Shown here in pieces: positions 1-64,000 of a stretch of DNA of 64,000 nt. This DNA comes from Clostridiales bacterium (GTDB lineage Bacteria > Bacillota > Clostridia > Christensenellales > Aristaeellaceae). A program made the translations under genes and the position numbers. A model generated the notes under the pieces. The model made no database searches. It saw only the letters and a list, made by a program, of their open reading frames with translations, and was not told the origin of the DNA. How positions within the stretch are numbered: position 1 is the first letter of the stretch; each line of letters begins with the position of its first letter. Location of the stretch: NCBI GenBank assembly GCA_017569285.1, contig CP069419.1:1674001-1738000 (forward strand), given 5' to 3'.

Positions 1-1
1 C

Positions 2-2806
2 AGGGAAAAGCTGAATACGGCTTCGATCCTCCTTCGGCAGCAGTACCGGATGTTTGATGAGGACGGACACCTGGAGCAGTACCGGGATGTATGGGCGAAG
101 GACAGCGAACTGTTTCACGTGAAACAATTGTGGACAGAAGGACAGGAAGTCCAGCCGGAACAGCTGGATATGCCTTTCTGCCGCATGCCGGGTATCCGGG
201 GGCTGAACCTGATGGAATCCGGCTGGAAATCCCGGTATGAGGAAATCAGGAAGAAGCTGAAGAAGCTGAATGAGGATATTGGAAAACTGATTTTCCCGGA
301 TCCGGAAAGAATCAGCGGGGAATTCAGGAACATGAAGGAATCGCTGGCGGCGCTTCGGAAGATCATCCTGCTGACGATGGAGAATTTTGAACAGGCCAAG
401 CTGAAAATGCGGGTGCTGGATTTCCAGGACCTGGAGCATAAATCCCTGAAAATCCTGCGTTCGGCAGAATACCGGCAGTCGGTTCAGCAGCGCTGGAAGT
501 ATATCTTTGTGGATGAGTGCCAGGATGTATCCGCGGTACAGGATGCGATTATCCAGGCGCTGCTCGGGGATGAAAACAGCCTGTTCATGGTGGGCGATGT
601 CAAACAGAGTATTTACCGGTTCCGCCTGGCGGATCCGATGATCTTTATGCGGCGCTCCCGGGAATACCTGCAGCCAGATACAGAAGGCGACTGCCTTTCC
701 CTTCAGATGAATTTCCGCTCCCGTCCGGAAATCCTGGAAACGGCAAATACCGTTTTTCGCGATGTGATGCGGGAATCCACCGCGGAGATGGATTATACTC
801 CGCAGGAAGAGCTGATTCCCGGCCTTGAGGCGGAAGGAAACTTCCCGGTCATGGTAGACCTGCTGGAGCCGGTGCCGGAAATGGAATATCAGGACACGCT
901 TGCGGAATATATCGCCGGGCGTGCGCGTGAACTCAGGAATGAAGGATTCAATTACCGGGATATGGTTATCCTGATGCAGAAGGTCAGCACGGATGCACCG
1001 AAGCTGGTGGAGGCGCTGGCCGCGCGGAATATTCCGGTGTTCTTTGATGGTGGTGCAGATTTCTATACGCTGGATGAGGTACAGTCTTTCCTACGGCTGC
1101 TGGAACTGCTGCAGAATCCATATCAGGATCTGCCGCTGATTTCATCGCTCCGGAATCCGCCGTTCATGTTCAGTGAAGAGGAACTGGCGGGAGTCCGCCT
1201 GTGCGCTTCCGGCAAGGTGCCTTTCTGGCAGGCGTTTGAGATGTGCGCCGGGAAGGACAGTCCCGTCGGAAAGCGCTGCGCGGCGGCGAAGCAGAAGCTG
1301 GATGAATGGCGGGAACTGTCCAAAGTGACGCCCCTGGGAACGTTCCTGTTCCATCTGGCGGGGGATTCAATGCATTATGCGATGGCCGGCGCTTCACCGG
1401 CCGGGCATACGGCCCAGAAGAATATCCGCCTGCTGTGCATGCAGGCGGATGCGGTTCAGGATGCGGGAATCTATACGATCCGGGATTTCCTTTCCTATGC
1501 AGCGGACCAGGCGTCCGGCGGGGATACGCGCGCGGCGGCGCCGCTGGCGGAAAATGATGACGTGATCCGGATCATGACGATGCACAAGTCCAAAGGCCTG
1601 CAGTTTCCGGTGGTGTTCTGCCTCGGGCTGGACAAGGAGATGAAGGGCCGTCCGGATGCGGCGGTTCTCACGGATGCGGAGCTGGGGATTGCCCTGCGGT
1701 ATAAGGATGCGGATCTGCGGATTTCCAGGAAGACTGCGGCGGATGAAATCTTCAGCTGGAAAAAGGAACGGGAAGAGCGGGCAGAACGGATCCGTCTCCT
1801 GTATGTGGCGATGACCCGCGCACAGCAGCGGATGTTCCTGGCCGGGATTACGGAAGACCGGCTGAACTGGCAGCTGCCGGCAGGTGAGCACCGGATCCAG
1901 TCGGCCCGGGATTTCCTGGACTGGATTGTGCCTGCACTGCGGGATGCGGAAAAATTGTCCACAGGTTGTGCACATCTCACAAACCACTGGAAAATAAGGG
2001 TTTGTGAGGTTAATCAACAGGAAAATGTGGAAAACGCACCGGTTATCCACAGCCTGGAAGAATGGCTTGATTCCTTGCTTTCTCAAACCCCTGTGGATGG
2101 ACTGTGGAAAGAATCGCACGAGGAAGCGGTCAATCCGGACCGGATGATCAAGCGGTCGGTTACCGCAATTATCCGCAAGGCGGAGCAGGAAGCGTTCGGC
2201 CCGGAAGACCAGGAGGAAACGCCGGAAGAAAAGCGGATTCCGGAGAGGTTCTCGCGGGCGCTGAAGAAATATGAAATGAACCGGCTGCCGCCGTTTATGA
2301 CGGTGCCGCCGGAAAAACAGGGCGCCTGGCGCGGAACGGTGACCCACCGCTTCCTTTCACTGGCGGACCTGGAGCGGATCCGGGCGGCCGGTCCGGTACT
2401 GGAGGCGGAAATCATCCGGATGAAGGATGAGATGCGGGCTTCCGGGATTTTCCGGGATGAGGAAGCGGATGTGATCGACGCGGCGGACGTCGCCGGGTTC
2501 TTCTCGTCTGAAATCGGGAAGCGGATGCTGGCCAGCCCGGAGATTCACCGGGAATGGGGCTTCAATCTTTTCCGGGAGGAAGAGAATCTTCTGGTGCAGG
2601 GCGTCATCGACTGTGCGTTCCTGGAAGGCGGGGACTGGATCCTGCTGGATTACAAAACGGACCGGATTGAGGATCCGGAAGCGTTCTGCGATGAATACCG
2701 GCCCCAGCTGGCCTGGTACGCGGCGGCGCTCGAAACGCTCACCGGACGAAAAGTACGTGAAAAATGTCTGTACGCGCTGTCCACCGGTCAGGTTTTTCCG
2801 GTATGA
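2..2806 (+). CDS. addA: AddA, ATP-dependent helicase/nuclease subunit A (5' end missing)
   Basis: The reading frame is open from base 2, so the gene starts outside the window; 934 residues remain. AddA is the helicase-nuclease subunit of AddAB, which resects double-strand breaks for RecA-dependent repair. UvrD-type motifs are visible in order (fragment numbering): VDECQD near 168 (motif II), GDVKQSIYRFR near 197 (III), NFRSRPEI near 236 (IV), MTMHKSKG near 525 (V) and LYVAMTRA near 600 (VI). The C-terminal PD-(D/E)XK nuclease shows GVID near 866 and DYKTD near 882. The Walker A motif is upstream of the window. The segment coded by 1945-2115 has base composition unlike its flanks and carries DnaA-box-like sequences; a parS site lies at 111-126. 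The gene ends before a strong terminator. AddB would be expected upstream. Confidence 0.95.
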   Translation, partial: REKLNTASILLRQQYRMFDEDGHLEQYRDVWAKDSELFHVKQLWTEGQEVQPEQLDMPFCRMPGIRGLNLMESGWKSRYEEIRKKLKKLNEDIGKLIFPDPERISGEFRNMKESLAALRKIILLTMENFEQAKLKMRVLDFQDLEHKSLKILRSAEYRQSVQQRWKYIFVDECQDVSAVQDAIIQALLGDENSLFMVGDVKQSIYRFRLADPMIFMRRSREYLQPDTEGDCLSLQMNFRSRPEILETANTVFRDVMRESTAEMDYTPQEELIPGLEAEGNFPVMVDLLEPVPEMEYQDTLAEYIAGRARELRNEGFNYRDMVILMQKVSTDAPKLVEALAARNIPVFFDGGADFYTLDEVQSFLRLLELLQNPYQDLPLISSLRNPPFMFSEEELAGVRLCASGKVPFWQAFEMCAGKDSPVGKRCAAAKQKLDEWRELSKVTPLGTFLFHLAGDSMHYAMAGASPAGHTAQKNIRLLCMQADAVQDAGIYTIRDFLSYAADQASGGDTRAAAPLAENDDVIRIMTMHKSKGLQFPVVFCLGLDKEMKGRPDAAVLTDAELGIALRYKDADLRISRKTAADEIFSWKKEREERAERIRLLYVAMTRAQQRMFLAGITEDRLNWQLPAGEHRIQSARDFLDWIVPALRDAEKLSTGCAHLTNHWKIRVCEVNQQENVENAPVIHSLEEWLDSLLSQTPVDGLWKESHEEAVNPDRMIKRSVTAIIRKAEQEAFGPEDQEETPEEKRIPERFSRALKKYEMNRLPPFMTVPPEKQGAWRGTVTHRFLSLADLERIRAAGPVLEAEIIRMKDEMRASGIFRDEEADVIDAADVAGFFSSEIGKRMLASPEIHREWGFNLFREEENLLVQGVIDCAFLEGGDWILLDYKTDRIEDPEAFCDEYRPQLAWYAAALETLTGRKVREKCLYALSTGQVFPV
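111..126. promoter_or_regulatory. parS: parS centromere site (ParB/Spo0J binding)
   Basis: TGTTTCACGTGAAACA is a perfect 16-bp palindrome and matches the conserved bacterial parS consensus TGTTNCACGTGAAACA exactly. It lies inside addA and is read there as codons for LFHVKQ. In most bacteria with ParABS, parS sites cluster near the replication origin and nucleate ParB and SMC loading. Function is inferred from the exact match; no parA or parB is in the window. Confidence 0.85.
1955..2111. promoter_or_regulatory. Cluster of DnaA-box-like sequences inside addA
   Basis: Five 9-mers match or nearly match TTATCCACA: TTGTCCACA (1955-1963), TTGTGCACA (1966-1974), TTATCCACA (2043-2051, perfect), and on the other strand TGTGGATGG (2092-2100) and TGTGGAAAG (2103-2111). 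The surrounding 150 bp is more AT-rich than the rest of addA. Binding by DnaA is an inference. Confidence 0.45.
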
Positions 2807-2873
2807 TGCAAAAACGGGGTTTCGTTTATCAAAACCGGGCATGTTTCTGACCCGAAAATCACAATCCAAAGGA

Positions 2874-2908
2874 ACTCCTCCCTCCGGGTATCCGGAAGGA
2901 GGAGTTTT
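2874..2908 (+). terminator. Intrinsic terminator of addA
   Basis: ACTCCTCC (2874-2881) pairs with GGAGGAGT (2898-2905), with an inner CCGG/CCGG pair, and is followed by TTTT. It sits 68 bp after the addA stop codon. Confidence 0.8.
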
Positions 2909-3021
2909 CCACAGCGCGCAAACGCTTGATTTATAAGGGATCAAAGATTTCCAGATCCTGAAAGCAAGAAAATACAAGGGTTTCAGAAACCCACAGCCTT
3001 TTGTGGAAATCCGTGAACGGA

Positions 3022-3041
3022 TGTGGATAACCTGTGGATAA
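3022..3041. promoter_or_regulatory. Two perfect DnaA boxes in tandem
   Basis: TGTGGATAA occurs at 3022-3030 and again at 3033-3041. Each is the exact reverse complement of TTATCCACA. They start 11 bp apart, about one helical turn. They lie between the addA terminator and the end of the convergent hydrolase gene, so they are not an obvious promoter operator. Confidence 0.6.
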
Positions 3042-3068
3042 CGGTGGAAAACATTGAATATCAACAGG

Positions 3069-3992
3069 TCAAACCTCATCCTCGCTGTTTTCGGAAAGGC
3101 CGGGAATCGGCAGGTCGCTTTCGGAGAACGGATTGTCCCCGTCCAGTTCCGGATCCAGGAAATCCGAAGCCGTTTCGTTTTCCGGTTCACCGTCCTCGTT
3201 TTCGCCGTTTTCGGCCTTTGCCGGGGTGTCTGTAATCCGGATCGGTGTCACATTCAGGTAGCCTTCATCGTCCGTCTCAATGCGGAGGGTATCGCCGTAC
3301 AACGGCATGGCGATTACTTCCGTATCCCGGCTGGACGCGGTCCGCGCGTATTCCAGCGCGACGTCCGCCCGGTGGAAGTAGTGCATCGGCACGAGGATCT
3401 GCGGTTTGACGCTCATGATGAAGTAGTTGGCGCCGGCTTCGTACATCGCGCCCTGCCGGGGATCCACCGGGAAAAAGGCGATATCGATGTCCTGCCCGCT
3501 GATCGTGGAGACCACTTTGCGGAATTCCGCGTCGGCTTCCTCGATATCCTGCATGGAGGATTCCTCCCGCCAGTGCCAGAAGTTGAGGTCCCCGGCGTGG
3601 AAAACGCGCAGGCCGTTGAAATCGACCAGGAAACTCACGCCCAGGTCGGTGGAGTCATAGGCGGTGACGTCCACACCCGGTACGGGAGAATAGGTATCCC
3701 CGGGGGCCATGCGCTTGCCGCGCGTGCCGACCGGCATGTCGGAAGAAACGATATAGGAGACGTTGGTCAGGTCTTTCCAGGTAAATACGATGGGATCCAG
3801 GTGATCGATGTGCTCGTGGCTGATAAACACCACAACGTTCGGAAAGGAGCGGATCTGTTCCTCGCTCAGCTGCCGGTCTTCAGTCAGCTCCATGTCCTCT
3901 CCGCGCCAGTAATCAAATACCAGCAGGGTATCGCCGCTCGCGACGGAGAAACCGCTGTGGTAATAATGCACGATCGTATATCGGGTACTCAA
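3069..3992 (-). CDS. MBL-fold metallo-hydrolase
   Basis: Metallo-beta-lactamase superfamily hydrolase of about 307 residues. The zinc motif HEHIDH and the downstream HAGD motif are both present, as is a late PMHYFH that could supply a further metal-binding His. No signal peptide is visible, so it is probably cytoplasmic. The C-terminal 50 residues are strongly acidic and low in complexity (E, D, N, S), which is not part of the fold. The chosen start is TTG at 3992-3990, because GGAGGTGG lies eight bases upstream; an ATG farther upstream at 4010 overlaps that ribosome site and is less likely. The substrate cannot be named from sequence. It is transcribed from a strong sigma-A-type promoter at 4124-4152. 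Confidence 0.8.
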   Translation of the reverse strand: MSTRYTIVHYYHSGFSVASGDTLLVFDYWRGEDMELTEDRQLSEEQIRSFPNVVVFISHEHIDHLDPIVFTWKDLTNVSYIVSSDMPVGTRGKRMAPGDTYSPVPGVDVTAYDSTDLGVSFLVDFNGLRVFHAGDLNFWHWREESSMQDIEEADAEFRKVVSTISGQDIDIAFFPVDPRQGAMYEAGANYFIMSVKPQILVPMHYFHRADVALEYARTASSRDTEVIAMPLYGDTLRIETDDEGYLNVTPIRITDTPAKAENGENEDGEPENETASDFLDPELDGDNPFSESDLPIPGLSENSEDEV

Positions 3993-4123
3993 AAAAACTG
4001 CCACCTCCATGGCCGGAAGGCGTTGGCGGGACGACCGCAAAAACGCCTGTCATCATGAAAAACACCGGAATATCTATCATGAAGCCGCCCGGAAGAAAGG
4101 CAGCGGAAACAAATGTTTGATGT

Positions 4124-4152
4124 ATCATATCATAAATGCAACAAATTGTCAA
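4124..4152 (-). promoter_or_regulatory. Promoter of the MBL-fold hydrolase gene
   Basis: On the minus strand TTGACA (4152-4147), a 17-bp spacer and TATGAT (4129-4124) form a near-consensus sigma-A promoter. Confidence 0.8.
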
Positions 4153-4277
4153 TATTTTTGGGACGGAATTGTCACATCATCACCATTTTAGACATAAATT
4201 CCGGCCCAAAAGGACATCAAATTCCCACAAAACGGAAATAATCAGCTAAAAACAGGTTGTGATCCGCCACCTGGAAC

Positions 4278-4308
4278 AAAAAAGCAGGCAGCCTTCCGGC
4301 TGCCTGCT
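4278..4308 (-). terminator. Intrinsic terminator of the isomerase-family gene
   Basis: AGCAGGCAGCC (4283-4293) and GGCTGCCTGCT (4298-4308) form an 11-bp perfect stem with a 4-nt loop. On the minus strand it is followed by TTTTTT. Confidence 0.9.
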
Positions 4309-4321
4309 GACGGGTCATGGA

Positions 4322-5806
4322 TTATGCCCAGGGGTTCTCCGTGGGATACGGCAGGTTCGCGGGCTGGTTCCACGCGATGTCCTTCACGCCCAGGTACTTG
4401 AATACTTCGAACAGGAGCTTTCCGCAGTGCGCGAACGCGACGGCGCCGTGGTGCGGATAGCGCTTCTGGACCAGCACATGGCGGTAGAAGCGGCCCATTT
4501 CCTTGATGGCGAACACGCCGATGCCGCCGAAGGACTGGGTGGCTACGGGCAGCACTTCGCCCTCAGCCAGGTAGGCGCGGACTTCGCCTTCGCTGTCGCA
4601 CTGCAGGCGGTAGAAGGTGATCGGGCCGGCCGCGATGTCGCCTTCCAGCGTGCCGCGGGTGAAGTCCGGTTCGCTTCCTTCGGGCTCCAGCAGGCGGTGC
4701 TGGATCAGCTGGTACTTGACCGCGCGGTCCGCGCACATCTTGCAGCTCGGGGTGTTGCCGCAGTGGAAGCCCATGAAGGTGTCATGCAGCTTGTAGTCGT
4801 ACTTGCCCTTGATGTCGGCGTCGTAGATGTACTCCGGCACAGAGTTGTTGATGTCCAGCAGGGTGACCGCGTCGCCGGTCAGGCAGGCGCCGATGTATTC
4901 GCTCAGCGCGCCGTAGATGTCCACTTCGCAGGAGACCGGGATGCCGCGGGAAGCCAGGCGGCTGTTCACGTAGCAGGGCTCAAAACCGAACTGGGACGGG
5001 AACGCGGGCCAGCACTTGTCGGCAAAGGCCACGTATTTCCGGGCACCCTTGTGGGCTTCCGCCCAGTCGAGCAGGGTCAGTTCGAACTGCGCCATGCGCT
5101 CGCTCATGTCGGGATAGTACTTGCCTTCGCCCATTTCCTTGGCCATGTCTGCGCACACGGCGGGAATGCGGGGATCTCCGGCATGCTCTTTGTAGCTCAC
5201 CAGCAGGTCGAGCTCGCTGTTTTCCTCGATTTCGATGCCCAGCTCATACAGGCCCTTGATGGGGGCGTTGCAGGCAAAGAAGTCCTGGGGCCGGGGTCCG
5301 AAGGTGATGATCTTCAGGTTCTTCAGGCCGACGATCACGCGGGCGATCGGGAAGAACTCCTCAATCTTGTCCGCCAGCTCGGCGGCGTTGCCCACGGGAT
5401 ATTCCGGAATGTAGCCCTTCAGGTGCCGCATGCCGAGGTTGTAGGAGCAGTTCAGCATACCGCAGTACGCGTCGCCGCGGCCGTTGATCATGTCTCCGTC
5501 GCCTTCGGCGGCAGCCACGAACATCACGGGTCCGTCAAACTTGGCGGCGATCAGGGTTTCAGGCGTTTCAGGACCGAAGTTTCCGAGGAACACGCAGGCG
5601 GCGTTGCAGCCTTCCTTGTTCAGTTCTTCCACGGCGGCCAGCATGTCCTTCTCGCTCTCAACGGTCTTCTTGATTTCAACAAAATTCAGCTTTTTCTCCG
5701 CGAGCTTGGCGGCGATGTTGGCGCGGCGCTTTTCGCTCAGGGAGATCGGGAAACAGTCGCGGGATACGGCGACCAGGCCCAGCTTAATGACAGGGATGTT
5801 TTCCAT
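4322..5806 (-). CDS. L-fucose/L-arabinose isomerase family protein
   Basis: Protein of 494 residues with the overall character of the fucose/arabinose isomerase superfamily: an N-terminal Rossmann-like half (VFLGNFGPETPE), a central region rich in conserved acids, and a C-terminal half with HGAVAFAHCG. Such enzymes interconvert aldoses and ketoses with a divalent metal. The substrate cannot be assigned. The start is ATG at 5806 with GGAGG a few bases upstream. It is a single-gene unit with its own promoter (5871-5899) and a strong terminator. Its promoter is back to back with that of gap. No sugar transporter or kinase gene adjoins it, so the pathway stays open. Confidence 0.7.
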   Translation of the reverse strand: MENIPVIKLGLVAVSRDCFPISLSEKRRANIAAKLAEKKLNFVEIKKTVESEKDMLAAVEELNKEGCNAACVFLGNFGPETPETLIAAKFDGPVMFVAAAEGDGDMINGRGDAYCGMLNCSYNLGMRHLKGYIPEYPVGNAAELADKIEEFFPIARVIVGLKNLKIITFGPRPQDFFACNAPIKGLYELGIEIEENSELDLLVSYKEHAGDPRIPAVCADMAKEMGEGKYYPDMSERMAQFELTLLDWAEAHKGARKYVAFADKCWPAFPSQFGFEPCYVNSRLASRGIPVSCEVDIYGALSEYIGACLTGDAVTLLDINNSVPEYIYDADIKGKYDYKLHDTFMGFHCGNTPSCKMCADRAVKYQLIQHRLLEPEGSEPDFTRGTLEGDIAAGPITFYRLQCDSEGEVRAYLAEGEVLPVATQSFGGIGVFAIKEMGRFYRHVLVQKRYPHHGAVAFAHCGKLLFEVFKYLGVKDIAWNQPANLPYPTENPWA

Positions 5807-5870
5807 CAGGGTTACCTCCTTAAATTAAATGAATGCGTAACAAAATTGTACGAACTTGCCTCGTCTTGTT

Positions 5871-5899
5871 AGCATAGCATTATTAAAGAAGGAAGTCAA
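5871..5899 (-). promoter_or_regulatory. Promoter of the isomerase-family gene
   Basis: TTGACT (5899-5894), 17-bp spacer and TATGCT (5876-5871) on the minus strand, divergent from the gap promoter. Confidence 0.75.
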
Positions 5900-5922
5900 T
5901 AATTCACAGTCCAAAAAAACAG

Positions 5923-5951
5923 TTGCAAAAGCGTGTAAAAAAAGGTAGAAT
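5923..5951 (+). promoter_or_regulatory. Promoter of gap
   Basis: TTGCAA (5923-5928), 17-bp spacer and TAGAAT (5946-5951), about 50 bp before the gap start codon. Confidence 0.75.
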
Positions 5952-6001
5952 AGCCGGTGGAACTGATTTTAATCAACCAATGTTTAAGGAGGTTTTTTCC
6001 A

Positions 6002-7033
6002 ATGGCAGTGAAAGTTGCGATTAATGGTTTCGGCCGGATCGGTCGTCTCGCGTTCCGTCAGATGTTCGGCGCGCCCGGGTATGAAGTGGTCGCTATCAAC
6101 GACCTGACCAGCCCTGCGATGCTGGCTCACCTGCTCAAGTACGATACCGCCCAGAAGGGTTACTGCGGCGTGATCGGCGAGAACAAGCACACCGTCGAAG
6201 CGACTGAGAATTCCATCATCGTGGACGGTAAAGAGATCACCATCTACGCGATCAAGGACGCGAAAGAGTGCCCCTGGGGCGAGCTGGGCGTGGACGTCGT
6301 GCTCGAGTGCACCGGCTTCTACACCTCCAAGGAAAAGAGCATGGCTCATATCGAAGCCGGCGCCAAGAAGGTTGTTATCTCCGCGCCTGCCGGAAATGAC
6401 CTGCCCACCATCGTTTACAACGTCAACCACAACACCCTGAAGCCCGAAGACCAGGTCATCTCCGCTGCCAGCTGCACCACCAACTGCCTGGCGCCCATGA
6501 CCAAGGCCCTGAATGATGCCTTCCCGATCCAGGCTGGTATCATGACCACCGTTCACGCCTACACCGGCGACCAGATGATCCTGGACGGCCCGCACCGCAA
6601 GGGTGACCTGCAGCGTGCCCGTGCCGGCGCCGCCAACATCGTTCCCAACAGCACCGGCGCTGCCAAGGCCATCGGCCTGGTTATCCCCGAGCTGAATGGT
6701 AAGCTGATCGGCTCCGCCCAGCGCGTTCCGGTTCCCACCGGCTCCACCACGATCCTCGTGGCCGTCGTGAAGGGCAAGGACGTGACCAAGGAAGCGATCA
6801 ACGCCGCCATGAAGGCCCAGGCTTCTGAGTCCTTCGGCTACACCACCGAGAAACTGGTTTCCTCCGATATTATCGGCATGACCTACGGCTCCCTGTTCGA
6901 TGCCAACCAGACCATGGTCAACAAGATCGACGACGACACCTATCAGGTGCAGGTCGTGTCCTGGTATGACAACGAGAACAGCTACACCAGCCAGATGGTC
7001 CGTACCATCAAGTACTTCGCGGAACTGAAGTAA
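6002..7033 (+). CDS. gap: Glyceraldehyde-3-phosphate dehydrogenase
   Basis: Cytoplasmic glycolytic enzyme that oxidises glyceraldehyde 3-phosphate to 1,3-bisphosphoglycerate using NAD and phosphate. It has 343 residues, a normal length. GFGRIGR near residue 8 is the NAD-binding loop, and SCTTNC near residue 158 carries the catalytic cysteine. SWYDNE near the C-terminus is the usual family signature. The start is ATG at 6002 with AAGGAGG at 5986-5992; a longer frame from 5957 would place that ribosome site inside the gene. Codon choice is strongly biased (GGC, AAG, ATC), as expected for a highly expressed gene. It stands alone, between its own promoter and a terminator at 7146-7180; pgk and tpi are not adjacent. 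Confidence 0.98.
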
Positions 7034-7060
7034 TCCTGAAGGATTACATCAGTTCCCCGT

Positions 7061-7134
7061 GCTACAGGAGCCCGCGACTGGCGAGCGCAAAGCGCAAAGA
7101 CAGAGCGGCTGCGACGATCGCACGCGGAAGTAGC
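7061..7134. repeat. Structured intergenic element, copy 1
   Basis: GCTAC (7061-7065) pairs with GTAGC (7130-7134) and CCGCG (7072-7076) with CGCGG (7123-7127). The core at 7074-7107 (GCGACTGGCGAGC, then AAAGACAGAGC) closely matches 11046-11079 in the second copy after the ABC exporter. It could be a small RNA, a 3'-UTR element or a dispersed repeat; the sequence does not decide. Confidence 0.5.
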
Positions 7135-7145
7135 TAAGTGTACAG

Positions 7146-7180
7146 TGCCCGCTTTCGGAGAACCGGAAGCGGGCATTTTC
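7146..7180 (+). terminator. Terminator after gap
   Basis: TGCCCGCTTTCGG (7146-7158) pairs with CCGGAAGCGGGCA (7163-7175), followed by TTTTC. Confidence 0.85.
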
Positions 7181-7259
7181 TATGCCTGTTTGGGGAAATC
7201 AGTAGAAAAGGGACAGCCGTGTCCCCCGATTGATACTGAATACAGAGGAGTGAACCCCT

Positions 7260-9098
7260 ATGCAGACGAATGAAACCCGGCCGGAGGAGAAGCGGCCGGG
7301 CCGCGGAAAGCTGATCATGCACTTCCTGAAGGGAAGCAAGGCTTTCTTTATCATGGCGATGGCCTGCGCGGCCATTTCCGCCCTGGCGGATATGGTCACC
7401 CCGCAGATCATCCGGATTACCGTGGACCAGGTCCTGGGCGGAATGAGCACGGAGACGCTCAGCCCGCTGGCCGCGGGATTCCTGGATTTCCTGGGAGGCC
7501 CGGAAAAGATCCGGACGTCCCTCTGGATCATGGCGCTGGCCGTGGTGGCAGTTGCAGTCGTCAAATGCCTTACTCAGTACGGCTTCCGCGTGACCAACAC
7601 CAAGGGCAGTGAAACGCTGGCGAAAACCATGCGTGATGAACTGTTCCGCCACATTGAACGCCTGCCGTTCCAGTGGCATATGCAGAACCATACCGGGGAT
7701 ATCATCCAGCGGTGTACCAGTGATATTGACACCACCCGGAACTTTATCTCCGAGCAGATGACCGGCCTGATCCGGATTTTGATCCTGCTGGTGATGAGCA
7801 TCGTATTCATGCTGGGCATGAATCCCCTCCTCACCCTGATTGCCATGATCCCGCTGCCGGTGATCATCTGGTATTCCCTGTATTTCCACCGCAAATTCCG
7901 AAAGGGATTTACGGAGTGCGACGAAAACGAAGGCAAGCTCTCCGCCATGGCGCAGGAGAACCTCACCGGCGTGCGTGTGGTACGCGCCTTCGGGCGGGAG
8001 CGCTATGAGAAGGACCGCTTTGAAAAGCAGAACAATTACTATGCTTCCCTGTGGGTGAAGCTGGGACGCCTCATGGCCTTCTTCTGGTCCTCAGCGGATA
8101 TCCTGTCTTTCGTGCAGGTCCTGCTGGTGCTTGTGTTCGGCGTGGTGTTCTGCCTGCGCGGCAACATCACCAGCGGCGAGTATATCGCCTTCCTGAGCTA
8201 TAACGGCATGCTCATCTGGCCGGTGCGCCAGCTGGGCCGGATGCTCAGCGAAATGTCCAAGGCCGGCGTCGGTGTGGACCGTATCGGCTATATCATGGAC
8301 GCGGAAGAGGAAAAGGACGTGCCGGACGCGGTGGAACCGCCCATGACCGGCGATATCCGCTTCGAGCATGTCTCCTTCGCCTATGAAGGCGCGCCGGAAA
8401 TGCTCCATGATATCGACCTGACCATTCCCGCCGGTACCACCCTGGGCATCCTCGGCGGCACCGGTTCCGGCAAGAGCACCATGATGTACCTGCTGGACCG
8501 CCTGTATCCGCTGCCCGAAAGCGGCGGCCGGATCACCATCGGCGGTGTGGATATCGCGAAAATCCGCCTGGACCACCTGCGCAGCCATATCGGTATCGTG
8601 CTGCAGGAGCCGTTCCTGTTCTCCCGCACCCTGCGGGAAAACCTGTCCATCACCTCGGCGGAGATGAACGAGGAAGAGCTCCACGCGGCCGCAAAGGCCG
8701 CCTGCCTGGAGGAAACCGTGGCCGGCTTTACCAAGGGCTATGAGACCTTTGTCGGCGAGCGCGGCGTTACGCTGTCCGGCGGCCAGAAGCAGCGGGCGGC
8801 GATTGCCCGCATGCTCACGCAGAAGGCGCCCATCATGATTTTCGACGACTCCCTGAGCGCGGTGGATACTGAAACCGACGCGAAGATCCGCCGTGCCCTG
8901 GAAAAGAAGTTCGGCACGGCCACCATCATCCTGATTTCCCATCGGATTACCACACTGAACAAGGCGGATATGGTCCTGGTCCTGGACCACGGCCGGATCA
9001 GCCAGCTGGGAACCCCGGAGGAACTGAAGAACCAGCCCGGCCTGTATCAGGAGATCAACAAGATCCAGGCCCTGAGCACAGAGGAGGTGCAGGCGTAA
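7260..9098 (+). CDS. ABC exporter half-transporter, subunit 1 (degenerate Walker B)
   Basis: Fused membrane and ATPase protein of 612 residues, the type I exporter fold. The first 330 residues hold six predicted membrane segments. The ATPase domain shows GGTGSGKST near 398, canonical LSGGQ near 505 and Walker B ending FDDSLSAVD near 527. Asp replaces the usual catalytic Glu there, which marks the degenerate half of a heterodimer. The partner gene starts in the overlapping TAATG at 9096-9100 and carries the complementary pattern. Together they resemble BmrC/BmrD, LmrC/LmrD or TM287/TM288 exporters of drugs or lipophilic compounds. The cargo is unknown. The start is ATG at 7260 after a GAGGAG ribosome site. 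Confidence 0.93.
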   Translation: MQTNETRPEEKRPGRGKLIMHFLKGSKAFFIMAMACAAISALADMVTPQIIRITVDQVLGGMSTETLSPLAAGFLDFLGGPEKIRTSLWIMALAVVAVAVVKCLTQYGFRVTNTKGSETLAKTMRDELFRHIERLPFQWHMQNHTGDIIQRCTSDIDTTRNFISEQMTGLIRILILLVMSIVFMLGMNPLLTLIAMIPLPVIIWYSLYFHRKFRKGFTECDENEGKLSAMAQENLTGVRVVRAFGRERYEKDRFEKQNNYYASLWVKLGRLMAFFWSSADILSFVQVLLVLVFGVVFCLRGNITSGEYIAFLSYNGMLIWPVRQLGRMLSEMSKAGVGVDRIGYIMDAEEEKDVPDAVEPPMTGDIRFEHVSFAYEGAPEMLHDIDLTIPAGTTLGILGGTGSGKSTMMYLLDRLYPLPESGGRITIGGVDIAKIRLDHLRSHIGIVLQEPFLFSRTLRENLSITSAEMNEEELHAAAKAACLEETVAGFTKGYETFVGERGVTLSGGQKQRAAIARMLTQKAPIMIFDDSLSAVDTETDAKIRRALEKKFGTATIILISHRITTLNKADMVLVLDHGRISQLGTPEELKNQPGLYQEINKIQALSTEEVQA

Positions 9099-10906
9099 TG
9101 GAAAATACGAATAAAAACGTGTCCCTGCCCTTCTTCGGCATACCGCGGATCGCTCCCTACCTGAAGCCTTTCCGCCGGCTGCTGCTGACGATGGTGGTCT
9201 GCGGCCTGCTGGGCTCCGTGATGGACGTCGGCCTGCCGATGCTGCAGCGCTACGCGCTGGACCACTTTATTGCCGGCAATACCCTGGATACCCTGCCGGG
9301 CTATATCACGCTGTTTGTCTGCCTGATCCTGTTTGCGTCCTGCATGAACTTCATTGCCTGCAATGGCGCGATGAAAACGGAGAACCAGGTTAACCGGGAC
9401 CTGCGCGCGGCGGCGTTCAGCCACCTGCAGACGCTGTCCTTCAGCTATTTCAACCAGAACAGCGTCGGCTACATCCATTCCCGGGTCATGAGCGATACCG
9501 GCCGCATCGGCTCCCTGGTTTCCTGGAGCCTCATGGACTGCGTATGGCATTCCACCTACCTCATCGGCTCCCTGGTTGTCATGCTGTCCATCAATGCGCG
9601 CCTGACACTCCTGGTGATGCTGATCCTGCCCCTGATCGTGATCCTTTATTCGCTGTTCCAGGGCAAGCTGATCCGCGCCAACCGGCGCATCCGCGAACTG
9701 AACAGCAAAATCACCGGCGATTTCAACGAGGGAATCACCGGCGCGAAGACCATCAAGACACTGGTAATCGAGGACAAGATGGCCAAGGATTTCCTGGAAG
9801 ACACTGCGGAAATCCGCAAAAAGAGCGTCAGTGCGGCCCGCCTGCGGGGCGCCTTCGCGATCACGATGCACCTGGCGTCCTCCCTGGCCCTGGCGATCGT
9901 CCTGTGGCAGGGCGGCTATATCGCTGCTTCCGAGGTCGGCACCTTCGCCCTGTTCATGAACTATGCCCAGGGCATGATGGAGCCGGTCCGCTGGATTGTG
10001 GACGCGATTTCGGATGTGATCACCACCCAGGTGAACATCGAGCGCCTCACCCGCCTGCTGGGCACGAAGTCCGACGTGACGGATACCCCGGAGGTGGAGG
10101 AAAAGTACGGCGACAGCTTCAACCCGAAGCGGGAGAACTGGGAGCCGATCCGCGGGGACATCGAGTTCAGGGACGTCTCCTTCCGCTATCCGGACGGCGA
10201 CGAGTACGTACTGGAACACTTCAACCTCAGCATTCCCTTTGGCTCCAGCATCGCCATCGTCGGTGAAACCGGCGCCGGCAAGAGCACCCTGGTCAACCTC
10301 GTATGCCGCTTCTTTGAGCCCACGGAGGGCCAGGTGCTGATTGACGGGCGGGACGCCCGGGAACGGAGCCAGCTCTGGCTTCACAGCGCCATCGGCTATG
10401 TGCTGCAGACGCCGCACCTCTTCTCCGGCACTATCCGGGAGAACCTGCTCTACGGCAATCCCAATGCTACGGAAGAGGAAATTGAGCGCGCGCTGAAGCT
10501 CGTATCCGCGGATGAAGTCGTGGCCCGCATGGAAAAGGGCATCGACTCCGACGTCGGTGAGGGCGGCGACCTGCTGTCCACCGGTGAAAAGCAGCTGATC
10601 TCCTTTGCCCGCGCGATCCTGGCGAATCCCCGGATCCTGGTGCTGGATGAAGCCACCGCTTCCGTGGACACCCTGACCGAGCAGAAGATCCAGGCCGCGA
10701 TGGATACCGTCATCAAGGGACGGACCTCCCTGGTTATCGCCCACCGGCTGAGCACGGTGCGCAATGCGGACCTGATCCTCGTCGTCCATAACGGCAAAAT
10801 CGTCGAACAGGGCACCCACGGGGAACTGATCGCGGCGAAAGGATACTACTACCGCCTCTACACGCGGCAGTACGAGGACGAGGCAACAAGCAGTATACTT
10901 GCTTAA
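9098..10906 (+). CDS. ABC exporter half-transporter, subunit 2 (canonical Walker B)
   Basis: Protein of 602 residues with six predicted membrane segments and a C-terminal ATPase domain. Walker A is GETGAGKST near 388. The signature loop is LSTGEKQ near 493 instead of LSGGQ, and Walker B is intact as LVLDEATASVD near 515. The degenerate signature here pairs with the degenerate Walker B of the upstream subunit, so the dimer should have one active and one impaired ATP site. The start ATG overlaps the upstream stop codon by one base, with GGAGGTG just before it, which implies translational coupling and equal amounts of the two subunits. A terminator follows at 10923-10955. Confidence 0.93.
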   Translation: MENTNKNVSLPFFGIPRIAPYLKPFRRLLLTMVVCGLLGSVMDVGLPMLQRYALDHFIAGNTLDTLPGYITLFVCLILFASCMNFIACNGAMKTENQVNRDLRAAAFSHLQTLSFSYFNQNSVGYIHSRVMSDTGRIGSLVSWSLMDCVWHSTYLIGSLVVMLSINARLTLLVMLILPLIVILYSLFQGKLIRANRRIRELNSKITGDFNEGITGAKTIKTLVIEDKMAKDFLEDTAEIRKKSVSAARLRGAFAITMHLASSLALAIVLWQGGYIAASEVGTFALFMNYAQGMMEPVRWIVDAISDVITTQVNIERLTRLLGTKSDVTDTPEVEEKYGDSFNPKRENWEPIRGDIEFRDVSFRYPDGDEYVLEHFNLSIPFGSSIAIVGETGAGKSTLVNLVCRFFEPTEGQVLIDGRDARERSQLWLHSAIGYVLQTPHLFSGTIRENLLYGNPNATEEEIERALKLVSADEVVARMEKGIDSDVGEGGDLLSTGEKQLISFARAILANPRILVLDEATASVDTLTEQKIQAAMDTVIKGRTSLVIAHRLSTVRNADLILVVHNGKIVEQGTHGELIAAKGYYYRLYTRQYEDEATSSILA

Positions 10907-10922
10907 TCAATCATGTTAAAAA

Positions 10923-10955
10923 GGGGAACGGTTTTAACACCGTTCCCTATTTCTG
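10923..10955 (+). terminator. Terminator of the ABC exporter operon
   Basis: GGGAACGG (10924-10931) pairs with CCGTTCCC (10940-10947), followed by a T-rich tract. Confidence 0.8.
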
Positions 10956-11002
10956 TGGAGAGAAGAGAGTTCTTCGTTTCGCTGCCTGCTGGTAAGCGGA
11001 AG

Positions 11003-11141
11003 CCCGGGATGTTTCCTTACAGGACGTTATGAAGCACGCCGGTGCTTGGCGATTGGCGAGCCGGAGGCGAAGACAGAGCTTAGCATCCGCTGCGTGCGGA
11101 ATACAGGCGCGAGCCGTGTCCTGTAAGGGAATTTCCCGGGT
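11003..11141. repeat. Structured intergenic element, copy 2
   Basis: CCCGGGA near 11003 pairs with TCCCGGG near 11135, and CCTTACAGGAC (11015-11025) pairs perfectly with GTCCTGTAAGG (11118-11128). The core, GCGATTGGCGAGC followed by GAAGACAGAGC, matches the element after gap. The outer arms differ between copies while the core is kept, which suggests a folded RNA or a mobile palindromic repeat. Confidence 0.55.
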
Positions 11142-11190
11142 TGGAGCGAACACAAGATTCCCCGGGCAACAAATAATAGGTAACAGTAAA

Positions 11191-11225
11191 AGAGAGAATG
11201 GCTTAAGAACCATTCTCTCTTTTTG
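11191..11225. terminator. Terminator hairpin, probably bidirectional
   Basis: AGAGAGAATGG (11191-11201) pairs with CCATTCTCTCT (11210-11220), followed by TTTTT on the plus strand and preceded by an A-rich run. It lies just past the pncB stop codon on the minus strand. Confidence 0.8.
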
Positions 11226-11235
11226 ATGAATTCAT

Positions 11236-12444
11236 TTAGTTTACCCCAACGTTCTTTTCCCGGTCCAGCCGGAAGGCAACCGAGCGCTTCAGGTATTCCA
11301 GGTACTGGGGATCCCGGCACATGGTCTTCCCGTCCGAGTCGGACAGCTTGGCCACGGCGCGGCCGTTCACCGTCTGTAGCTTGATCACGATGTTCAGCGG
11401 CTCCACGAACGTGTCGTTGGAGCAGAAGGTGCCGATACCGAAGGATACTTTCGCGCGGTCTTTGAAATAGTCGTACAGCGCCTGGGCCCGGTCAAAGTCC
11501 AGGCTGTTGCTGAACAGCAGCAGCTTCGTGCGGGGATCCACGCCGTATTTCCGGTAATGGGCAATGATCTTTTCGCCCCATTCAAACGGATCGCCGCTGT
11601 CATGGCGCACGCCGGTAAAGTTGTTGACCATGGACCGGTTGAAGTCCAGCAGGAACAGGTCCGTCGTGATCGTGTCGGTCAGCGCGGTGCCGTTGTCTCC
11701 GCGGTACTCATCGTACCAGTCCTCCATGGCGTAGTGGTTGGTGTACGCCAGCGGGATGGAGTCGATGCCCTGGTACATCTGCACGAACTCGTGCGCGTAG
11801 GTGCCCACGGGCGTCAGGTTGTACTTCATGGCCAGGTACACGTTGGAGGTGCCGGCGCAGCAGCCGGTTTCCTCGGCCAGCCGGCGCACCACCACATCCA
11901 GCCATTCCCGGCTCAGGCGGCGGCGGCAGCCGAACTCCGCGAAGCGGAAGGTGTACTTCCCGGTTTTGAAATCGTGGACCTTCTCGTCCAGCCGGGCTTC
12001 CGCGCTCTTCAGCAGCTCGGCGTAGTCGTACTTCATCCGGAAGTACACCTCGTTGATGATCTCCAGCAGGAAGATCTCAAACTGCATGGCGGAGAACAGC
12101 GGCCCGGTAACCTTGACGTGGAGCCTTCCGTCGTCGGACAGGGAGGTGGTCACGTAATCCCGGATGGGATGCCACAGTCGCAGGAATTCCACGTAGTCGT
12201 TCTTGATAAACCGGATGGAGCGGAGGTAATCCAGCTCCTCCTTTGTAAAGCGCAGCGTGCACAGGTGGTCGATCTGCGCGTTGATTTCGTCAAACATCTC
12301 CGGGGTAAAGACGATGCCCTCGTTCCGGCAGCGGAAGAAGTACTCGCCGCTCAGGTCGGTGTGCTTGTGGAAAATCACCTGGTTCATATTGAACTTGTAC
12401 AGGTCGGTATCCAGCAGGGAAATGATAATCGGATCAAGCTTCAT
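11236..12444 (-). CDS. pncB: Nicotinate phosphoribosyltransferase
   Basis: Cytoplasmic enzyme of 402 residues. It joins nicotinate to PRPP with ATP help to make nicotinate mononucleotide, the first step of NAD salvage. Family hallmarks are the N-terminal LLDTDLYKFNM, FAEFGCRRR, GTSNVYLA, HEFVQMYQG and GVRHDSGDP. These conserved stretches fit the short bacterial class. It is the last gene of a minus-strand run with nadE and nadD, 22 bp after nadD, so the run covers nicotinate to NAD in three steps. ATG at 12444 is the start. The shared terminator at 11191-11225 ends the transcript. Confidence 0.96.
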   Translation of the reverse strand: MKLDPIIISLLDTDLYKFNMNQVIFHKHTDLSGEYFFRCRNEGIVFTPEMFDEINAQIDHLCTLRFTKEELDYLRSIRFIKNDYVEFLRLWHPIRDYVTTSLSDDGRLHVKVTGPLFSAMQFEIFLLEIINEVYFRMKYDYAELLKSAEARLDEKVHDFKTGKYTFRFAEFGCRRRLSREWLDVVVRRLAEETGCCAGTSNVYLAMKYNLTPVGTYAHEFVQMYQGIDSIPLAYTNHYAMEDWYDEYRGDNGTALTDTITTDLFLLDFNRSMVNNFTGVRHDSGDPFEWGEKIIAHYRKYGVDPRTKLLLFSNSLDFDRAQALYDYFKDRAKVSFGIGTFCSNDTFVEPLNIVIKLQTVNGRAVAKLSDSDGKTMCRDPQYLEYLKRSVAFRLDREKNVGVN

Positions 12445-12466
12445 GTTCGTTTCTCCCAGTTATGGT

Positions 12467-13066
12467 TTATTCTGCCAGGTGCCGGATTTCCGGCGGCAGT
12501 GCCCGGAACCGTTCTTCCGCGTCCTCCGCGTCCCGGATTCGGGAACGCACCGCGGTGGAGGAAATATCCCGCCATGTTCCGGGGATTTCAGGCACCTCAA
12601 TATATTCGGCAAGGCTTTTCAGGACCGGATCGTTTTCGATGATCTCCCGGCAGCTGTCCTGCCCGCGGTCCAGGCACACGATTCCGAATTCCCGGGCGAT
12701 CTCCGGCACGTATTTCCACCCGGAGAATGCCTTCAGGTTGTCGGAGCCGACCAGCAGGGAGGGTTCATACCCTTCCTCCTGCAGGTGGCACAGCGTCACA
12801 TAGGACCGCGGCTGGGTTTCCTGCTCCAGCTCCCATGCGCACACGCGCATCCACGGGCGGGTTTTCGCGAGGGTTTCCAGCATTTCCAGCCGGACCGCGT
12901 CGCTGTATGCCCCGTCCTTCTGCTGGAAGCCGCGGATGTAGGCCGTACGGGAAGGTACAAAGATCACGCCTTCCCGCTCGGTGGCTTTCCGTGAAAAATC
13001 CGCCAGCTCCAGGTGTGCGGTGGTTGGGGGATTGAAGGCGCCGAAGAACGCCAGGACCTTTTTCAT
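12467..13066 (-). CDS. nadD: Nicotinate-nucleotide adenylyltransferase
   Basis: Protein of 199 residues that adenylates nicotinate mononucleotide to deamido-NAD. GAFNPPTTAHLELA at the N-terminus is the nucleotidyltransferase (T/H)xGH-type motif region, with H in TTAH. The C-terminal ISSTAVR is the matching family motif. Its start ATG overlaps the nadE stop codon (ATGA at 13066-13063), so the two are translationally coupled. Length and motifs are typical of NadD. It lies between nadE and pncB, which fixes its pathway role. Confidence 0.92.
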   Translation of the reverse strand: MKKVLAFFGAFNPPTTAHLELADFSRKATEREGVIFVPSRTAYIRGFQQKDGAYSDAVRLEMLETLAKTRPWMRVCAWELEQETQPRSYVTLCHLQEEGYEPSLLVGSDNLKAFSGWKYVPEIAREFGIVCLDRGQDSCREIIENDPVLKSLAEYIEVPEIPGTWRDISSTAVRSRIRDAEDAEERFRALPPEIRHLAE

Positions 13067-13848
13067 GCGTTGTCTCCCGCGCTGAACGGGTTCAGGATCA
13101 CCGGCATCTGACGCTTGTGGCGGTTCGCGTTTTCCCGTTTCCGGATGGCCGCGTCCGTTTCCGCGTTTCCGCAGGAGCCTTCCCGGATGTATTTGTGGAT
13201 GTCGGCGTATTTCAGGCCCATCTTCTCCTCGTCACTGCAGCCGGAGAGCCCGTCCGTGGGCGTTTTCTCCACCAGCTCGCGGGGGATTTCCGGCATGGTC
13301 CGGCCGACCTCCACCACTTCCACGCTGGTCAGCGCGCCGAGCATGGCAAAATCGCAGGAGGTATCCCCGTCCTTGGTGCAGTAGCCAACGGTCGCTTCGC
13401 TGAGGTTGCCGGTTCCGGCCAGCCGTGCGCCCAGCGCCTGGGCAATATACCGCAGCACGGTCATCCGGATCCGCGGGCCGACGTTGATGTCGCTCTCCCG
13501 GCTCTGCGGAATCGCGAATCCGGCATCCGGCGCAGCGGGGCCGGCCTGGTCGGTCGCCTCCCGCAGGGCGGTGTGGATCGCGCCGATGTTCACGGTGCGG
13601 GTCCGGATACCCAGCGCCTCACATACCCGCCGGCTGTCGGCGATGTCCTTCTGCTCCCCGTCGGGCAGCATCACGCCGTATACGTTTTCCGGGCCCAGGG
13701 CGCGGGCGGCGATCGCGGCGGTTACGGTGGAATCCTTACCGCCGGAGATGCCGACAACAACCTTGCTGAAGCCCTGCTTTGCGGCCAGGCTGCGGACCTC
13801 CGCGACCAGGCCGTCCCGGGCTTTTTCAGGATCAAACGGATAGATCAT
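13063..13848 (-). CDS. nadE: NAD synthetase, ammonia-dependent type
   Basis: Protein of 261 residues that amidates deamido-NAD to NAD using ATP. GISGGKDST near residue 33 is the PP-loop that binds ATP. The later GTGNLSEATVGYCTKDGD is the usual substrate-binding segment. No glutaminase (nitrilase) domain precedes it, so it should use ammonia or an external amidotransferase. It follows the yacL-like gene by 19 bp with GGAGG before its ATG, and overlaps nadD by four bases. Confidence 0.95.
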   Translation of the reverse strand: MIYPFDPEKARDGLVAEVRSLAAKQGFSKVVVGISGGKDSTVTAAIAARALGPENVYGVMLPDGEQKDIADSRRVCEALGIRTRTVNIGAIHTALREATDQAGPAAPDAGFAIPQSRESDINVGPRIRMTVLRYIAQALGARLAGTGNLSEATVGYCTKDGDTSCDFAMLGALTSVEVVEVGRTMPEIPRELVEKTPTDGLSGCSDEEKMGLKYADIHKYIREGSCGNAETDAAIRKRENANRHKRQMPVILNPFSAGDNA

Positions 13849-13867
13849 ATGGTTCCTCCATGGGCTT

Positions 13868-14959
13868 TTATTTCAGCTTTGCGAAGACCATCCGGCCGGC
13901 GGAGGTCTGCCGCACCGCGGTTACGGTGATGTCGGCCTCTTCGCCGATACGGGCTTTCCCGTCCTCAATTACGATCATGGTCCCGTCGTTCATATACGCG
14001 ACACCCTGTCCGGCTTCCCGGCCTTCCTTCGTGATGCGGACGGTCAGCTCCATACCGGCGGCAACGGCCGGGCGGAGCGCTTCGGTCAGCGCGTTCACGT
14101 TCAGCGTCCGGATGCCGCTCACCGCGGCGGCCTTCTGCAGGTTGTAGTCGGTGGTGATCACGGTGCCGCCGCAGTCGCGGGCGGCCCGCAGCAGCTTCAC
14201 GTCCACGTCGGTCGTGGTTTCGTCATCGCTGTCGCTGATGTTCAGCAGGTTCTCTTCCTGCAGGGAGGCCAGCATGTCCAGTCCGCGGCGTCCCCGCTCG
14301 CGGGTGCTCTCGTCGGAAGAATCCGCCAGCTTCCGCACCTCGTCAATCACGTACTGGGGCAGCACGATCTCGCCCTCGATAAAGCCGGTTTTCAGCACCG
14401 GCAGGATCCGGCCGTCGATCACCGCGCTGGTGTCGATGAACTTCCGCGCGGCATAGCCGTGGCGGGTAATCTTCCGCTTTTCGCGCACGCCGGACAGGCG
14501 GGTGATCATCATGCCGAACTCCCGGCTGCGGCGTTTTCCGATGCTGTAGCCCAGCCAGCCGAGCACCACGTACAGGATGGCGCTCAGCGCCGTTCCGGCA
14601 ACGCCGGTCCCGGCGTTCGGAATCACCTGGCGCAGCAGCGCTGCGATGATCAGGCCCAGGATCAGGCCGGTCACCGCGCTGATCAGCTGGTTCAGCGGCA
14701 TCTTGTCAATCTGCCGCTGCATCTGGCTGGACAGCCGGGTAAACCGCATCAGGATCCGCGTGCTGAAAATCAGCATGATCAGGCCGCCGATCAGGCCCAT
14801 GCCGGCGTAGCCGGCTACGGGAATCCAGGCCGGAATGCTCGTGTTCGGATTGGCCAGCTGGAACAGCTGGAACACCAGCTGGAATACCGCCAGGCCGATG
14901 CCGATGCCCATCAGCACCAGCAGGATACGGAGCAGCCGCTCCAGTCCCTTTGAACGCAT
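13868..14959 (-). CDS. yacL: Membrane-anchored PIN/TRAM domain protein (YacL family)
   Basis: Protein of 363 residues. Four hydrophobic membrane segments occupy roughly residues 8-150. A PIN domain follows, with FIDTSAVIDGRI near residue 175, an RGRRGLD region and a late VITTDYNLQ; these supply the acidic residues of a nuclease-like site. A C-terminal TRAM domain covers about the last 60 residues (GMELTVRI to GRMVFAKL). The radA-yacL order matches the radA neighbourhood of Bacillus subtilis, although disA, which sits between them there, is absent here. The target RNA or DNA is unknown. ATG at 14959 follows GAGGTGATC. Confidence 0.9.
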   Translation of the reverse strand: MRSKGLERLLRILLVLMGIGIGLAVFQLVFQLFQLANPNTSIPAWIPVAGYAGMGLIGGLIMLIFSTRILMRFTRLSSQMQRQIDKMPLNQLISAVTGLILGLIIAALLRQVIPNAGTGVAGTALSAILYVVLGWLGYSIGKRRSREFGMMITRLSGVREKRKITRHGYAARKFIDTSAVIDGRILPVLKTGFIEGEIVLPQYVIDEVRKLADSSDESTRERGRRGLDMLASLQEENLLNISDSDDETTTDVDVKLLRAARDCGGTVITTDYNLQKAAAVSGIRTLNVNALTEALRPAVAAGMELTVRITKEGREAGQGVAYMNDGTMIVIEDGKARIGEEADITVTAVRQTSAGRMVFAKLK

Positions 14960-15021
14960 AAACGATCACCTCAAAATTTTCATGAATTCCGAAGGTCGGG
15001 CGCTGTCGCGCGCGGTGCGCG

Positions 15022-15041
15022 GGAGCCATGACGATGGCTCC
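15022..15041. repeat. GC-rich hairpin between radA and yacL
   Basis: GGAGCCAT (15022-15029) and ATGGCTCC (15034-15041) form a perfect stem with loop GACG. It is flanked by direct repeats of GCGGTGCGCG. A shorter hairpin, TCTGACAAT/ATTGTCAGA (15080-15100), overlaps the radA stop. Neither has a clear T-tract, so they may be processing or attenuation sites rather than full terminators. Confidence 0.5.
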
Positions 15042-15095
15042 GCGGTGCGCGTGCGAATCCTTACGGAAAGCCCACTGTTTCTGACAATGGAATTG

Positions 15096-16469
15096 TCAGA
15101 ATATTATACTGAGTGCCTGCGCCACGGTATCCACCCCGATCACCTTCACGCCTTCCGGCGCGTGGATCCGCTGGGCGTTGGCCCGCGGAACGATCAGTGT
15201 GGAGAAGCCCAGCCGCGCGCATTCGGAAACCCGCCGCTCGCACTGGGGTACCGTGCGGACTTCCCCGGCCAGCCCGACCTCGCCCATCACGGCGATGTCC
15301 GGCCCCACGGGTTTGTCCTTCAGGCTGGAAGCCACGGCCACGCACAGGGCGAGGTCCGCCGCGGGCTCGCTCAGCTCCAGACCGCCGGCCACGTTGATAT
15401 ATACATCCTGGTTGTACGTCCGCTGGGAGGCGCGCTTTTCCAGCACGGCCAGCAGCAGCGCCACGCGCCCACCGTCCGCGCCGTTCACGGCCCGCCGGGG
15501 CGTTCCGAAGAACGTCGGGCTGGTCAGCGCCTGCACGTCGCACAGCAGCGGCCGGGATCCTTCCACGCCGCAGAATACGACGCTGCCGCTGGCGCCTTTG
15601 GCGCGGTGGCTCAGCAGCTCCTCGCTCGGGTTATCTACAATCTGCATGCCCGTACCGGTCATGCGGAACACGCCCAGCTCGTTCACGGAGCCGAAGCGGT
15701 TCTTCACGGCCCGCAGCAGGCGGTAATCCTGCTGGCGGTCGCCTTCAAAGTATAGCACAACATCCACCATATGTTCCAGGATCCGCGGGCCGGCGATGGC
15801 GCCGTCCTTGGTCACATGGCCGACCAGGAACACGCTGGTGCCGGTTTCCTTGCACAGGCGCATGATCAGGCTGGTGCATTCGCGGATCTGGCTGACGCTG
15901 CCGGGGGCGGAGGTCATCTCCGGCCGGTACATGGTCTGGATGGAATCAACTACGGCGACGTCCGGCTGGATATCCCGGATCTTTTCCTCCACGGCGTCCA
16001 GTGCGTTTTCCGCCAGCACGTAGAGGTCGCTTTCCACCCCCAGCCGCCGGGCGCGCAGCTTGATCTGCCGCGCGGATTCTTCGCCGGAGATGTACATCAC
16101 CCGTTTCCCGTCCCGGGCCAGGTGGTCGCAGGCCTGCAGCAGCAGGGTGCTCTTTCCGATGCCCGGGTCGCCGCCGATCAGGATCAGCCCGCCCTCGACG
16201 ATGCCGCCGCCCAGTACCCGGTCCAGCTCACTGATGCCGGTGCTGCACCGCAGGGCGGTATCCTCGGGGATGTCCTTCAGGGGCATGGCTTTCGCGCCGG
16301 TGCCGGGGCGCTGGTTGGCGGCGATTTTTCCGCCGGCTTTTTCCGGCGCGGCGGCAATCACGCTTTCCTCCAGAGTGTTCCACGCCCCGCAGCCCGGGCA
16401 GCGCCCGACCCAGCGCGGCGTTTCATATCCGCACGCGCCGCAGGTGAAAATCGTCCTGGCCTTCGGCAT
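15096..16469 (-). CDS. radA: DNA repair protein RadA (Sms)
   Basis: Protein of 457 residues that promotes branch migration of recombination intermediates with RecA. The order of parts is typical: a four-cysteine zinc finger (CGACGYETPRWVGRCPGC, residues about 10-27), a RecA-like ATPase with GGDPGIGKST near 97, the RadA-specific KNRFG motif near 255, and a C-terminal Lon-protease-like domain. ATG at 16469 is preferred because GAGGGGG precedes it and the zinc finger then begins normally; a longer frame from 16577 would run through the upstream terminator hairpin. It is the first gene of the radA-yacL-nadE-nadD-pncB run. Confidence 0.96.
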   Translation of the reverse strand: MPKARTIFTCGACGYETPRWVGRCPGCGAWNTLEESVIAAAPEKAGGKIAANQRPGTGAKAMPLKDIPEDTALRCSTGISELDRVLGGGIVEGGLILIGGDPGIGKSTLLLQACDHLARDGKRVMYISGEESARQIKLRARRLGVESDLYVLAENALDAVEEKIRDIQPDVAVVDSIQTMYRPEMTSAPGSVSQIRECTSLIMRLCKETGTSVFLVGHVTKDGAIAGPRILEHMVDVVLYFEGDRQQDYRLLRAVKNRFGSVNELGVFRMTGTGMQIVDNPSEELLSHRAKGASGSVVFCGVEGSRPLLCDVQALTSPTFFGTPRRAVNGADGGRVALLLAVLEKRASQRTYNQDVYINVAGGLELSEPAADLALCVAVASSLKDKPVGPDIAVMGEVGLAGEVRTVPQCERRVSECARLGFSTLIVPRANAQRIHAPEGVKVIGVDTVAQALSIIF

Positions 16470-16493
16470 GCTGGTTCCCCCTCTTTTCGCAAA

Positions 16494-16521
16494 CAGGGCG
16501 GAGCGTTGCGGCTCCGCCCTG
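16494..16521 (-). terminator. Hairpin terminator of the SH3-repeat gene
   Basis: CAGGGCGGAGC (16494-16504) pairs with GCTCCGCCCTG (16511-16521). It lies between the stop of the SH3-repeat gene and the radA start. The T-tract on the minus strand is weak (TTTGCG). Confidence 0.6.
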
Positions 16522-16546
16522 GGTATTTGTCCGGATACAGGTCCGA

Positions 16547-19543
16547 TTACTTGTGGCCGTTCGGTGCGTGCTCCCATGCGTATTCGATGGCTGCCTGGTG
16601 GCCGCTGTCGATCCGGTTGGTATCACTTGTACGGCTGTTGGTAAAGTGCAGGCAGGCCTGGCCGTCGTATTTGTTGTCCGGGATGGTGTCGCCCTTCGGG
16701 TAGTTATGCGGCACGCCGTACAGCGAGCAGGCGAACGTCCGGGTACCGATGGTTACCAGGCAGGGCCGCCGTTCATAGAGGTCGCGGTCCGCGATTTCCT
16801 TCGCGGTGGAAGTGCCGTAGATCTTGCACAGCCGTGCAGTGTCCGCCGCGGTCAGCGGTTCGATGTCGGCGTGGTTTCCGCCGGCCCAGCGGTGTGCCCA
16901 CCAGACGATACCGGTCTTCACGTCGTAGATCTTGTAGTTGCTTCCGCGCTTCCACAGCTCGTCGATGCCGCCAGTGACCCAGTCGATCTTTTCCGCCGGG
17001 TACAGCGTCATGGAGAGGTTATTGGTGTCGGCGGAGCCGATCGGCACGGTGCCGTACAGCGCGTGCTGGGTCGCCGGGCCGGCAATACCGTCAACCGTCA
17101 GTCCCTTTGCCCGCTGGAATGCCTTCACGGCGCTTTCCACGGAGGAGTTGTACTTCGCTACAATGTCGCCCTTGAAGTAACCCTGGTTCTTCAGCTCGGT
17201 CACGAGGTTCTTCACCGCATTGCCGGAAGAGCCCAGCCGCAGGGTGCTGTAGGAAGCTTCGGTCTGGCTGCTGCCGCCGGGGGTAACGGTCGGTGCCGGG
17301 GTGGCGGTGTTGGAGCCGGTCGGGGCCGGGGTGGCAGTGGCGGTGTTGCCCTTGTCATCCGTCAGGGTGACGTACTTGCCGTGCAGGTAGCCGAAGCCGT
17401 TCTTACTGTCGTACACATGGTACCAGGTGATCTTGTCGACCACAACGGTGTCATAGTACGGCACCACGGTACCGATTTTCAGCTGGGCAATCACGTCGGT
17501 ATATCCGGCCTTTTTCCGCAGGTTTACACCGGTGGCTGTGGTCTTCACATAGCCCTTGATGCCGCTGGAGGGCGTGGGGCTCGGGGTTGCGGTCGGAACA
17601 GGGGTCGCGGTGACCACGCCGCCGGTCGGTGTCGCGGTCGGGTCGGGACCCTTGACGACCTTCACGCAGTCGCTGCGCAGGTAGCCGTAGCCCTGTTCGG
17701 TCTGCACAAAGTACCAGGTATAGCTGCCCTTCAGCACAGGCTGCAGCAGGTAGGGATACTGGGTTCCCTTTTTCTGGATCACGCCGATGATGGTGCCGCC
17801 GGCGTCCTTGCGCAGGTTTACCTTGGCTTTGGTGGTTTCAATATATCCCAGGATTCCTGTTGCCGCGGGCGTCGGGGAGGGAGTGACGATTCCCGGGACC
17901 GGCGTCGGGGTCATGCCTTCCGGTGTTGCGGTTGGAACCGCGGTAGCGGTCGGTGCGGGAGTCGCGGTATTGCTGTTCACTATCTTGACGCAGTCGCTGC
18001 GCAGGTAGCCGAAGCCCTGCTCCGTCTGCACGTAGTACCAGGTATAACCGCTCTTGATCACGGGAGCGGCCACGTAGGGATACGTGGTTCCCTTCTTCTC
18101 AATATTGCCGATGATGGAACCGCCGGCCGCTTTCCGCAGGTTCACCTTGCCCTTCGTGGTCTGCACATAGCCCAGTGCGGTGGCCGCGGGGGTCGGGGTG
18201 GCTGTGGGAACGGGAGTCGCGGTGGGAACCGGCGTAATCGTCGGAACGGGTGTGGGGGTCATACCTTCGGGCGTCGCAGTGGGCGCCGGAGTCGGGGTCA
18301 TGCCCGCGGGAGTGGCGGTCGGGGCCGGGGCGTTCACGACCTTCACGCAGTCGCTCCGCAGCCAGCCGTTGCCGAATTCTGTCTGGGCATAGTACCAGGT
18401 GTACTTGTTTTTGATCACCGTCTGCATGTAGGGATAGGTCTTGCCCTTCGCGACAGAGGCGAAGATGGTGCCGCCGGCGTCCTTGCGCAGGTTCACGCCG
18501 CCCTTGATCGTCTCGATGTAGCCGAGGGTGGTCACAGGCGCGGCGGTCGGGGTCGCCGTGGGTGCAGGCGTCGCGGTGATGACCGCGCCGCCGGTGGGGG
18601 TGGCGGTCGGGGCCGGCGCATTGACGACCTTCACGCAGTCGCCGCGCAGGTAGCCGCGGTAGTTATCCGCCTGGACAAAGTACCAGGTATAGCCGTTCTT
18701 GGTCACCGGCTGGACCAGGTACGGGAAAGTACGGTTGCGGGACACGGTGGTGATCGTGGTGCCGGCCGGGGTCTGCCGCAGTTTCACGCCGCCCTTGGTT
18801 GTCGTCACGTATCCGACGACGTTGGAATCCGGTACGGGGATGGGCGTGGGCGTGGTCACAGGAGACGGCGTGATGTTGCCGTCACCGTTCAGCTTCAGGT
18901 AGGTGGACATAATGAAGCCTTCCGTGCTGCCGTAGCGTACCCGGTAGAAGGTCTGTTCGCTCTCAACGGCCGGAATGGTGATCACCGTCACCACTTCCCC
19001 GCGGTTCAGCTGTGTGATGGCGTCAAAGCTCTTGCCCGGGCCCTTCCGCAGGTTGGTGCCGCTGGACGTAATCGTACCGGTGGTACCGGCCGGCGCGTCC
19101 GAGCTGGCATAGATGGACTGCGGCACCGGCGTCGCCGTGGCGGTGGAGCCGACAGGCGGGATGGGCGTCGGGGTCGCGACGGTCATGGAGGCCTTGTAGA
19201 CAGACGCCTCCTGGTCCGTCAGGGGGGTGAAGTAATTTCCGTTCACATACCCGATATAATAATGGTCATTATCCTTCTCGGGGCTCTGGAATTCCACCTT
19301 GTACCAGTGGATTTTCTCGTTGGTGGATTCCCCCTTGATGGTTCCGACATATCCGGCCTGCGGAATCTGGAACAGCAGCTTGGCGGATTCACTGTCGTCT
19401 ACCCGGACGTTCACCTTTTCAATGGTAGTCTTGCCCAGCTTTTCTTCCGTCGCGGAAGCGGCCAGGACTCCCATGGGAACAAGGGAAATCAGGATCGACA
19501 GTACCAGTACGAAGCAGATCACCCGGCAGCGTGAAGGTGCCAT
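16547..19543 (-). CDS. Secreted SH3-repeat, peptidoglycan-binding wall protein
   Basis: Protein of 998 residues. A signal peptide (hydrophobic 7-28, ending VLAASA) is followed by about seven bacterial SH3 modules. The last five begin with variants of GYVxTTKGxVNLRKxAGG and are joined by ATPAPTATP-type linkers. A peptidoglycan-binding module follows (LRLGSSGNAVKNLVTELKNQGY to GPATQHALYG). The final 150 residues (IDWVTGGIDELWKRGS to HFTNSRTSD) form a domain I do not recognise. Its single Cys and His in GQACLHF recall, only loosely, the catalytic loop of YkuD transpeptidases. The protein probably acts at the cell wall. The ribosome site is GAGGTGAG, and a strong promoter lies at 19591-19619. Confidence 0.82.
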   Translation of the reverse strand: MAPSRCRVICFVLVLSILISLVPMGVLAASATEEKLGKTTIEKVNVRVDDSESAKLLFQIPQAGYVGTIKGESTNEKIHWYKVEFQSPEKDNDHYYIGYVNGNYFTPLTDQEASVYKASMTVATPTPIPPVGSTATATPVPQSIYASSDAPAGTTGTITSSGTNLRKGPGKSFDAITQLNRGEVVTVITIPAVESEQTFYRVRYGSTEGFIMSTYLKLNGDGNITPSPVTTPTPIPVPDSNVVGYVTTTKGGVKLRQTPAGTTITTVSRNRTFPYLVQPVTKNGYTWYFVQADNYRGYLRGDCVKVVNAPAPTATPTGGAVITATPAPTATPTAAPVTTLGYIETIKGGVNLRKDAGGTIFASVAKGKTYPYMQTVIKNKYTWYYAQTEFGNGWLRSDCVKVVNAPAPTATPAGMTPTPAPTATPEGMTPTPVPTITPVPTATPVPTATPTPAATALGYVQTTKGKVNLRKAAGGSIIGNIEKKGTTYPYVAAPVIKSGYTWYYVQTEQGFGYLRSDCVKIVNSNTATPAPTATAVPTATPEGMTPTPVPGIVTPSPTPAATGILGYIETTKAKVNLRKDAGGTIIGVIQKKGTQYPYLLQPVLKGSYTWYFVQTEQGYGYLRSDCVKVVKGPDPTATPTGGVVTATPVPTATPSPTPSSGIKGYVKTTATGVNLRKKAGYTDVIAQLKIGTVVPYYDTVVVDKITWYHVYDSKNGFGYLHGKYVTLTDDKGNTATATPAPTGSNTATPAPTVTPGGSSQTEASYSTLRLGSSGNAVKNLVTELKNQGYFKGDIVAKYNSSVESAVKAFQRAKGLTVDGIAGPATQHALYGTVPIGSADTNNLSMTLYPAEKIDWVTGGIDELWKRGSNYKIYDVKTGIVWWAHRWAGGNHADIEPLTAADTARLCKIYGTSTAKEIADRDLYERRPCLVTIGTRTFACSLYGVPHNYPKGDTIPDNKYDGQACLHFTNSRTSDTNRIDSGHQAAIEYAWEHAPNGHK

Positions 19544-19570
19544 AAAGGTCTCACCTCATTAGTTTTGATC

Positions 19571-19584
19571 GTACACACGTGTAC
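19571..19584. promoter_or_regulatory. Inverted repeat in the SH3-gene leader
   Basis: GTACAC and GTGTAC, separated by AC, lie just downstream of the -10 box at 19591-19596. The position would suit an operator; function is inferred. Confidence 0.35.
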
Positions 19585-19590
19585 AGAGTC

Positions 19591-19619
19591 ATTTTATTAC
19601 GAAATTATTACAGTGTCAA
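19591..19619 (-). promoter_or_regulatory. Promoter of the SH3-repeat gene
   Basis: TTGACA (19619-19614), 17-bp spacer and TAAAAT (19596-19591) on the minus strand. Confidence 0.8.
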
Positions 19620-19641
19620 CATAAAAGTTTTCATTTTGCAC

Positions 19642-19770
19642 ATGTGACAAAGGGACAGCCCTATTGTCACATGCCGGGATAAAAAAAATGTGACAATAGG
19701 GCTGTCCCTTTGTCACATTGTCACATATCGGATAAAAAAATGTGACAAAAGGCCTGTCCCTTTGTCACAT
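19642..19770. repeat. Array of 31-nt palindromic repeat units
   Basis: Three 31-nt units begin ATGTGACAA and end TTGTCACAT: 19642-19672 (forward), 19688-19718 (exact reverse complement of the first) and 19740-19770 (variant of the second). A 9-nt unit end lies at 19718-19726. Spacers are similar, with GGATAAAAAA just before each of the last two units. Each unit can fold by itself, and units 1 and 2 can form a 31-bp perfect stem. This resembles a miniature palindromic element rather than a CRISPR array. Confidence 0.85.
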
Positions 19771-19776
19771 GGTGGG

Positions 19777-22209
<2,433 letters not shown>

Positions 22210-22249
22210 CTGACTCGCTTTATTTCCGCTCCGGGATGGATATACAACA

Positions 22250-22271
22250 GGCGCGCGTCGGGACGCGCGCC
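22250..22271 (-). promoter_or_regulatory. GC-rich hairpin in the leuS leader
   Basis: GGCGCGCGTC (22250-22259) and GACGCGCGCC (22262-22271) form a 10-bp stem near the 5' end of the predicted leuS transcript. It lies between the promoter and the ribosome site. Confidence 0.5.
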
Positions 22272-22286
22272 CGCATGAATATGCAT

Positions 22287-22314
22287 ATTATAATGAAAAA
22301 AACGAAGTTTGCAA
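22287..22314 (-). promoter_or_regulatory. Promoter of leuS
   Basis: TTGCAA (22314-22309), 16-bp spacer and TATAAT (22292-22287) on the minus strand. Confidence 0.65.
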
Positions 22315-22329
22315 ATAGTTAATGGTTTA

Positions 22330-23961
22330 TCAGAAGGAATAATCTGCCTTTTTCCGGTTCAGCAGGCTGCTGTAGCACGGATCGTGGGGGTTGTTTCCCC
22401 ACTTGGTGTGGAAGCGGAGCAGGTCTTCCCGGTCCCGGGAGCGCCCGCTCAGCAGCATCGGGCACTTCTCGCGGATGGCGGTCGCGTGGGGAGTGACCAC
22501 AAACCGCCGCCCGGCGCGGCGCTGCCGCAGGCCCAGGTGCGCCCCCACCAGCCCGGTCCGGTATACCGGGTCCAGGTCCACCCAGGCGTCCCGGCGCACC
22601 ATCATGCACACGGGGCTTACCGCGGCCACGTTGTGGGCTTTGTTCATCACATCGTACATCCCGCCAGCGCCGGCCTTCAGCCCTTCGTGGATACACGCGG
22701 CGCCGCCGTTCACGCCCACCGCGAAGCCGCCGTGGGTAATCCGCCCGTGCCTGTCCGTCAGCACCGGCGCGCATCCGGCGATATTGTCCATCTGCGCGTA
22801 CATCATCAGCTCGCGGATGAAATGCCGGCTGAAGCCGTATACGCTGGAATCGATCACCAGCAGGAAGTCGGCCTGGCTTCCGGCCGCTGCCTCGTTCAGC
22901 GAGGAGATGCGGTTCGTTTCATCCGTCACAACCAGCGCGGCGGAGAGGCTCCGCCAGGAGCTGTCGTCCTCCAGCGCTGCCAGGCACTGCCGGCAGGCAT
23001 CCTCGCTGGGCCCGAAGATCAGGGCTTCCACCGTCGCTTCCGGGTTCACGTCGTACCACAGGCGGATCGCCTTGTTCACCGGCAGGGCGGAAACCGTCCG
23101 TCCCATCCGGGCTTCATGCTCCTCTACCGCGCGGCATCCGGCCTGCAGGCAGGTGTCCAGGTCCACGTGGCTTCGGGAGGACTGCACCTCCCGCCAGGTG
23201 TACAGCACCTTCGGGATATGGCAGAACTTGTCGGTCTTTTCGCTCAGGCGCAGGAACAGGTCGTGGTCCTGGCTGCCGTCAAATCCGCTCCGCAGTCCGC
23301 CCACCTCGTCATACAGCGCTTTGCGGATCACTGCCAGGTGGCAGATATAGTTGTCGCCGGTCAGCGTTTCCGGATTCCAGTCCGGCTTGTAATGCGGGTC
23401 CATATGGTGCCGGTTGTTTTCCATCACCCGGTCCTCGTCGGTGTAGACCACGTCCGGGTGTTCCTTCGCAATCGCTTCCGCCGCGCGCCAGATGGCGTCC
23501 GGCGCCATCACATCGTCGTGGTCGCACAGGGCGATGTATCCGCCGCGGGCTTCCCGCACGGCGGCGTTGGTGTTGCCGCTGATGCCCAGGTTTTCCGTTC
23601 CCCGGATCACCCGGAAGCGGGGATCCTGGACCTTGTCGAGTACCCGGCGCGTTTCCTCGCGGGTGCCGGCGTTATACAGCACCACGTCGATATCCGCGTA
23701 GGTCTGCACGGTCAGGCTTCCGATCAGTTCCTCCAGCATGTCCGGGTCGGTGTTGTATACCGGCACGACGATGCTGATGGTGCCGGCCTCCGGCTGGTGC
23801 GCCCGCTGTTCCGCAAGCTCTGCGTCCGTGGCGGCTTCCTTTTCCCGCCGCCGGTCGTAGGTGCCCAGGTACCGCTGGCGGAAAACCTGCCAGAGGCGGT
23901 GCAGGGTATAGCCTGCACCGTGGCCTTTCAGATACTCCCGGATCCGCGCGAACGCGCCCAT
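22330..23961 (-). CDS. Glycosyltransferase family 2, tandem-domain type
   Basis: Protein of 543 residues. The first GT-A domain starts near residue 60 with ISIVVPVYNTDPDMLEELI and contains the metal-binding acids in DHDD. A second GT2-like half follows (FLLVIDSSVYGFSRHFIRELM, then GRITHGGFAVG), but its usual DxD appears as IDSSV, so it may be inactive or structural. Such tandem proteins build surface glycans. There is no membrane segment, so it should act at the inner membrane face on an unknown lipid-linked acceptor. ATG at 23961 is chosen because GGGAGG precedes it; the frame extends farther but includes the divergent promoter. Confidence 0.85.
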   Translation of the reverse strand: MGAFARIREYLKGHGAGYTLHRLWQVFRQRYLGTYDRRREKEAATDAELAEQRAHQPEAGTISIVVPVYNTDPDMLEELIGSLTVQTYADIDVVLYNAGTREETRRVLDKVQDPRFRVIRGTENLGISGNTNAAVREARGGYIALCDHDDVMAPDAIWRAAEAIAKEHPDVVYTDEDRVMENNRHHMDPHYKPDWNPETLTGDNYICHLAVIRKALYDEVGGLRSGFDGSQDHDLFLRLSEKTDKFCHIPKVLYTWREVQSSRSHVDLDTCLQAGCRAVEEHEARMGRTVSALPVNKAIRLWYDVNPEATVEALIFGPSEDACRQCLAALEDDSSWRSLSAALVVTDETNRISSLNEAAAGSQADFLLVIDSSVYGFSRHFIRELMMYAQMDNIAGCAPVLTDRHGRITHGGFAVGVNGGAACIHEGLKAGAGGMYDVMNKAHNVAAVSPVCMMVRRDAWVDLDPVYRTGLVGAHLGLRQRRAGRRFVVTPHATAIREKCPMLLSGRSRDREDLLRFHTKWGNNPHDPCYSSLLNRKKADYSF

Positions 23962-24004
23962 GCCATTACCTCCCTGATCCATTGAAAAATCCCGGTCAGC
24001 CGCA

Positions 24005-24033
24005 TTGACAAACCAGGCGGCGGGTTGTATACT
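24005..24033 (+). promoter_or_regulatory. Promoter of the AraC-family regulator
   Basis: TTGACA (24005-24010), 17-bp spacer and TATACT (24028-24033), 57 bp before the start codon. Confidence 0.8.
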
Positions 24034-24089
24034 TCGGTTGGGTTGTCTTATCTGGTCAAAATTCGGTGAGTTTTGTCGGAGGGATTCAC

Positions 24090-25010
24090 ATGAAATCATA
24101 CCTGCTTTCCAATATACCGGAAAACATGGAGGCCCTTGCGGTGGAGGGTTACCACAAGCCCGGCAGCTTAACGCTGGCCAGCGGCGCGTGGATTCACGCG
24201 GCCGGTTCCTTCTCCCTCGGGAAGGGCACCTACACCGTCAACGACCATGAGCAGTGGGTCTGGCTCGTGGTGGAAAAGGGCAGCATCCTGCTCCGGTGGG
24301 ACCAGCATGACCTGGCGCTGGACGCCGGGTCCACCTGCTTCCTCCCGGGCGGGCCGAAGCCCTGCACCATTACGACGGAAGAACAGGTGCGCTGCCTGTG
24401 GATCGCGCTGGAAGGCCCGCTCAGCCCCATGGTGGTCCGGAAGATGGGCGCGCTGCTTCATATGCCCCTCAAGCAGGGAGCCCTGCCCAGCCAGATCTAC
24501 CTGGCCGAGCAGATCGTGCAGGTCATCGTCCGCCATTCCGGCACCGCCGATGCCACCTACCAGCTGCAGCACCTGATGTACGGCATGATCGCGTCCCACT
24601 GGGGCCAGCCCGTCGCGATGGACGCGATGCTCTCCCACGAAATCGCCAAGGTGGTGGACACCCTCCGGTCCAACCAGTACAAGGATAATTTCTCGCTGGC
24701 CGACATGGCCGCGATTTCCCGCATGCCGATGGAAACCTTCCGCAAGCGCTTTGTGGCGGAGGTCGGTATGCCCCCGCTGTCCTACGTGCTCCACTGCAAG
24801 ATGGAGCGGGCGAAGGAGCTTCTGCGGGACCAGAACTGCTCCGTGCGCCAGGCCGGCGTTGAGGTCGGGATGCAGGATCCCTACCATTTCTCCAAGCAGT
24901 TCAAGCATATCGTGGGCATCAGCCCGAGCGCCTTCATGAAGCAGGCGTCCGTGCCCGCCGCGACCATCCGCGGCGTTGCGCCCAGGAAGTCCAAAACGAA
25001 GAACGGATAA
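24090..25010 (+). CDS. AraC-family transcriptional regulator
   Basis: Protein of 306 residues. The N-terminal half looks like a cupin sensor domain (GSFSLGKGTYTVNDHEQWVWLVVEKG). The C-terminal 100 residues hold the two AraC helix-turn-helix motifs: FSLADMAAISRMPMETFRKRF, then VRQAGVEVGMQDPYHFSKQFK and GISPSAF. It should bind DNA as an activator or repressor. It is divergent from the glycosyltransferase at 22330, a possible target. ATG at 24090 follows GGAGGG at an ideal distance; an earlier in-frame ATG at 24066 lacks one. The inducing ligand is unknown. Confidence 0.92.
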   Translation: MKSYLLSNIPENMEALAVEGYHKPGSLTLASGAWIHAAGSFSLGKGTYTVNDHEQWVWLVVEKGSILLRWDQHDLALDAGSTCFLPGGPKPCTITTEEQVRCLWIALEGPLSPMVVRKMGALLHMPLKQGALPSQIYLAEQIVQVIVRHSGTADATYQLQHLMYGMIASHWGQPVAMDAMLSHEIAKVVDTLRSNQYKDNFSLADMAAISRMPMETFRKRFVAEVGMPPLSYVLHCKMERAKELLRDQNCSVRQAGVEVGMQDPYHFSKQFKHIVGISPSAFMKQASVPAATIRGVAPRKSKTKNG

Positions 25011-25025
25011 ACCATGAAAGATTCC

Positions 25026-26240
25026 TTACGGTTCCGGCACGGCCGGAGCCGTTTTTTTCTGCCGCCATGCCCGGATCCGGTCCATCAGTTTTCCGCCCGG
25101 CTTCTCGATGAGGTACGTCACCAGGATGGCCAGCACCAGCGAAACGCCGAAGCAGGCCAGGGTGTACTGCGTCTGCCAGGGCTGCTCCCCGACCTGGTTC
25201 GGGTAATCCGAAAGCGCCTCGGGAATGTTCAGCCGCTTCAGGTGGACGGCCACAGTCTGGTGGATCAGGTAGTAGTTCATGGAGACCACGCCCAGGAACC
25301 GGGTTACCGGGTTGCCCAGTAGTTTCCGCAGCGGAAGCAGCGCGAACGGGGCGGAAATCGTCATGCCCCCGAAGCACAGCGCGAATACCGGCCGGTAGAT
25401 CATCTGGTACCGCTGCAGGTCGCTTCCCGTCATGGACTGCACCTCCAGCATCCGGATGAGTCCCCACAGGCTGGCAATAAACAGCACCGTCGCGGCCGCC
25501 TGCCGGATATACTTCGGTTTTCCCTCCTGCTTTTCGCACAGGTCCCGCAGCGCGGGATACACCGTCGCCAGCAGGATGCCCAGCGCGTACACGTCCAGGA
25601 AGTTGATCAGCTGGTTGACCACCATCCGGAAATCGGTCAGCCCCCACAGGCACCAGGCCCGGAACGCGAAGGCGGTCAGCGCCAGCGCGCCCATGGTCAC
25701 CACCGGCCGCTTCTGCGCGCACCGCGCGATGAACGGGAACAGCACGTAGCCCTGCACCAGGATCGCCAGTGTCCAGGCCCCGCCGCCAAGGTTCGTCATC
25801 AGGTAGGTATCGCTGAACTGTGTGAAGGTGAACGTTAGGTGGGTTACCAGGTCCTTCACCAGGAACGGCCCGTTCTGGCTGTACAGGTTCCAGGGCAGCG
25901 CCACTGCGAACAGGTGCAGCAGCACGATGAACCAGTATCCGGGAATCACCCGCCGCGCCCGGCGCCAGTAAAACTCCCGGGTATCCGGGTTGGGCGTTCC
26001 GTTTCGTTTTGCCTCTGCCCAGGGCAGGTACAGCAGGAAAACGCTCAGCAGCACGGTGCCGTCCACCCAGACATACCCGGACCGGACCAGCCAGTCCAGG
26101 GACCACTGGATGTTCAGGAAATCCACCGTGATCCACGGCTGCAGCCAGCTCTGCTGCCAGATATGGTACCAGCTGACCACGAAGATCATCAGTACCCGCA
26201 GCCCGTCCAGCTCCGGGATCCGAACCCTGCGGCCGGCCAT
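25026..26240 (-). CDS. Membrane acyltransferase, family 3 (OafA type)
   Basis: Integral membrane protein of 404 residues with about ten hydrophobic segments. The N-terminal IPELDGLRVLMIFVVSWYH carries the family's conserved R and H; RRARRVIPGYW is the second conserved block. Members transfer acetyl or other acyl groups to surface sugars, such as O-antigen, exopolysaccharide or peptidoglycan. The substrate is unknown. Its start codon directly abuts the stop codon of the upstream zinc-ribbon/TPR gene, so the two are an operon. The C-terminus (KKTAPAVPEP) is encoded within the shared terminator hairpin. Confidence 0.9.
   Translation of the reverse strand: MAGRRVRIPELDGLRVLMIFVVSWYHIWQQSWLQPWITVDFLNIQWSLDWLVRSGYVWVDGTVLLSVFLLYLPWAEAKRNGTPNPDTREFYWRRARRVIPGYWFIVLLHLFAVALPWNLYSQNGPFLVKDLVTHLTFTFTQFSDTYLMTNLGGGAWTLAILVQGYVLFPFIARCAQKRPVVTMGALALTAFAFRAWCLWGLTDFRMVVNQLINFLDVYALGILLATVYPALRDLCEKQEGKPKYIRQAAATVLFIASLWGLIRMLEVQSMTGSDLQRYQMIYRPVFALCFGGMTISAPFALLPLRKLLGNPVTRFLGVVSMNYYLIHQTVAVHLKRLNIPEALSDYPNQVGEQPWQTQYTLACFGVSLVLAILVTYLIEKPGGKLMDRIRAWRQKKTAPAVPEP
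25028..25058 (+). terminator. Terminator of the AraC-family gene
   Basis: ACGGTTCCGGC and GCCGGAGCCGT form an imperfect stem followed by seven T. The hairpin overlaps the last codons of the convergent acyltransferase gene. Confidence 0.75.
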
Positions 26241-28220
26241 TTACTCACCGTCCTTCACGGCGTACTCGTCATCCTGTGCGGGTTCCGATGTACCCGTTCC
26301 CGCGTTCCCGGCGTTTCCGGGTTCTGCGGGCGTCTCCGCCGCCGGGATTTCCGTCACAGCCGGCAGCGCGTCCGTTTCTCCCTGTGCGGCTTCCGTCTGG
26401 GTTGCGGCTTCGGCAGTCTCGGCCGCGGCCCTGGCTGCATCTTCGGCCTTCTGGATCTCCGCGTTCACCTGGTTCAGGATTCGCTGGGCGTTCTTGTATT
26501 TCCCCGCGGCTTCCAGCAGCTCGCGCGCGGTCTCCAGGTCCCCGTTGTCCCGGGCGGTCTTCCCGGCTTCGTAGGCGGCCTGCGCCCGCAGGTTGTCCGC
26601 GTCGAGATAGCCTTCCGGAACCTGCTTCAGCAGTCCGTAGGCCAGGGTGTATTCCATGTCCGCCATCGCGATGTTGGCCAGGGTATACAGGCAGGCGTGG
26701 CTCTTGTCGTCCGCGTCCTCATATCCCGGGATGGAGGCGTACAGCGCCTGCGCGTCCTCCAGCTTTCCCTTCTTCAGGGCGTCTTCCGCCTGCAGGTAAA
26801 CCATCTCGCGGTTCTTGTCCGGCGCGTCCTCGTAGTTCCCGGCCAGCAGGAACTCCGTGGCGGCCCCGGAAAAGTTGCCGACCGCCTCCATGTCCGCGGC
26901 GATCTGGTAATGGCATTTCAGCGTCAGCTGCCGGCTGTCCTTATAATCCGGAATCCGGCTCAGCTCGCGGATCGCGTCCTCGTAGCCCCCGTCCTCCAGC
27001 AGCGCGGCGGCCGGGCGGTAGATGCACTCCATGGCCAGTTCCGTCGCGCCGGGATAGCTGCCCAGCGACAGGAAGGATTCCCGCGCCTTTTCGTATTCCC
27101 CGGCTTCCATCTGCTCATTGGCAGTATCAAACAGGCAGTCCTGCTCCAGGGAGATCCGCTCCGCGTTCTCCGGGTCCACCGCTTCCACTGCGGCCAGCGC
27201 GCCGGCCCGGTCGCCCCTGGCGTACAGCAGGTTCGCCCGCTTCAGGTCGGCCTTGTCCGCCAGGGCGGAGGAGCCTTCCCGTCCGGCGTTTTTCCGCAGC
27301 AGCCGGGCGGCGGCAGCCAGCTCGTCAATCTCTTCGGATGCTTCCGCCGATGCGGCGGCCAGCTGCCACTCGCATTCGGCGATCTTTTCTTCGGCTCCCG
27401 GGAAGAACGCCACCTGCCGCAGCGTCTCCAGGGCAGGGGCGTAATTGCCGTTTTCCATTTCCCGGCCCGCCATCCGTACGCGCAGCGCTGGAATCGCGCC
27501 CTGGATCAGCCCGCCCAGCAGCACCAGGAACAGCATCAGGAAACAGGTCAGCCGGACCCGGCGCCCGCGCCGGGCACGCTCCAGGTTGTATTCCTCTTCC
27601 CGGATGCGCTGCAGCCGCGCCGTATCTTCCCGTGCGGAACGGGAGGAAAGGTCCAGCTGCTTTTCCCGCAGGAACACCTGCTTTTCCACCGCCTCGCGGG
27701 AGAAACGGCTGAATACCGTTTCCTTGTCCTGCCGGCAGCGGGCGCAAACGGTCTCCCGGTCCGGGTTCGGCCGTCCGCATACGCAGACCCACAGGCCGTC
27801 CTCCTGTTCCGGGTATCCCGCGGCGAAGTCGCCGGCGACGTATCTCAGCCGTGTCAGCGCCGGGGAGGAAGGCAGCGTGTTCGGGGTATATTCCTTCAGG
27901 GTCCCGTCCTTCCGCTGCCAGGTATCGTTGTCCGCAAACCAGATCTTTTCAACGGTCACTTCCGCGTTGTGCGCGCCGGCGGAGAAGCCCATGGGCACGT
28001 TCATCACAAACGTGGAATGGGGCCGCCCGTTCAGGGCGCGGCCCCGGAATACCATTTTCTCCTTTTCCAGCCCGCTGGCGCTCAGCAGCCGCGCGGTGAC
28101 CTCCGCGGAAACAATCACCCGGTCGCTGAGGTTGAACATCGTCACGCTCAGCGCCTGGGTGCCCGCGGTCGGCACCGCCGTCCGGAAGATCTCAACCGGA
28201 CATGTCAGATCGATCTGCAT
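26241..28220 (-). CDS. Zinc-ribbon and TPR-repeat membrane protein
   Basis: Protein of 659 residues without a recognised family name. Residues 1-140 form a beta-rich domain. A short zinc ribbon follows, CVCGRPNPDRETVCARC. A charged, probably coiled-coil stretch then leads to one membrane segment near residue 230 (LTCFLMLFLVLLGGLIQGAI). The rest, about 245-590, is helical and TPR-like, with repeated patterns such as LYARGDRAGALAAVEAV and DYKDSRQLTLKCHY. The end is an Ala/Thr/Glu-rich low-complexity tail. With no N-terminal signal peptide, the zinc ribbon should be cytoplasmic and the repeats outside. It is cotranscribed with the acyltransferase. Confidence 0.75.
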   Translation of the reverse strand: MQIDLTCPVEIFRTAVPTAGTQALSVTMFNLSDRVIVSAEVTARLLSASGLEKEKMVFRGRALNGRPHSTFVMNVPMGFSAGAHNAEVTVEKIWFADNDTWQRKDGTLKEYTPNTLPSSPALTRLRYVAGDFAAGYPEQEDGLWVCVCGRPNPDRETVCARCRQDKETVFSRFSREAVEKQVFLREKQLDLSSRSAREDTARLQRIREEEYNLERARRGRRVRLTCFLMLFLVLLGGLIQGAIPALRVRMAGREMENGNYAPALETLRQVAFFPGAEEKIAECEWQLAAASAEASEEIDELAAAARLLRKNAGREGSSALADKADLKRANLLYARGDRAGALAAVEAVDPENAERISLEQDCLFDTANEQMEAGEYEKARESFLSLGSYPGATELAMECIYRPAAALLEDGGYEDAIRELSRIPDYKDSRQLTLKCHYQIAADMEAVGNFSGAATEFLLAGNYEDAPDKNREMVYLQAEDALKKGKLEDAQALYASIPGYEDADDKSHACLYTLANIAMADMEYTLAYGLLKQVPEGYLDADNLRAQAAYEAGKTARDNGDLETARELLEAAGKYKNAQRILNQVNAEIQKAEDAARAAAETAEAATQTEAAQGETDALPAVTEIPAAETPAEPGNAGNAGTGTSEPAQDDEYAVKDGE

Positions 28221-28249
28221 GGATTCTCCTTCAGGATTTCAGAAATAGC

Positions 28250-29476
28250 TTACTGGATGAAGATGGTGATTTCGTCCAGCAGGTTCATCGTGTACCGAAG
28301 CAGCAGGACCGCCTGCTTTCCGTCTCCGGCGTCCGTGGTGTAGCGCAGGGTGCTTTCCCCGTCCACGCTGTACTGGGCGATGCCGAAGGCCGCGGCGTTT
28401 TCGTTGCCGTACAGGATCTCTTCGGTCCCGTCGCTGTCATTGCCTTCAAAGCGGAAGCGCTGGAGGTCTTCGTGCAGCCTGTCGCCGATGCGCACGCCGC
28501 GCGGGCCTTCCAGGCCTTCGCCCTTGATTGTGAAGGACACGATCTTCGCGTTCACGCCCGCTTCGTCTTCGCAGCGGAACACGGCGTCGTAGTCCGCCTC
28601 GTCCAGCATCAGGATATAGGAGCCGTCTTCGTCCTCCATCATATCCTCTTCCGGGCTGCCCGGCAGGTCTTCGGGGGTCATTTCCAGGAAACGCAGTCCG
28701 GAGAAGCTCAGGTCCTCCGTGCCGAACGCGGTTAGCTCGGTGCCGTCCCGGCTGGTCTTTACGGCGCTGTATTCATCCTTCCCTTCCAGGGCTTTCAGGC
28801 CGGCGATCACACCGTCCCGGTCCTCCCGGGTCAGCAGGGGAATATCCGCTTCGCTGTCGAAGCATTCCGCCCGCATTTCATACAGCAGGCTGTCGGCAAA
28901 GAAGCACTGCAGCGTCGCCAGGCGGAACCCGTCATCCTCCGGCACCAGTTCTCCGTAGGTGACGGCGGAAACCCGTTGGCCGTCCCGGTCCACCTGGCCG
29001 TAAACCGCGCCGCCGTCCGCCTGTTCGTTTAGGAACAGCACCGCGCCGGTGCGGTCGCCCGCCAGCTCCGGATTGTCGTTCGGGAACAGGGCGATCACTT
29101 CCGCGGGGGACATGGACAGGCTGATGCCCCGGGGGCCGGCCTGCTCCGCCGCTTCGCTCCCGCGGCCCTCTTCTTCTCCGCTGGCGTTCACAACAGCTGC
29201 CAGCAGTTTTGTATCGGCAGTCATCTCGGTCTGGTCGCCGTACAGCGCGGCAAACGCATACTGGAACAGGAAGCCGTCCTCCGTTTCGGAATCCTCGTCC
29301 GCCGGATCATTCAGCAGCTCTTCCGCCTGCGCCGCGGCCTTCAGGCCGTTCGCCCAGGCTTCCAGCTCTCCCGCGGTCAGCGGATCCGGGCCTTCACTTT
29401 CACCTTCAGCCGCAGCGATTCCGCACGCCGCCAGCATGCACAGCGCGATGATCATAGACAGGAATTTCTTCATCAT
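28250..29476 (-). CDS. Secreted acidic protein or lipoprotein, unknown function
   Basis: Protein of 408 residues that I do not recognise. The N-terminus (MMKKFLSMIIALCMLAACGIAAAEG) is a signal peptide. LAAC could be a lipobox, but AAAEG could equally be a signal peptidase I site. The mature protein is very acidic. Two similar segments are visible (SLSMSPAEVIALFPNDNPELAG and VRIGDRLHEDLQRFRFEGND), each followed by a beta-rich stretch ending in YTMNLLDEITIFI-type sequence, which suggests a duplicated domain. It precedes the zinc-ribbon/TPR gene by 29 bp on the same strand. It has its own promoter at 29498-29526 and an AGGGAGTG ribosome site. Confidence 0.7.
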   Translation of the reverse strand: MMKKFLSMIIALCMLAACGIAAAEGESEGPDPLTAGELEAWANGLKAAAQAEELLNDPADEDSETEDGFLFQYAFAALYGDQTEMTADTKLLAAVVNASGEEEGRGSEAAEQAGPRGISLSMSPAEVIALFPNDNPELAGDRTGAVLFLNEQADGGAVYGQVDRDGQRVSAVTYGELVPEDDGFRLATLQCFFADSLLYEMRAECFDSEADIPLLTREDRDGVIAGLKALEGKDEYSAVKTSRDGTELTAFGTEDLSFSGLRFLEMTPEDLPGSPEEDMMEDEDGSYILMLDEADYDAVFRCEDEAGVNAKIVSFTIKGEGLEGPRGVRIGDRLHEDLQRFRFEGNDSDGTEEILYGNENAAAFGIAQYSVDGESTLRYTTDAGDGKQAVLLLRYTMNLLDEITIFIQ

Positions 29477-29497
29477 ATTGCATCACTCCCTTCGGCG

Positions 29498-29526
29498 ATT
29501 ATACCACAACCCCATCATCATGACAA
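29498..29526 (-). promoter_or_regulatory. Promoter of the acidic secreted protein operon
   Basis: TTGTCA (29526-29521), 17-bp spacer and TATAAT (29503-29498) on the minus strand. It probably also serves the TPR and acyltransferase genes. Confidence 0.75.
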
Positions 29527-29587
29527 CTTGTGCCCTTGCGGCACAACATATGGGCGCCCGACTATGGTACCGTTCTATATCATCCGG

Positions 29588-29616
29588 TTGCAAAACACCC
29601 TTCCGGCCGTTACAAT
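29588..29616 (+). promoter_or_regulatory. Promoter of the Pro/Thr-rich secreted protein gene
   Basis: TTGCAA (29588-29593), 17-bp spacer and TACAAT (29611-29616). Confidence 0.65.
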
Positions 29617-29677
29617 AGAAGGCATAGAAAACACCTGGATTATCACGGCCGACCCGGCCGTATACGGAGAAACTGCC

Positions 29678-31078
29678 ATGAAAACACGCCGGTCCATCCT
29701 GCTCCGCCTTACAGCCATTCTCCTGCTGGCTGCCCTGCTTCCGCCGGCCCTGGCGGACCATACCCACTGGTGTGATATCTGCGATGAAAACACGGACTTT
29801 TACAGGGACGAGGAAACCGGCGATGATGTCTGCAGCGTCTGCGGCTGGCGGATCGAAGGCCGTGCCAAAGTGACCGCGTCGCCAACGCCCTCACCGACGC
29901 CGACACCTACACCTACACCTACGCCGACGCCGGCTCCGACGGAATCCCCGACGCCGTCCCCAAGCCCGACACCGACGCCCACGCCAACGCCCACACCGAC
30001 ATCCACGCCGACCCCGGCGGCAACAGATACTCCCACACCGACGCCCACGCCCACGCCGACTCCGGCACCGACGCAGCCCCCGGCTCCGGCTCCTGCGCAG
30101 GCAGGCCAGCCGGCGGTCACTCCGGAAGCCCCGGCAGGAGTTCCTTCTGACCATACAACGCCGCCGGGGGCCGAAAGCATCCCGGAAAATCCGCCGCCGA
30201 CTCCGGTTCATTCAGCGGAAACCCCGGTTCCCGCATCGGACCCGGAAACTCCGACCCCTGTACCCGGGGAGAACACTCCGACACCCACCCCGGTGATTCA
30301 ACCGGAAACGCAGGTGCCGGTATCCGACCGGGAAACACCGACTCCCGCCCCCAGCGCGGAAACGCCGGCTCCTATGCCGGACCAGACGACACCGACACCG
30401 GTTCCGAAGGCGGAAACGCCGGCTCCCATGCCGGACCAGACGACACCGACACCGGTTCCGAAGGCGGAAACGCCGGCTCCCATGCCGGACCAGGAGACGC
30501 CGACACCGATGCAGAAGGCGGAAACTCCAGCCCCCATGCCGGACCAGGAAACTCCGACCCCCATGCCGAAAGCGAAAACCCCGGTGCCGACCCCGACGAT
30601 CCGGCCGGAAACTCCGGTTCTTATGCCGGATCAGGTGACGCCGACGCCGGCTCCAAAGGCATCAACTCCAACGCCGCCTCCGACACTCAGTCCGGAAACC
30701 CCAGCGCCCATGCCGGGCGGGAATACGCCGGCTCCACTGCCGGAAACTCCTGCGCCGCAGCCGGAGATACCGGATGAGACGCTTCCGCCGACCTTTGCGC
30801 CGGTAACGGCCACCCCGGATCCCACATCTACCCCGGAGCCAACCCCGGTACCGACTCCCACCGGAACCCCGGCGCCGACCTTGACACCCCGGGTGATGGA
30901 AACCCCGGAACCCCAAACCCCGGAACTGGGTTCCGGAACCCGCAACTGGATCAAATATCCGTTATATGACAAAAACCACGCGGACCGCCGGCTGAATGTC
31001 CCGGCTGACCCGGATTGCTGGGCGCCCATCGCCGGCACCCCATCCCTGCTCTCCCAGGAAGATCCGGTGAGCATATAA
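29678..31078 (+). CDS. Secreted Pro/Thr-rich repeat protein with zinc-knuckle head
   Basis: Protein of 466 residues. A signal peptide (MKTRRSILLRLTAILLLAALLPPALA) is followed by a small head with two CxxC pairs (CDICDE, CSVCGW) that could bind zinc. Most of the rest is a Pro/Thr/Glu-rich stalk, first TPTP runs, then an 18-residue repeat (ETPAPMPDQTTPTPVPKA type) coded by 54-bp tandem units. The last 45 residues (NWIKYPLYDKNHADRRL to DPVSI) are ordinary in composition. No LPXTG or membrane anchor is visible. The start is ATG at 29678, since the signal peptide begins there; a longer frame from 29528 has none. Function is unknown; a wall-spanning stalk is plausible. Confidence 0.7.
   Translation: MKTRRSILLRLTAILLLAALLPPALADHTHWCDICDENTDFYRDEETGDDVCSVCGWRIEGRAKVTASPTPSPTPTPTPTPTPTPAPTESPTPSPSPTPTPTPTPTPTSTPTPAATDTPTPTPTPTPTPAPTQPPAPAPAQAGQPAVTPEAPAGVPSDHTTPPGAESIPENPPPTPVHSAETPVPASDPETPTPVPGENTPTPTPVIQPETQVPVSDRETPTPAPSAETPAPMPDQTTPTPVPKAETPAPMPDQTTPTPVPKAETPAPMPDQETPTPMQKAETPAPMPDQETPTPMPKAKTPVPTPTIRPETPVLMPDQVTPTPAPKASTPTPPPTLSPETPAPMPGGNTPAPLPETPAPQPEIPDETLPPTFAPVTATPDPTSTPEPTPVPTPTGTPAPTLTPRVMETPEPQTPELGSGTRNWIKYPLYDKNHADRRLNVPADPDCWAPIAGTPSLLSQEDPVSI
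30356..30571 (+). repeat. 54-bp coding tandem repeat, four copies
   Basis: Units begin with GCGGAAACGCC or a close variant at 30356, 30410, 30464 and 30518; a degenerate fifth begins at 30572. The first and second units are almost identical, the later ones diverge. Recent duplication or contraction is likely. Confidence 0.85.
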
Positions 31079-31083
31079 GGGCA

Positions 31084-31126
31084 CAAAAAAACGGTTCTGA
31101 GAGGAAAACTCTCAGAACCGTTTTTA
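31084..31126. terminator. Bidirectional terminator
   Basis: ACGGTTCTGAGAG (31091-31103) pairs perfectly with CTCTCAGAACCGT (31109-31121), with A-rich sequence before and TTTTT after. It serves the Pro/Thr-rich gene and possibly rny. Confidence 0.9.
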
Positions 31127-31230
31127 ATTTATTAGTATACTGACCGAAGGTCCAGGGCGATCGGAAAGCCCTGGTCACATCCGCAGATGCGAAATCCTTT
31201 TATATTGAGTGGGGTGGAATATGCAATATA

Positions 31231-32793
31231 TTATTTCGCGTATTCTGTGCTCCGGGTCTCCCGAATTACGTTCACGCGGATCTGTCCGGGATACTCCATC
31301 TGCTCCTCGATGCGCTTGGCGATTTCCTTGGCCATGACCTTGATGCCATCGTCGGTCACGTCCTCGGGCTTCACCATGATGCGCACCTCGCGGCCGCTCT
31401 GGATCGCGTAGGACTTTTCTACGCCGCTGAAGCTGTTGGCGATTTCTTCCAGCTTCTCCAGCCGCTTGATGTAGTTCTCCAGGCTCTCCCGGCGGGCACC
31501 GGGACGGGCGGCGGAAATCGCGTCCGCGGCCTGCACCAGCACCGCTTCCACGGTCTGGGGTTCCACGTCGTTGTGGTGGGCCATAATGCAGTGCACCACG
31601 TCGGCGTTTTCATGGTACTTCCGGGCCAGCTCGGCGCCCAGGGTCACGTGCGTACCTTCGCTCTCGTGGTCCACGGCTTTGCCGATGTCATGCAGCAGGC
31701 CGGCGCGCTTCGCCAGCGCGACGTCCGCGCCCAGCTCGGCAGCCATCAGGCCGGCCAGGTGGCTCACTTCGATGGAGTGCTTCAGCACGTTCTGGCCGTA
31801 GCTGGTGCGGAACCGCAGGCGGCCCAGCAGCTTGACCAGTTCATTGTGGATGCCGTGCTGGTTGGTCTCGAAGATCGCGTTCTCCCCGGCTTCGCGGATC
31901 TGGTTGTCCACTTCTTTCCGGGCCTTCTCGACCATCTCTTCGATGCGGGCGGGATGAATCCGTCCGTCCATAATCAGCTTTTCAACCGCAACCCGCGCAA
32001 CCTCCCGGCGCACCGGGTCGAAGGCGGACACGATCACGGCTTCCGGCGTGTCGTCGATAATCAGGTCGACGCCCGTTGCCGTTTCCAGCGCCCGGATGTT
32101 CCGGCCTTCACGGCCGATGATCCGGCCCTTCATGTCGTCGTTCGGCAGGTTGATCACGCTGACTGTGCTCTCGGCCACGTGGTCTGCTGCGCACTTCTGG
32201 ATCGCCAGGGCGATGATGTTCCGGGCTTTCTTTTCCCCGTCTTCCTTAGCCTGGCTCTCGATATCTCGCACCATGGCGGCCGCGTCGTGGTAAGCGTCCT
32301 TCTGGACCTTCTCAATGACGATCTGCTTTGCTTCATCGCGGGTCATTCCGGCCACGCGCTCCAGCTCAGCCAGCTGGCGGTTTTTCAGTTCCGTGATTTC
32401 CTCTTCCTGCTTTGCAAGGTCCGCGACCTTTTTGTTCAGGTTCTCCTCGCGGGTTTCCAGGTTATCCGCTTTCTTTTCCAGGGTTTCTTCCCGCTGAATC
32501 AGGCGGCGTTCGTTCTTCTGGATTTCGTTCCGGCGTTCCCGGATTTCGCGCTCGTTTTCGGCGCGCTCCCGGTCATTTTCAGCCTTGGCCTTCAGGATTT
32601 CTTCCTTGGCTTCCAGCACCTTTTCCTTCTTGTAGTCTTCCGCTTTCCGGACCGCGTCGTCATACAGGCGGCGGGCATATTCCTCTGTCCGGTCAATCTT
32701 CTTTTCGGTGTAACTCTTCCGGTACATATAACCGAGCAGTGCACCGAGGACACACGTTACAATGGCAATCCCGATTGCAAGAATGGGTGACAT
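31231..32793 (-). CDS. rny: Ribonuclease Y
   Basis: Membrane-bound endoribonuclease of 520 residues that starts bulk mRNA decay in Bacillota. The domains are standard: an N-terminal membrane anchor (residues 3-22), a long charged coiled coil (about 25-190), a KH RNA-binding domain ([23 protein letters not shown], split here by no insertion), and an HD domain with [10 protein letters not shown] near 367. The C-terminus is the usual [14 protein letters not shown] at 32793 follows AAGGAGGG. The leader upstream is unusual: about 240 nt with an intrinsic terminator at 32850-32884. Confidence 0.97.
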
Positions 32794-32849
32794 GGTTCCC
32801 TCCTTTTCTGTTCAAGAATCTCAAACTCATTTTCATTATTCTCCGGCAC

Positions 32850-32884
32850 ACAAAAACCCGTGCGAAAACAAACGCTTCGCACGG
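32850..32884 (-). terminator. Intrinsic terminator upstream of rny
   Basis: On the minus strand CCGTGCGAA (32884-32876) pairs with TTCGCACGG (32866-32858), followed by GTTTTTG. It lies 57 bp before the rny start codon, after the candidate leader RNA. Confidence 0.75.
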
Positions 32885-33035
32885 CTGTACGCTGCTTCGA
32901 CCGAGGAGGTCCCGGTAAATCGGTATACGGTTCGCCCCATACGGAACGCCCCTAAACAGATCGCGGACAGTGCCCGCGTTGACAATTGGGAAACACTCTA
33001 TCGATAACAGCGCGCGGTAACCGCGCAGCCGAACA
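32851..33035 (-). ncRNA. Candidate structured leader or small RNA before rny
   Basis: A consensus-like promoter (33042-33070) and the terminator at 32850-32884 bound a transcript of about 185 nt. On the minus strand its ends can pair in a broken rod: CGGCTG with CAGCCG, GCTG with CAGC, TCGA with TCGA, GAG with CTC and TCCC with GGGA. Internal hairpins include CGCGG/CCGCG. A near-repeat GGGGCGTTCCGTAT / GGGGCGAACCGTAT lies at its centre. Size and rod shape recall 6S RNA, but no conserved sequence confirms that. It may instead be an attenuator that controls rny. Confidence 0.5.
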
Positions 33036-33041
33036 CAGTTA

Positions 33042-33070
33042 ATGATATATAATTTGTATACATTTGTCAA
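33042..33070 (-). promoter_or_regulatory. Promoter of the rny leader RNA
   Basis: TTGACA (33070-33065), 17-bp spacer and TATCAT (33047-33042) on the minus strand. Confidence 0.75.
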
Positions 33071-33282
33071 GGTTGCGTATCCAATTCCACGGGCGGAAGA
33101 GTAACTGCTCACGGAAACGGCCGGTTTCAGTGCATGACTGAAACTGTGTTAAACAATAAAAACCGGGAAGAGCGGATGATGAATTGCACTAGGAAACACA
33201 ATAAATCATGCATAAATTGCACATATCAATTGACATTAATATGCAAAATGTGCATAATGTATATTGAACGGAGGTGTAAACA
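33071..33282. promoter_or_regulatory. Intergenic region with promoter and operator of the HTH-nucleotidyltransferase gene
   Basis: TTGACA (33230-33235), 17-bp spacer and CATAAT (33253-33258) form the plus-strand promoter. The inverted repeat ATGCA-AAATG-TGCAT spans 33241-33255, over the spacer and -10 box. Related TTGCAC motifs sit upstream near 33184 and 33217. This pattern fits autorepression by the gene's own HTH domain. Nothing else is seen between 33071 and 33180. Confidence 0.6.
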
Positions 33283-33756
33283 GTGACAGAGCTGAAGAAA
33301 CAACGGCTGAAAAGCAAAATGACTCAGCGCGAAGCAGCGGAAAAGATCGGAATCTCACTTCGTTCCTATATTTCCTATGAGAATGAGGCGGAAAAAGCCA
33401 ATACTCCCAAATATCGTTTTCTGCTGGCAGAAATGCGGGAAATCAGCCGTATGGATGAAGAACACGGCATTTTATCGAAAAAAGAAATTACAGAGGCATG
33501 CAATGAAATCCTGAAGGATTATCCTGTGCAGTACTGCTATCTTTTTGGTTCCTACGCCAAAGGAAAAGCTTCCGAAACCAGCGATGTCGATCTGCTGGTT
33601 TCTTCCGGCATCACCGGCCTGCGCTTTTATGAACTTGCGGAGAAACTTCGGGAACGGCTGCATAAAAAGGTTGATCTTCTGGACCTGAAACAATTGACAG
33701 GTAACGAAGAACTCCTGAATGAAATACTGAAGGATGGGATCAGGATTTATCAATAA
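33283..33756 (+). CDS. HTH-XRE and MNT nucleotidyltransferase fusion protein
   Basis: Protein of 157 residues. Residues 1-60 are a helix-turn-helix of the XRE type (MTQREAAEKIGISLRSYISYENE). Residues 75-155 are a minimal nucleotidyltransferase: GSYAKGKASETSDVDLL carries the GSxAxGxxxxxSDxDL motif, and KKVDLL supplies the third acid. MNT proteins normally pair with HEPN toxins (MntA/HepT), where they adenylylate the toxin. No HEPN gene adjoins this one; the next gene encodes an unrelated membrane protein. It starts with GTG after GGAGG. It may be an autoregulated orphan antitoxin or a regulator whose ligand is a nucleotide. Confidence 0.85.
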   Translation: MTELKKQRLKSKMTQREAAEKIGISLRSYISYENEAEKANTPKYRFLLAEMREISRMDEEHGILSKKEITEACNEILKDYPVQYCYLFGSYAKGKASETSDVDLLVSSGITGLRFYELAEKLRERLHKKVDLLDLKQLTGNEELLNEILKDGIRIYQ

Positions 33757-33776
33757 TGCAAAAAGGAGATCTCAAA

Positions 33777-34373
33777 ATGGATATTATTCTGAATATTCTG
33801 ATATTCCTCATTACCGCGGCTTTGGTCTTTGCCCTCTTCCGCAAGGATGGGCAGTGGACGCCGGATAACGCCCGGGGTGCTTTCCGCTTCTTCACTGTGC
33901 AGAGCAATACGCTCTGTGCCGTCGTCTCCCTGATCACGGCCATCACCGCCCTGGCCGGCGGAGTACCGCAGTGGGCCTGGACACTCAAGTATATCGGCAC
34001 CGCGGCGGTCACCGTCACGATGCTCACCGTCATTTTCTTCCTGGCGCCCAGCATCGGGAAGGACTGGTACGATGTGCTCCTGAAAGGCGCGAGCAACCTG
34101 TTCATGCACCTGCTCACCCCGCTCATGGCGCTCGTTTCCTTCTGCCTGCTGGAAAAGCGCGGCATGTCATTCCCCCAGTGCCTGTGGGGACTGCTCCCGG
34201 TGGTCCTGTACGGCCCGCTGTACCTGTACAAAATCGCCTTTGCCCCGGAAGAAAAGCGCTGGAAGGATTTCTACGGCTTCAACAAAAACGGAAACTGGAA
34301 GATCTCCTTTACCGCCATGGTTATTGGTACCTTCCTCATCTGCCTGGGCATCATGGCGCTGCAGAATCTGTAA
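33777..34373 (+). CDS. Small integral membrane protein (Pr6Pr-like)
   Basis: Protein of 198 residues with six hydrophobic segments. The pattern FRFFTVQSNTLCAVVSLITA near residue 40 and a late GPLYLYKIAF resemble the Pr6Pr / FAR-17a-AIG1-like membrane family, of unknown function in bacteria. ATG at 33777 follows AAGGAG; an earlier in-frame ATG at 33756 overlaps the previous stop codon and lacks a site. It lies 20 bp after the HTH-nucleotidyltransferase gene, so both may share a transcript. A terminator follows at 34394-34421. Confidence 0.7.
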   Translation: MDIILNILIFLITAALVFALFRKDGQWTPDNARGAFRFFTVQSNTLCAVVSLITAITALAGGVPQWAWTLKYIGTAAVTVTMLTVIFFLAPSIGKDWYDVLLKGASNLFMHLLTPLMALVSFCLLEKRGMSFPQCLWGLLPVVLYGPLYLYKIAFAPEEKRWKDFYGFNKNGNWKISFTAMVIGTFLICLGIMALQNL

Positions 34374-34393
34374 CAGCAGGACAACAGATAAAT

Positions 34394-34421
34394 GGACTCC
34401 CCATACCAGGGGAGTCCGTTT
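34394..34421 (+). terminator. Terminator after the small membrane protein gene
   Basis: GGACTCCCC (34394-34402) pairs with GGGGAGTCC (34409-34417), followed by GTTTA. Confidence 0.7.
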
Positions 34422-34470
34422 ACAATTGAGCGGATTATGGGAAAATAAACCGCAGGGAAAGGACCGGTTT

Positions 34471-35541
34471 TTATTTCCAGCACTGGGGGTCAGGCGCGTA
34501 GAAATTCCCGTTCTGTGTCCCCGAAGCGACGGCCGGGCAGCCGCGGCACCAGGGCATCAGCTCGCATGAGGCGCACTTTTCAAACCGGGTGTAATCCCTG
34601 TATTGATTCATGGGACCGGCCCACAGCTCGCTGAGATTGTCTGTCAGGGCGTTGCCGATACGGCTGCTCAGTACCCGGCGGCAGGCATATACATCTCCGT
34701 TGGGCAGGATGGTCAGATGGCTGATCCCGCAGTGGCACCCGCCGTAGATCACACCGGGTTCTGTCTCTTCCGGTATCTGGAACCTTCCCCGTTCATAATC
34801 GTAAAGGGTCCAGAGGTGGTCCTTTTTTCCGTATCGGGTCTGGCTGCCTTTTTCCAGCAGCTCGTGAATAACGGTTGCGCAGTCGGCCAGGAACTGCCGG
34901 TATTCCGAAGGTGTGATGCCCACGTCTTTGTCCGGGCCGGTAGGACAGTAACGGGAGAAAGCATAGGAGCTGACGCCGGCTGCATCCATGACTTTGATCA
35001 CATCCGGAATCTCTGCCATATTGGTGCGGCTCACGGTTGTCATGATGGCGGAAGGGAGGCCGGTCCGGTTCAGAAGGGCAATTTTTTCCATTGTTTCCCG
35101 GTATGAACCCGGTTTGCGCATCCGGTCATGGGTCGCTTCCAGGCCGTCAATGGACATCTGGTATTGTCTGCATCCCAGTTTTTTCAGTTTTTTACATGCG
35201 CCGGCTGTCAGGTGAAAGGGATTACCCATGACGGTAAAGGATACGCCGGCCTGATGCAGCAGCTCCGCGAAAGACCAGAAATCGGGATGAAGGAGCGGAT
35301 CCCCTCCGGTAATGCAGAAAGATGGCTGCATATTGAGCCGGTCACAGAATCCCAGGCATTTGTCCAGGATCCGGACGAAATCGGCGGCCGAAACGGTTTC
35401 AGGCTCTTTCTGCCGGTCTTCCCCGTAGATATAGCAATGGGTACACCGCTGATCACAGGCATCGGTAATATGCCACTGGAAAGTGAACCAGGGCCGGATG
35501 TCCGAGGCGGATTTTTCTTTTTTTCTCATGATGTTTTTCAT
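34471..35541 (-). CDS. Radical SAM/SPASM enzyme, candidate tail-modifying maturase
   Basis: Protein of 356 residues. The radical SAM cluster motif is CDQRCTHC (Cys 29, 33, 36), and GGDPLLHPDF follows as the SAM-binding GGE-type motif. The C-terminal SPASM domain has CHC near 267, a Cys in GDVYACRR, then CASCELMPWCRGC and a last Cys two residues from the end. This suits two auxiliary iron-sulfur clusters. Enzymes of this kind make thioether or other links in peptides. It is the third gene of a tight operon, 18 bp after the Ser/Cys-tailed TPM protein, whose tail is the obvious candidate substrate. No separate small precursor peptide gene is visible. The link between enzyme and tail is inferred. 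Confidence 0.85.
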   Translation of the reverse strand: MKNIMRKKEKSASDIRPWFTFQWHITDACDQRCTHCYIYGEDRQKEPETVSAADFVRILDKCLGFCDRLNMQPSFCITGGDPLLHPDFWSFAELLHQAGVSFTVMGNPFHLTAGACKKLKKLGCRQYQMSIDGLEATHDRMRKPGSYRETMEKIALLNRTGLPSAIMTTVSRTNMAEIPDVIKVMDAAGVSSYAFSRYCPTGPDKDVGITPSEYRQFLADCATVIHELLEKGSQTRYGKKDHLWTLYDYERGRFQIPEETEPGVIYGGCHCGISHLTILPNGDVYACRRVLSSRIGNALTDNLSELWAGPMNQYRDYTRFEKCASCELMPWCRGCPAVASGTQNGNFYAPDPQCWK

Positions 35542-35559
35542 ATTGTCCCCTTTGCTTGA

Positions 35560-36516
35560 TCAGAAGCTGCTGCTGCCGCCTGAACCGCAGGAGGAGCAGG
35601 AAGAACAGGACGAACAGGAAGAACCGGAAGAACAGGAGGAGCCGGAGGAAGAAGACGAACTTGGAATTGCCTTCCTTTCCGACCGGATGAGTTTCTTGTT
35701 GAGAAGTTTGGCAGTGGAGGAATGAGCCCAGTTCAGGGATAAGGTGGTATTTTCAGCCTTTGGCTGCAGGCTTCTGTTCTGGGTCAGGATGAATGAAATC
35801 AGCAGGGCGAGGCCCAGGGCGACCAGGACCGCGCAGACCATCCGCATAACAGAGAATGCATATACACCGTGGATCGCGTTATACACGTCAGTAAAAGAAG
35901 CAACTGCGCAGTCCCCGTATTTTTGCTTGGTGGCCAGGGAACTGTTCCGGTCGGTGATTGCGTTGGCTTCGGAAGAACTGACAAAATTCTGTATATCTCC
36001 CCGGGTCAGGAGGGAAATTTTCCGGCTGCCCATGTTGATGGCAAACGCGGCGCTGGGCACGTCCACGGAGCGGCTGATATGACGGTCCACATATTGCTGT
36101 ACAGACAGCAGATGATCACTGACCCTTTCGTTCGATGTCCAGAAGATGACATGACAGTACTGGGACAGTTCCTGCATGACTTTCAGCACTTTTTCTTTGT
36201 CTTCGGAAGAAAGCAGCCCGGCGGAATCATCCAGGATAATCCGGTATTCGTTTTCGGCGGAACCCGGATACTCCTGTGCCGGCTTTGGCACAGGGGTCGG
36301 ATCCGACCTGGATGAAGAATCGGTAGAAGGCTTTGAGAAATCAATTTCAGTATAGGAATATTGCGGAGCGCTGAACTCCAGCGGGGGAATATAGTAGGTG
36401 GGCAAAGAGCCTGCACCGGTGAGTTTTTCTTCAGACAGGGCGGAAGGCGCCGGTAACCATATAACTGCCAGCAGGAGAAGAAGCGCCGCAAAGGCTTTCA
36501 GCGTCCTGGTTTTCAT
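35560..36516 (-). CDS. TPM-domain membrane protein with Ser/Cys-rich tail
   Basis: Protein of 318 residues. A signal peptide spans 1-28. A TPM domain (YgcG type) covers about 95-215, starting YRIILDDSAGLLSSEDKEKV. One membrane segment lies at 221-244. The end, from about residue 286, is Ser/Gly/Cys only, with cysteines at 295, 301, 304, 307 and 310 (C-x5-C-x2-C-x2-C-x2-C). TPM proteins commonly end in a Gly-rich cytoplasmic tail; here Ser and Cys replace it. The topology places the tail inside the cell, where the neighbouring radical SAM enzyme works. ATG at 36516 overlaps the upstream stop codon (ATGA) with AAGGAGGG before it; the ATG at 36522 is too close to that site. Confidence 0.8.
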   Translation of the reverse strand: MKTRTLKAFAALLLLLAVIWLPAPSALSEEKLTGAGSLPTYYIPPLEFSAPQYSYTEIDFSKPSTDSSSRSDPTPVPKPAQEYPGSAENEYRIILDDSAGLLSSEDKEKVLKVMQELSQYCHVIFWTSNERVSDHLLSVQQYVDRHISRSVDVPSAAFAINMGSRKISLLTRGDIQNFVSSSEANAITDRNSSLATKQKYGDCAVASFTDVYNAIHGVYAFSVMRMVCAVLVALGLALLISFILTQNRSLQPKAENTTLSLNWAHSSTAKLLNKKLIRSERKAIPSSSSSSGSSCSSGSSCSSCSSCSSCGSGGSSSF

Positions 36517-38156
36517 AGGCATCCCTCCTTTTCATCAAAGAAGGGAACCGGACGGGTCACATATGCGTTGTGGAGCCTGAACGCGTTCAGCAGGACCAGC
36601 AGGGTAATCACAGAGCAGACCAGGCCAATGAGGTACAGGAATGTTTTGAATCTTCCAAACAGAATGGTCAGGAAGCAGATAACAATCTGCGCAATCAGGC
36701 AGTAACGGTCCGGAACGGACAGAGTCGTTCCCTTGAACAGAAAGACGAGCAGCATCACCGCAGAAAAAATACACAGGGCCGGGGGCAGCACGGAACTGTC
36801 CGAAATCAGGGAGTTCACAGCGCGGAGTGGGTTTCCGTTAAGGACCACATACAGCAGAAGAATAACGGCAACCACAATTCCTGTAATCCACAGGGGTTTC
36901 CACCGTACGAAAACCCGGTCTTTCTCCTGCCCGGCCTGTGACGTGGCAGGAAGGTACTGAACCAGGTTTTGCTTCTCCTCCGTCTTGACGTTCCGGAGCA
37001 TGGTCCGGGTTGGATCGCTGTCATTTCCTTCCCGGTTTATCCTGGCCAGGAATGGGCCTGCTGCGTTCCAGCACAGCATCGCCAGCAGGCAGCTGAGGGC
37101 TGTGGTGATTCTCGGGCGCAGCAGGATATAGCGGTGAAGCCCCAGAATCAGTGCAGTGAGAATCACAGCCAGGATACAGAACAGCAGGATGAAACGCTTG
37201 GGACTGATGGGCAGTTCACAGCGTACCTTGGGATCTTCTTTCGTTCCCTTGACGGCGGTATATACCATTTTCTCTCCCTGCCGGGTGGCCAGCAGCCAGA
37301 CCGGCATCAGCACCAGCTCTGCGTTTTCCCTGAAGTTGTCCGGCAGGGTGAAGGTGCCGGGGGAACCAAGGCTTTGCAGGGCATAATCCCGGACCAGGGC
37401 GGAAAAATCATCGCTTTTCATATCCGGAGCTTCCGCGTAGAAACCGGAAAGATATGCCGGATGAAAAGGAACGGATTTCCTGCTGCTGAACGCGAGCCAC
37501 TGGGCGGTTTCGTCATCAAACTGCGTGCAGGCGTCATAGTAAACATCCCATACGCTGACATGGGTGGAATGCTCCACGGCATAGGTGTTGGTCGTGATAT
37601 AGTTACTGTCGGTTTCCACCTCATTCTGCTCTCCGGTGCAGGTTCCGTCGCCTTTCCCGGAGAAACACCAGAACGGGATGTAAACCGGCCGGAAATGAGC
37701 GATGGTTTCCTCTTTCCGCATGTCTCCCGGAACCAGCGGGGAGTCTTTCAGACGTTCCCGGTAAAGCTGCTCGCATTTTTCCCGTGTCATGGTGAAGGGA
37801 ACGATTCGGTCCGGACGGCGCATCCGGTTCATGCGTTCCTCCAGGACCACATCCGATCCGCAGAAGCTGCAGAAGGTAGTGACGCCGGAGGAAGTGGTGT
37901 AGAGTGAGGCACCGCAGGATGGGCAATGGTACTCCACAGTCTCCATGTCCGCGGGGCGGGCATTCTCTCTGGACGAGACAGGATCCGGCAGTTCGCCGAC
38001 CGGAAGCAGCTGGCTGCACTGTTCGCAGCGCAGCTTTCCTTCGCGAATATCGAATTTCAATGCTCCGGCACATTTGGGGCACCTGAAATTGATACCGTTC
38101 TTTGATGTGAAAGGCGGTTTCAGTCCGTTGCTTTCTGCGGCCTGATTCTGAATCAA
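36513..38156 (-). CDS. Double zinc-ribbon multi-pass membrane protein
   Basis: Protein of 547 residues. The N-terminus carries two zinc ribbons: CPKCAG with CEQC (residues about 25-46), and CPSCGA with CSFCGSD (about 77-98). A soluble middle domain includes HFRPVYIPFWCFSGKGDGTC and several aromatic conserved-looking stretches. Six or so membrane segments fill the C-terminal 220 residues. Similar TFIIB-type zinc-ribbon membrane proteins occur beside TPM-domain proteins in Bacillota; their role is unknown. This is the first gene of the operon and overlaps the next gene by four bases. Promoter at 38265-38294. Confidence 0.75.
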   Translation of the reverse strand: MIQNQAAESNGLKPPFTSKNGINFRCPKCAGALKFDIREGKLRCEQCSQLLPVGELPDPVSSRENARPADMETVEYHCPSCGASLYTTSSGVTTFCSFCGSDVVLEERMNRMRRPDRIVPFTMTREKCEQLYRERLKDSPLVPGDMRKEETIAHFRPVYIPFWCFSGKGDGTCTGEQNEVETDSNYITTNTYAVEHSTHVSVWDVYYDACTQFDDETAQWLAFSSRKSVPFHPAYLSGFYAEAPDMKSDDFSALVRDYALQSLGSPGTFTLPDNFRENAELVLMPVWLLATRQGEKMVYTAVKGTKEDPKVRCELPISPKRFILLFCILAVILTALILGLHRYILLRPRITTALSCLLAMLCWNAAGPFLARINREGNDSDPTRTMLRNVKTEEKQNLVQYLPATSQAGQEKDRVFVRWKPLWITGIVVAVILLLYVVLNGNPLRAVNSLISDSSVLPPALCIFSAVMLLVFLFKGTTLSVPDRYCLIAQIVICFLTILFGRFKTFLYLIGLVCSVITLLVLLNAFRLHNAYVTRPVPFFDEKEGCL

Positions 38157-38264
38157 GGAAGTCCCTCCTTCCTTATGGATAACAGACAGTTACTGCGGTC
38201 TTTGCAAACCGCGTTCGAAGCAGCCGGGATATATGCTGACAAACAGATTCTTTTTTATGGGAGC

Positions 38265-38294
38265 ATCGTATCACAAATCATGATAACTGTACAA
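38265..38294 (-). promoter_or_regulatory. Promoter of the zinc-ribbon/TPM/radical SAM operon
   Basis: TTGTAC (38294-38289), 18-bp spacer and TACGAT (38270-38265) on the minus strand. The element AAAAACAATTGTA that includes the -35 box is shared, in register, with the promoter at 41985-42014. Confidence 0.6.
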
Positions 38295-38328
38295 TTGTTT
38301 TTTGAAGATATGGGTATTTGTTGTTTTT

Positions 38329-40335
38329 TTATTCTTCCGGAATCAGCCGGATGATGTCCTTGAACGGCATCAGCTGCGCATCGCATTCCTCAGCCCGGTG
38401 GCTTTCCAGGATGGTTTCCGCGGCCCTTTGGATAGCCGGAACCGCCGCCCGCATCAGCTGGTTGGCGTAAATGATGATGTTCGCCCCGCGGGCTTTCCAC
38501 TCTTCCTCTTTCACGCTGTTGAAGGAGGTCGGCACCAGCACCACCGGGGTGGTCAGGTCCTTTTCCCGGAATTTTTCGAGGAACTCAAAGATCTCCGCCG
38601 GATCCTTCTTCCGGCTGTGGATCATGATGGCATCTGCCCCGGCCTCGACAAACGCGAACGCGCGGGTGAGCGCATCCTCCATGCCCTGTTCCAGGATCAG
38701 GCTCTCAATCCGGGCGCAGATCATGAATTCGCCGGTCCGCTGCGCCTTCTTGCCTGCCCGGATTTTTGCGGAGAAGTTTTCAATGGTGTCCTGGGTCTGT
38801 ACTACTTCGGTACCGAACAGACTGTTCTTCTTCAGTCCCGTCTTGTCCTCAATGATGACCATGCTCACACCCATTCGCTCCAGGGAGCGGACGGTATACA
38901 CAAAGTGCTCAGTCAGTCCGCCGGTATCCCCGTCGAAGATGATGGGCTTTGTCGTCACTTCCATGATATCGTCAATCGTCCGGAATCGGCTGGTCATGTC
39001 CACCAGCTCAATGTCCGGTTTGCCCTTGGCGGTGGAATCGCACAGGGAAGACAGCCACATGGCGTCAAACTGGCGGGCGCCGCCGTTCTCATGCACCACG
39101 GTATTCTCCACCACCAGGCCGGTCAGCCCGTCATGGGCTTCCATCACGGTTACCAGGCCTTTGGCTTCCAGCATCCGCTTCAGCCGCCCGCGCCGGATAT
39201 CCGGCATGGCCAGGTCTGCCCGCTGGCGTTTGTCGATTTCCTTGTACTTCGGGTCGCTGGCATACGGATACTCCACCAGCTTTCCGCCGTAGCCCGCGAG
39301 AATCTCCACAACCTCGTCCCGGATGGGCTTCTGGAAACCGGTCACCCAGTCATCCCCGTGCACCACGATGTCCGGTTTTTCCCGTTCCAGCACATCCCGG
39401 TAGGAAAGCGTATCCTGGATAATGACCCGGTCCACCCCGGCGATGTTCTCGAACATCACTTTCCGCTCAGAAGCGGGCACCAGCGGAAAGCGCTTGTAGG
39501 AAGCAACCGCTTCGTCCGAGAGGACCCCGATAGTCAGCTTTCCCAGTTTCTGCGCTTTCCGGATAATGGCGATATGCCCTCCGTGGATGATGTCCGCGGA
39601 GAAACACATATACACGGTCCGGGATTCAATTTCCTTCAGCTTGTCTGTTACCATTGCCAGGTCCTCCGGGTTGTCAATCTCGGCACACAGCAGGTTCTTT
39701 ACGTCCAGCGCGGAAATATTCGCCGCGCCGTCCAGTTCATTCAGTGCGTTCTCGGCATACACTTTTCGGTTGCCGCTTTCGCAGAATTCAATAATCTTGC
39801 CCAGCCATACCTTCCAGTCATCCCGCAGCAGTTTGTACAGCGCCTGCGCTTCCAGGGCATCATCCCACACGTCCACGCCGACGCGGATGACCTTCCCGTC
39901 CCGCACCTGGGCCTTGAAATCCTTCTCCGGCAGCGGGAGGGTGGAAGATACGGTCATGCAGGAGGAAGCAGAAGCAAGCACCTGTTCCAGCACTTCATCC
40001 TCAAACACCAGGTCCCCGTGCATCAGTACAATATCGTCATCCAGGTATTCCCTTGCGCAGTAAATGGAATAAATATAGTTGGTCCGGTCATACTCCGGAT
40101 TTTTCACAAAGGTAAACTGCAGCGGAAGCCCCAGCGACCGGCAGTAGGAAACCAGCACCTCGTCATAATACCCGGTGGTGATCACCACTTCCGCAATCCC
40201 GGCATCCGCAATCTGCCGCAGCTGCCGCGAAAGGATCGTCTCCCGGGCAGAAATCTCCGTCATGCACTTGGGGTGCTCAGAAGTCAGCATCCCCATGCGG
40301 GACCCGAGACCGGAATTCAGAATCAGCGCTTTCAT
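38329..40335 (-). CDS. Phosphoenolpyruvate mutase fused to two nucleotidyltransferase domains
   Basis: Protein of 668 residues with three enzyme domains. Residues 1-230 are a sugar-nucleotidyltransferase fold of the LicC type (MKALILNSGLGSRMG). Residues 238-370 are a glycerol-3-phosphate-cytidylyltransferase-like domain with HGGH near 250. Residues 390-668 are phosphoenolpyruvate mutase, with IIFDGDTGG and the diagnostic EDKxxxKxNS motif (EDKTGLKKNS) near 500. The mutase makes phosphonopyruvate, the entry to C-P bond natural products; nucleotidyltransferases of this type can activate phosphonates as CMP esters for transfer to glycans. No phosphonopyruvate decarboxylase or transaminase gene is in the window. 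The promoter is at 40370-40399, and AAGGGGAT precedes the ATG. Confidence 0.88.
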   Translation of the reverse strand: MKALILNSGLGSRMGMLTSEHPKCMTEISARETILSRQLRQIADAGIAEVVITTGYYDEVLVSYCRSLGLPLQFTFVKNPEYDRTNYIYSIYCAREYLDDDIVLMHGDLVFEDEVLEQVLASASSCMTVSSTLPLPEKDFKAQVRDGKVIRVGVDVWDDALEAQALYKLLRDDWKVWLGKIIEFCESGNRKVYAENALNELDGAANISALDVKNLLCAEIDNPEDLAMVTDKLKEIESRTVYMCFSADIIHGGHIAIIRKAQKLGKLTIGVLSDEAVASYKRFPLVPASERKVMFENIAGVDRVIIQDTLSYRDVLEREKPDIVVHGDDWVTGFQKPIRDEVVEILAGYGGKLVEYPYASDPKYKEIDKRQRADLAMPDIRRGRLKRMLEAKGLVTVMEAHDGLTGLVVENTVVHENGGARQFDAMWLSSLCDSTAKGKPDIELVDMTSRFRTIDDIMEVTTKPIIFDGDTGGLTEHFVYTVRSLERMGVSMVIIEDKTGLKKNSLFGTEVVQTQDTIENFSAKIRAGKKAQRTGEFMICARIESLILEQGMEDALTRAFAFVEAGADAIMIHSRKKDPAEIFEFLEKFREKDLTTPVVLVPTSFNSVKEEEWKARGANIIIYANQLMRAAVPAIQRAAETILESHRAEECDAQLMPFKDIIRLIPEE

Positions 40336-40369
40336 GCCAGATCCCCTTTATCACATTCTTGCAGAAATG

Positions 40370-40399
40370 ATTATATCACCGGGAAGAAAATACTTTCAA
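40370..40399 (-). promoter_or_regulatory. Promoter of the PEP mutase fusion gene
   Basis: TTGAAA (40399-40394), 18-bp spacer and TATAAT (40375-40370) on the minus strand. Confidence 0.7.
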
Positions 40400-40410
40400 T
40401 GCTTTTTGAC

Positions 40411-40435
40411 AGACGGGACATGGATTGTCCCGTCT
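40411..40435. repeat. Inverted repeat between the WG-repeat-like and PEP mutase genes
   Basis: AGACGGGACA (40411-40420) and TGTCCCGTCT (40426-40435) form a 10-bp stem. There is no T-tract on the minus strand, so termination would be weak. Confidence 0.5.
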
Positions 40436-40481
40436 GCCAATGCAATAATTCTTTTTTTATCAGAAAACAACAGCAGGGCGT

Positions 40482-41933
40482 TTACTGCGGTTTCGCCGCG
40501 CCGCATTCGGAACAGAACTTTCCGGTGTTTCCGGAATGTCCGTTTTCACAGGTCCATGTCCCGTCGGGTTCCTCAGCAGGTTGTGCAGTCGCTTCCGGTT
40601 CAGGTTCTTCGGGTTCTTCTTCGGTGACGGTAACGGTATAGATATGGTTTACCCCCTGGAGATCCTGAACGAGAATCAGGGATCCGTCCTTGGAATAGGT
40701 CACATCGTAAAGGCTCCGGATTTCCGGGTTGTCTGCCAGGGCGTCCTTCCCCTCGGCATCAATCACATGAATCCGGCCGTCCATATCCTGGACCGTGGCA
40801 AACAGGGAAGCGGATGAATACGGGATGTTCACATCCTTGTACCGTTCGGGAAGTTCACCGGCAACCGCGCTGACGAGGATGGTTCCTTCGCGCGGATCGT
40901 TGACAATGATAAATGCGGACCGTTGCTTGCAGGCGCTTTCAATGAAATCAAAGCCGGTTTCTTTTTGGGTTTTCAGGTTCACAAAACCACTTTTCCCGTC
41001 TTTTACGGCGTAAACATAGCCCATCCTGTAGGCGGAATCCAGGTTGTATTCCAGATCGTCATACGCACATGGAACGAGCACATTGCCGGCGGAATCCAGC
41101 AGCCCGGTCTTTTTCTTGTTGTTTTTCACCTTGATCAGGTTGGTCTCCTGGTCGATGCTGTTGTAAAAGAGGTAATCGGACAGATCCGCCAGGACATTTC
41201 CCTGCAGGTCCACCAGCATGGTCTCATTGTTCACCCAGATCCGCTGCCGGACTTCTTCCGGCGTCAGGGTGCAGCCGGGAACAAACGCTTCCTGTCCGCT
41301 TCCGACGTGGGTGATCCGGTTGCTGCGGTAATCCTCCTCATATTCGGAAGAGTATTCCGGAACATATTCGGATTTTTCAAAAGCCTTGTTGTATGCGGTG
41401 CGTTTCTTTTCCCGGTCCTGGATAATGATGTAATCGCCGTATGCGGTGGCGTAATACCAGTCGGCCCTGGACAGGGTGGCCAGCTTGTTCTCATGGAAAT
41501 ACAGATCGGCAGTGTCAATCAGGTAGTATTTCTTGTCGGATGAGAACCACGATTCATAATCATAATTGTCCGCGGTGGCTTCCTTCAGGGTGATTCCCAT
41601 GTACCAGTCATCATTGATGACCTGGATATCATCATACACGGGAGCAATGAGCTCTTGTCCCTTACCGTCCAGGAGGCCTTCCTTGTTGTCTTCTCCCCGC
41701 GTGACATACAGGCTGCCTGTTGCTGTAATATCCGGATATTCCTTGCTTAAGGGATTCATTTCCGGATCCACCACCTGGTAGTATCCTGAACTGGTCCTGA
41801 CGGCAAATGTATCAGCATACTCATTCATCGAGATACCGGAGACCTCAACTGTTTTTCCGGTGACAGATATTTCTGCCGCTGCAGCGGAACAGCAAAGGCA
41901 TAATGCAAGGAAAACCAATACAAACCGTTTCAC
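40482..41933 (-). CDS. Secreted WG-repeat-like protein with C-terminal zinc ribbon
   Basis: Protein of 483 residues. A signal peptide (hydrophobic 4-20, ending SAAAAE) precedes a repetitive beta-rich body. Patterns such as KEGLLDGKGQELIAPVYDDIQVI, KTGLLDSAGNVLVPCAYDDLEY and KSGFVNLKTQKETGFDFIES resemble WG (KWG) repeats, which form beta-propeller-like folds. An acidic Pro/Glu linker leads to a terminal zinc ribbon (CENGHSGNTGKFCSECG). Zinc ribbons are unusual on exported proteins. It starts with GTG at 41933 after AAGGGGGT. Its promoter closely matches that of the radical SAM operon. Function is unknown. Confidence 0.72.
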   Translation of the reverse strand: MKRFVLVFLALCLCCSAAAAEISVTGKTVEVSGISMNEYADTFAVRTSSGYYQVVDPEMNPLSKEYPDITATGSLYVTRGEDNKEGLLDGKGQELIAPVYDDIQVINDDWYMGITLKEATADNYDYESWFSSDKKYYLIDTADLYFHENKLATLSRADWYYATAYGDYIIIQDREKKRTAYNKAFEKSEYVPEYSSEYEEDYRSNRITHVGSGQEAFVPGCTLTPEEVRQRIWVNNETMLVDLQGNVLADLSDYLFYNSIDQETNLIKVKNNKKKTGLLDSAGNVLVPCAYDDLEYNLDSAYRMGYVYAVKDGKSGFVNLKTQKETGFDFIESACKQRSAFIIVNDPREGTILVSAVAGELPERYKDVNIPYSSASLFATVQDMDGRIHVIDAEGKDALADNPEIRSLYDVTYSKDGSLILVQDLQGVNHIYTVTVTEEEPEEPEPEATAQPAEEPDGTWTCENGHSGNTGKFCSECGAAKPQ

Positions 41934-41984
41934 AATGGCTACCCCCTTGACTATTCGCGTATAAAGAAAAAATAATGTGTGATT

Positions 41985-42014
41985 AGTATACTACAAATTA
42001 TATCAACAATACAA
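41985..42014 (-). promoter_or_regulatory. Promoter of the secreted WG-repeat-like gene
   Basis: TTGTAT (42014-42009), 18-bp spacer and TATACT (41990-41985) on the minus strand, with the upstream AAAAACAATTGTA element shared with 38265-38294. Confidence 0.6.
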
Positions 42015-42036
42015 TTGTTTTTCAAAGAATCTCTCG

Positions 42037-43419
42037 TTATCCCCGGATCAAACCCAGGATTCGCCGGAAAAACTCCTCGACTGGCAGGTGAACAGTCTGC
42101 GAAATCAACACAAACAGTCCGATCAGAACCAGGTCCAGCGCCACATTCTGCAGCAGCACCTTATCCGGCCGTTTCAGCAGGACCCGCGTATCATACATTG
42201 CCATATAAACCGCCTGGTATGCCATTGCAGCCAGCGTGCCAAGAGCAACGCCCTCCAGTCCCCAGAACTGGACAGCGACAACGGAGATACCAAAGTTTAA
42301 TACGGCTGCGATAATATAGTTTTTCTGTGTCTGTTTGAAATGCCCGGAAGCCAGGATCAGTTTGTCATACGGATCACGGATGCTCTGGAAACCATATGCC
42401 AGTGTCAGCAGCAATGCAAACAGCGGACGGGTATAATTCGCATCGGTTATTCCATCGGTATACACCTGCACAAACGGAACCAGGAACAGCGCAACGCAGC
42501 CGAAAGCCAGGATGGTTACAACATGGATCCAGCGCTCAAAGGAAGCAAAGAACCGACGAAGCTCACCCTTGTCTTCACGTACTTGCAGTTCGCCCAGTTT
42601 GGGCTGAACACTATAGGTCACAGAAAAGAAAATTTGCCGGATACCGGATATGACCATGAAATAAACTGAATAAACAGAGATTTCCTGGAAGGTGGAAAAC
42701 AGCGTCAGCAGAATAATATCTGTATTTTCTAACACGAAATAAGCTACATGCTGGGCGATCCCGTTCCATTTTTGCGGGATCGGTTCCTCTACATACTGAA
42801 CCTTCCGGTCAATATCATAATGCCGTTTGACATACAGGAGAATCAGGCCGATCTGGATGAATCCGATCAGTGTTCCTGCCAGCTTCACAACATACAATGG
42901 ATTCCCTGAGCGGATCAGGAGCACCTGGACAACTGTATTCACAATTTGGGAAACTGTAGCCAGGACGTAAATGATATACCCCTTCTGGTCAGAAATGACC
43001 AGAAACTGTTCCGGCTGGCCAATCATATATGAGGCAATTCGGCCGATTCCCAGGACAATGACTAGCGGAAGTGTGGCAGAAACACCAGATAGCATTGGAA
43101 AAAGAGCGGCCAGCGTAATGACATATGCGATACAGATTAAACCAATTCGCCGATAAACTTTATACCCGGATGACAGGATTGCGCTGATTCGGTAATGATC
43201 TCCTGAAGCAAGTGGAGCATACAGAGAAGCAGGAATCACAGCTCCAATGCCCATTTCCAGTAACACAGTATACGAAAGGAACTGGGAGATGGAATGCACC
43301 ACTCCGTTCATTTCTGATCCGTAATATACTAAGACTTCCCGGGGCAGGATAAGTCCGCATACTATAACAACTACGTGTTGGATTACAGACCAAATGGTAT
43401 TTTTCATTTGTTTCTTCAT
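42037..43419 (-). CDS. Polysaccharide flippase (Wzx/MATE-like)
   Basis: Integral membrane protein of 460 residues with 12 or more hydrophobic segments. The N-terminal SVIQHVVVIVCGLILPREVLVYYGSEMNGVV is typical of the oligosaccharide flippase superfamily. Its role would be to move lipid-linked sugar units across the membrane. ATG at 43419 overlaps the stop codon of the upstream glycosyltransferase (ATGA), so the pair is coupled. The gene is lower in GC than the leuS-asnS class of genes. It is separate from the large exopolysaccharide operon at 51-64 kb, which may use it or a flippase outside the window. Confidence 0.88.
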   Translation of the reverse strand: MKKQMKNTIWSVIQHVVVIVCGLILPREVLVYYGSEMNGVVHSISQFLSYTVLLEMGIGAVIPASLYAPLASGDHYRISAILSSGYKVYRRIGLICIAYVITLAALFPMLSGVSATLPLVIVLGIGRIASYMIGQPEQFLVISDQKGYIIYVLATVSQIVNTVVQVLLIRSGNPLYVVKLAGTLIGFIQIGLILLYVKRHYDIDRKVQYVEEPIPQKWNGIAQHVAYFVLENTDIILLTLFSTFQEISVYSVYFMVISGIRQIFFSVTYSVQPKLGELQVREDKGELRRFFASFERWIHVVTILAFGCVALFLVPFVQVYTDGITDANYTRPLFALLLTLAYGFQSIRDPYDKLILASGHFKQTQKNYIIAAVLNFGISVVAVQFWGLEGVALGTLAAMAYQAVYMAMYDTRVLLKRPDKVLLQNVALDLVLIGLFVLISQTVHLPVEEFFRRILGLIRG

Positions 43420-44432
43420 ATGGTTGCTTTCCCCAGGATTCTTTTCCCCAACTGCCAACAGGAACGGATTGGATAAACTAAACTGGGGGTGTACAAGAAC
43501 AGTGAACGTGTTATTTTTGATTTGATGCTCAAAGGTTCAAATTCAAGATGTTTCCACTGGAGTAAAATTTCTTTATGGATATTTGTCAGAATAGTTGGAT
43601 TATAGTCATGTAAAAGCAAATGGGAGTATTTCATACTTAAGGTGCGGGCATATCTTTCCAGAAACAAGGATAATGTTTCTTTAGGGAAAACTGATGGGGT
43701 ATGGGATATAACATATTCTTCGATTGTCTTCACCGCTACCAGACAATCAAGTATATTTTTTTCTGAATTTGAAGATGTAATACTATCGGGTCGGTTACGG
43801 TATTGTAAAAATGAACCTGGCAGCGTTGCAATCCGGGAACACTTCTCGAACAAGACACAATCAATTTGCATATCTTCGTAATTATATCCTTCTGGAAAAC
43901 GAAGGTCATTCCATAACCAATGACAGTATATTTTGTTCCAGACAGCCCATTCTGCTGTACCAGACAGTAGCATATTCAGAAATTCTGAGGAAGATAATAC
44001 CGATTCTTTGCTGAAGTAGGAGCGCTTGATTCTTTGTTTTTTTTCACTGCTTAGATTATGCTGTGTATAACATTCATCATATCCGCATATAACGACATCT
44101 GCTTTATTTTGGTCAACTGATGTGATCATACATGCGATCATATTTGGTTGAAACGCATCATCTGAATCCAGAAACGCAACATATTCCCCTGTCATCCGAT
44201 CGAGTCCAGTATTCCGTGCTCCACTGAGTCCCCTATTTTCCTGGTGAATCACAATTACACGTGGGTCGGAGAGATACTCATCACAAACCGCTCCGGATCC
44301 ATCGGTAGATCCATCATCCACAACTATAATTTCCAGGTTTGTATAGGTCTGATTAATCACACTGTCCAAGGCTTCCCGCAAATATGGCAACACATTATAT
44401 ACAGGTATAATGACACTTACCAACGGTTCCAT
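43416..44432 (-). CDS. Glycosyltransferase family 2
   Basis: Protein of 338 residues. VSVIIPVYNVLPYLREALDSVINQTY opens a GT-A fold; VVDDGSTDGS and FLDSDDAF supply the nucleotide-sugar and metal-binding acids (SDD near residue 93). ARNTGLDRM is also conserved. Such enzymes add single sugars to lipid-linked surface glycans at the cytoplasmic face. The C-terminal third is variable and gives no donor specificity. It begins after AAGGAGGAT and is coupled to the flippase downstream. Confidence 0.9.
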   Translation of the reverse strand: MEPLVSVIIPVYNVLPYLREALDSVINQTYTNLEIIVVDDGSTDGSGAVCDEYLSDPRVIVIHQENRGLSGARNTGLDRMTGEYVAFLDSDDAFQPNMIACMITSVDQNKADVVICGYDECYTQHNLSSEKKQRIKRSYFSKESVLSSSEFLNMLLSGTAEWAVWNKIYCHWLWNDLRFPEGYNYEDMQIDCVLFEKCSRIATLPGSFLQYRNRPDSITSSNSEKNILDCLVAVKTIEEYVISHTPSVFPKETLSLFLERYARTLSMKYSHLLLHDYNPTILTNIHKEILLQWKHLEFEPLSIKSKITRSLFLYTPSLVYPIRSCWQLGKRILGKATI

Positions 44433-44702
44433 GCAGTTATCCTCCTTAACTACATTTCATCGTTTTTTACTTTTGTATATGAACAGCAGAAGGAACGCAT
44501 TCTCCAAAGCGCTTCATCTTGCTGGAATACTTGCTTTATCTGTATTCAAGAAGTGGGATTATCCGTTCTCCATCAACCAGACATCCCATTAAACTGGAAG
44601 AAAAATGCCAAAGGATAAGCAAGATAATCCTTTGGCACAAAAAACAAAATCATATGAGCCGAAGGGGTTATGGGGGACGATCAGAAAGCCCCCATTGCTC
44701 AA
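44433..44702. terminator. asnS terminator and flanking spacer
   Basis: TGCCAAAGGAT (44606-44616) pairs with ATCCTTTGGCA (44627-44637); on the minus strand TTTTT follows (44605-44601). A second GC-rich hairpin (GGGGG at 44672 with CCCCC near 44690) lies closer to the asnS stop codon. The remaining spacer upstream of the glycosyltransferase shows no gene. Confidence 0.8.
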
Positions 44703-46082
44703 TTAGAACTCGCAATTCTGCGGCGTTCTCGCATACGGAATCACATCCCGGATGTTATCCACACCCGTGAGGTAAATCAGCAGCCGTTCAAAGCCCATGC
44801 CGAATCCGGAATGGGTGCATCCGCCAAAGCGGCGGAGGTTCACATACCAGTACATCTCTTCCTTGGAGATGCCCAGCTCATCCATGCGGCCTTCCAGCTT
44901 CTCCAGCCGGGTTTCACGCTGGCTGCCGCCCATCAGTTCGCCGGCACCGGGAACGAGCAGGTCCACCGCGCTCACAGTCTTTCCGTCATCGTTCTGGTAC
45001 ATGTAGAACGCCTTGATGTCCTTCGGCCAGTCATACACAAACACGGGAGAATGGAAATATTCTTCCGTCAGGTACTTCTCATGCTCCTTCGCGGTATCTT
45101 CACCGAATTTCGGCTCAAACTTGAATTCGGTGCCGTTCTCCATGGCCTTGCGCAGGATGGAGATCGCTTCGTCATGGGTGACCCGTGCGCAGGTGCTGCT
45201 GAGCAGGCCTTCCAGTTTCGCGATCAGTCCGCCGCCGGTGAACTGGTCCAGGAACTTCAGCTCGTCCGGGCACTTTTCCATTACGGTCTTCACAATGGCC
45301 TTCAGGAAGTCTTCCTCGATGTCCATCAGCTGGTTCAGGTCGCAGAAAGCGATTTCCGGCTCGATCATCCAGAATTCAGCCGCATGTGTTTTTGTGTTGC
45401 TGTTCTCTGCTCGGAAGGTTGGTCCGAAGGTATAAATCTTCGAGAAGGCCATCGCGAAGGTTTCGCCTTCGAGCTGGCCGGTTACGGCCAGGCTCGTGGG
45501 CTTTCCGAAGAAATCTTCGGAAGGATCCGCTTTGCTGCCGGCGGGCAGGGTGGTCACGGTAAAGGTGTTGCCGGCGCCTTCCGCGTCATTTCCGGTAATC
45601 AGGGGCGTATGCACATACACATATCCCCGGTCCTGGAAATACGTATGGATGGCCATGGCAGCTACGCTGCGGACGCGGAATACCGCCTGGAACAGGCGCG
45701 TCCGCGGACGCAGGTAAGCGATCTCCCGCAGGAATTCTACGGTGTGCCGCTTCGGCTGCAGCGGATAGTCTTCCGGGCAGTCCCCTTCCAGCACGATGGA
45801 TTCTGCCTGGATTTCCGGGGTTTCCGGATCCTTGTAGCTGGGAACAACCTTGCCGGTCACGGTGACGGCGCTGCCGACATGCAGCGCCTGGATATCGTCA
45901 AACCCGGGCACGTTATTGTCATACACCACCTGCGGATTGCGGAAACAGGTTCCGTCGAAGAAATCGATGAACCCCATATTCTTCTGTTTCCGATGATTCC
46001 GGATCCATCCCTGCAGCGTAACACTCTGTCCCTGCAGTGATGCCAGCTGTTCCTTCAGCTCCCTGGTGGTAATCACGTCCAT
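44703..46082 (-). CDS. asnS: Asparaginyl-tRNA synthetase
   Basis: Cytoplasmic class II synthetase of 459 residues. The N-terminal OB-fold anticodon domain (VTLQGWIRNHRKQKNMGFIDFFDGT) precedes the catalytic core. Motif 2 is visible in FGPTFRAENSNTKTHAAEFWMIEPE and motif 3 in GFGMGFERLLIYLTG. The sequence is typical of AsnRS rather than AspRS. ATG at 46082 follows GGGAGGA; the frame extends upstream but through the promoter region. No T-box leader is seen. It is monocistronic, with a promoter at 46145-46173 and a strong terminator. Confidence 0.96.
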   Translation of the reverse strand: MDVITTRELKEQLASLQGQSVTLQGWIRNHRKQKNMGFIDFFDGTCFRNPQVVYDNNVPGFDDIQALHVGSAVTVTGKVVPSYKDPETPEIQAESIVLEGDCPEDYPLQPKRHTVEFLREIAYLRPRTRLFQAVFRVRSVAAMAIHTYFQDRGYVYVHTPLITGNDAEGAGNTFTVTTLPAGSKADPSEDFFGKPTSLAVTGQLEGETFAMAFSKIYTFGPTFRAENSNTKTHAAEFWMIEPEIAFCDLNQLMDIEEDFLKAIVKTVMEKCPDELKFLDQFTGGGLIAKLEGLLSSTCARVTHDEAISILRKAMENGTEFKFEPKFGEDTAKEHEKYLTEEYFHSPVFVYDWPKDIKAFYMYQNDDGKTVSAVDLLVPGAGELMGGSQRETRLEKLEGRMDELGISKEEMYWYVNLRRFGGCTHSGFGMGFERLLIYLTGVDNIRDVIPYARTPQNCEF

Positions 46083-46144
46083 GGTTTGTTCCTCCCTCTG
46101 TTTCAAGCACAAAGAGGCGAAGCCCCTTCCCGCTATTGCACAGT

Positions 46145-46173
46145 ATGATATCACAAAACCCCTTGAAACACAA
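46145..46173 (-). promoter_or_regulatory. Promoter of asnS
   Basis: TTGTGT (46173-46168), 17-bp spacer and TATCAT (46150-46145) on the minus strand; the -35 box is weak. Confidence 0.5.
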
Positions 46174-46183
46174 CGCTTTCCTG

Positions 46184-46221
46184 TTCGTCAACTTGACGAA
46201 GGTTGTCAATCTGTATAGAAT
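46184..46221 (+). promoter_or_regulatory. Promoter with palindromic operator
   Basis: TTGACG (46193-46198), 17-bp spacer and TAGAAT (46216-46221) form the promoter of the small secreted protein gene. The perfect palindrome TTCGTCAACTTGACGAA (46184-46200) covers the -35 box, a position suited to a repressor. Confidence 0.65.
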
Positions 46222-46292
46222 ATGGATACGTTTCCTTTTTTTCTGACTCCTTTTACTGACCGACCCAACCCCGAAGGAAGATTATTGAAACC

Positions 46293-47042
46293 ATGAAACG
46301 GAATGGATTGCTCTTGCTGGTGCTGCTCCTGCTGCTGACCGCGGCTGCGGCCGCGGAAGGCATGTCCGGAAATCCGGACCTGGCTACGCCGACGGACCTG
46401 GACTGCGCCCATGAGAACACCAAGGAATATGTATTTTATGAAAACCCGGAGTATATCCGCCTGGACAATCAGTCCCACAAGGTAGTCGGATATGATGCGG
46501 TAGTACGTACGGCCTGTCTGGACTGCGGTGAAATTCTTTCCGAGGAAACCCGGGACAAGGTAGAGGAAATCCGGAACCATGTATTCCGCAACGGCGTATG
46601 TGCCATGTGCGGAGCCCAGCAGCCGATCATTTTCCTGATTTATACGCAGGAAGATATTCAAAAGCAGATGGAAAAACAGGAGGAAACGCTCCTCCTGCGT
46701 CCGGAAGGAAGCAGCATGGCTGTCGCAATCCCGACAGCCGTAGTGCTGGATATCCTGGAAAAGAATCCCGGGAAGTCTTTCCGGGCAGAGTTGCAGCCGA
46801 AGTCGGACGGGTCCTTCTACGCGGTACTGGTTCTGATTGACGGCAATACAGAACCGAAGCCTTTCCAGCCGGAAGGAGCTGAAATCCGCTGTTATACCCG
46901 GATGGATACCCCGACAATCGCTTATACGCCGAAGGATGGAAAACCCACTGAATCTGAAACCGAATTTGTGGACAACAAAACTCCATCCCAGCGGTACTGG
47001 GTGGTACCGTTCATCGGAAATGGAGTATACAAACCGGAATAA
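46293..47042 (+). CDS. Small secreted protein with CxxC pairs, unknown function
   Basis: Protein of 249 residues that I do not recognise. A strong signal peptide (MKRNGLLLLVLLLLLTAAAAAEG) is followed by a Cys/His region, CLDCGE and CAMCG with a preceding HVFRNG, that could bind zinc. The C-terminal half is beta-rich and ends IGNGVYKPE. Zinc-ribbon-like exported heads recur in this window (29678, 40482), so this may be part of a family style of the organism. It has its own promoter with a palindromic operator and a terminator at 47059-47089. A short leader with GAAGGAAG precedes the ATG. Confidence 0.7.
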   Translation: MKRNGLLLLVLLLLLTAAAAAEGMSGNPDLATPTDLDCAHENTKEYVFYENPEYIRLDNQSHKVVGYDAVVRTACLDCGEILSEETRDKVEEIRNHVFRNGVCAMCGAQQPIIFLIYTQEDIQKQMEKQEETLLLRPEGSSMAVAIPTAVVLDILEKNPGKSFRAELQPKSDGSFYAVLVLIDGNTEPKPFQPEGAEIRCYTRMDTPTIAYTPKDGKPTESETEFVDNKTPSQRYWVVPFIGNGVYKPE

Positions 47043-47058
47043 CTCTGATTAATTGAAG

Positions 47059-47089
47059 AATGGCAGGAGCAAGTGCTCCTGCCATTTTT
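47059..47089. terminator. Terminator between the secreted protein and rfbB
   Basis: TGGCAGGAGC (47061-47070) pairs with GCTCCTGCCA (47075-47084), extended by A/T pairs and followed by TTTTT on the plus strand. It may also stop the convergent rfbB transcript. Confidence 0.85.
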
Positions 47090-47101
47090 GTTTGGAAAAT
47101 A

Positions 47102-48121
47102 TTACCGGTTTCCGTACATTCTTTCGTAGTAATTCTGGTATTCGCCGGATACAATTTCTTCCCACCAGTCCCGGTTCTCCAGATACCAGGTAACGGTTTT
47201 TCTAATTCCTTCTGCGAACATTGTTTCCGGAAGCCATCCCAGTTCCCGATGAATCTTGGCCGGATCAATGGCATACCGCCTGTCGTGGCCTTTCCGGTCA
47301 CCCACGTAAGTAATCAGGCTTTCCGGTTTTCCGATTTCCTGCAGGATCAGTTTTACAATGTCAATGTTGGCCATTTCATTGTGTCCGCCGATGTTGTACA
47401 CTTCCCCGACCTTGCCCTCATGGATGATCAGGTCAATGGCCTTGCAGTGGTCTTCCACATACAGCCAGTCCCGGACATTCTTCCCGTCGCCGTATACCGG
47501 CATGGATTGGTCGTTTAGTGCCCGGGAGATCATCAGCGGAATCAGCTTTTCCGGGAACTGATAAGGGCCGTAGTTGTTGGAGCACCGGGAGATCGTGCAC
47601 GGAAGCCCGTACGTCCGGTGATAGGCCATTACCAGCAGGTCGGCGGAGGCTTTCGAGGAAGAATACGGCGAAGAGGTATGAATCGGCGTTTCCTCGGTAA
47701 ACAGGAGCTCCGGCCGGTCCAGGGGCAGGTCCCCGTATACTTCATCCGTGGATACCTGGTGATACCGCCCAATCCCGTATTTCCGGCAGGCGTCCATCAG
47801 CACGGCAGTGCCCATGATGTTGGTCTGCAGGAAAACACCAGGATCTTCAATACTGCGGTCCACATGGCTTTCTGCGGCGAAGTTGACCACGATATCCGGC
47901 TTTTCTTCCTCAAACAGCCGGTATACCGCTTCCCGATCGCAGATGTCTCCCTTTACAAACCGGAACTGGGGATGATCCATTACACTTTTCAGGGTGGACA
48001 GATTTCCGGCATATGTTAGTTTATCCAGGCATACGATTCGGTATTCCGGGTGCTTTTCTAGCATGTAAAAGATGAAATTGCTTCCGATAAACCCGGCGCC
48101 GCCGGTAACAATAATGGTCAT
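47102..48121 (-). CDS. rfbB: dTDP-glucose 4,6-dehydratase
   Basis: Enzyme of 339 residues that converts dTDP-glucose to dTDP-4-keto-6-deoxyglucose, a precursor of rhamnose and other deoxysugars. TGGAGFIGSN is the NAD-binding loop; YSSSKAS carries the catalytic Tyr and Lys; STDEVYGDL holds the active-site Thr-Asp-Glu. ATG at 48121 overlaps the upstream stop codon (ATGA). It is the last gene of the minus-strand operon with two chain-length-type proteins. rfbA, rfbC and rfbD are not in the window. Confidence 0.95.
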   Translation of the reverse strand: MTIIVTGGAGFIGSNFIFYMLEKHPEYRIVCLDKLTYAGNLSTLKSVMDHPQFRFVKGDICDREAVYRLFEEEKPDIVVNFAAESHVDRSIEDPGVFLQTNIMGTAVLMDACRKYGIGRYHQVSTDEVYGDLPLDRPELLFTEETPIHTSSPYSSSKASADLLVMAYHRTYGLPCTISRCSNNYGPYQFPEKLIPLMISRALNDQSMPVYGDGKNVRDWLYVEDHCKAIDLIIHEGKVGEVYNIGGHNEMANIDIVKLILQEIGKPESLITYVGDRKGHDRRYAIDPAKIHRELGWLPETMFAEGIRKTVTWYLENRDWWEEIVSGEYQNYYERMYGNR

Positions 48122-49620
48122 GCTTTTTCCTCTTTTCTGCGGCTGTTGATCAGCAGGATCATGCATACGATGAACCCGGCCACGCAGAACATGCCGGCAA
48201 TCTTGATGGTCTGCTTGATGAATGCGCCACTCAGCAGGGAAGGTGCTTTATACTGATAATCAAATACCGACACAGTCATGTCATTGACATACTTGTCATT
48301 ATATTTCTGAATTAGGTTGGCAAAGTCCGTCATAACGGCTTCCCTTTTAGTTACCATGGAAGAAATGTTTGCTTCCAGTGTAGCAATCTGTTTCCGGGCG
48401 GCTTCCTCAGCTGCTTTTGCCAGCTCTTCCAGTTCTTCCTGGGTCCGCTCGGAAACAACGATCTCCTCAGTGGTTCCAGAGCCCTCGGCACTGTCAGATG
48501 CAGGGATTACAGATGTTTGTTCGATTGCTGTTGCAGGTGCTTTTTCGGTTTCTTCTGTCTTTTTCTCACCGATCAGGTCAGCCAGCAGCAGGCGATAATT
48601 GGAGATCTCATTGTTGATGGTTGTGATTTCATCTGCGACTTCCCTCCGGTTAGCAACCAACGCATCGTAGGTCTCGGAAGAATTCCCGTCAATCTTGGTC
48701 AGGCTGTCCGCGGTGGACAGGTAGATGATTTCGTTCTTGTCGTAGGAAGCAATCAATGCATCAAGCCGACCAAGCTGATCATTCTTTTTGTTTAGTTCAT
48801 TTGTCAGACTCCTGATCTCGTAGTCATACTGGGTTATCAGACGGGATGTATTCTTGGTCAGTGCGTTCATTGTGATATCTGCGCTGAGCTTGGAAATATC
48901 AGTATCGATCAGGTTGTGCAGTCGCACGGAGATGTCATTGAAACCTTGGCCGTTCAACCGAAGTGCCGGCTCTTTTTCGTACAATTCGTCAGCGTAGGAA
49001 ATGGCGTCTTCCATAGTACGGGTCAGAATTGTCAGCTGCTGCGGATAATCATAATCATCAAGATTGTAGGAGACGCTAACAGCATTCTTGCCGGCGGTAT
49101 ACACTTCGCTGAAATATTCCTTATAGCTGTCCATTATGGCGTGCATCAGTTTTTCCAGATCGCCCTTGGATATTTTTGAATCAAATCCATTATACAGAAC
49201 AACGGTATACAGTGTCGGATGATAGTCGGAAAGCGTCAGTGTACGATTGGCACTGAAATCCAGCAGGGATTCATAGTTCATCATTTGCCGGACAATATCT
49301 TCCGGATATACACCGGAGGTTTCAATCTGGCCGCGAACTTCTTCCACGGTATACCGATCGGTCATGCCGGCGTTTGCCAGGGCTTTTTCCAGAACTTCGT
49401 CCGAAGTGACCGCGGAAATACCAAATGAGTATCCATTTGGAGCAATGCCTTCTGCTGCTCCGTCAAAGGAAAATTGCACATTAGCTGCCGCATAGGTTTT
49501 TTCAGGATTGGTCAGGAAGAGGATAGCGGAAAGGATCGTGCCAAGAATACCACATACGATCAGCACGCACAGAGTGTTCCGCAGCCAGTGGCTTTTTTGA
49601 TTGTTCATCTGCTTCTTCAT
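48118..49620 (-). CDS. Wzz-like chain-length or export protein B
   Basis: Protein of 500 residues with a membrane segment near residues 13-36 and another at the C-terminus (about 470-492). The large part between is helical and rich in coiled-coil patterns (IRSLTNELNKKNDQLGRLDALI, ANISSMVTKREAVM), with a Glu/Ala-rich stretch. This two-anchor shape is that of polysaccharide co-polymerases that control chain length or link export. No Walker motifs, so it lacks the kinase domain. It overlaps both neighbours by ATGA. The upstream gene encodes a protein of the same shape, so the two may form a heteromer. Confidence 0.7.
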   Translation of the reverse strand: MKKQMNNQKSHWLRNTLCVLIVCGILGTILSAILFLTNPEKTYAAANVQFSFDGAAEGIAPNGYSFGISAVTSDEVLEKALANAGMTDRYTVEEVRGQIETSGVYPEDIVRQMMNYESLLDFSANRTLTLSDYHPTLYTVVLYNGFDSKISKGDLEKLMHAIMDSYKEYFSEVYTAGKNAVSVSYNLDDYDYPQQLTILTRTMEDAISYADELYEKEPALRLNGQGFNDISVRLHNLIDTDISKLSADITMNALTKNTSRLITQYDYEIRSLTNELNKKNDQLGRLDALIASYDKNEIIYLSTADSLTKIDGNSSETYDALVANRREVADEITTINNEISNYRLLLADLIGEKKTEETEKAPATAIEQTSVIPASDSAEGSGTTEEIVVSERTQEELEELAKAAEEAARKQIATLEANISSMVTKREAVMTDFANLIQKYNDKYVNDMTVSVFDYQYKAPSLLSGAFIKQTIKIAGMFCVAGFIVCMILLINSRRKEEKA

Positions 49621-51206
49621 ACTGCGGCCGCCTCCTTTCTTTCATCCTCATCTTTTCTGCCTTTTTGGAATTCCGGCGCAAGGGCTGCCAGGAACCAGAT
49701 TCCGCAGGCGATCACCGCTCCTGCAACCGCGCCAATGATCATTTTTTTCAGGTTGGCAGAAATGAAGTTTTGCAGCCTGTCCTGCGGTTCAGTATGCTCT
49801 GCATAGGTCGTGTAGAATGGGGAAGAAATCAATTCTTCCATATGAGCTTTAATCCCCTCATAAACCGCTCGGCAAGAAGCGATGGTCTGTTGTAGGCTTT
49901 CTTCAGCAATCGCCAGGTCAGTTTCTGCTGCTATGACTTTATTGCTGTCAGCTGTCAGGTTAGCAATCTTGTCGTTTAGATCCGCGATAGTGGTTTCCAG
50001 CTTGGCAGCACTGGCATAATTATTTGCTTGCTGCAGGATCAGTTCGTTATAGTAATCGGTGGTTGTCCGTGTGGACTTGGCAGTATCACTTTCCTGCATG
50101 GAGACGAAGATCTCATCATTTTTATAGTTTTCCAGGATGGACTGTATTGTCGCGACGTTGCTGTTTACCACGTCCAGCTGGCTCTGCGCATTCCGCAGCT
50201 GGTACCGATAATTGGTGATCATGCTGTTTTTGTCCCGGACGATGGAGTTGTTGTACACGTATGAGTACAGGTAGTCAATTGCGATTTCTCGTCCTGTCTC
50301 GATGGTCTTCATCCAATCTTCCAGGTTTCGACCATCTTTATGGGAGCGGTAAGCCTTTACTGCATTTGATTTCTGGTCGCAGTAATTGTACAGGTTATCA
50401 CTTGCTGTTTGTAGAAGTTCGAGGCTTTCCAACAGATCCAGGTTTTCTGTATCGATAACAAACAGTTCATCATCCGGCAGCTTTACGTTTGCGTAGGTCA
50501 GTACGAGGTAATCATTGTATGCACTCAGAATCCGGTCCAACAGGAGTTTTACTTCAGCGTCCTTCAGCACCAGCTTTTTTGCATCGTCTTGTGCACCAAC
50601 AGGAGTAAACCCATTGGTTAACCGTACGACAAACTTGTTGTTGTATATCATTCTTACGTTTTGCATCTGGGCATAAGCGCCAGTGTTTTTGTCTTCTACC
50701 ATTTGAGATGCCAGTTCTTGAGCTCGACGGCTTTCATCTGTTAGAACTCGCTCGATAGAGATATTCTTTCGCAACATGGCAAGCGTAATCGGCTGGCTGA
50801 GATCCATTCCTTCCAATGCCTGCTGCAGTACGTAAGCTGAGGTTATTTGACTGAGGTCCAGTTCACTGCTTCCGTCTGGCGCTGTTAAATCTTTTGCGGG
50901 CGAATAGGTAATAATCTTCCGGCCGTTTAATACTTGCTCTCGGGCAACATCATATTTTAGAGTTACTACTGATGTAGCTGTTAGCATAGGTGGATTGATT
51001 TGGTATAATAGCAAAGGAGCGACTATACCAACAACCATGCACAGTACCAGAACCCAAGCAAAAACACGGCTCTTCAGCTTAGCATTATGGAACACATTAC
51101 TCAGGTTAATGACATCTTCTTCGCTTTCTGGAGCGTTGACTACCACGTTGATCTGTGCATCTTTGTCAATGGCCAGTCGACTTTCTTGATGCTCGTTCTG
51201 ATCCAT
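49617..51206 (-). CDS. Wzz-like chain-length or export protein A
   Basis: Protein of 529 residues with an acidic cytoplasmic N-terminus, a membrane segment near 50-75 (VFAWVLVLCMVVGIVAPLLLY) and a second near 490-515. The extracytoplasmic part contains coiled-coil patterns (KLETTIADLNDKIANL). The shape matches polysaccharide co-polymerases (Wzz type) without a tyrosine kinase domain. ATG at 51206 is preferred because GGGAGGG precedes it; the frame begins earlier at 51242. It is first in the operon, coupled to the second Wzz-like gene. Promoter at 51256-51284. Confidence 0.72.
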   Translation of the reverse strand: MDQNEHQESRLAIDKDAQINVVVNAPESEEDVINLSNVFHNAKLKSRVFAWVLVLCMVVGIVAPLLLYQINPPMLTATSVVTLKYDVAREQVLNGRKIITYSPAKDLTAPDGSSELDLSQITSAYVLQQALEGMDLSQPITLAMLRKNISIERVLTDESRRAQELASQMVEDKNTGAYAQMQNVRMIYNNKFVVRLTNGFTPVGAQDDAKKLVLKDAEVKLLLDRILSAYNDYLVLTYANVKLPDDELFVIDTENLDLLESLELLQTASDNLYNYCDQKSNAVKAYRSHKDGRNLEDWMKTIETGREIAIDYLYSYVYNNSIVRDKNSMITNYRYQLRNAQSQLDVVNSNVATIQSILENYKNDEIFVSMQESDTAKSTRTTTDYYNELILQQANNYASAAKLETTIADLNDKIANLTADSNKVIAAETDLAIAEESLQQTIASCRAVYEGIKAHMEELISSPFYTTYAEHTEPQDRLQNFISANLKKMIIGAVAGAVIACGIWFLAALAPEFQKGRKDEDERKEAAAV

Positions 51207-51255
51207 CTGATTCCCTCCCATCATCCCTGGTAAAAGGGACATACTTTAACAATTC

Positions 51256-51284
51256 ATATTATCATGCAACCAATGAAAAAGCAA
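51256..51284 (-). promoter_or_regulatory. Promoter of the Wzz-like/rfbB operon
   Basis: TTGCTT (51284-51279), 17-bp spacer and TAATAT (51261-51256) on the minus strand. Confidence 0.6.
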
Positions 51285-51340
51285 TCTCTACAGATCGTTT
51301 ACATGTTCGCTATGTAAGAGTTTCTACCTATGTTTTATGT

Positions 51341-51594
51341 TTGACGGAAATAGAGGGGATATTGTATAATTTAATCTGTATGATTACGTCTTTTAATAAT
51401 TCGACGGAGTCATATCTGCTACAAAGCAGACCGGGAGAATCACAGGCAGGCGCAGATGGGCTCGCAGTGGTTTGCTGGAGCCGGAAACGCTGAAAAGAGA
51501 CTGGTGTTTTATGACACGCTTCAGCGGGCCATATGGCGGAGCCTAACTCTTTTGAAGCTAGTTTATTTGACAGGAAAGCAGAAGGTGAAGAGCC
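51341..51594 (+). promoter_or_regulatory. Promoter and long leader of the exopolysaccharide operon
   Basis: TTGACG (51341-51346), 18-bp spacer and TATAAT (51365-51370). The leader is about 220 nt. It contains CGCTGAA (51488-51494) paired with TTCAGCG (51520-51526), enclosing GTGT/ACAC, and GC-rich GAGCC repeats. No open frame with a ribosome site is seen in it. A long leader before an exopolysaccharide operon could carry an antitermination signal; this is inferred. With the promoter at 51256-51284 it fills the 388-bp divergent gap. Confidence 0.6.
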
Positions 51595-53406
51595 ATTAAG
51601 AATAAATTGTTTTGGCCGGTTCTGGATGCTCTGTTTGTAGTAATTGGCCTTTTCATATCGGTTGAGTTTTACTTTTCCCTCAGTGTATCAGCGGTTCGGA
51701 TAACCCAGATGTGCCGGACACTGCCCATTCTTCTTGCCGCGACTTTGATGGGATTGTACATCAGCAGGATATATAAAAGTCTCCTTCGCTATGCCGGGGC
51801 AGATACTTTCTTTCAGGCAGCAATTGCCACTCTCGCCGGAACCGGTATCACTTATCTGATCAGCCTGGTGGTTTCGCTCTTTTGCGGGAAATACGAAGAT
51901 CAGATTGGTGCCCGGCTGATCCTGATGCCGAGACCGATTTATTTTATACAGTGGGTAATCACCTTAGCACTGATTGCTGGCTCTCGTTTCCTGATTCGTT
52001 ACCGGACTGCTGGGGCAATCCGGAAGACTGGAGAGAGACAGAAGCGGTTCCTGATTATTGGAGCTGGGTATGTTGGCGCAACGGTAATCCGGGATATTCA
52101 AAACGGCCGGTATGGAAATGCCGCAGCTGTGGTGGCGCTGGATGATGATCCGGCTAAAACCAACGCAGCAATCTCCCGTGTTCCGGTTGTGAAAATGGAT
52201 GTGAAAGAAGCCGCGGAAGAATACCGGGCAGATGAAATTATCATTACGGTCCATTCGCCCAAACAGGAACTGATTGAATCATGTATGGCTACCGGCAAAA
52301 AGGTCCGGGTGTTTTCGGAAGCCCAGGGTGTTGTCCGGGAACTGAACATTGCTGATTTGCTGAATCGGTCGGAAGAACACCTGGATATGAGCGAGGCGAA
52401 GGAATACTTTGGTGGTCGCCGAGTACTGGTTACCGGTGGTGGAGGATCCATCGGATCAGAACTTTGCCGTCAAATTCTGGCTTTCACACCAGCACAGCTG
52501 GTGATTTATGATATTTCTGAAAATTATATGTATGATCTCCTGTTTGAACTGAAGGAAAAGTATGGAGATCTTGTAGCGAATACCGTACGTCTGGAGGTTG
52601 GCTCTGTCCGGGATGAGGAATCCCTCTGGCGGGTAATGGGCAGGTATAAGCCCCATGTGGTGATCCATGCGGCGGCTCATAAACATGTTCCTCTGATGGA
52701 AGACAGCCCAGAACAGGCGGTTCTGAATAACGTGTTTGGTACTTATAAAACCGCGAAGATTGCGGCAGAGTGCGGCGTAGAGCGTTTTGTCCTGATATCC
52801 ACGGACAAAGCTGTGAACCCGACCAATGTGATGGGGGCTACAAAACGCCTGGCAGAGATGATCATTTCTTCTATGAATGGCAGTAAGACCCAGTTTGTGG
52901 CGGTTCGCTTTGGAAATGTACTCGGTTCCCATGGGTCTGTAGTACCGATTTTTGAAAAGCAGATCAAACAGGGTGGGCCAGTAACGATTACGCATCCGGA
53001 TATCATCCGCTACTTCATGACGATTCCGGAAGCGGCTTCTCTGGTACTGCAGGCAGCATCCATGGCCAAGGGCGGGGAACTGTATGTCCTGGATATGGGA
53101 AAGCCGGTAAAGATCAAAGATCTGGCAGAGCGCATGATCCAGCTTTACGGTACTGGAGAAGAGAAGATCGAGTATGTCGGACTTCGACCGGGAGAGAAAC
53201 TTTACGAAGAACTCCTTCGGGATACGGAGAATGACCAGGCAACAGAAAAGGACCGGATCTTCATTGCAAAGCAGGAGAAGACCAGTCCGGAAGAAATTGC
53301 GGCCGCACTGGAGAAACTGGAGACATGTCTGGATACGCATGGAGATGTCAAAAAGACTTTGGCAGAGATTGTAACGACATATCATGAATCTGGACAGGTT
53401 GGATAA
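51595..53406 (+). CDS. Membrane-bound NDP-sugar 4,6-dehydratase (CapD/FlaA1/PglF type)
   Basis: Protein of about 603 residues. Four membrane segments occupy residues 5-130. A first Rossmann domain (IIGAGYVGATVI near 150) is followed by the catalytic dehydrogenase domain: VTGGGGSIGSELCRQI near 285 and the active-site STDKAVNPTNVMGATKR near 400. The enzyme makes 4-keto-6-deoxy sugars from UDP-GlcNAc-type donors for glycan priming. The start is odd: no ATG lies near. The frame can begin at TTG (51607), but AAGGTG with good spacing precedes an ATT at 51595-51597, giving a KNKLFWPVL N-terminus. I chose ATT tentatively. First gene of the large plus-strand operon. Confidence 0.85.
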   Translation: MKNKLFWPVLDALFVVIGLFISVEFYFSLSVSAVRITQMCRTLPILLAATLMGLYISRIYKSLLRYAGADTFFQAAIATLAGTGITYLISLVVSLFCGKYEDQIGARLILMPRPIYFIQWVITLALIAGSRFLIRYRTAGAIRKTGERQKRFLIIGAGYVGATVIRDIQNGRYGNAAAVVALDDDPAKTNAAISRVPVVKMDVKEAAEEYRADEIIITVHSPKQELIESCMATGKKVRVFSEAQGVVRELNIADLLNRSEEHLDMSEAKEYFGGRRVLVTGGGGSIGSELCRQILAFTPAQLVIYDISENYMYDLLFELKEKYGDLVANTVRLEVGSVRDEESLWRVMGRYKPHVVIHAAAHKHVPLMEDSPEQAVLNNVFGTYKTAKIAAECGVERFVLISTDKAVNPTNVMGATKRLAEMIISSMNGSKTQFVAVRFGNVLGSHGSVVPIFEKQIKQGGPVTITHPDIIRYFMTIPEAASLVLQAASMAKGGELYVLDMGKPVKIKDLAERMIQLYGTGEEKIEYVGLRPGEKLYEELLRDTENDQATEKDRIFIAKQEKTSPEEIAAALEKLETCLDTHGDVKKTLAEIVTTYHESGQVG

Positions 53407-53453
53407 TCGGTTACTAATGGTTTTTATTTCAAAAACGCATGAGGTGACGATCA

Positions 53454-54893
53454 ATGCAGATTAAATCAAAGTACTCCTGGATGAAACATGTGGATTTTAT
53501 GGTCGTAGACCTGATTGCGCTTTTTCTTTCTTATCTAATTTCGTATTATTTGAAATTTGACAATCTCAATTTCGCCCAGAATGATGAATGGACCAGATAT
53601 CTGTTTATTGTATTGATTCTGAGCATTGTAATTAATTTCTTTGTAAATCCATATAGCGGGATTTTGAAAAGATCCTACTATATGGAGATTATTCGGGCTT
53701 TCCAATTGGCAGTATATAATCTACTTTTAGCCAGTGCAATTTTTTATGCATTTAAAATCGGTGCAACCTATTCTCGTGAGATGTCGTTCGTTATGTATGG
53801 CATCTATTTTGTCTTGTCTCTTCTTTTGAAGTTCTTGTGGAAAAAACTGATTGTCAGCGGAAAGGTGGTAATCAACACAACAAAGCAGATCCCGCTGTTT
53901 GTGATTGGCAGCAAAGAGGGGATTGAAACCACCATCCGTAATGTGACGGCTGGGGACTTTCAGCTCTATGATGTAAAAGGAATTCATCTGGTCGATGATA
54001 AAGAAACTAGCCGTGTGGATATTGAAGGGATGGACAGCATTCCGGTTTTTATTGATGATTATGAAAAGTATGTGCTGGATAACAATATTGGAGAAGTGTT
54101 GGTGGCGGTTCGGCCGGGCTTGGTGGAAGAAGGTGTATTGGAGCGCCTGAACGCCAATGCGGTAGGGTTGAATATTGTGGTGGAATCCGCTGTAGGATTT
54201 CAGCCGGAAGATCAGTATATTCAGAACTTTGGCGTGTATAAATCCCTCAGCATTGGAGCGTTTTCTTTCAAACCGGGGCAAATGTTGTACCTTGCATTGA
54301 AGCGACTGGTTGACTTTGTGTGTGGTTTAATTGGCGTTATCATTTTGATTCCGGTAACCGTTATTGTGAAGTTGATTTACTTGCTGACAGGTGACAAGGC
54401 AAAGATCTTCTACAGGCAGAAACGGATTGGACAAAATGGCAAAGAAATAAGAATTTGGAAATTCCGTTCTATGGTTCCGAACGCGGATGAGATTCTGAAA
54501 GAATTACTGAAAGACGAAATCTATCGGAAGGAATGGGAAGAAAACCAGAAATTCTCCAATGATCCTCGGATTACGAAAGTCGGAAAGATCCTGCGGAAAA
54601 CCAGCATTGATGAACTTCCGCAAATGATTAATATTCTGAAGGGCGATATGAGCCTTGTTGGTCCCCGGCCGTTGGTGGCAGGAGAACTGGAGCAACATGG
54701 TGGATTGAAACTTTATCAGAAAGTGAAACCTGGAATTACCGGATGGTGGGGCTGTAACGGAAGAAGCAATATAGATTACAGGGAACGCCTTGAACTGGAG
54801 TACTATTATGTACGAAACTGCAGCTTCTATCTGGATATTCTTTGTATCTTCAGAACGGCGTTAGCGGTTATAAAGAAAGATGGGGCCCAGTAA
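53454..54893 (+). CDS. Initiating undecaprenyl-phosphate sugar-1-phosphate transferase
   Basis: Protein of 479 residues. Five membrane segments are predicted: four in the first 130 residues and one before the catalytic domain (FVCGLIGVIILIPVTVIV near 290). The C-terminal bacterial sugar transferase domain shows IFYRQKRIGQNGKEI, WKFRSM and DELPQMINILKGDMSLVGPRPL. It transfers a sugar phosphate from an NDP-sugar to undecaprenyl phosphate, the first committed step of polysaccharide assembly. The upstream dehydratase may supply its substrate. GAGGTG precedes the ATG. Confidence 0.93.
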   Translation: MQIKSKYSWMKHVDFMVVDLIALFLSYLISYYLKFDNLNFAQNDEWTRYLFIVLILSIVINFFVNPYSGILKRSYYMEIIRAFQLAVYNLLLASAIFYAFKIGATYSREMSFVMYGIYFVLSLLLKFLWKKLIVSGKVVINTTKQIPLFVIGSKEGIETTIRNVTAGDFQLYDVKGIHLVDDKETSRVDIEGMDSIPVFIDDYEKYVLDNNIGEVLVAVRPGLVEEGVLERLNANAVGLNIVVESAVGFQPEDQYIQNFGVYKSLSIGAFSFKPGQMLYLALKRLVDFVCGLIGVIILIPVTVIVKLIYLLTGDKAKIFYRQKRIGQNGKEIRIWKFRSMVPNADEILKELLKDEIYRKEWEENQKFSNDPRITKVGKILRKTSIDELPQMINILKGDMSLVGPRPLVAGELEQHGGLKLYQKVKPGITGWWGCNGRSNIDYRERLELEYYYVRNCSFYLDILCIFRTALAVIKKDGAQ

Positions 54894-54918
54894 AACAGAG
54901 AGCGAGGAAGATAAACAG

Positions 54919-55680
54919 ATGGATATCAAGATTATTGTCGCAACGCATAAGAAGTATTGGATGCCAGATGATCCCATGTATCTTCCTGTTCATGTGGGCG
55001 CGGCAGGAAAGGAAAGCATTGGCTATCAGCGGGACGATGAGGGTGAAAACATCAGCAAAAAGAATCCGAATTACTGTGAGCTGACAGGTCTTTACTGGGC
55101 TTGGAAGAATCTGAATGCGGATTATATAGGCTTGGCACATTATCGCAGGCATTTTTCAAATGGAAAGATGTTTGGCGATAAGAAACAGAAAGTAATTGAC
55201 GCCACACAAATGGAGCAGAAGCTGAAGGATATAGACATCCTTCTGCCGACACCTCGGAACTATTGGATTGAGACGAACTACAGCCAATATGCCCATGCGC
55301 ACCATGCGATCGACCTGGATACAACAAGGGATATTCTGAAGGAAAAATATCCGCAGTATATTGCTGCCTGGGATTCCAGCATGAAGAAGACAACAGGACA
55401 TCGCTTCAACATGTTTGTGATGAAAAAGGAACTGTTTGACCAATACTGCGAATGGATGTTTGATGTACTTTTCGAACTGGAGAACAGGCTGGACATTAGT
55501 ACTTATAATCAATATGACCGTCGTGTATTTGGTTTCGTCAGCGAACGGCTTCTGGATGTATGGATTGAAACGAATGAGCTCTCGTACAAGAACACAGGAT
55601 ATGTTTTCATGGAAAGTCAAAATTGGTTTATTAAGGGGGGACGTTTCATAAAGCGAAAAATGTTAAAAAGAAATATCTAA
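54919..55680 (+). CDS. DUF4422 capsular/exopolysaccharide glycosyltransferase
   Basis: Protein of 253 residues. IIVATHKKYWMP at the start, the central ELTGLYWAWKNLNADYIGLAHYRRHF and a late YDRRVFGFVSERLLDVW are the features of the DUF4422 family found in capsule and exopolysaccharide loci. Members act as glycosyltransferases on lipid-linked intermediates, though the donor is rarely known. ATG at 54919 follows GAGGAAG, 25 bp after the sugar transferase. It is the last gene with fairly host-like GC; the following genes are AT-rich. Confidence 0.85.
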   Translation: MDIKIIVATHKKYWMPDDPMYLPVHVGAAGKESIGYQRDDEGENISKKNPNYCELTGLYWAWKNLNADYIGLAHYRRHFSNGKMFGDKKQKVIDATQMEQKLKDIDILLPTPRNYWIETNYSQYAHAHHAIDLDTTRDILKEKYPQYIAAWDSSMKKTTGHRFNMFVMKKELFDQYCEWMFDVLFELENRLDISTYNQYDRRVFGFVSERLLDVWIETNELSYKNTGYVFMESQNWFIKGGRFIKRKMLKRNI

Positions 55681-55760
55681 ATGATATTATTGCGATAAAT
55701 ATTCACTAAAGCAATTTTCTTTACAGCATGTTGCATATCAAGGAAAAGGAATATTTGCCT

Positions 55761-56948
55761 ATGAGCATGGGAAAAAAATCGATTCATTCAATTTATTATG
55801 AATTTGGCTATCAAAAATTCGGCCCTTTTTTATTTGGGTTTTCGAAGTGGTTAAAAAAACATATTGATAATAAGAATTATAATAAAGTGTTTTTCTTTTC
55901 ACGGGATGGTTATATGATGAAAAAAGCATATGACTTGATAGATGAAAAGAAAAATGCAACGGAATATGTATACTTTTCAAGAAAAAGCCTACGCCAGGCA
56001 TTACTTTGGAAAACAAATTCATTTGAAGAATCACTAAAGTATTTATCTTGGGAAAGATTTGTTAGTGTGGGAAAACTTTTGGAATACTTTGGTTTTAACG
56101 AGGAAGAAAGGCACGGAATAGCAGAAAGCAACAACTTGGATCTTAATCGAGACTTGGCATTTGATGATATTGCAACTGATTCGGAGATATCACAGTTGTA
56201 TTTTCAATACAAAGACATAATTTTTCAAAAATCGGAAATCCAATCCAATCTATTGCTGAAGTATATCAATCAAATTGGTATGAACGATCATTTTGCCATC
56301 GTTGATATTGGTTGGCATGGAAGCATGCAGTACTATTTGGAATTGTTTTTATATGAAAATGGCCTTGAAGCGACTATTGATGGTTATTATGTTGGCATAT
56401 TGCCCAATGTTCCGATAAAAAACAATGCATATGGATATATATATGACAAAAGCAGACCTCAAAAAAGAAAAGACACTTTATGTTTTTTTGGATGCTTAGA
56501 ACGATTGTTCCAAGGGTTTGAAGGATCAACAAGTGGATATAAATTGAATATAAACGGGGAAGTTGATCCTGTTTTAGATCAATATGAATATATAAATAAT
56601 GAAGACATAGTTCTTGTTGATCATATCAAAGAATGGCAGCAAGCAGCTCTTGATTATATACAAGCGAGTCTTTCTATTGAGAAAACAACGGAGAATTACA
56701 ATGAACTTGTGCAGCCTCTTATGAAATTTGGCAAAACTCCAACACTGATGGAAACTAAGATTTTTGAAGGATTTTATATATATGATGGAGCAAAAAGATA
56801 CTTTATTAGTGAAAAAAAGATATTTCAATACAAACCAAAGGAATTAATTCATGCTTTAAGTAATAGTCCTTGGAAAACTGGTTTTATGAAGTCTGCATTC
56901 AAAATCCCATTTCCGTATTATAGAATATATGAGGTAATTAGAAAATGA
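55761..56948 (+). CDS. HAD-associated protein with SRDGY motif
   Basis: Protein of 395 residues. VFFFSRDGYMMKKAYDLI near residue 45 and FAIVDIGWHGSMQ near 185 are the parts usually seen downstream of the HAD domain in large polysaccharide-locus proteins of 600 or more residues. Here that region is a separate gene and the HAD domain is encoded by the next gene, coupled through ATGA at 56945-56948. The order is therefore reversed relative to the usual fusion. Function is unknown; a phosphatase or sugar-phosphate transferase role is possible. ATG at 55761 follows AAGGA; an ATG at 55728 lacks a site. Confidence 0.65.
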   Translation: MSMGKKSIHSIYYEFGYQKFGPFLFGFSKWLKKHIDNKNYNKVFFFSRDGYMMKKAYDLIDEKKNATEYVYFSRKSLRQALLWKTNSFEESLKYLSWERFVSVGKLLEYFGFNEEERHGIAESNNLDLNRDLAFDDIATDSEISQLYFQYKDIIFQKSEIQSNLLLKYINQIGMNDHFAIVDIGWHGSMQYYLELFLYENGLEATIDGYYVGILPNVPIKNNAYGYIYDKSRPQKRKDTLCFFGCLERLFQGFEGSTSGYKLNINGEVDPVLDQYEYINNEDIVLVDHIKEWQQAALDYIQASLSIEKTTENYNELVQPLMKFGKTPTLMETKIFEGFYIYDGAKRYFISEKKIFQYKPKELIHALSNSPWKTGFMKSAFKIPFPYYRIYEVIRK

Positions 56949-57625
56949 ATTGGCTTCAAAAGAGAATAATTAATCAAAAAAAAATTAAAATAGTGAGCTT
57001 TGATGTGTTTGATACTTTAGTTGAGAGAAAAGTCATAATACCGTCGGATGTTTTTGCGATTGTTGGAGAAAAAATATTAGGGAAACAAACGGCTGAAACA
57101 TTCAGAAAGGATAGAATAATAGCTGAAAGAGAAGCAAGAAAAGGCCAAATATCAAAAGAAGTGACAATCCAACAAATATATGATTTTCTACCAAAAGAAT
57201 ATGAATCATTCAGGCTTGAGCTGATGGAAGAGGAAATGGCAGAAGAAATAAACACCTGTTACCCAAAGAATCCCATTCAAAAAGCATATCAATATTGTGT
57301 TTTGTTATCAAAAGAAGTGATTATAACAACAGACATGTATCTGCCGAGAGAAGTTATCGAAAAAATACTCAACAAATGTGGATACAAGGATTATTCATCT
57401 CTGTATTTATCGAATGAATATAATGCAAGCAAAAGAAATGGAGACCTATTTGATATTATACTAAAAGAAAAGAAAATTACAGGAAAAGAAATATTGCATA
57501 TTGGGGACAGTCCAAAGGCAGATTTCATATCGGCAAAAAAGAGAGGAATTAATGCTATATTTGTTCCCAAAAAGAAATGGATAAGAGGGAAATTATATGA
57601 AAAAAGTCTTAGAAATAAACGTTGA
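56945..57625 (+). CDS. HAD-superfamily hydrolase
   Basis: Protein of 226 residues. FDVFDTLVER near residue 20 is HAD motif I, VIITTDMYLP carries the motif II Thr, and HIGDSPKADFISAKKRGI is motif IV. It should hydrolyse or transfer a phosphate. The size and the VFDTL signature match the HAD half of the large proteins described for the preceding gene. It overlaps that gene by four bases and the next glycosyltransferase by 29, so the three are tightly cotranslated. Confidence 0.85.
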   Translation: MNWLQKRIINQKKIKIVSFDVFDTLVERKVIIPSDVFAIVGEKILGKQTAETFRKDRIIAEREARKGQISKEVTIQQIYDFLPKEYESFRLELMEEEMAEEINTCYPKNPIQKAYQYCVLLSKEVIITTDMYLPREVIEKILNKCGYKDYSSLYLSNEYNASKRNGDLFDIILKEKKITGKEILHIGDSPKADFISAKKRGINAIFVPKKKWIRGKLYEKSLRNKR

Positions 57626-58709
57626 TGACTTAAATTCGGGAGGTGTATTTTCTCTTGTAAAAAATGTAATTGTAAATAATAATAATACTGAAACGAAAAT
57701 TGATATTGCGGCCATTGAAAGATTTGAAAATCAAAGCAACATAATATTTTTAAATAGATATAATTGCATGGTTCATTATATTGGGCATGATGGAAACAAG
57801 TTTGGAAAGCAAATTCATGTATATCACAATTTGAAAAAGCTGTTGTCTGAACAAAAATATGATTATGTTCATATACACGCTGATACAGCGAATAAGCTAT
57901 TTGTTTCCGGATTGGCAGCGAAACATGCAAAAGTGCCTCATATTATTTTGCATTCACATTCTTCAGGAGTAGAAGGGAATAGCAAACTAAAAATATTAAT
58001 CCATAAGATATGTAGTTATAGATTGAAGCATATTGGAACAAAATTGGTTGCTTGTTCAGAGGTTGCTGCAAACTGGATGTTTCCAAATGCAATAAAAGAT
58101 GTGGAAATTGTTAAGAATGGTATACCGCTAGAAAAGTTTCAGTTCAATAATCAAATCAGAAAAGAAGTTAGAAAACAGCTGGGCATTGAAGATAATGAGG
58201 TGTTAGTTGGTCACGTGGGGAGGTTAATGGCTCCCAAAAACCATGAATTTTTAATATTGTTGGTAAAGAAAATGATAGAAGCTCATATTCCTGCCAAATT
58301 ATTAATTGTTGGAGAGGGATACAAAGAGCAAGATCTGCGAAAATATGTAGATAGTCTGAAGATCTCAGACAGAGTTATCTTCTTTGGCACTTCAAACAAA
58401 GTAAATGAACTTCTGATGGCTATGGATGTGTTTTGTCTTCCTTCCCTTTTTGAAGGATTTCCAATAGTAGGAGTAGAGGCGCAAGCAAGTGGTCTACCGG
58501 TGATCTTTTCCATAAATATTACAAGGGAAGCGAAGCTTGTCGATTCAGTGAAATACTTACCAATAGAAGAAGGTGATGCAGAGAAATGGATTGAAGCAAT
58601 TAATGAATTAGCTAAACGACATGAAAGAAATAACGGTGTTACAATTGTTCGTGCACTAGGTTATGATATTTCTGATACAGTAAATGAATTTATGAATCTG
58701 TATGAATAA
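57597..58709 (+). CDS. Glycosyltransferase family 4
   Basis: Protein of 370 residues with a GT-B fold. The N-terminal LNSGGVFSLVKN loop and LHSHSSG lie in the acceptor domain. The donor domain shows GHVGRLMAPKNHEFLI, LLIVGEGYKEQDL and the ExE region FCLPSLFEGFPIVGVEAQASGLPVI (E7E motif). It should add a sugar from an NDP donor to the lipid-linked chain. The start overlaps the upstream gene by 29 bases with AGAGGGA before the ATG. Confidence 0.92.
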   Translation: MKKVLEINVDDLNSGGVFSLVKNVIVNNNNTETKIDIAAIERFENQSNIIFLNRYNCMVHYIGHDGNKFGKQIHVYHNLKKLLSEQKYDYVHIHADTANKLFVSGLAAKHAKVPHIILHSHSSGVEGNSKLKILIHKICSYRLKHIGTKLVACSEVAANWMFPNAIKDVEIVKNGIPLEKFQFNNQIRKEVRKQLGIEDNEVLVGHVGRLMAPKNHEFLILLVKKMIEAHIPAKLLIVGEGYKEQDLRKYVDSLKISDRVIFFGTSNKVNELLMAMDVFCLPSLFEGFPIVGVEAQASGLPVIFSINITREAKLVDSVKYLPIEEGDAEKWIEAINELAKRHERNNGVTIVRALGYDISDTVNEFMNLYE

Positions 58710-58722
58710 GAAGGATATTATC

Positions 58723-59793
58723 ATGAATAAAGTTGGATTATTAACTATCCATGACACTCTAAATTTCGGGTCGCTTTTCCAGACATATGGTTTGTATAAA
58801 GCTATAGAAGAGTTGGGATATGATATTACACTGATCGATTATAAAAATACTGCTATAACCGAAAGAGAAAAAACATATCGATTGAATGAGGTTCATACTG
58901 TAAAGGAACTATACAAAGCTTTTTTTCATCATCATTTTTTGGAAGCGAAGCATATCAATTTTTGGGGATTCATAAATGACAACATGAAAGTTTCGGAACC
59001 ATATTATTCTTCCAGTATCAAAAAAGCGAACGATCTTTTTGATACTTTTGTTGTGGGTAGCGATATTGTATGGGGCATGGAGATTACGGGATATGACCTG
59101 AATTATATGCTAGAATTTGCTGAAGAAAGCAAAAAGAAAGTATCCTTTTCCTCATCGGTCGGTACAAGATGGCCGAAGGAGTATGATGAAAGAGTAAAGA
59201 AACTTTTATCTCGGTTTGATAGTATCTGCGTAAGAGAACAATTAGCTCAGAAATGGATTAATGAATTATTGCCAGGGAAACAAGTAATTGAGACCTGTGA
59301 TCCAACAATGCTATGGAATAAAGAGACATTATGGGGACAGTTCAACAATACAGAACTTGTTCCACAGAAGAAGTATATATTGATATATCTAAAAACAGAT
59401 GATAACCGAACGGTGATGGATGCAATTGCGTATGGTAAGAAACACGGATTGCCTGTATATAATATAAATTATTTTCATTCGATTCCGGGAGTTAAAAACA
59501 TTCGCCCTACCAATGTGCCGCAATGGATTAGTTGGTTTGCAAATGCTGAAGTGATCTTCACTGCATCATATCATGGTATTATGTTCTCTTTATACTTTGA
59601 AAAGCAATTCTTTTGGTATAGTAGAGCCAATTCTGCAAGGACTGAATCATTGAGTAAAGAACTACATATACAAAATCGTGAAGGCAATAAAGAAAATATT
59701 GAAAAGGATATTAAGATAGATTACAATGTAACAAACAAAGCAATTGAATCAAAACGGGAATTGTCCTGGAGTGCATTAAAAGCAATATTATGA
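58723..59793 (+). CDS. Polysaccharide pyruvyl transferase family protein
   Basis: Protein of 356 residues. LTIHDTLNFGSLFQTYGLYKAI at the N-terminus, VVGSDIVWG near residue 108 and FTASYHGIMFSLYF near residue 285 are the recognised features of the family that transfers pyruvate from phosphoenolpyruvate to sugar hydroxyls as ketals. Pyruvylation adds negative charge to exopolysaccharides. ATG at 58723 follows AAGAAGGA; an ATG at 58702 overlaps the previous gene. The FrhB-like protein two genes on is a frequent companion. Confidence 0.9.
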   Translation: MNKVGLLTIHDTLNFGSLFQTYGLYKAIEELGYDITLIDYKNTAITEREKTYRLNEVHTVKELYKAFFHHHFLEAKHINFWGFINDNMKVSEPYYSSSIKKANDLFDTFVVGSDIVWGMEITGYDLNYMLEFAEESKKKVSFSSSVGTRWPKEYDERVKKLLSRFDSICVREQLAQKWINELLPGKQVIETCDPTMLWNKETLWGQFNNTELVPQKKYILIYLKTDDNRTVMDAIAYGKKHGLPVYNINYFHSIPGVKNIRPTNVPQWISWFANAEVIFTASYHGIMFSLYFEKQFFWYSRANSARTESLSKELHIQNREGNKENIEKDIKIDYNVTNKAIESKRELSWSALKAIL

Positions 59794-59814
59794 TGATATA
59801 ATTGGAGTAAGAAC

Positions 59815-60942
59815 ATGGATGAAAAGAAAAGGATAGCTTGGATTACGCCAGAATATTTTATTGAAACAGATATATACGTTATAGATAATTTGGCGCCATA
59901 TTATGAAATAGATTGGTATATTATCTGTAGTGGAAAAATCACAAAGGATTTTTCTGAAAAAATAAACACGATTAAAGAAAATGGAACAAAAGTGACCTAT
60001 TGGTTAGTTGAAAAGAAAGGGATGCATCCTAAAAATATAAATCATTTTATTCAATTATTCAAATCGATAAAAAAGAAGAAACCCAATATAGTATATACAT
60101 GTTTATGTTATCCGTTCTACTATTTGCTAATCTTACTGCTAATGATTAATCGGGAAAAGATAATACTAACAATCCATAATGTCCATGTTCCTAAAGGAGG
60201 CTCTCAATATTATAAGAATACAATCTACAATAAATTTGCAATAAAGACCTTCTTGAATTTTCAAACATTTTCACAAAGTCAATTTCAGGAGTTACAAAAA
60301 TTAACAAAGAATAAGCCAATCTTGCTGGTTCCATTTTTCTTGAAGAATTATGGTCCGGCAGAAGGAAAAAAGAGAGAAAGCAATGGAATAGTATTTTTAA
60401 GTTATGGCTTTATCAGGGAATACAAAAGAATTGATGTTTTAATTTCAGCAGCACAAGAAGTATTCGATGAATATAAAATACCATTTAAAGTAATTATTGC
60501 TGGATCATGTGACAATTGGGAGGATTATCAAAGACAAATATACAACAATGATCTGTTTGACTTAAGAATTAGACGAATTGACAATGAAGAAGTCCCATCA
60601 TTATTCGCAGAATCAGATTACTTTGTTGCCCCTTATCAAGATATAGCACAAAGCGGGTCTGCAATAGTCGCAATAAACTATTCAAAACCAGTCATTGCAT
60701 CAAGATTACCAGCGTTTGAAGAATATGTAGAAAACAATAAAACGGGTTTTTTGATCAATCCTGCAGACAAAGAGGATCTAAAACGAGTAATTAAATGGAT
60801 CTTAGACAATCATGCGAACATCTATCCCGAATTGATTCAAAATATACATTTGTATAAAGACAGAGTCTTTTCAGCTGAAAACATTACTAAAAAATACAGG
60901 GATTTTATTGAGGGAATAATTACGAATGAATCGTTATCCTGA
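59815..60942 (+). CDS. Glycosyltransferase (GT4-like)
   Basis: Protein of 375 residues, AT-rich. The N-terminal half is divergent (IAWITPEYFIETDIYVIDNLAPYY). The C-terminal donor domain is clearer: FLSYGFIREYKRIDVLISAA, VIIAGSCDNWEDY and the SGSAIVAINYSKPVIASRLPAFEEYV region expected around the nucleotide-binding site. It should transfer a sugar in the exopolysaccharide repeat unit. The stop codon lies 17 bases inside the next gene. Confidence 0.85.
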   Translation: MDEKKRIAWITPEYFIETDIYVIDNLAPYYEIDWYIICSGKITKDFSEKINTIKENGTKVTYWLVEKKGMHPKNINHFIQLFKSIKKKKPNIVYTCLCYPFYYLLILLLMINREKIILTIHNVHVPKGGSQYYKNTIYNKFAIKTFLNFQTFSQSQFQELQKLTKNKPILLVPFFLKNYGPAEGKKRESNGIVFLSYGFIREYKRIDVLISAAQEVFDEYKIPFKVIIAGSCDNWEDYQRQIYNNDLFDLRIRRIDNEEVPSLFAESDYFVAPYQDIAQSGSAIVAINYSKPVIASRLPAFEEYVENNKTGFLINPADKEDLKRVIKWILDNHANIYPELIQNIHLYKDRVFSAENITKKYRDFIEGIITNESLS

Positions 60943-62113
60943 ATTAGCCAAAGAAAAAGAATGTACAGCATGCTTTGCATGTGTAGATTCTTGTCCACAA
61001 AAAGCCTTATTAACATATATAAACAATGAAGGGCATTATGCGGTTAAAGTGGACACCGCAAAATGCATAATGTGTGGTCATTGTGAGAAAGTGTGCAACA
61101 ATGCACGTGTTGAGTATGGCAACAACAATCTGAATTTATCTACGGTATATGCAGGATATACAACAAATGAAGAATTGAGGGAAAATGCCACTTCTGGAGG
61201 TGTTTTTGCAGCAATTGCCAAGATGGTGATTGATAAGGGCGGAGTAGTTGTAGGTGTACATTTCGATGGTACCTATGCCAAACATATTCTAATAGATAAT
61301 GCTTCAGAAATATATAAGCTTCAGGGGTCAAAATACACACCGAGTTCAATGGAAGGAATTTATAGAACAATACAAGAAGAGTTAAAGAAACGTATTGTTC
61401 TTTTTTCAGGAACAGGGTGCCAAGTTGGGGGTGTTCTTTCGTTTTTTAGCAATAGTCCGTATAAAGACAATTTATATACCATGGATTTGGTTTGTGGTGG
61501 TATTCCCAGTACGGCACTAGTAAAAATGTTCAATGATCATTATCAAAACCAATATTCTATTCGTACATTTAGGAATAAAGACAAATATGAACTGACAGTA
61601 AGAGATCAAAATAACAAGATTAAAGCCATGCCTCTTAAAGCATTACCACTCGGTGGCTTTTCATGTGAAATGACTAACAGATACGCATGTTATGATTGTA
61701 AATTTGCATTCTGCCATAGAAAAAGCGACTTAACTATTGGAGATTTATGGAATTATAAGATTTTGCCGCAAGAACATTCTAAAGGATTATCTTTGATCAT
61801 TAGTAATACACAAAAAGGGGAACAGTTACTTAAGCAGGCGGAAATAGTAAAAAATAGAATTAACTGGGCAGATGTGTTAAAGACCAATTATAGAATTGCC
61901 TATGGCAAAGGAAGAATATATAGCCCAAGGAAAAAGCTACAACATAATCTGTCGCGATTGTCATATGATAAATTTGAGCAAATATACTGTTTATCTGTAA
62001 AACCGTATAATATTAAATTATTTGGCTTTAAAGTTTATAGGCATATAATGTGTAAAATCGAACAAAAGAAAAGACAAAAATTCATAGATGAATTGTTGAA
62101 CAAAGAGTTATAA
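60926..62113 (+). CDS. FrhB-like iron-sulfur protein of polysaccharide loci
   Basis: Protein of 395 residues. Two [4Fe-4S] ferredoxin motifs open it: CTACFACVDSCP (near residue 13) and CIMCGHCEKVC (near 49). The rest resembles the beta subunit of coenzyme F420 hydrogenase/dehydrogenase (ATSGGVFAAIAKMVIDKGGVVVGV, GTGCQVGGVLSFF) with further cysteines in CYDCKFAFCHRKSDLTIGD. Such proteins often sit beside pyruvyl transferases in exopolysaccharide loci without any F420 metabolism, and their electron partner and substrate are unknown. It overlaps the upstream gene by 17 bases; GAGGGA precedes the ATG. Confidence 0.85.
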   Translation: MNRYPELAKEKECTACFACVDSCPQKALLTYINNEGHYAVKVDTAKCIMCGHCEKVCNNARVEYGNNNLNLSTVYAGYTTNEELRENATSGGVFAAIAKMVIDKGGVVVGVHFDGTYAKHILIDNASEIYKLQGSKYTPSSMEGIYRTIQEELKKRIVLFSGTGCQVGGVLSFFSNSPYKDNLYTMDLVCGGIPSTALVKMFNDHYQNQYSIRTFRNKDKYELTVRDQNNKIKAMPLKALPLGGFSCEMTNRYACYDCKFAFCHRKSDLTIGDLWNYKILPQEHSKGLSLIISNTQKGEQLLKQAEIVKNRINWADVLKTNYRIAYGKGRIYSPRKKLQHNLSRLSYDKFEQIYCLSVKPYNIKLFGFKVYRHIMCKIEQKKRQKFIDELLNKEL

Positions 62114-62154
62114 GATTCTTTTGTTACCGAATATAAGATAAAGGAAGAATGCCC

Positions 62155-63132
62155 ATGATTGTTGCATGTACTGTATCATTTAACAGCAGTGTAATCATTG
62201 AAAAAACAATTGATAGCTTACTTTCACAATCCTTTCTAGTAGACAAAATTGTAATTGCGGACAATTGCAGTAATGAAGAAAATAAAGCAAGATTGAAATC
62301 ATATTTGGACAAATCACCTACAATAGATATCATATGGCTAAATAAAAACTCCGGTGGTGCTGGTGGATTTTATGAGGCAATGAAATATGCGAAGGAGCAA
62401 TATGATCCGGATTGGTATTGGCTTATGGACGATGATGCATACCCCAATCCCAATTGCTTGGAAATCCTTCTGGAGCAGCAAAAGCAATTAGACAATGTTG
62501 GATTTGTTGCGCCTGTTATTTGGGGTATTGATAATCAAAAATATCAATTGTACCATCCTCGAAAGGAACAGGGGAAAGCAAATAAGTTTTCTGCAATAGC
62601 AGAAACAATAGGAGAGTTAAATCCTGTAGAAATAATTGATATCGATGCCTTTGTTGGTCCCCTTATCTCCAAAGAAGCGGTGAATAGTTGCGGCCTTCCG
62701 AGGCCTGGGTATTTTTTAGAAGGAGATGATATGGACTATACGTTTAGGATCACAAGACAGTTTAAAGGTTATTTGATTAAAACTGCTCAGATTAATCATA
62801 AAGATCTCATTATTGCAAACGGTATCAATCCAGGGATGTGGTGGAAACAGTATTATTCGTATAGAAATCCTATCATTTTTGCAAAATACAATTATCATGG
62901 TACTAAAAAGAGAAGATATATTTTTAATCATTTATTATTTGCATCCAAACAAATCATTAAGATGTATCTTGATAACCGATATAAAGGATATAGATTATTT
63001 CGAAGCAAGTTGTTGATTAAAGGAATTCTTGATGGCTTGAAACGAAAGGAAGGGATAGTGGTTGTTCCTTCTGAATATAAACAATCTCTAACAGATATGG
63101 AAATGAAAATGAAAAGTCATATTAAAAGATGA
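62155..63132 (+). CDS. Glycosyltransferase family 2 (galactofuranosyltransferase-like)
   Basis: Protein of 325 residues. IVACTVSFNSSVIIEKTIDSLLSQ begins a GT-A fold. NKNSGGAGGFYEAM and WLMDDDAYPNPN resemble the NxGGxGG and DDD blocks of GlfT-type galactofuranosyl- and rhamnosyltransferases. The later FLEGDDMDYTFR fits the catalytic-base (ED) region. The donor is not certain. ATG at 62155 is preferred because AAGGA is nine bases upstream; the ATG at 62149 is only three bases from that site. Confidence 0.88.
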   Translation: MIVACTVSFNSSVIIEKTIDSLLSQSFLVDKIVIADNCSNEENKARLKSYLDKSPTIDIIWLNKNSGGAGGFYEAMKYAKEQYDPDWYWLMDDDAYPNPNCLEILLEQQKQLDNVGFVAPVIWGIDNQKYQLYHPRKEQGKANKFSAIAETIGELNPVEIIDIDAFVGPLISKEAVNSCGLPRPGYFLEGDDMDYTFRITRQFKGYLIKTAQINHKDLIIANGINPGMWWKQYYSYRNPIIFAKYNYHGTKKRRYIFNHLLFASKQIIKMYLDNRYKGYRLFRSKLLIKGILDGLKRKEGIVVVPSEYKQSLTDMEMKMKSHIKR

Positions 63133-63154
63133 ATATTAAGAAGATAGTGAAAAG

Positions 63155-63424
63155 ATGCGATTAACTAAGAGGATACATAAACAATTTACGCAATTTGTAG
63201 CAAGAGAAAAGCTGGAAACCAATGTAAGTATACTGGTCAGTTTTATAGATTGATCTTCCGGAGAAGATGTCTTATGTATTTTCCTAGTTAAGTATAAAGA
63301 CTATAGTTTTTTTCATGTCGGATATGGATACATGCGTTTATGTCATTTGTTGAAGCATGTTATACTTGAAAGAGGAAATAACTATTTGATCAACTGTTTT
63401 GGTGGATATAAAAATGAGAAATAG
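63155..63424 (+). pseudogene. Small open frame interrupted by an in-frame TGA
   Basis: From ATG at 63155 the frame codes MRLTKRIHKQFTQFVAREK and so on for 32 residues to TGA at 63251-63253. It then stays open, in the same frame, for 56 more codons to TAG at 63422-63424. That stop overlaps the polymerase start codon region by 11 bases, the close packing seen for real genes in this operon. I do not recognise the product. It may be a gene with a nonsense mutation, a remnant, or a base-calling error. Other genes in the window use TGA as a normal stop. Confidence 0.45.
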
Positions 63425-64000
63425 GATAAAGAATATCATTTCAAAAGAGAACAGAGAACATTTAGACATATTATATTATTGTGCTCTTGGATTATTTCTG
63501 ATTTATATGATTTCCACGCATTTGCTATTAAAGGTTGATCTTGATTTTTTATGGAAACCATTGTTTTTATTATGTATAGCATTATTATCTATAAGGGAGT
63601 GCATGAATCCAGAACTTAGATTAAAAGAATTAATTGCACTTCTATTTATGATGATAATTGTATCTCTGATTTTTCGGATTGCAATAGGGCCATCAGCAAA
63701 TTCTCTTATTATGGTTTTTGTCTTTGCCTTTACGGCAAGAAAAATGAAATTCTCCAACATTGCAAGATTTGCAGTTATAATTTCTGGTGTAATGCTATTT
63801 ATTATCATTCTTTGTTCTGAGTTGGGAATAATAGAGAATTATGTAATGCATGATGAAAGAGAAAGGGAGTTTTTAGGATTCAGATATGCGCTAAAAGCAC
63901 CAGCGCTGTTCTTTAATATTATTGGATTATTTGTCTATATCAAAAAGCAGAAGATATCATTGATTCAAATTGCATTGCTCACAATAATCAACATTTTCCT
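63414..64000 (+). CDS. Multi-pass membrane protein, probable O-antigen/EPS polymerase (3' end missing)
   Basis: The frame is open from ATG at 63414 to the window end, giving 195 residues. At least five hydrophobic segments are visible, for example YYCALGLFLIYMISTHLLL, FLLCIALLSIREC, LIALLFMMIIVSLIF and FAVIISGVMLFIIILCSELG. A hydrophilic loop, NYVMHDERERE, follows, with FLGFRYALKAPA next. This resembles the start of Wzy-type polymerases, and the operon otherwise lacks one. The evidence is topology and context rather than a diagnostic motif. The sequence is strongly AT-rich, like its neighbours. Confidence 0.7.
   Translation, partial: MRNRIKNIISKENREHLDILYYCALGLFLIYMISTHLLLKVDLDFLWKPLFLLCIALLSIRECMNPELRLKELIALLFMMIIVSLIFRIAIGPSANSLIMVFVFAFTARKMKFSNIARFAVIISGVMLFIIILCSELGIIENYVMHDEREREFLGFRYALKAPALFFNIIGLFVYIKKQKISLIQIALLTIINIF

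Follow-up and report, generated by a model that had tools for sequence, protein, structure and literature searches.

Three genes on the minus strand of the window, the whole stretch of 64,000 nucleotides that was analysed, probably form a single tail-modification operon, in which the Ser/Cys-rich tail of a membrane protein would serve as the substrate of a radical SAM/SPASM enzyme. The enzyme belongs to NCBIfam family TIGR04340 (rSAM_ACGX). Its relatives adjoin repeat peptides, whereas it adjoins a Ser/Cys-tailed membrane protein, and this genomic setting suggests a switch of substrate by a peptide-modifying enzyme, to the tail of a large membrane protein. Work on RiPP enzymes normally concerns small peptides that are cleaved. 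If the proposal is true, a repeat-peptide enzyme switched to a membrane-protein tail would join natural-product chemistry with envelope biology and give a handle on the reason for the low-complexity tails of TPM, DUF2207, and TIGR04222 proteins. Closely related enzymes, with ACGX peptides in some cases and (SSC)n tails in others, would also make substrate switching accessible as a natural experiment.

Locus anatomy and the Ser/Cys tail

The most upstream gene (36513..38156, minus strand) starts with TTG and encodes a 547-aa zinc-ribbon membrane protein, the partner of the TPM-type protein. Its zinc-ribbon Pfam matches are under their cut-offs, and its N-terminal CxxC pairs were read from the sequence. 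Its stop codon is contained in the ATGA at 36516, where the TPM gene (35560..36522, minus strand) starts. A second in-frame ATG is located two codons upstream, at 36522, giving a protein of 318 or 320 aa; the ATGA start is preferred. The radical SAM gene (34471..35541, minus strand; 356 aa) begins 18 bp past the TPM stop. A terminator-like hairpin of 9 pairs, 7 of them GC (34394..34417, also minus strand; a consensus match only), follows 53 bp past the radical SAM stop and likely marks the operon end, although the scan of both strands gave 8 such sites versus 4.4 in shuffles. Rfam gave nothing at gathering score in 33000-38700. The coordinates (38156-36513, 36516, 35541-34471) thus bear out the three packed genes, ATGA overlap, and 18-bp gap described in an earlier, sequence-only reading.

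The TPM-type protein consists of a signal-like helix, the TPM domain, a later TM helix (about 228-246), and the tail. It scores 18.3 bits against PF04536 (TPM), under the gathering cut-off of 22.1 that serves as annotation threshold, and its counterpart in the sister species RUG363 scores 20.4. The TPM label is therefore based on homology to clear TPM proteins rather than on its own PF04536 score: Gly-tailed TPM homologues match it at E values down to 7e-24, and PF04536 is found at E <= 0.01 in 16/16 homologues scanned (best, 7e-35). A zinc-ribbon homologue adjoins the TPM gene in all 30 TPM loci fetched. An AlphaFold model from a two-row alignment reached a mean pLDDT of 49.5, and a solved-structure search with the TPM protein returned nothing useful.

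The tail, our proposed substrate, is encoded at 35563..35649 (minus strand; SSGSSCSSGSSCSSCSSCSSCGSGGSSSF) and repeats the unit Ser-Ser-Cys, (SSC)n. Its Cys residues are 297, 303, 306, 309, and 312 when numbered from the first ATG; the numbering given earlier (295, 301, 304, 307, 310) is correct from the ATGA start. Alignment with Gly-tailed homologues places it at the homologous position of the Gly tail, with the final Phe kept. The tail in the window uses five different Ser codons and two Cys codons. A DNA microsatellite as the origin of the tail was ruled out by these varied codons, together with the retention of the S-S-C motif with other codons in the sister species.

As in the window, RUG363 carries an extra zinc-ribbon/TPM pair with a Ser-Ser-Cys tail and has no ACGX peptide at the enzyme. 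The TPM proteins of the two species are 47% identical (BLASTP; the alignment excludes the tail) and the zinc-ribbon proteins 51%. The S-S-C motif is kept, and the linker preceding the tail has diverged. The number of tail Cys differs (5 versus 8 in RUG363), and ACGX peptides likewise vary in copy number. An LRR protein gene lies between the TPM and radical SAM genes of RUG363, which counts against the pairing; adjacency is therefore not strict. The RUG363 locus DNA recurs letter for letter inside the G021 contig, and a contig scan confirmed the RUG363 locus only.

The enzyme and its missing ACGX peptide

The enzyme matches TIGR04340 with 491.4 bits (cut-off, 400) over positions 2-339 of 341 and is the only copy over the cut-off in its genome. 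It contains the motif C29xxxC33xxC36, with a PF04055 match, and a SPASM domain (PF13186, 38.2 bits; cut-off, 21.5), as the sequence-only reading had described. The SPASM-region Cys residues are C269, C271, C287, C323, C326, C332, C335, and C354; the last pair is CxxC, likewise in four other aligned rows. Among solved structures, only distant matches were found, with SkfB the best (3e-13). What that reading had not recognized is the identity of the ACGX system and the absence of its usual precursor.

In the tree, the enzymes of the window and RUG363, which are the two TPM-linked ones, form a pair (100/100) within the ACGX clade (100/99). An ACGX-repeat precursor peptide lies upstream in 21 of the 25 tree rows of this clade, 20 found by a strict pattern and one, the G010 peptide with PACG repeats, added by eye. 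The peptide-to-enzyme gap is 51-184 bp in 19/20 strict-pattern rows and 661 bp in the remaining one (L059). Among loci with an enzyme over the cut-off, such a peptide also comes first in all 16 others from a class sample of 391 genomes and in 5/8 from the genus and order, the window's own locus being one of these eight. No ACGX-repeat peptide is encoded beside the window's enzyme at 33-41 kb, and the small ORFs of this region include no other conspicuous Cys repeat. The clade members L016 and L111 (the latter on a short contig) show neither an ACGX peptide nor a Cys tail, which counts against the proposed switch. L055 breaks off at an in-frame TAG, and this fragment was entered in the tree unaltered. 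A residue comparison of the enzymes omitted L016, L055, L062, and L111, and no conclusion rests on it.

Cys-bearing tails beside SPASM genes

A version of the check proposed with the sequence-only reading was carried out on TPM homologues, and its outcome favoured that reading. Both Cys-tailed TPM proteins have a SPASM gene in the locus, directly adjoining in the window and one gene away in RUG363, although only these two cases are known and they are related to each other, which counts against their weight. The other 35 TPM homologues with tails read have no tail Cys, and none of them (0/35) has a SPASM or radical SAM gene in the flanks covered (about 1.5 kb a side). The homologue search gave 36 matches, with tails read for 31 (30 loci and L085) and five without a locus; six more class matches were read (L064-L068 and L079, a partial match outside the Pfam scan). 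At L045, the contig end falls inside the Gly-rich tail.

The tail-SPASM pairing noted at the TPM gene thus stood, and the same pairing, previously unrecognized, occurs in other membrane proteins. Within one genus, a SPASM gene lies directly downstream of 3/3 Cys-tailed and 0/17 Gly-tailed DUF2207 proteins in the stretches covered (Fisher p 0.0009, uncorrected for relatedness). These come from 23 matches in 22 loci, which also include L156 without such a tail and the contig-cut L158; at L141 and L157, the downstream coverage is just 246 and 1845 bp. A DUF2207 profile built for this analysis passed over many members, and the ORF at each Pfam match was read instead. In Clostridia, C-x-x-C repeat tails directly upstream of a SPASM gene from another clade occur both on DUF2207 proteins and on proteins that match TIGR04222 or resemble it weakly. 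In the class sample, a Cys-tailed protein precedes 6/7 high-scoring enzymes of the second SPASM clade, but two of these six loci had trained the finding profile. SPASM relatives without a Cys-tailed neighbour (L162, L166-L168, and the tandem clusters L107/L108/L112/L113) also count against the association. A tail-only profile (A3) run over 391 genomes missed the window's own tail and was left out of the counts as too insensitive; it did turn up L116, a further Cys-tailed protein adjoining a SPASM gene.

There is a reasonable case that two or more clades of radical SAM/SPASM enzymes in Clostridia now serve to modify C-x-x-C repeat tails of otherwise Gly-tailed membrane proteins of the TPM, DUF2207, and TIGR04222 kinds. 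In such a general membrane tail-modification system, the substrate would stay in a large protein for good instead of being released as a peptide; the system would parallel the proposed actinobacterial MNIO/TIGR04222 pairing. A literature search returned no paper on pairing of radical SAM enzymes with Cys-tailed membrane proteins.

Putative mechanism, alternatives, and related systems

The zinc-ribbon/TPM pair would be an extra, diverged copy of the pair common in the genus. The Gly-rich C-terminal tail of its TPM protein would have been exchanged for the (Ser-Ser-Cys)n repeat, and an ACGX-type enzyme, its own repeat-peptide precursor lost, would have been placed behind the TPM gene. The enzyme, probably soluble and cytoplasmic, most likely acts on the repeat of the membrane-anchored protein, whose tail is predicted, by hydropathy and the positive-inside rule alone, to lie in the cytoplasm. 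SAM cleavage would yield a 5'-deoxyadenosyl radical, which would abstract hydrogen from carbon in one of the repeat residues, and a Cys thiol at an auxiliary cluster would close a thioether, at most one per Cys and 2 Da each. The outcome would be a knotted, protease-resistant tail altering the contact of the TPM protein with its zinc-ribbon partner or its metal binding, although such a role is speculative. That the tail is modified appears rather probable, and the recurrence of SPASM genes next to Cys-tailed proteins supports the earlier idea of the tail as a candidate radical SAM substrate. That the modification is a thioether is put forward tentatively.

The literature search turned up no study of TIGR04340 chemistry, so that the thioether, like any other product, is a prediction. 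We consider it unlikely that the tail is a substrate with another product, such as formylglycine from oxidation of Cys or Ser (the reaction of anaerobic sulfatase maturases) or a modification resembling an azole. SbtM (TIGR04082), named by NCBIfam for thio(seleno)oxazole, is the second-best family of the enzyme (189.5 bits), and the anaerobic sulfatase maturase family TIGR03942 also matches (54.1 bits), but both scores are under the family cut-offs (350 and 349.45). The tail is dominated by Ser and Cys, and Gly follows the last Cys in both species; however, each of the preceding tail Cys is followed by Ser instead. Repeat-peptide radical SAM enzymes can also form unexpected bonds, as illustrated by TvgB, which forms cyclopropylglycine in TVGG repeats (PMC9062424). 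The TvgA/TvgB RiPP resembles the window's locus in that a radical SAM enzyme acts repeatedly on a short repeat, but differs in its peptide substrate, Val chemistry, and Cys-free repeat.

It is quite improbable that the Cys tail is instead an unmodified metal- or redox-active tail with the radical SAM gene as a passenger. The partner, with its CxxC pairs, already hints at metal binding, and a Cys/Gly-tailed protein in L090 (8552-9868) has no radical SAM gene within the 17 kb covered, which counts against the pairing; in the same genome, a radical SAM gene on another contig stands beside another Cys-tailed protein. Nevertheless, the association is repeated across different membrane proteins and two radical SAM clades, and Gly-tailed homologues are without it in the stretches covered.

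It is very unlikely that the enzyme acts in trans, with an ACGX-like peptide from another locus as its substrate and the TPM protein unrelated: the peptide of this clade normally lies just upstream of the enzyme, and TIGR04341 gave nothing over its cut-off of 28 bits in the window's genome (best, 13.4 bits, with a stop inside the match; no such ORF near the locus) and no match in the sister genome, even if the profile missed the divergent G010 peptide and gave the short G058 peptide only 13 bits, so that a divergent peptide could escape here too. The earlier statement that no other precursor peptide is present accordingly holds for the locus and, for the genome, at the limited sensitivity of TIGR04341.

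Returning to the tail as the candidate substrate, the locus shares with the ACGX system (TIGR04340 with TIGR04341) a full-member enzyme, by score and motifs, and a Cys-repeat candidate substrate encoded just upstream. It differs in lacking the ACGX peptide and in having a membrane-protein tail (318 to 320 aa for the whole protein) as the proposed substrate. The tail Cys spacing is mostly 3, in contrast to 4 or 10-13 in ACGX peptides, which counts against the proposal. In addition, the genes downstream of the enzyme in the ACGX loci L013, L015, and L111, which we take to be MDR- and Sir2-like, are absent here. Sacti- and ranthipeptides, as RiPPs, are defined by a leader-core precursor and thioether links, whereas the candidate here is a membrane-protein tail.

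The closest printed precedent is that of TIGR04222 membrane proteins adjoining MNIO (DUF692) enzymes; these proteins have a Ser/Gly-rich C-terminal region with interspersed Cys and were proposed as substrates (PMC12452194). In both cases, a membrane protein with a Cys-bearing low-complexity C-terminus lies beside a peptide-modifying metalloenzyme. However, the enzyme here is radical SAM/SPASM rather than MNIO, the host protein is TPM, and the tail is predicted in the cytoplasm instead of the periplasm. Neither the TPM nor the zinc-ribbon protein matched TIGR04222 at E <= 0.01, and no MNIO family was among the Pfam matches of 10 genes scanned. In 138 class genomes, TIGR04222 gave no match at E <= 0.001, a result that is uninformative. 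With Gly-tailed TPM and DUF2207 proteins, the TPM-type protein shares the domain, the late TM helix, and a low-complexity C-terminal tail, in which (SSC)n stands in place of Gly.

A three-gene locus with a cysteine-tailed TPM protein

Three minus-strand genes run in order: first, at 38156-36513, that of a zinc-ribbon membrane protein; next, from 36522 or 36516 to 35560, that of a TPM-type protein; and last, at 35541-34471, that of a radical SAM/SPASM enzyme. The first two share a 4-base ATGA overlap, 18 bp separate the TPM and enzyme genes, and a terminator-like hairpin lies 53 bp past the enzyme gene, the last of the three. This arrangement had been described in the sequence-only reading, and re-reading the sequence confirmed its coordinates, overlap, gap and tail. 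Also in the window are a nucleotidyltransferase, cytidylyltransferase-like and phosphoenolpyruvate mutase fusion (38329-40335; TIGR02320, 392.8 bits), an HTH domain joined to an MntA-antitoxin-like nucleotidyltransferase (33283-33756; 59.5 bits, marginally under the cut-off of 60) and a long protein of Pro/Thr repeats that bears CxxC pairs close to its N-terminus (29528-31078).

The TPM protein ends in the Cys-rich tail SSGSSCSSGSSCSSCSSCSSCGSGGSSSF. Despite a PF04536 (TPM) score of 18.3 bits, under the Pfam cut-off of 22.1, profile match and alignment identify clear TPM proteins as its homologues. There are two TPM matches per genome in the window genome and its sister species (G021/RUG363) and one in each of 32 further genomes, and a zinc-ribbon homologue adjoins the TPM gene in all 30 TPM loci fetched. 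Two of the 37 TPM tails read are of the Cys type; the remaining 35 are rich in Gly or in Ser and Gly and have no Cys. In the alignment, the Cys tail takes the position of the Gly tail, and the terminal Phe is common to both. Sister and window proteins are 47% (TPM, BLASTP), 51% (zinc ribbon) and 73% (enzyme) identical; the sister tail, written in mixed codons, keeps the S-S-C repeat and the end SSCSSCGSGG, with 8 Cys versus 5 in the window.

Across the same 37 loci, the radical SAM profile matched at the window locus only, within the flanks searched, and the sister enzyme lies one gene beyond its Cys-tailed TPM gene. The expectation that Gly-tailed homologues lack a SPASM gene was thus borne out (0/35 with a radical SAM gene in the flanks), and both Cys-tailed proteins have one at the locus. 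Comparative genomics supports the proposal that the Cys tail is a substrate of the adjacent enzyme, making it a candidate substrate. The intervening sister gene (locus L014, 2181-3710) encodes a BspA-type LRR protein (PF13306) and overlaps the radical SAM gene by 4 bases.

The ACGX enzyme family and its precursor peptides

The window enzyme belongs to NCBIfam TIGR04340 ('radical SAM/SPASM domain protein, ACGX system'; 491.4 bits, cut-off 400) and is the sole match over cut-off in its 3.27-Mb genome. The class sample contains such matches in 16 of 391 genomes, its own counted (17 loci), and an ACGX-repeat peptide lies upstream of the enzyme in all 16 loci besides its own. L062, a class-sample locus scoring 308 bits, falls below the cut-off and showed no ACGX peptide. 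Within the genus, 7 of 45 genomes carry the enzyme. It is accompanied by an ACGX-like peptide in G034, G010, G448 and G450; none is present at the window and sister loci, and none was seen at the enzyme locus of G003 (L016), whose neighbours (5221-17000) we take to be a flavodoxin-like gene, lanthipeptide-synthetase-like genes and ABC transporters. A short ACGX-like peptide accompanies the enzyme in G058, a genome from the same order.

The precursor profile TIGR04341 scored 95.8 bits on the G034 peptide and did not match that of G010. Its scan of the window and sister genomes gave nothing over cut-off, a negative that is not absolute because the profile also misses the G010 peptide. The noted absence of another precursor therefore holds at the locus and, within the limited sensitivity of TIGR04341, for the window genome.

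In a 34-row enzyme tree, the window and sister enzymes pair at 100/100 within a 25-row clade (100/99). ACGX-like peptides occur in 21 of these rows and a TPM tail in two; L016 and L111 showed neither. A single switch from ACGX peptide to TPM tail is the simplest reading, although branching order within the clade is too poorly resolved for switches to be counted. L055 has an ACGX peptide followed by a TIGR04340 gene broken by an in-frame TAG. Diverged TIGR04340-like enzymes at L062/L091 and L166-L168, with no ACGX peptide seen, are followed by a membrane protein, presumably AgrB-like.

Cysteine tails on other membrane proteins

A profile built from the two Cys-tailed TPM proteins, run on the class sample, retrieved an (SSC)7 protein of genome G228. 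It is a membrane protein but not a TPM protein and scores weakly, below cut-off, with both TIGR04222 (19.5 bits) and DUF2207_C (14.7 bits); a SPASM gene lies immediately downstream. The 59 genomes of the G228 genus gave 12 matches to this enzyme, its own counted. For seven, the gene upstream encodes a Cys-tailed membrane protein: four of these proteins are ~300 aa long and three are DUF2207 proteins of ~525-550 aa. The other five, four in tandem SPASM clusters and one TIGR04340-like, lack such a neighbour. The tandem clusters (L107, L108, L112, L113) contain at least two SPASM genes, with no Cys-tailed neighbour within the stretch searched.

Searching the same genomes from DUF2207 gave 22 loci: 3 Cys-tailed, 17 Gly-tailed and 2 uninformative. 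Within the stretches searched, a SPASM gene lies directly downstream in 3/3 Cys-tailed versus 0/17 Gly-tailed loci (Fisher p 0.0009, relatedness ignored).

A profile of eight G228-type enzymes found 10 loci in the 391-genome sample. Above 370 bits, 6 of 7 enzymes lie downstream of a Cys-tailed protein, or 4 of 5 outside the training set, since the profile's eight enzymes included those of G228 and G174; tails range from SSC to GGC repeats. Hosts over their family cut-off include DUF2207 (L165) and TIGR04222 (L163, L164). No Cys-tailed protein was present at L162 (>370 bits) or at the three weaker loci (215-222 bits). G228-type enzymes form a clade separate from TIGR04340 (100/100), but with a midpoint root and long branches that meet, the relation between the two is unsure. 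A Cys/Gly repeat forms the tail of the L090 protein (8552-9868), which also has CxxC pairs at its N-terminus. No radical SAM gene was present in the 17 kb searched; a separate contig of that genome (L116) bears a Cys-tailed protein and a SPASM gene.

Predicted topology, possible product and precedent

Hydropathy of the window TPM protein indicates an N-terminal signal-like helix and one transmembrane helix (228-246). The following 40 residues contain 8 Lys/Arg versus 2 Asp/Glu, so the positive-inside rule predicts a cytoplasmic tail, in agreement with the earlier topology; support is weaker in the sister protein, where the count is 6 to 4. The enzyme, which matches no transmembrane or signal families, is taken to be cytoplasmic. 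Because the tail is predicted to be cytoplasmic, a SPASM enzyme there could reach it in place and would act on a membrane-anchored substrate. Cys-rich SPASM substrates commonly end up with a thioether, and by analogy the window tail could too; formylglycine or an azole-like change is a possible alternative product. If thioethers did form, we would guess that the cross-linked tail alters zinc-ribbon-TPM contact or metal binding.

Our searches, which left out most subscription journals, found no paper joining ACGX with radical SAM or naming TIGR04340, nor any joining SPASM radical SAM with TPM or DUF2207 with radical SAM. PMC9062424 shows a repeat peptide being modified by a radical SAM enzyme. 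PMC12452194 describes TIGR04222 membrane proteins, with Ser-/Gly-rich C-terminal regions and interspersed Cys, adjoining MNIO enzymes; it proposes subsets as MNIO substrates and mentions 'radical SAM' only in the reference list (two places). For MNIO, then, a Cys-tailed membrane protein has already been put forward as a RiPP-enzyme substrate. New, as far as our searches reach, are a radical SAM counterpart of that idea, TPM and DUF2207 proteins as hosts, and the evident ACGX-peptide loss. In the MNIO proposal the tail is periplasmic, whereas the window TPM tail is predicted to be cytoplasmic and its enzyme is a radical SAM protein.
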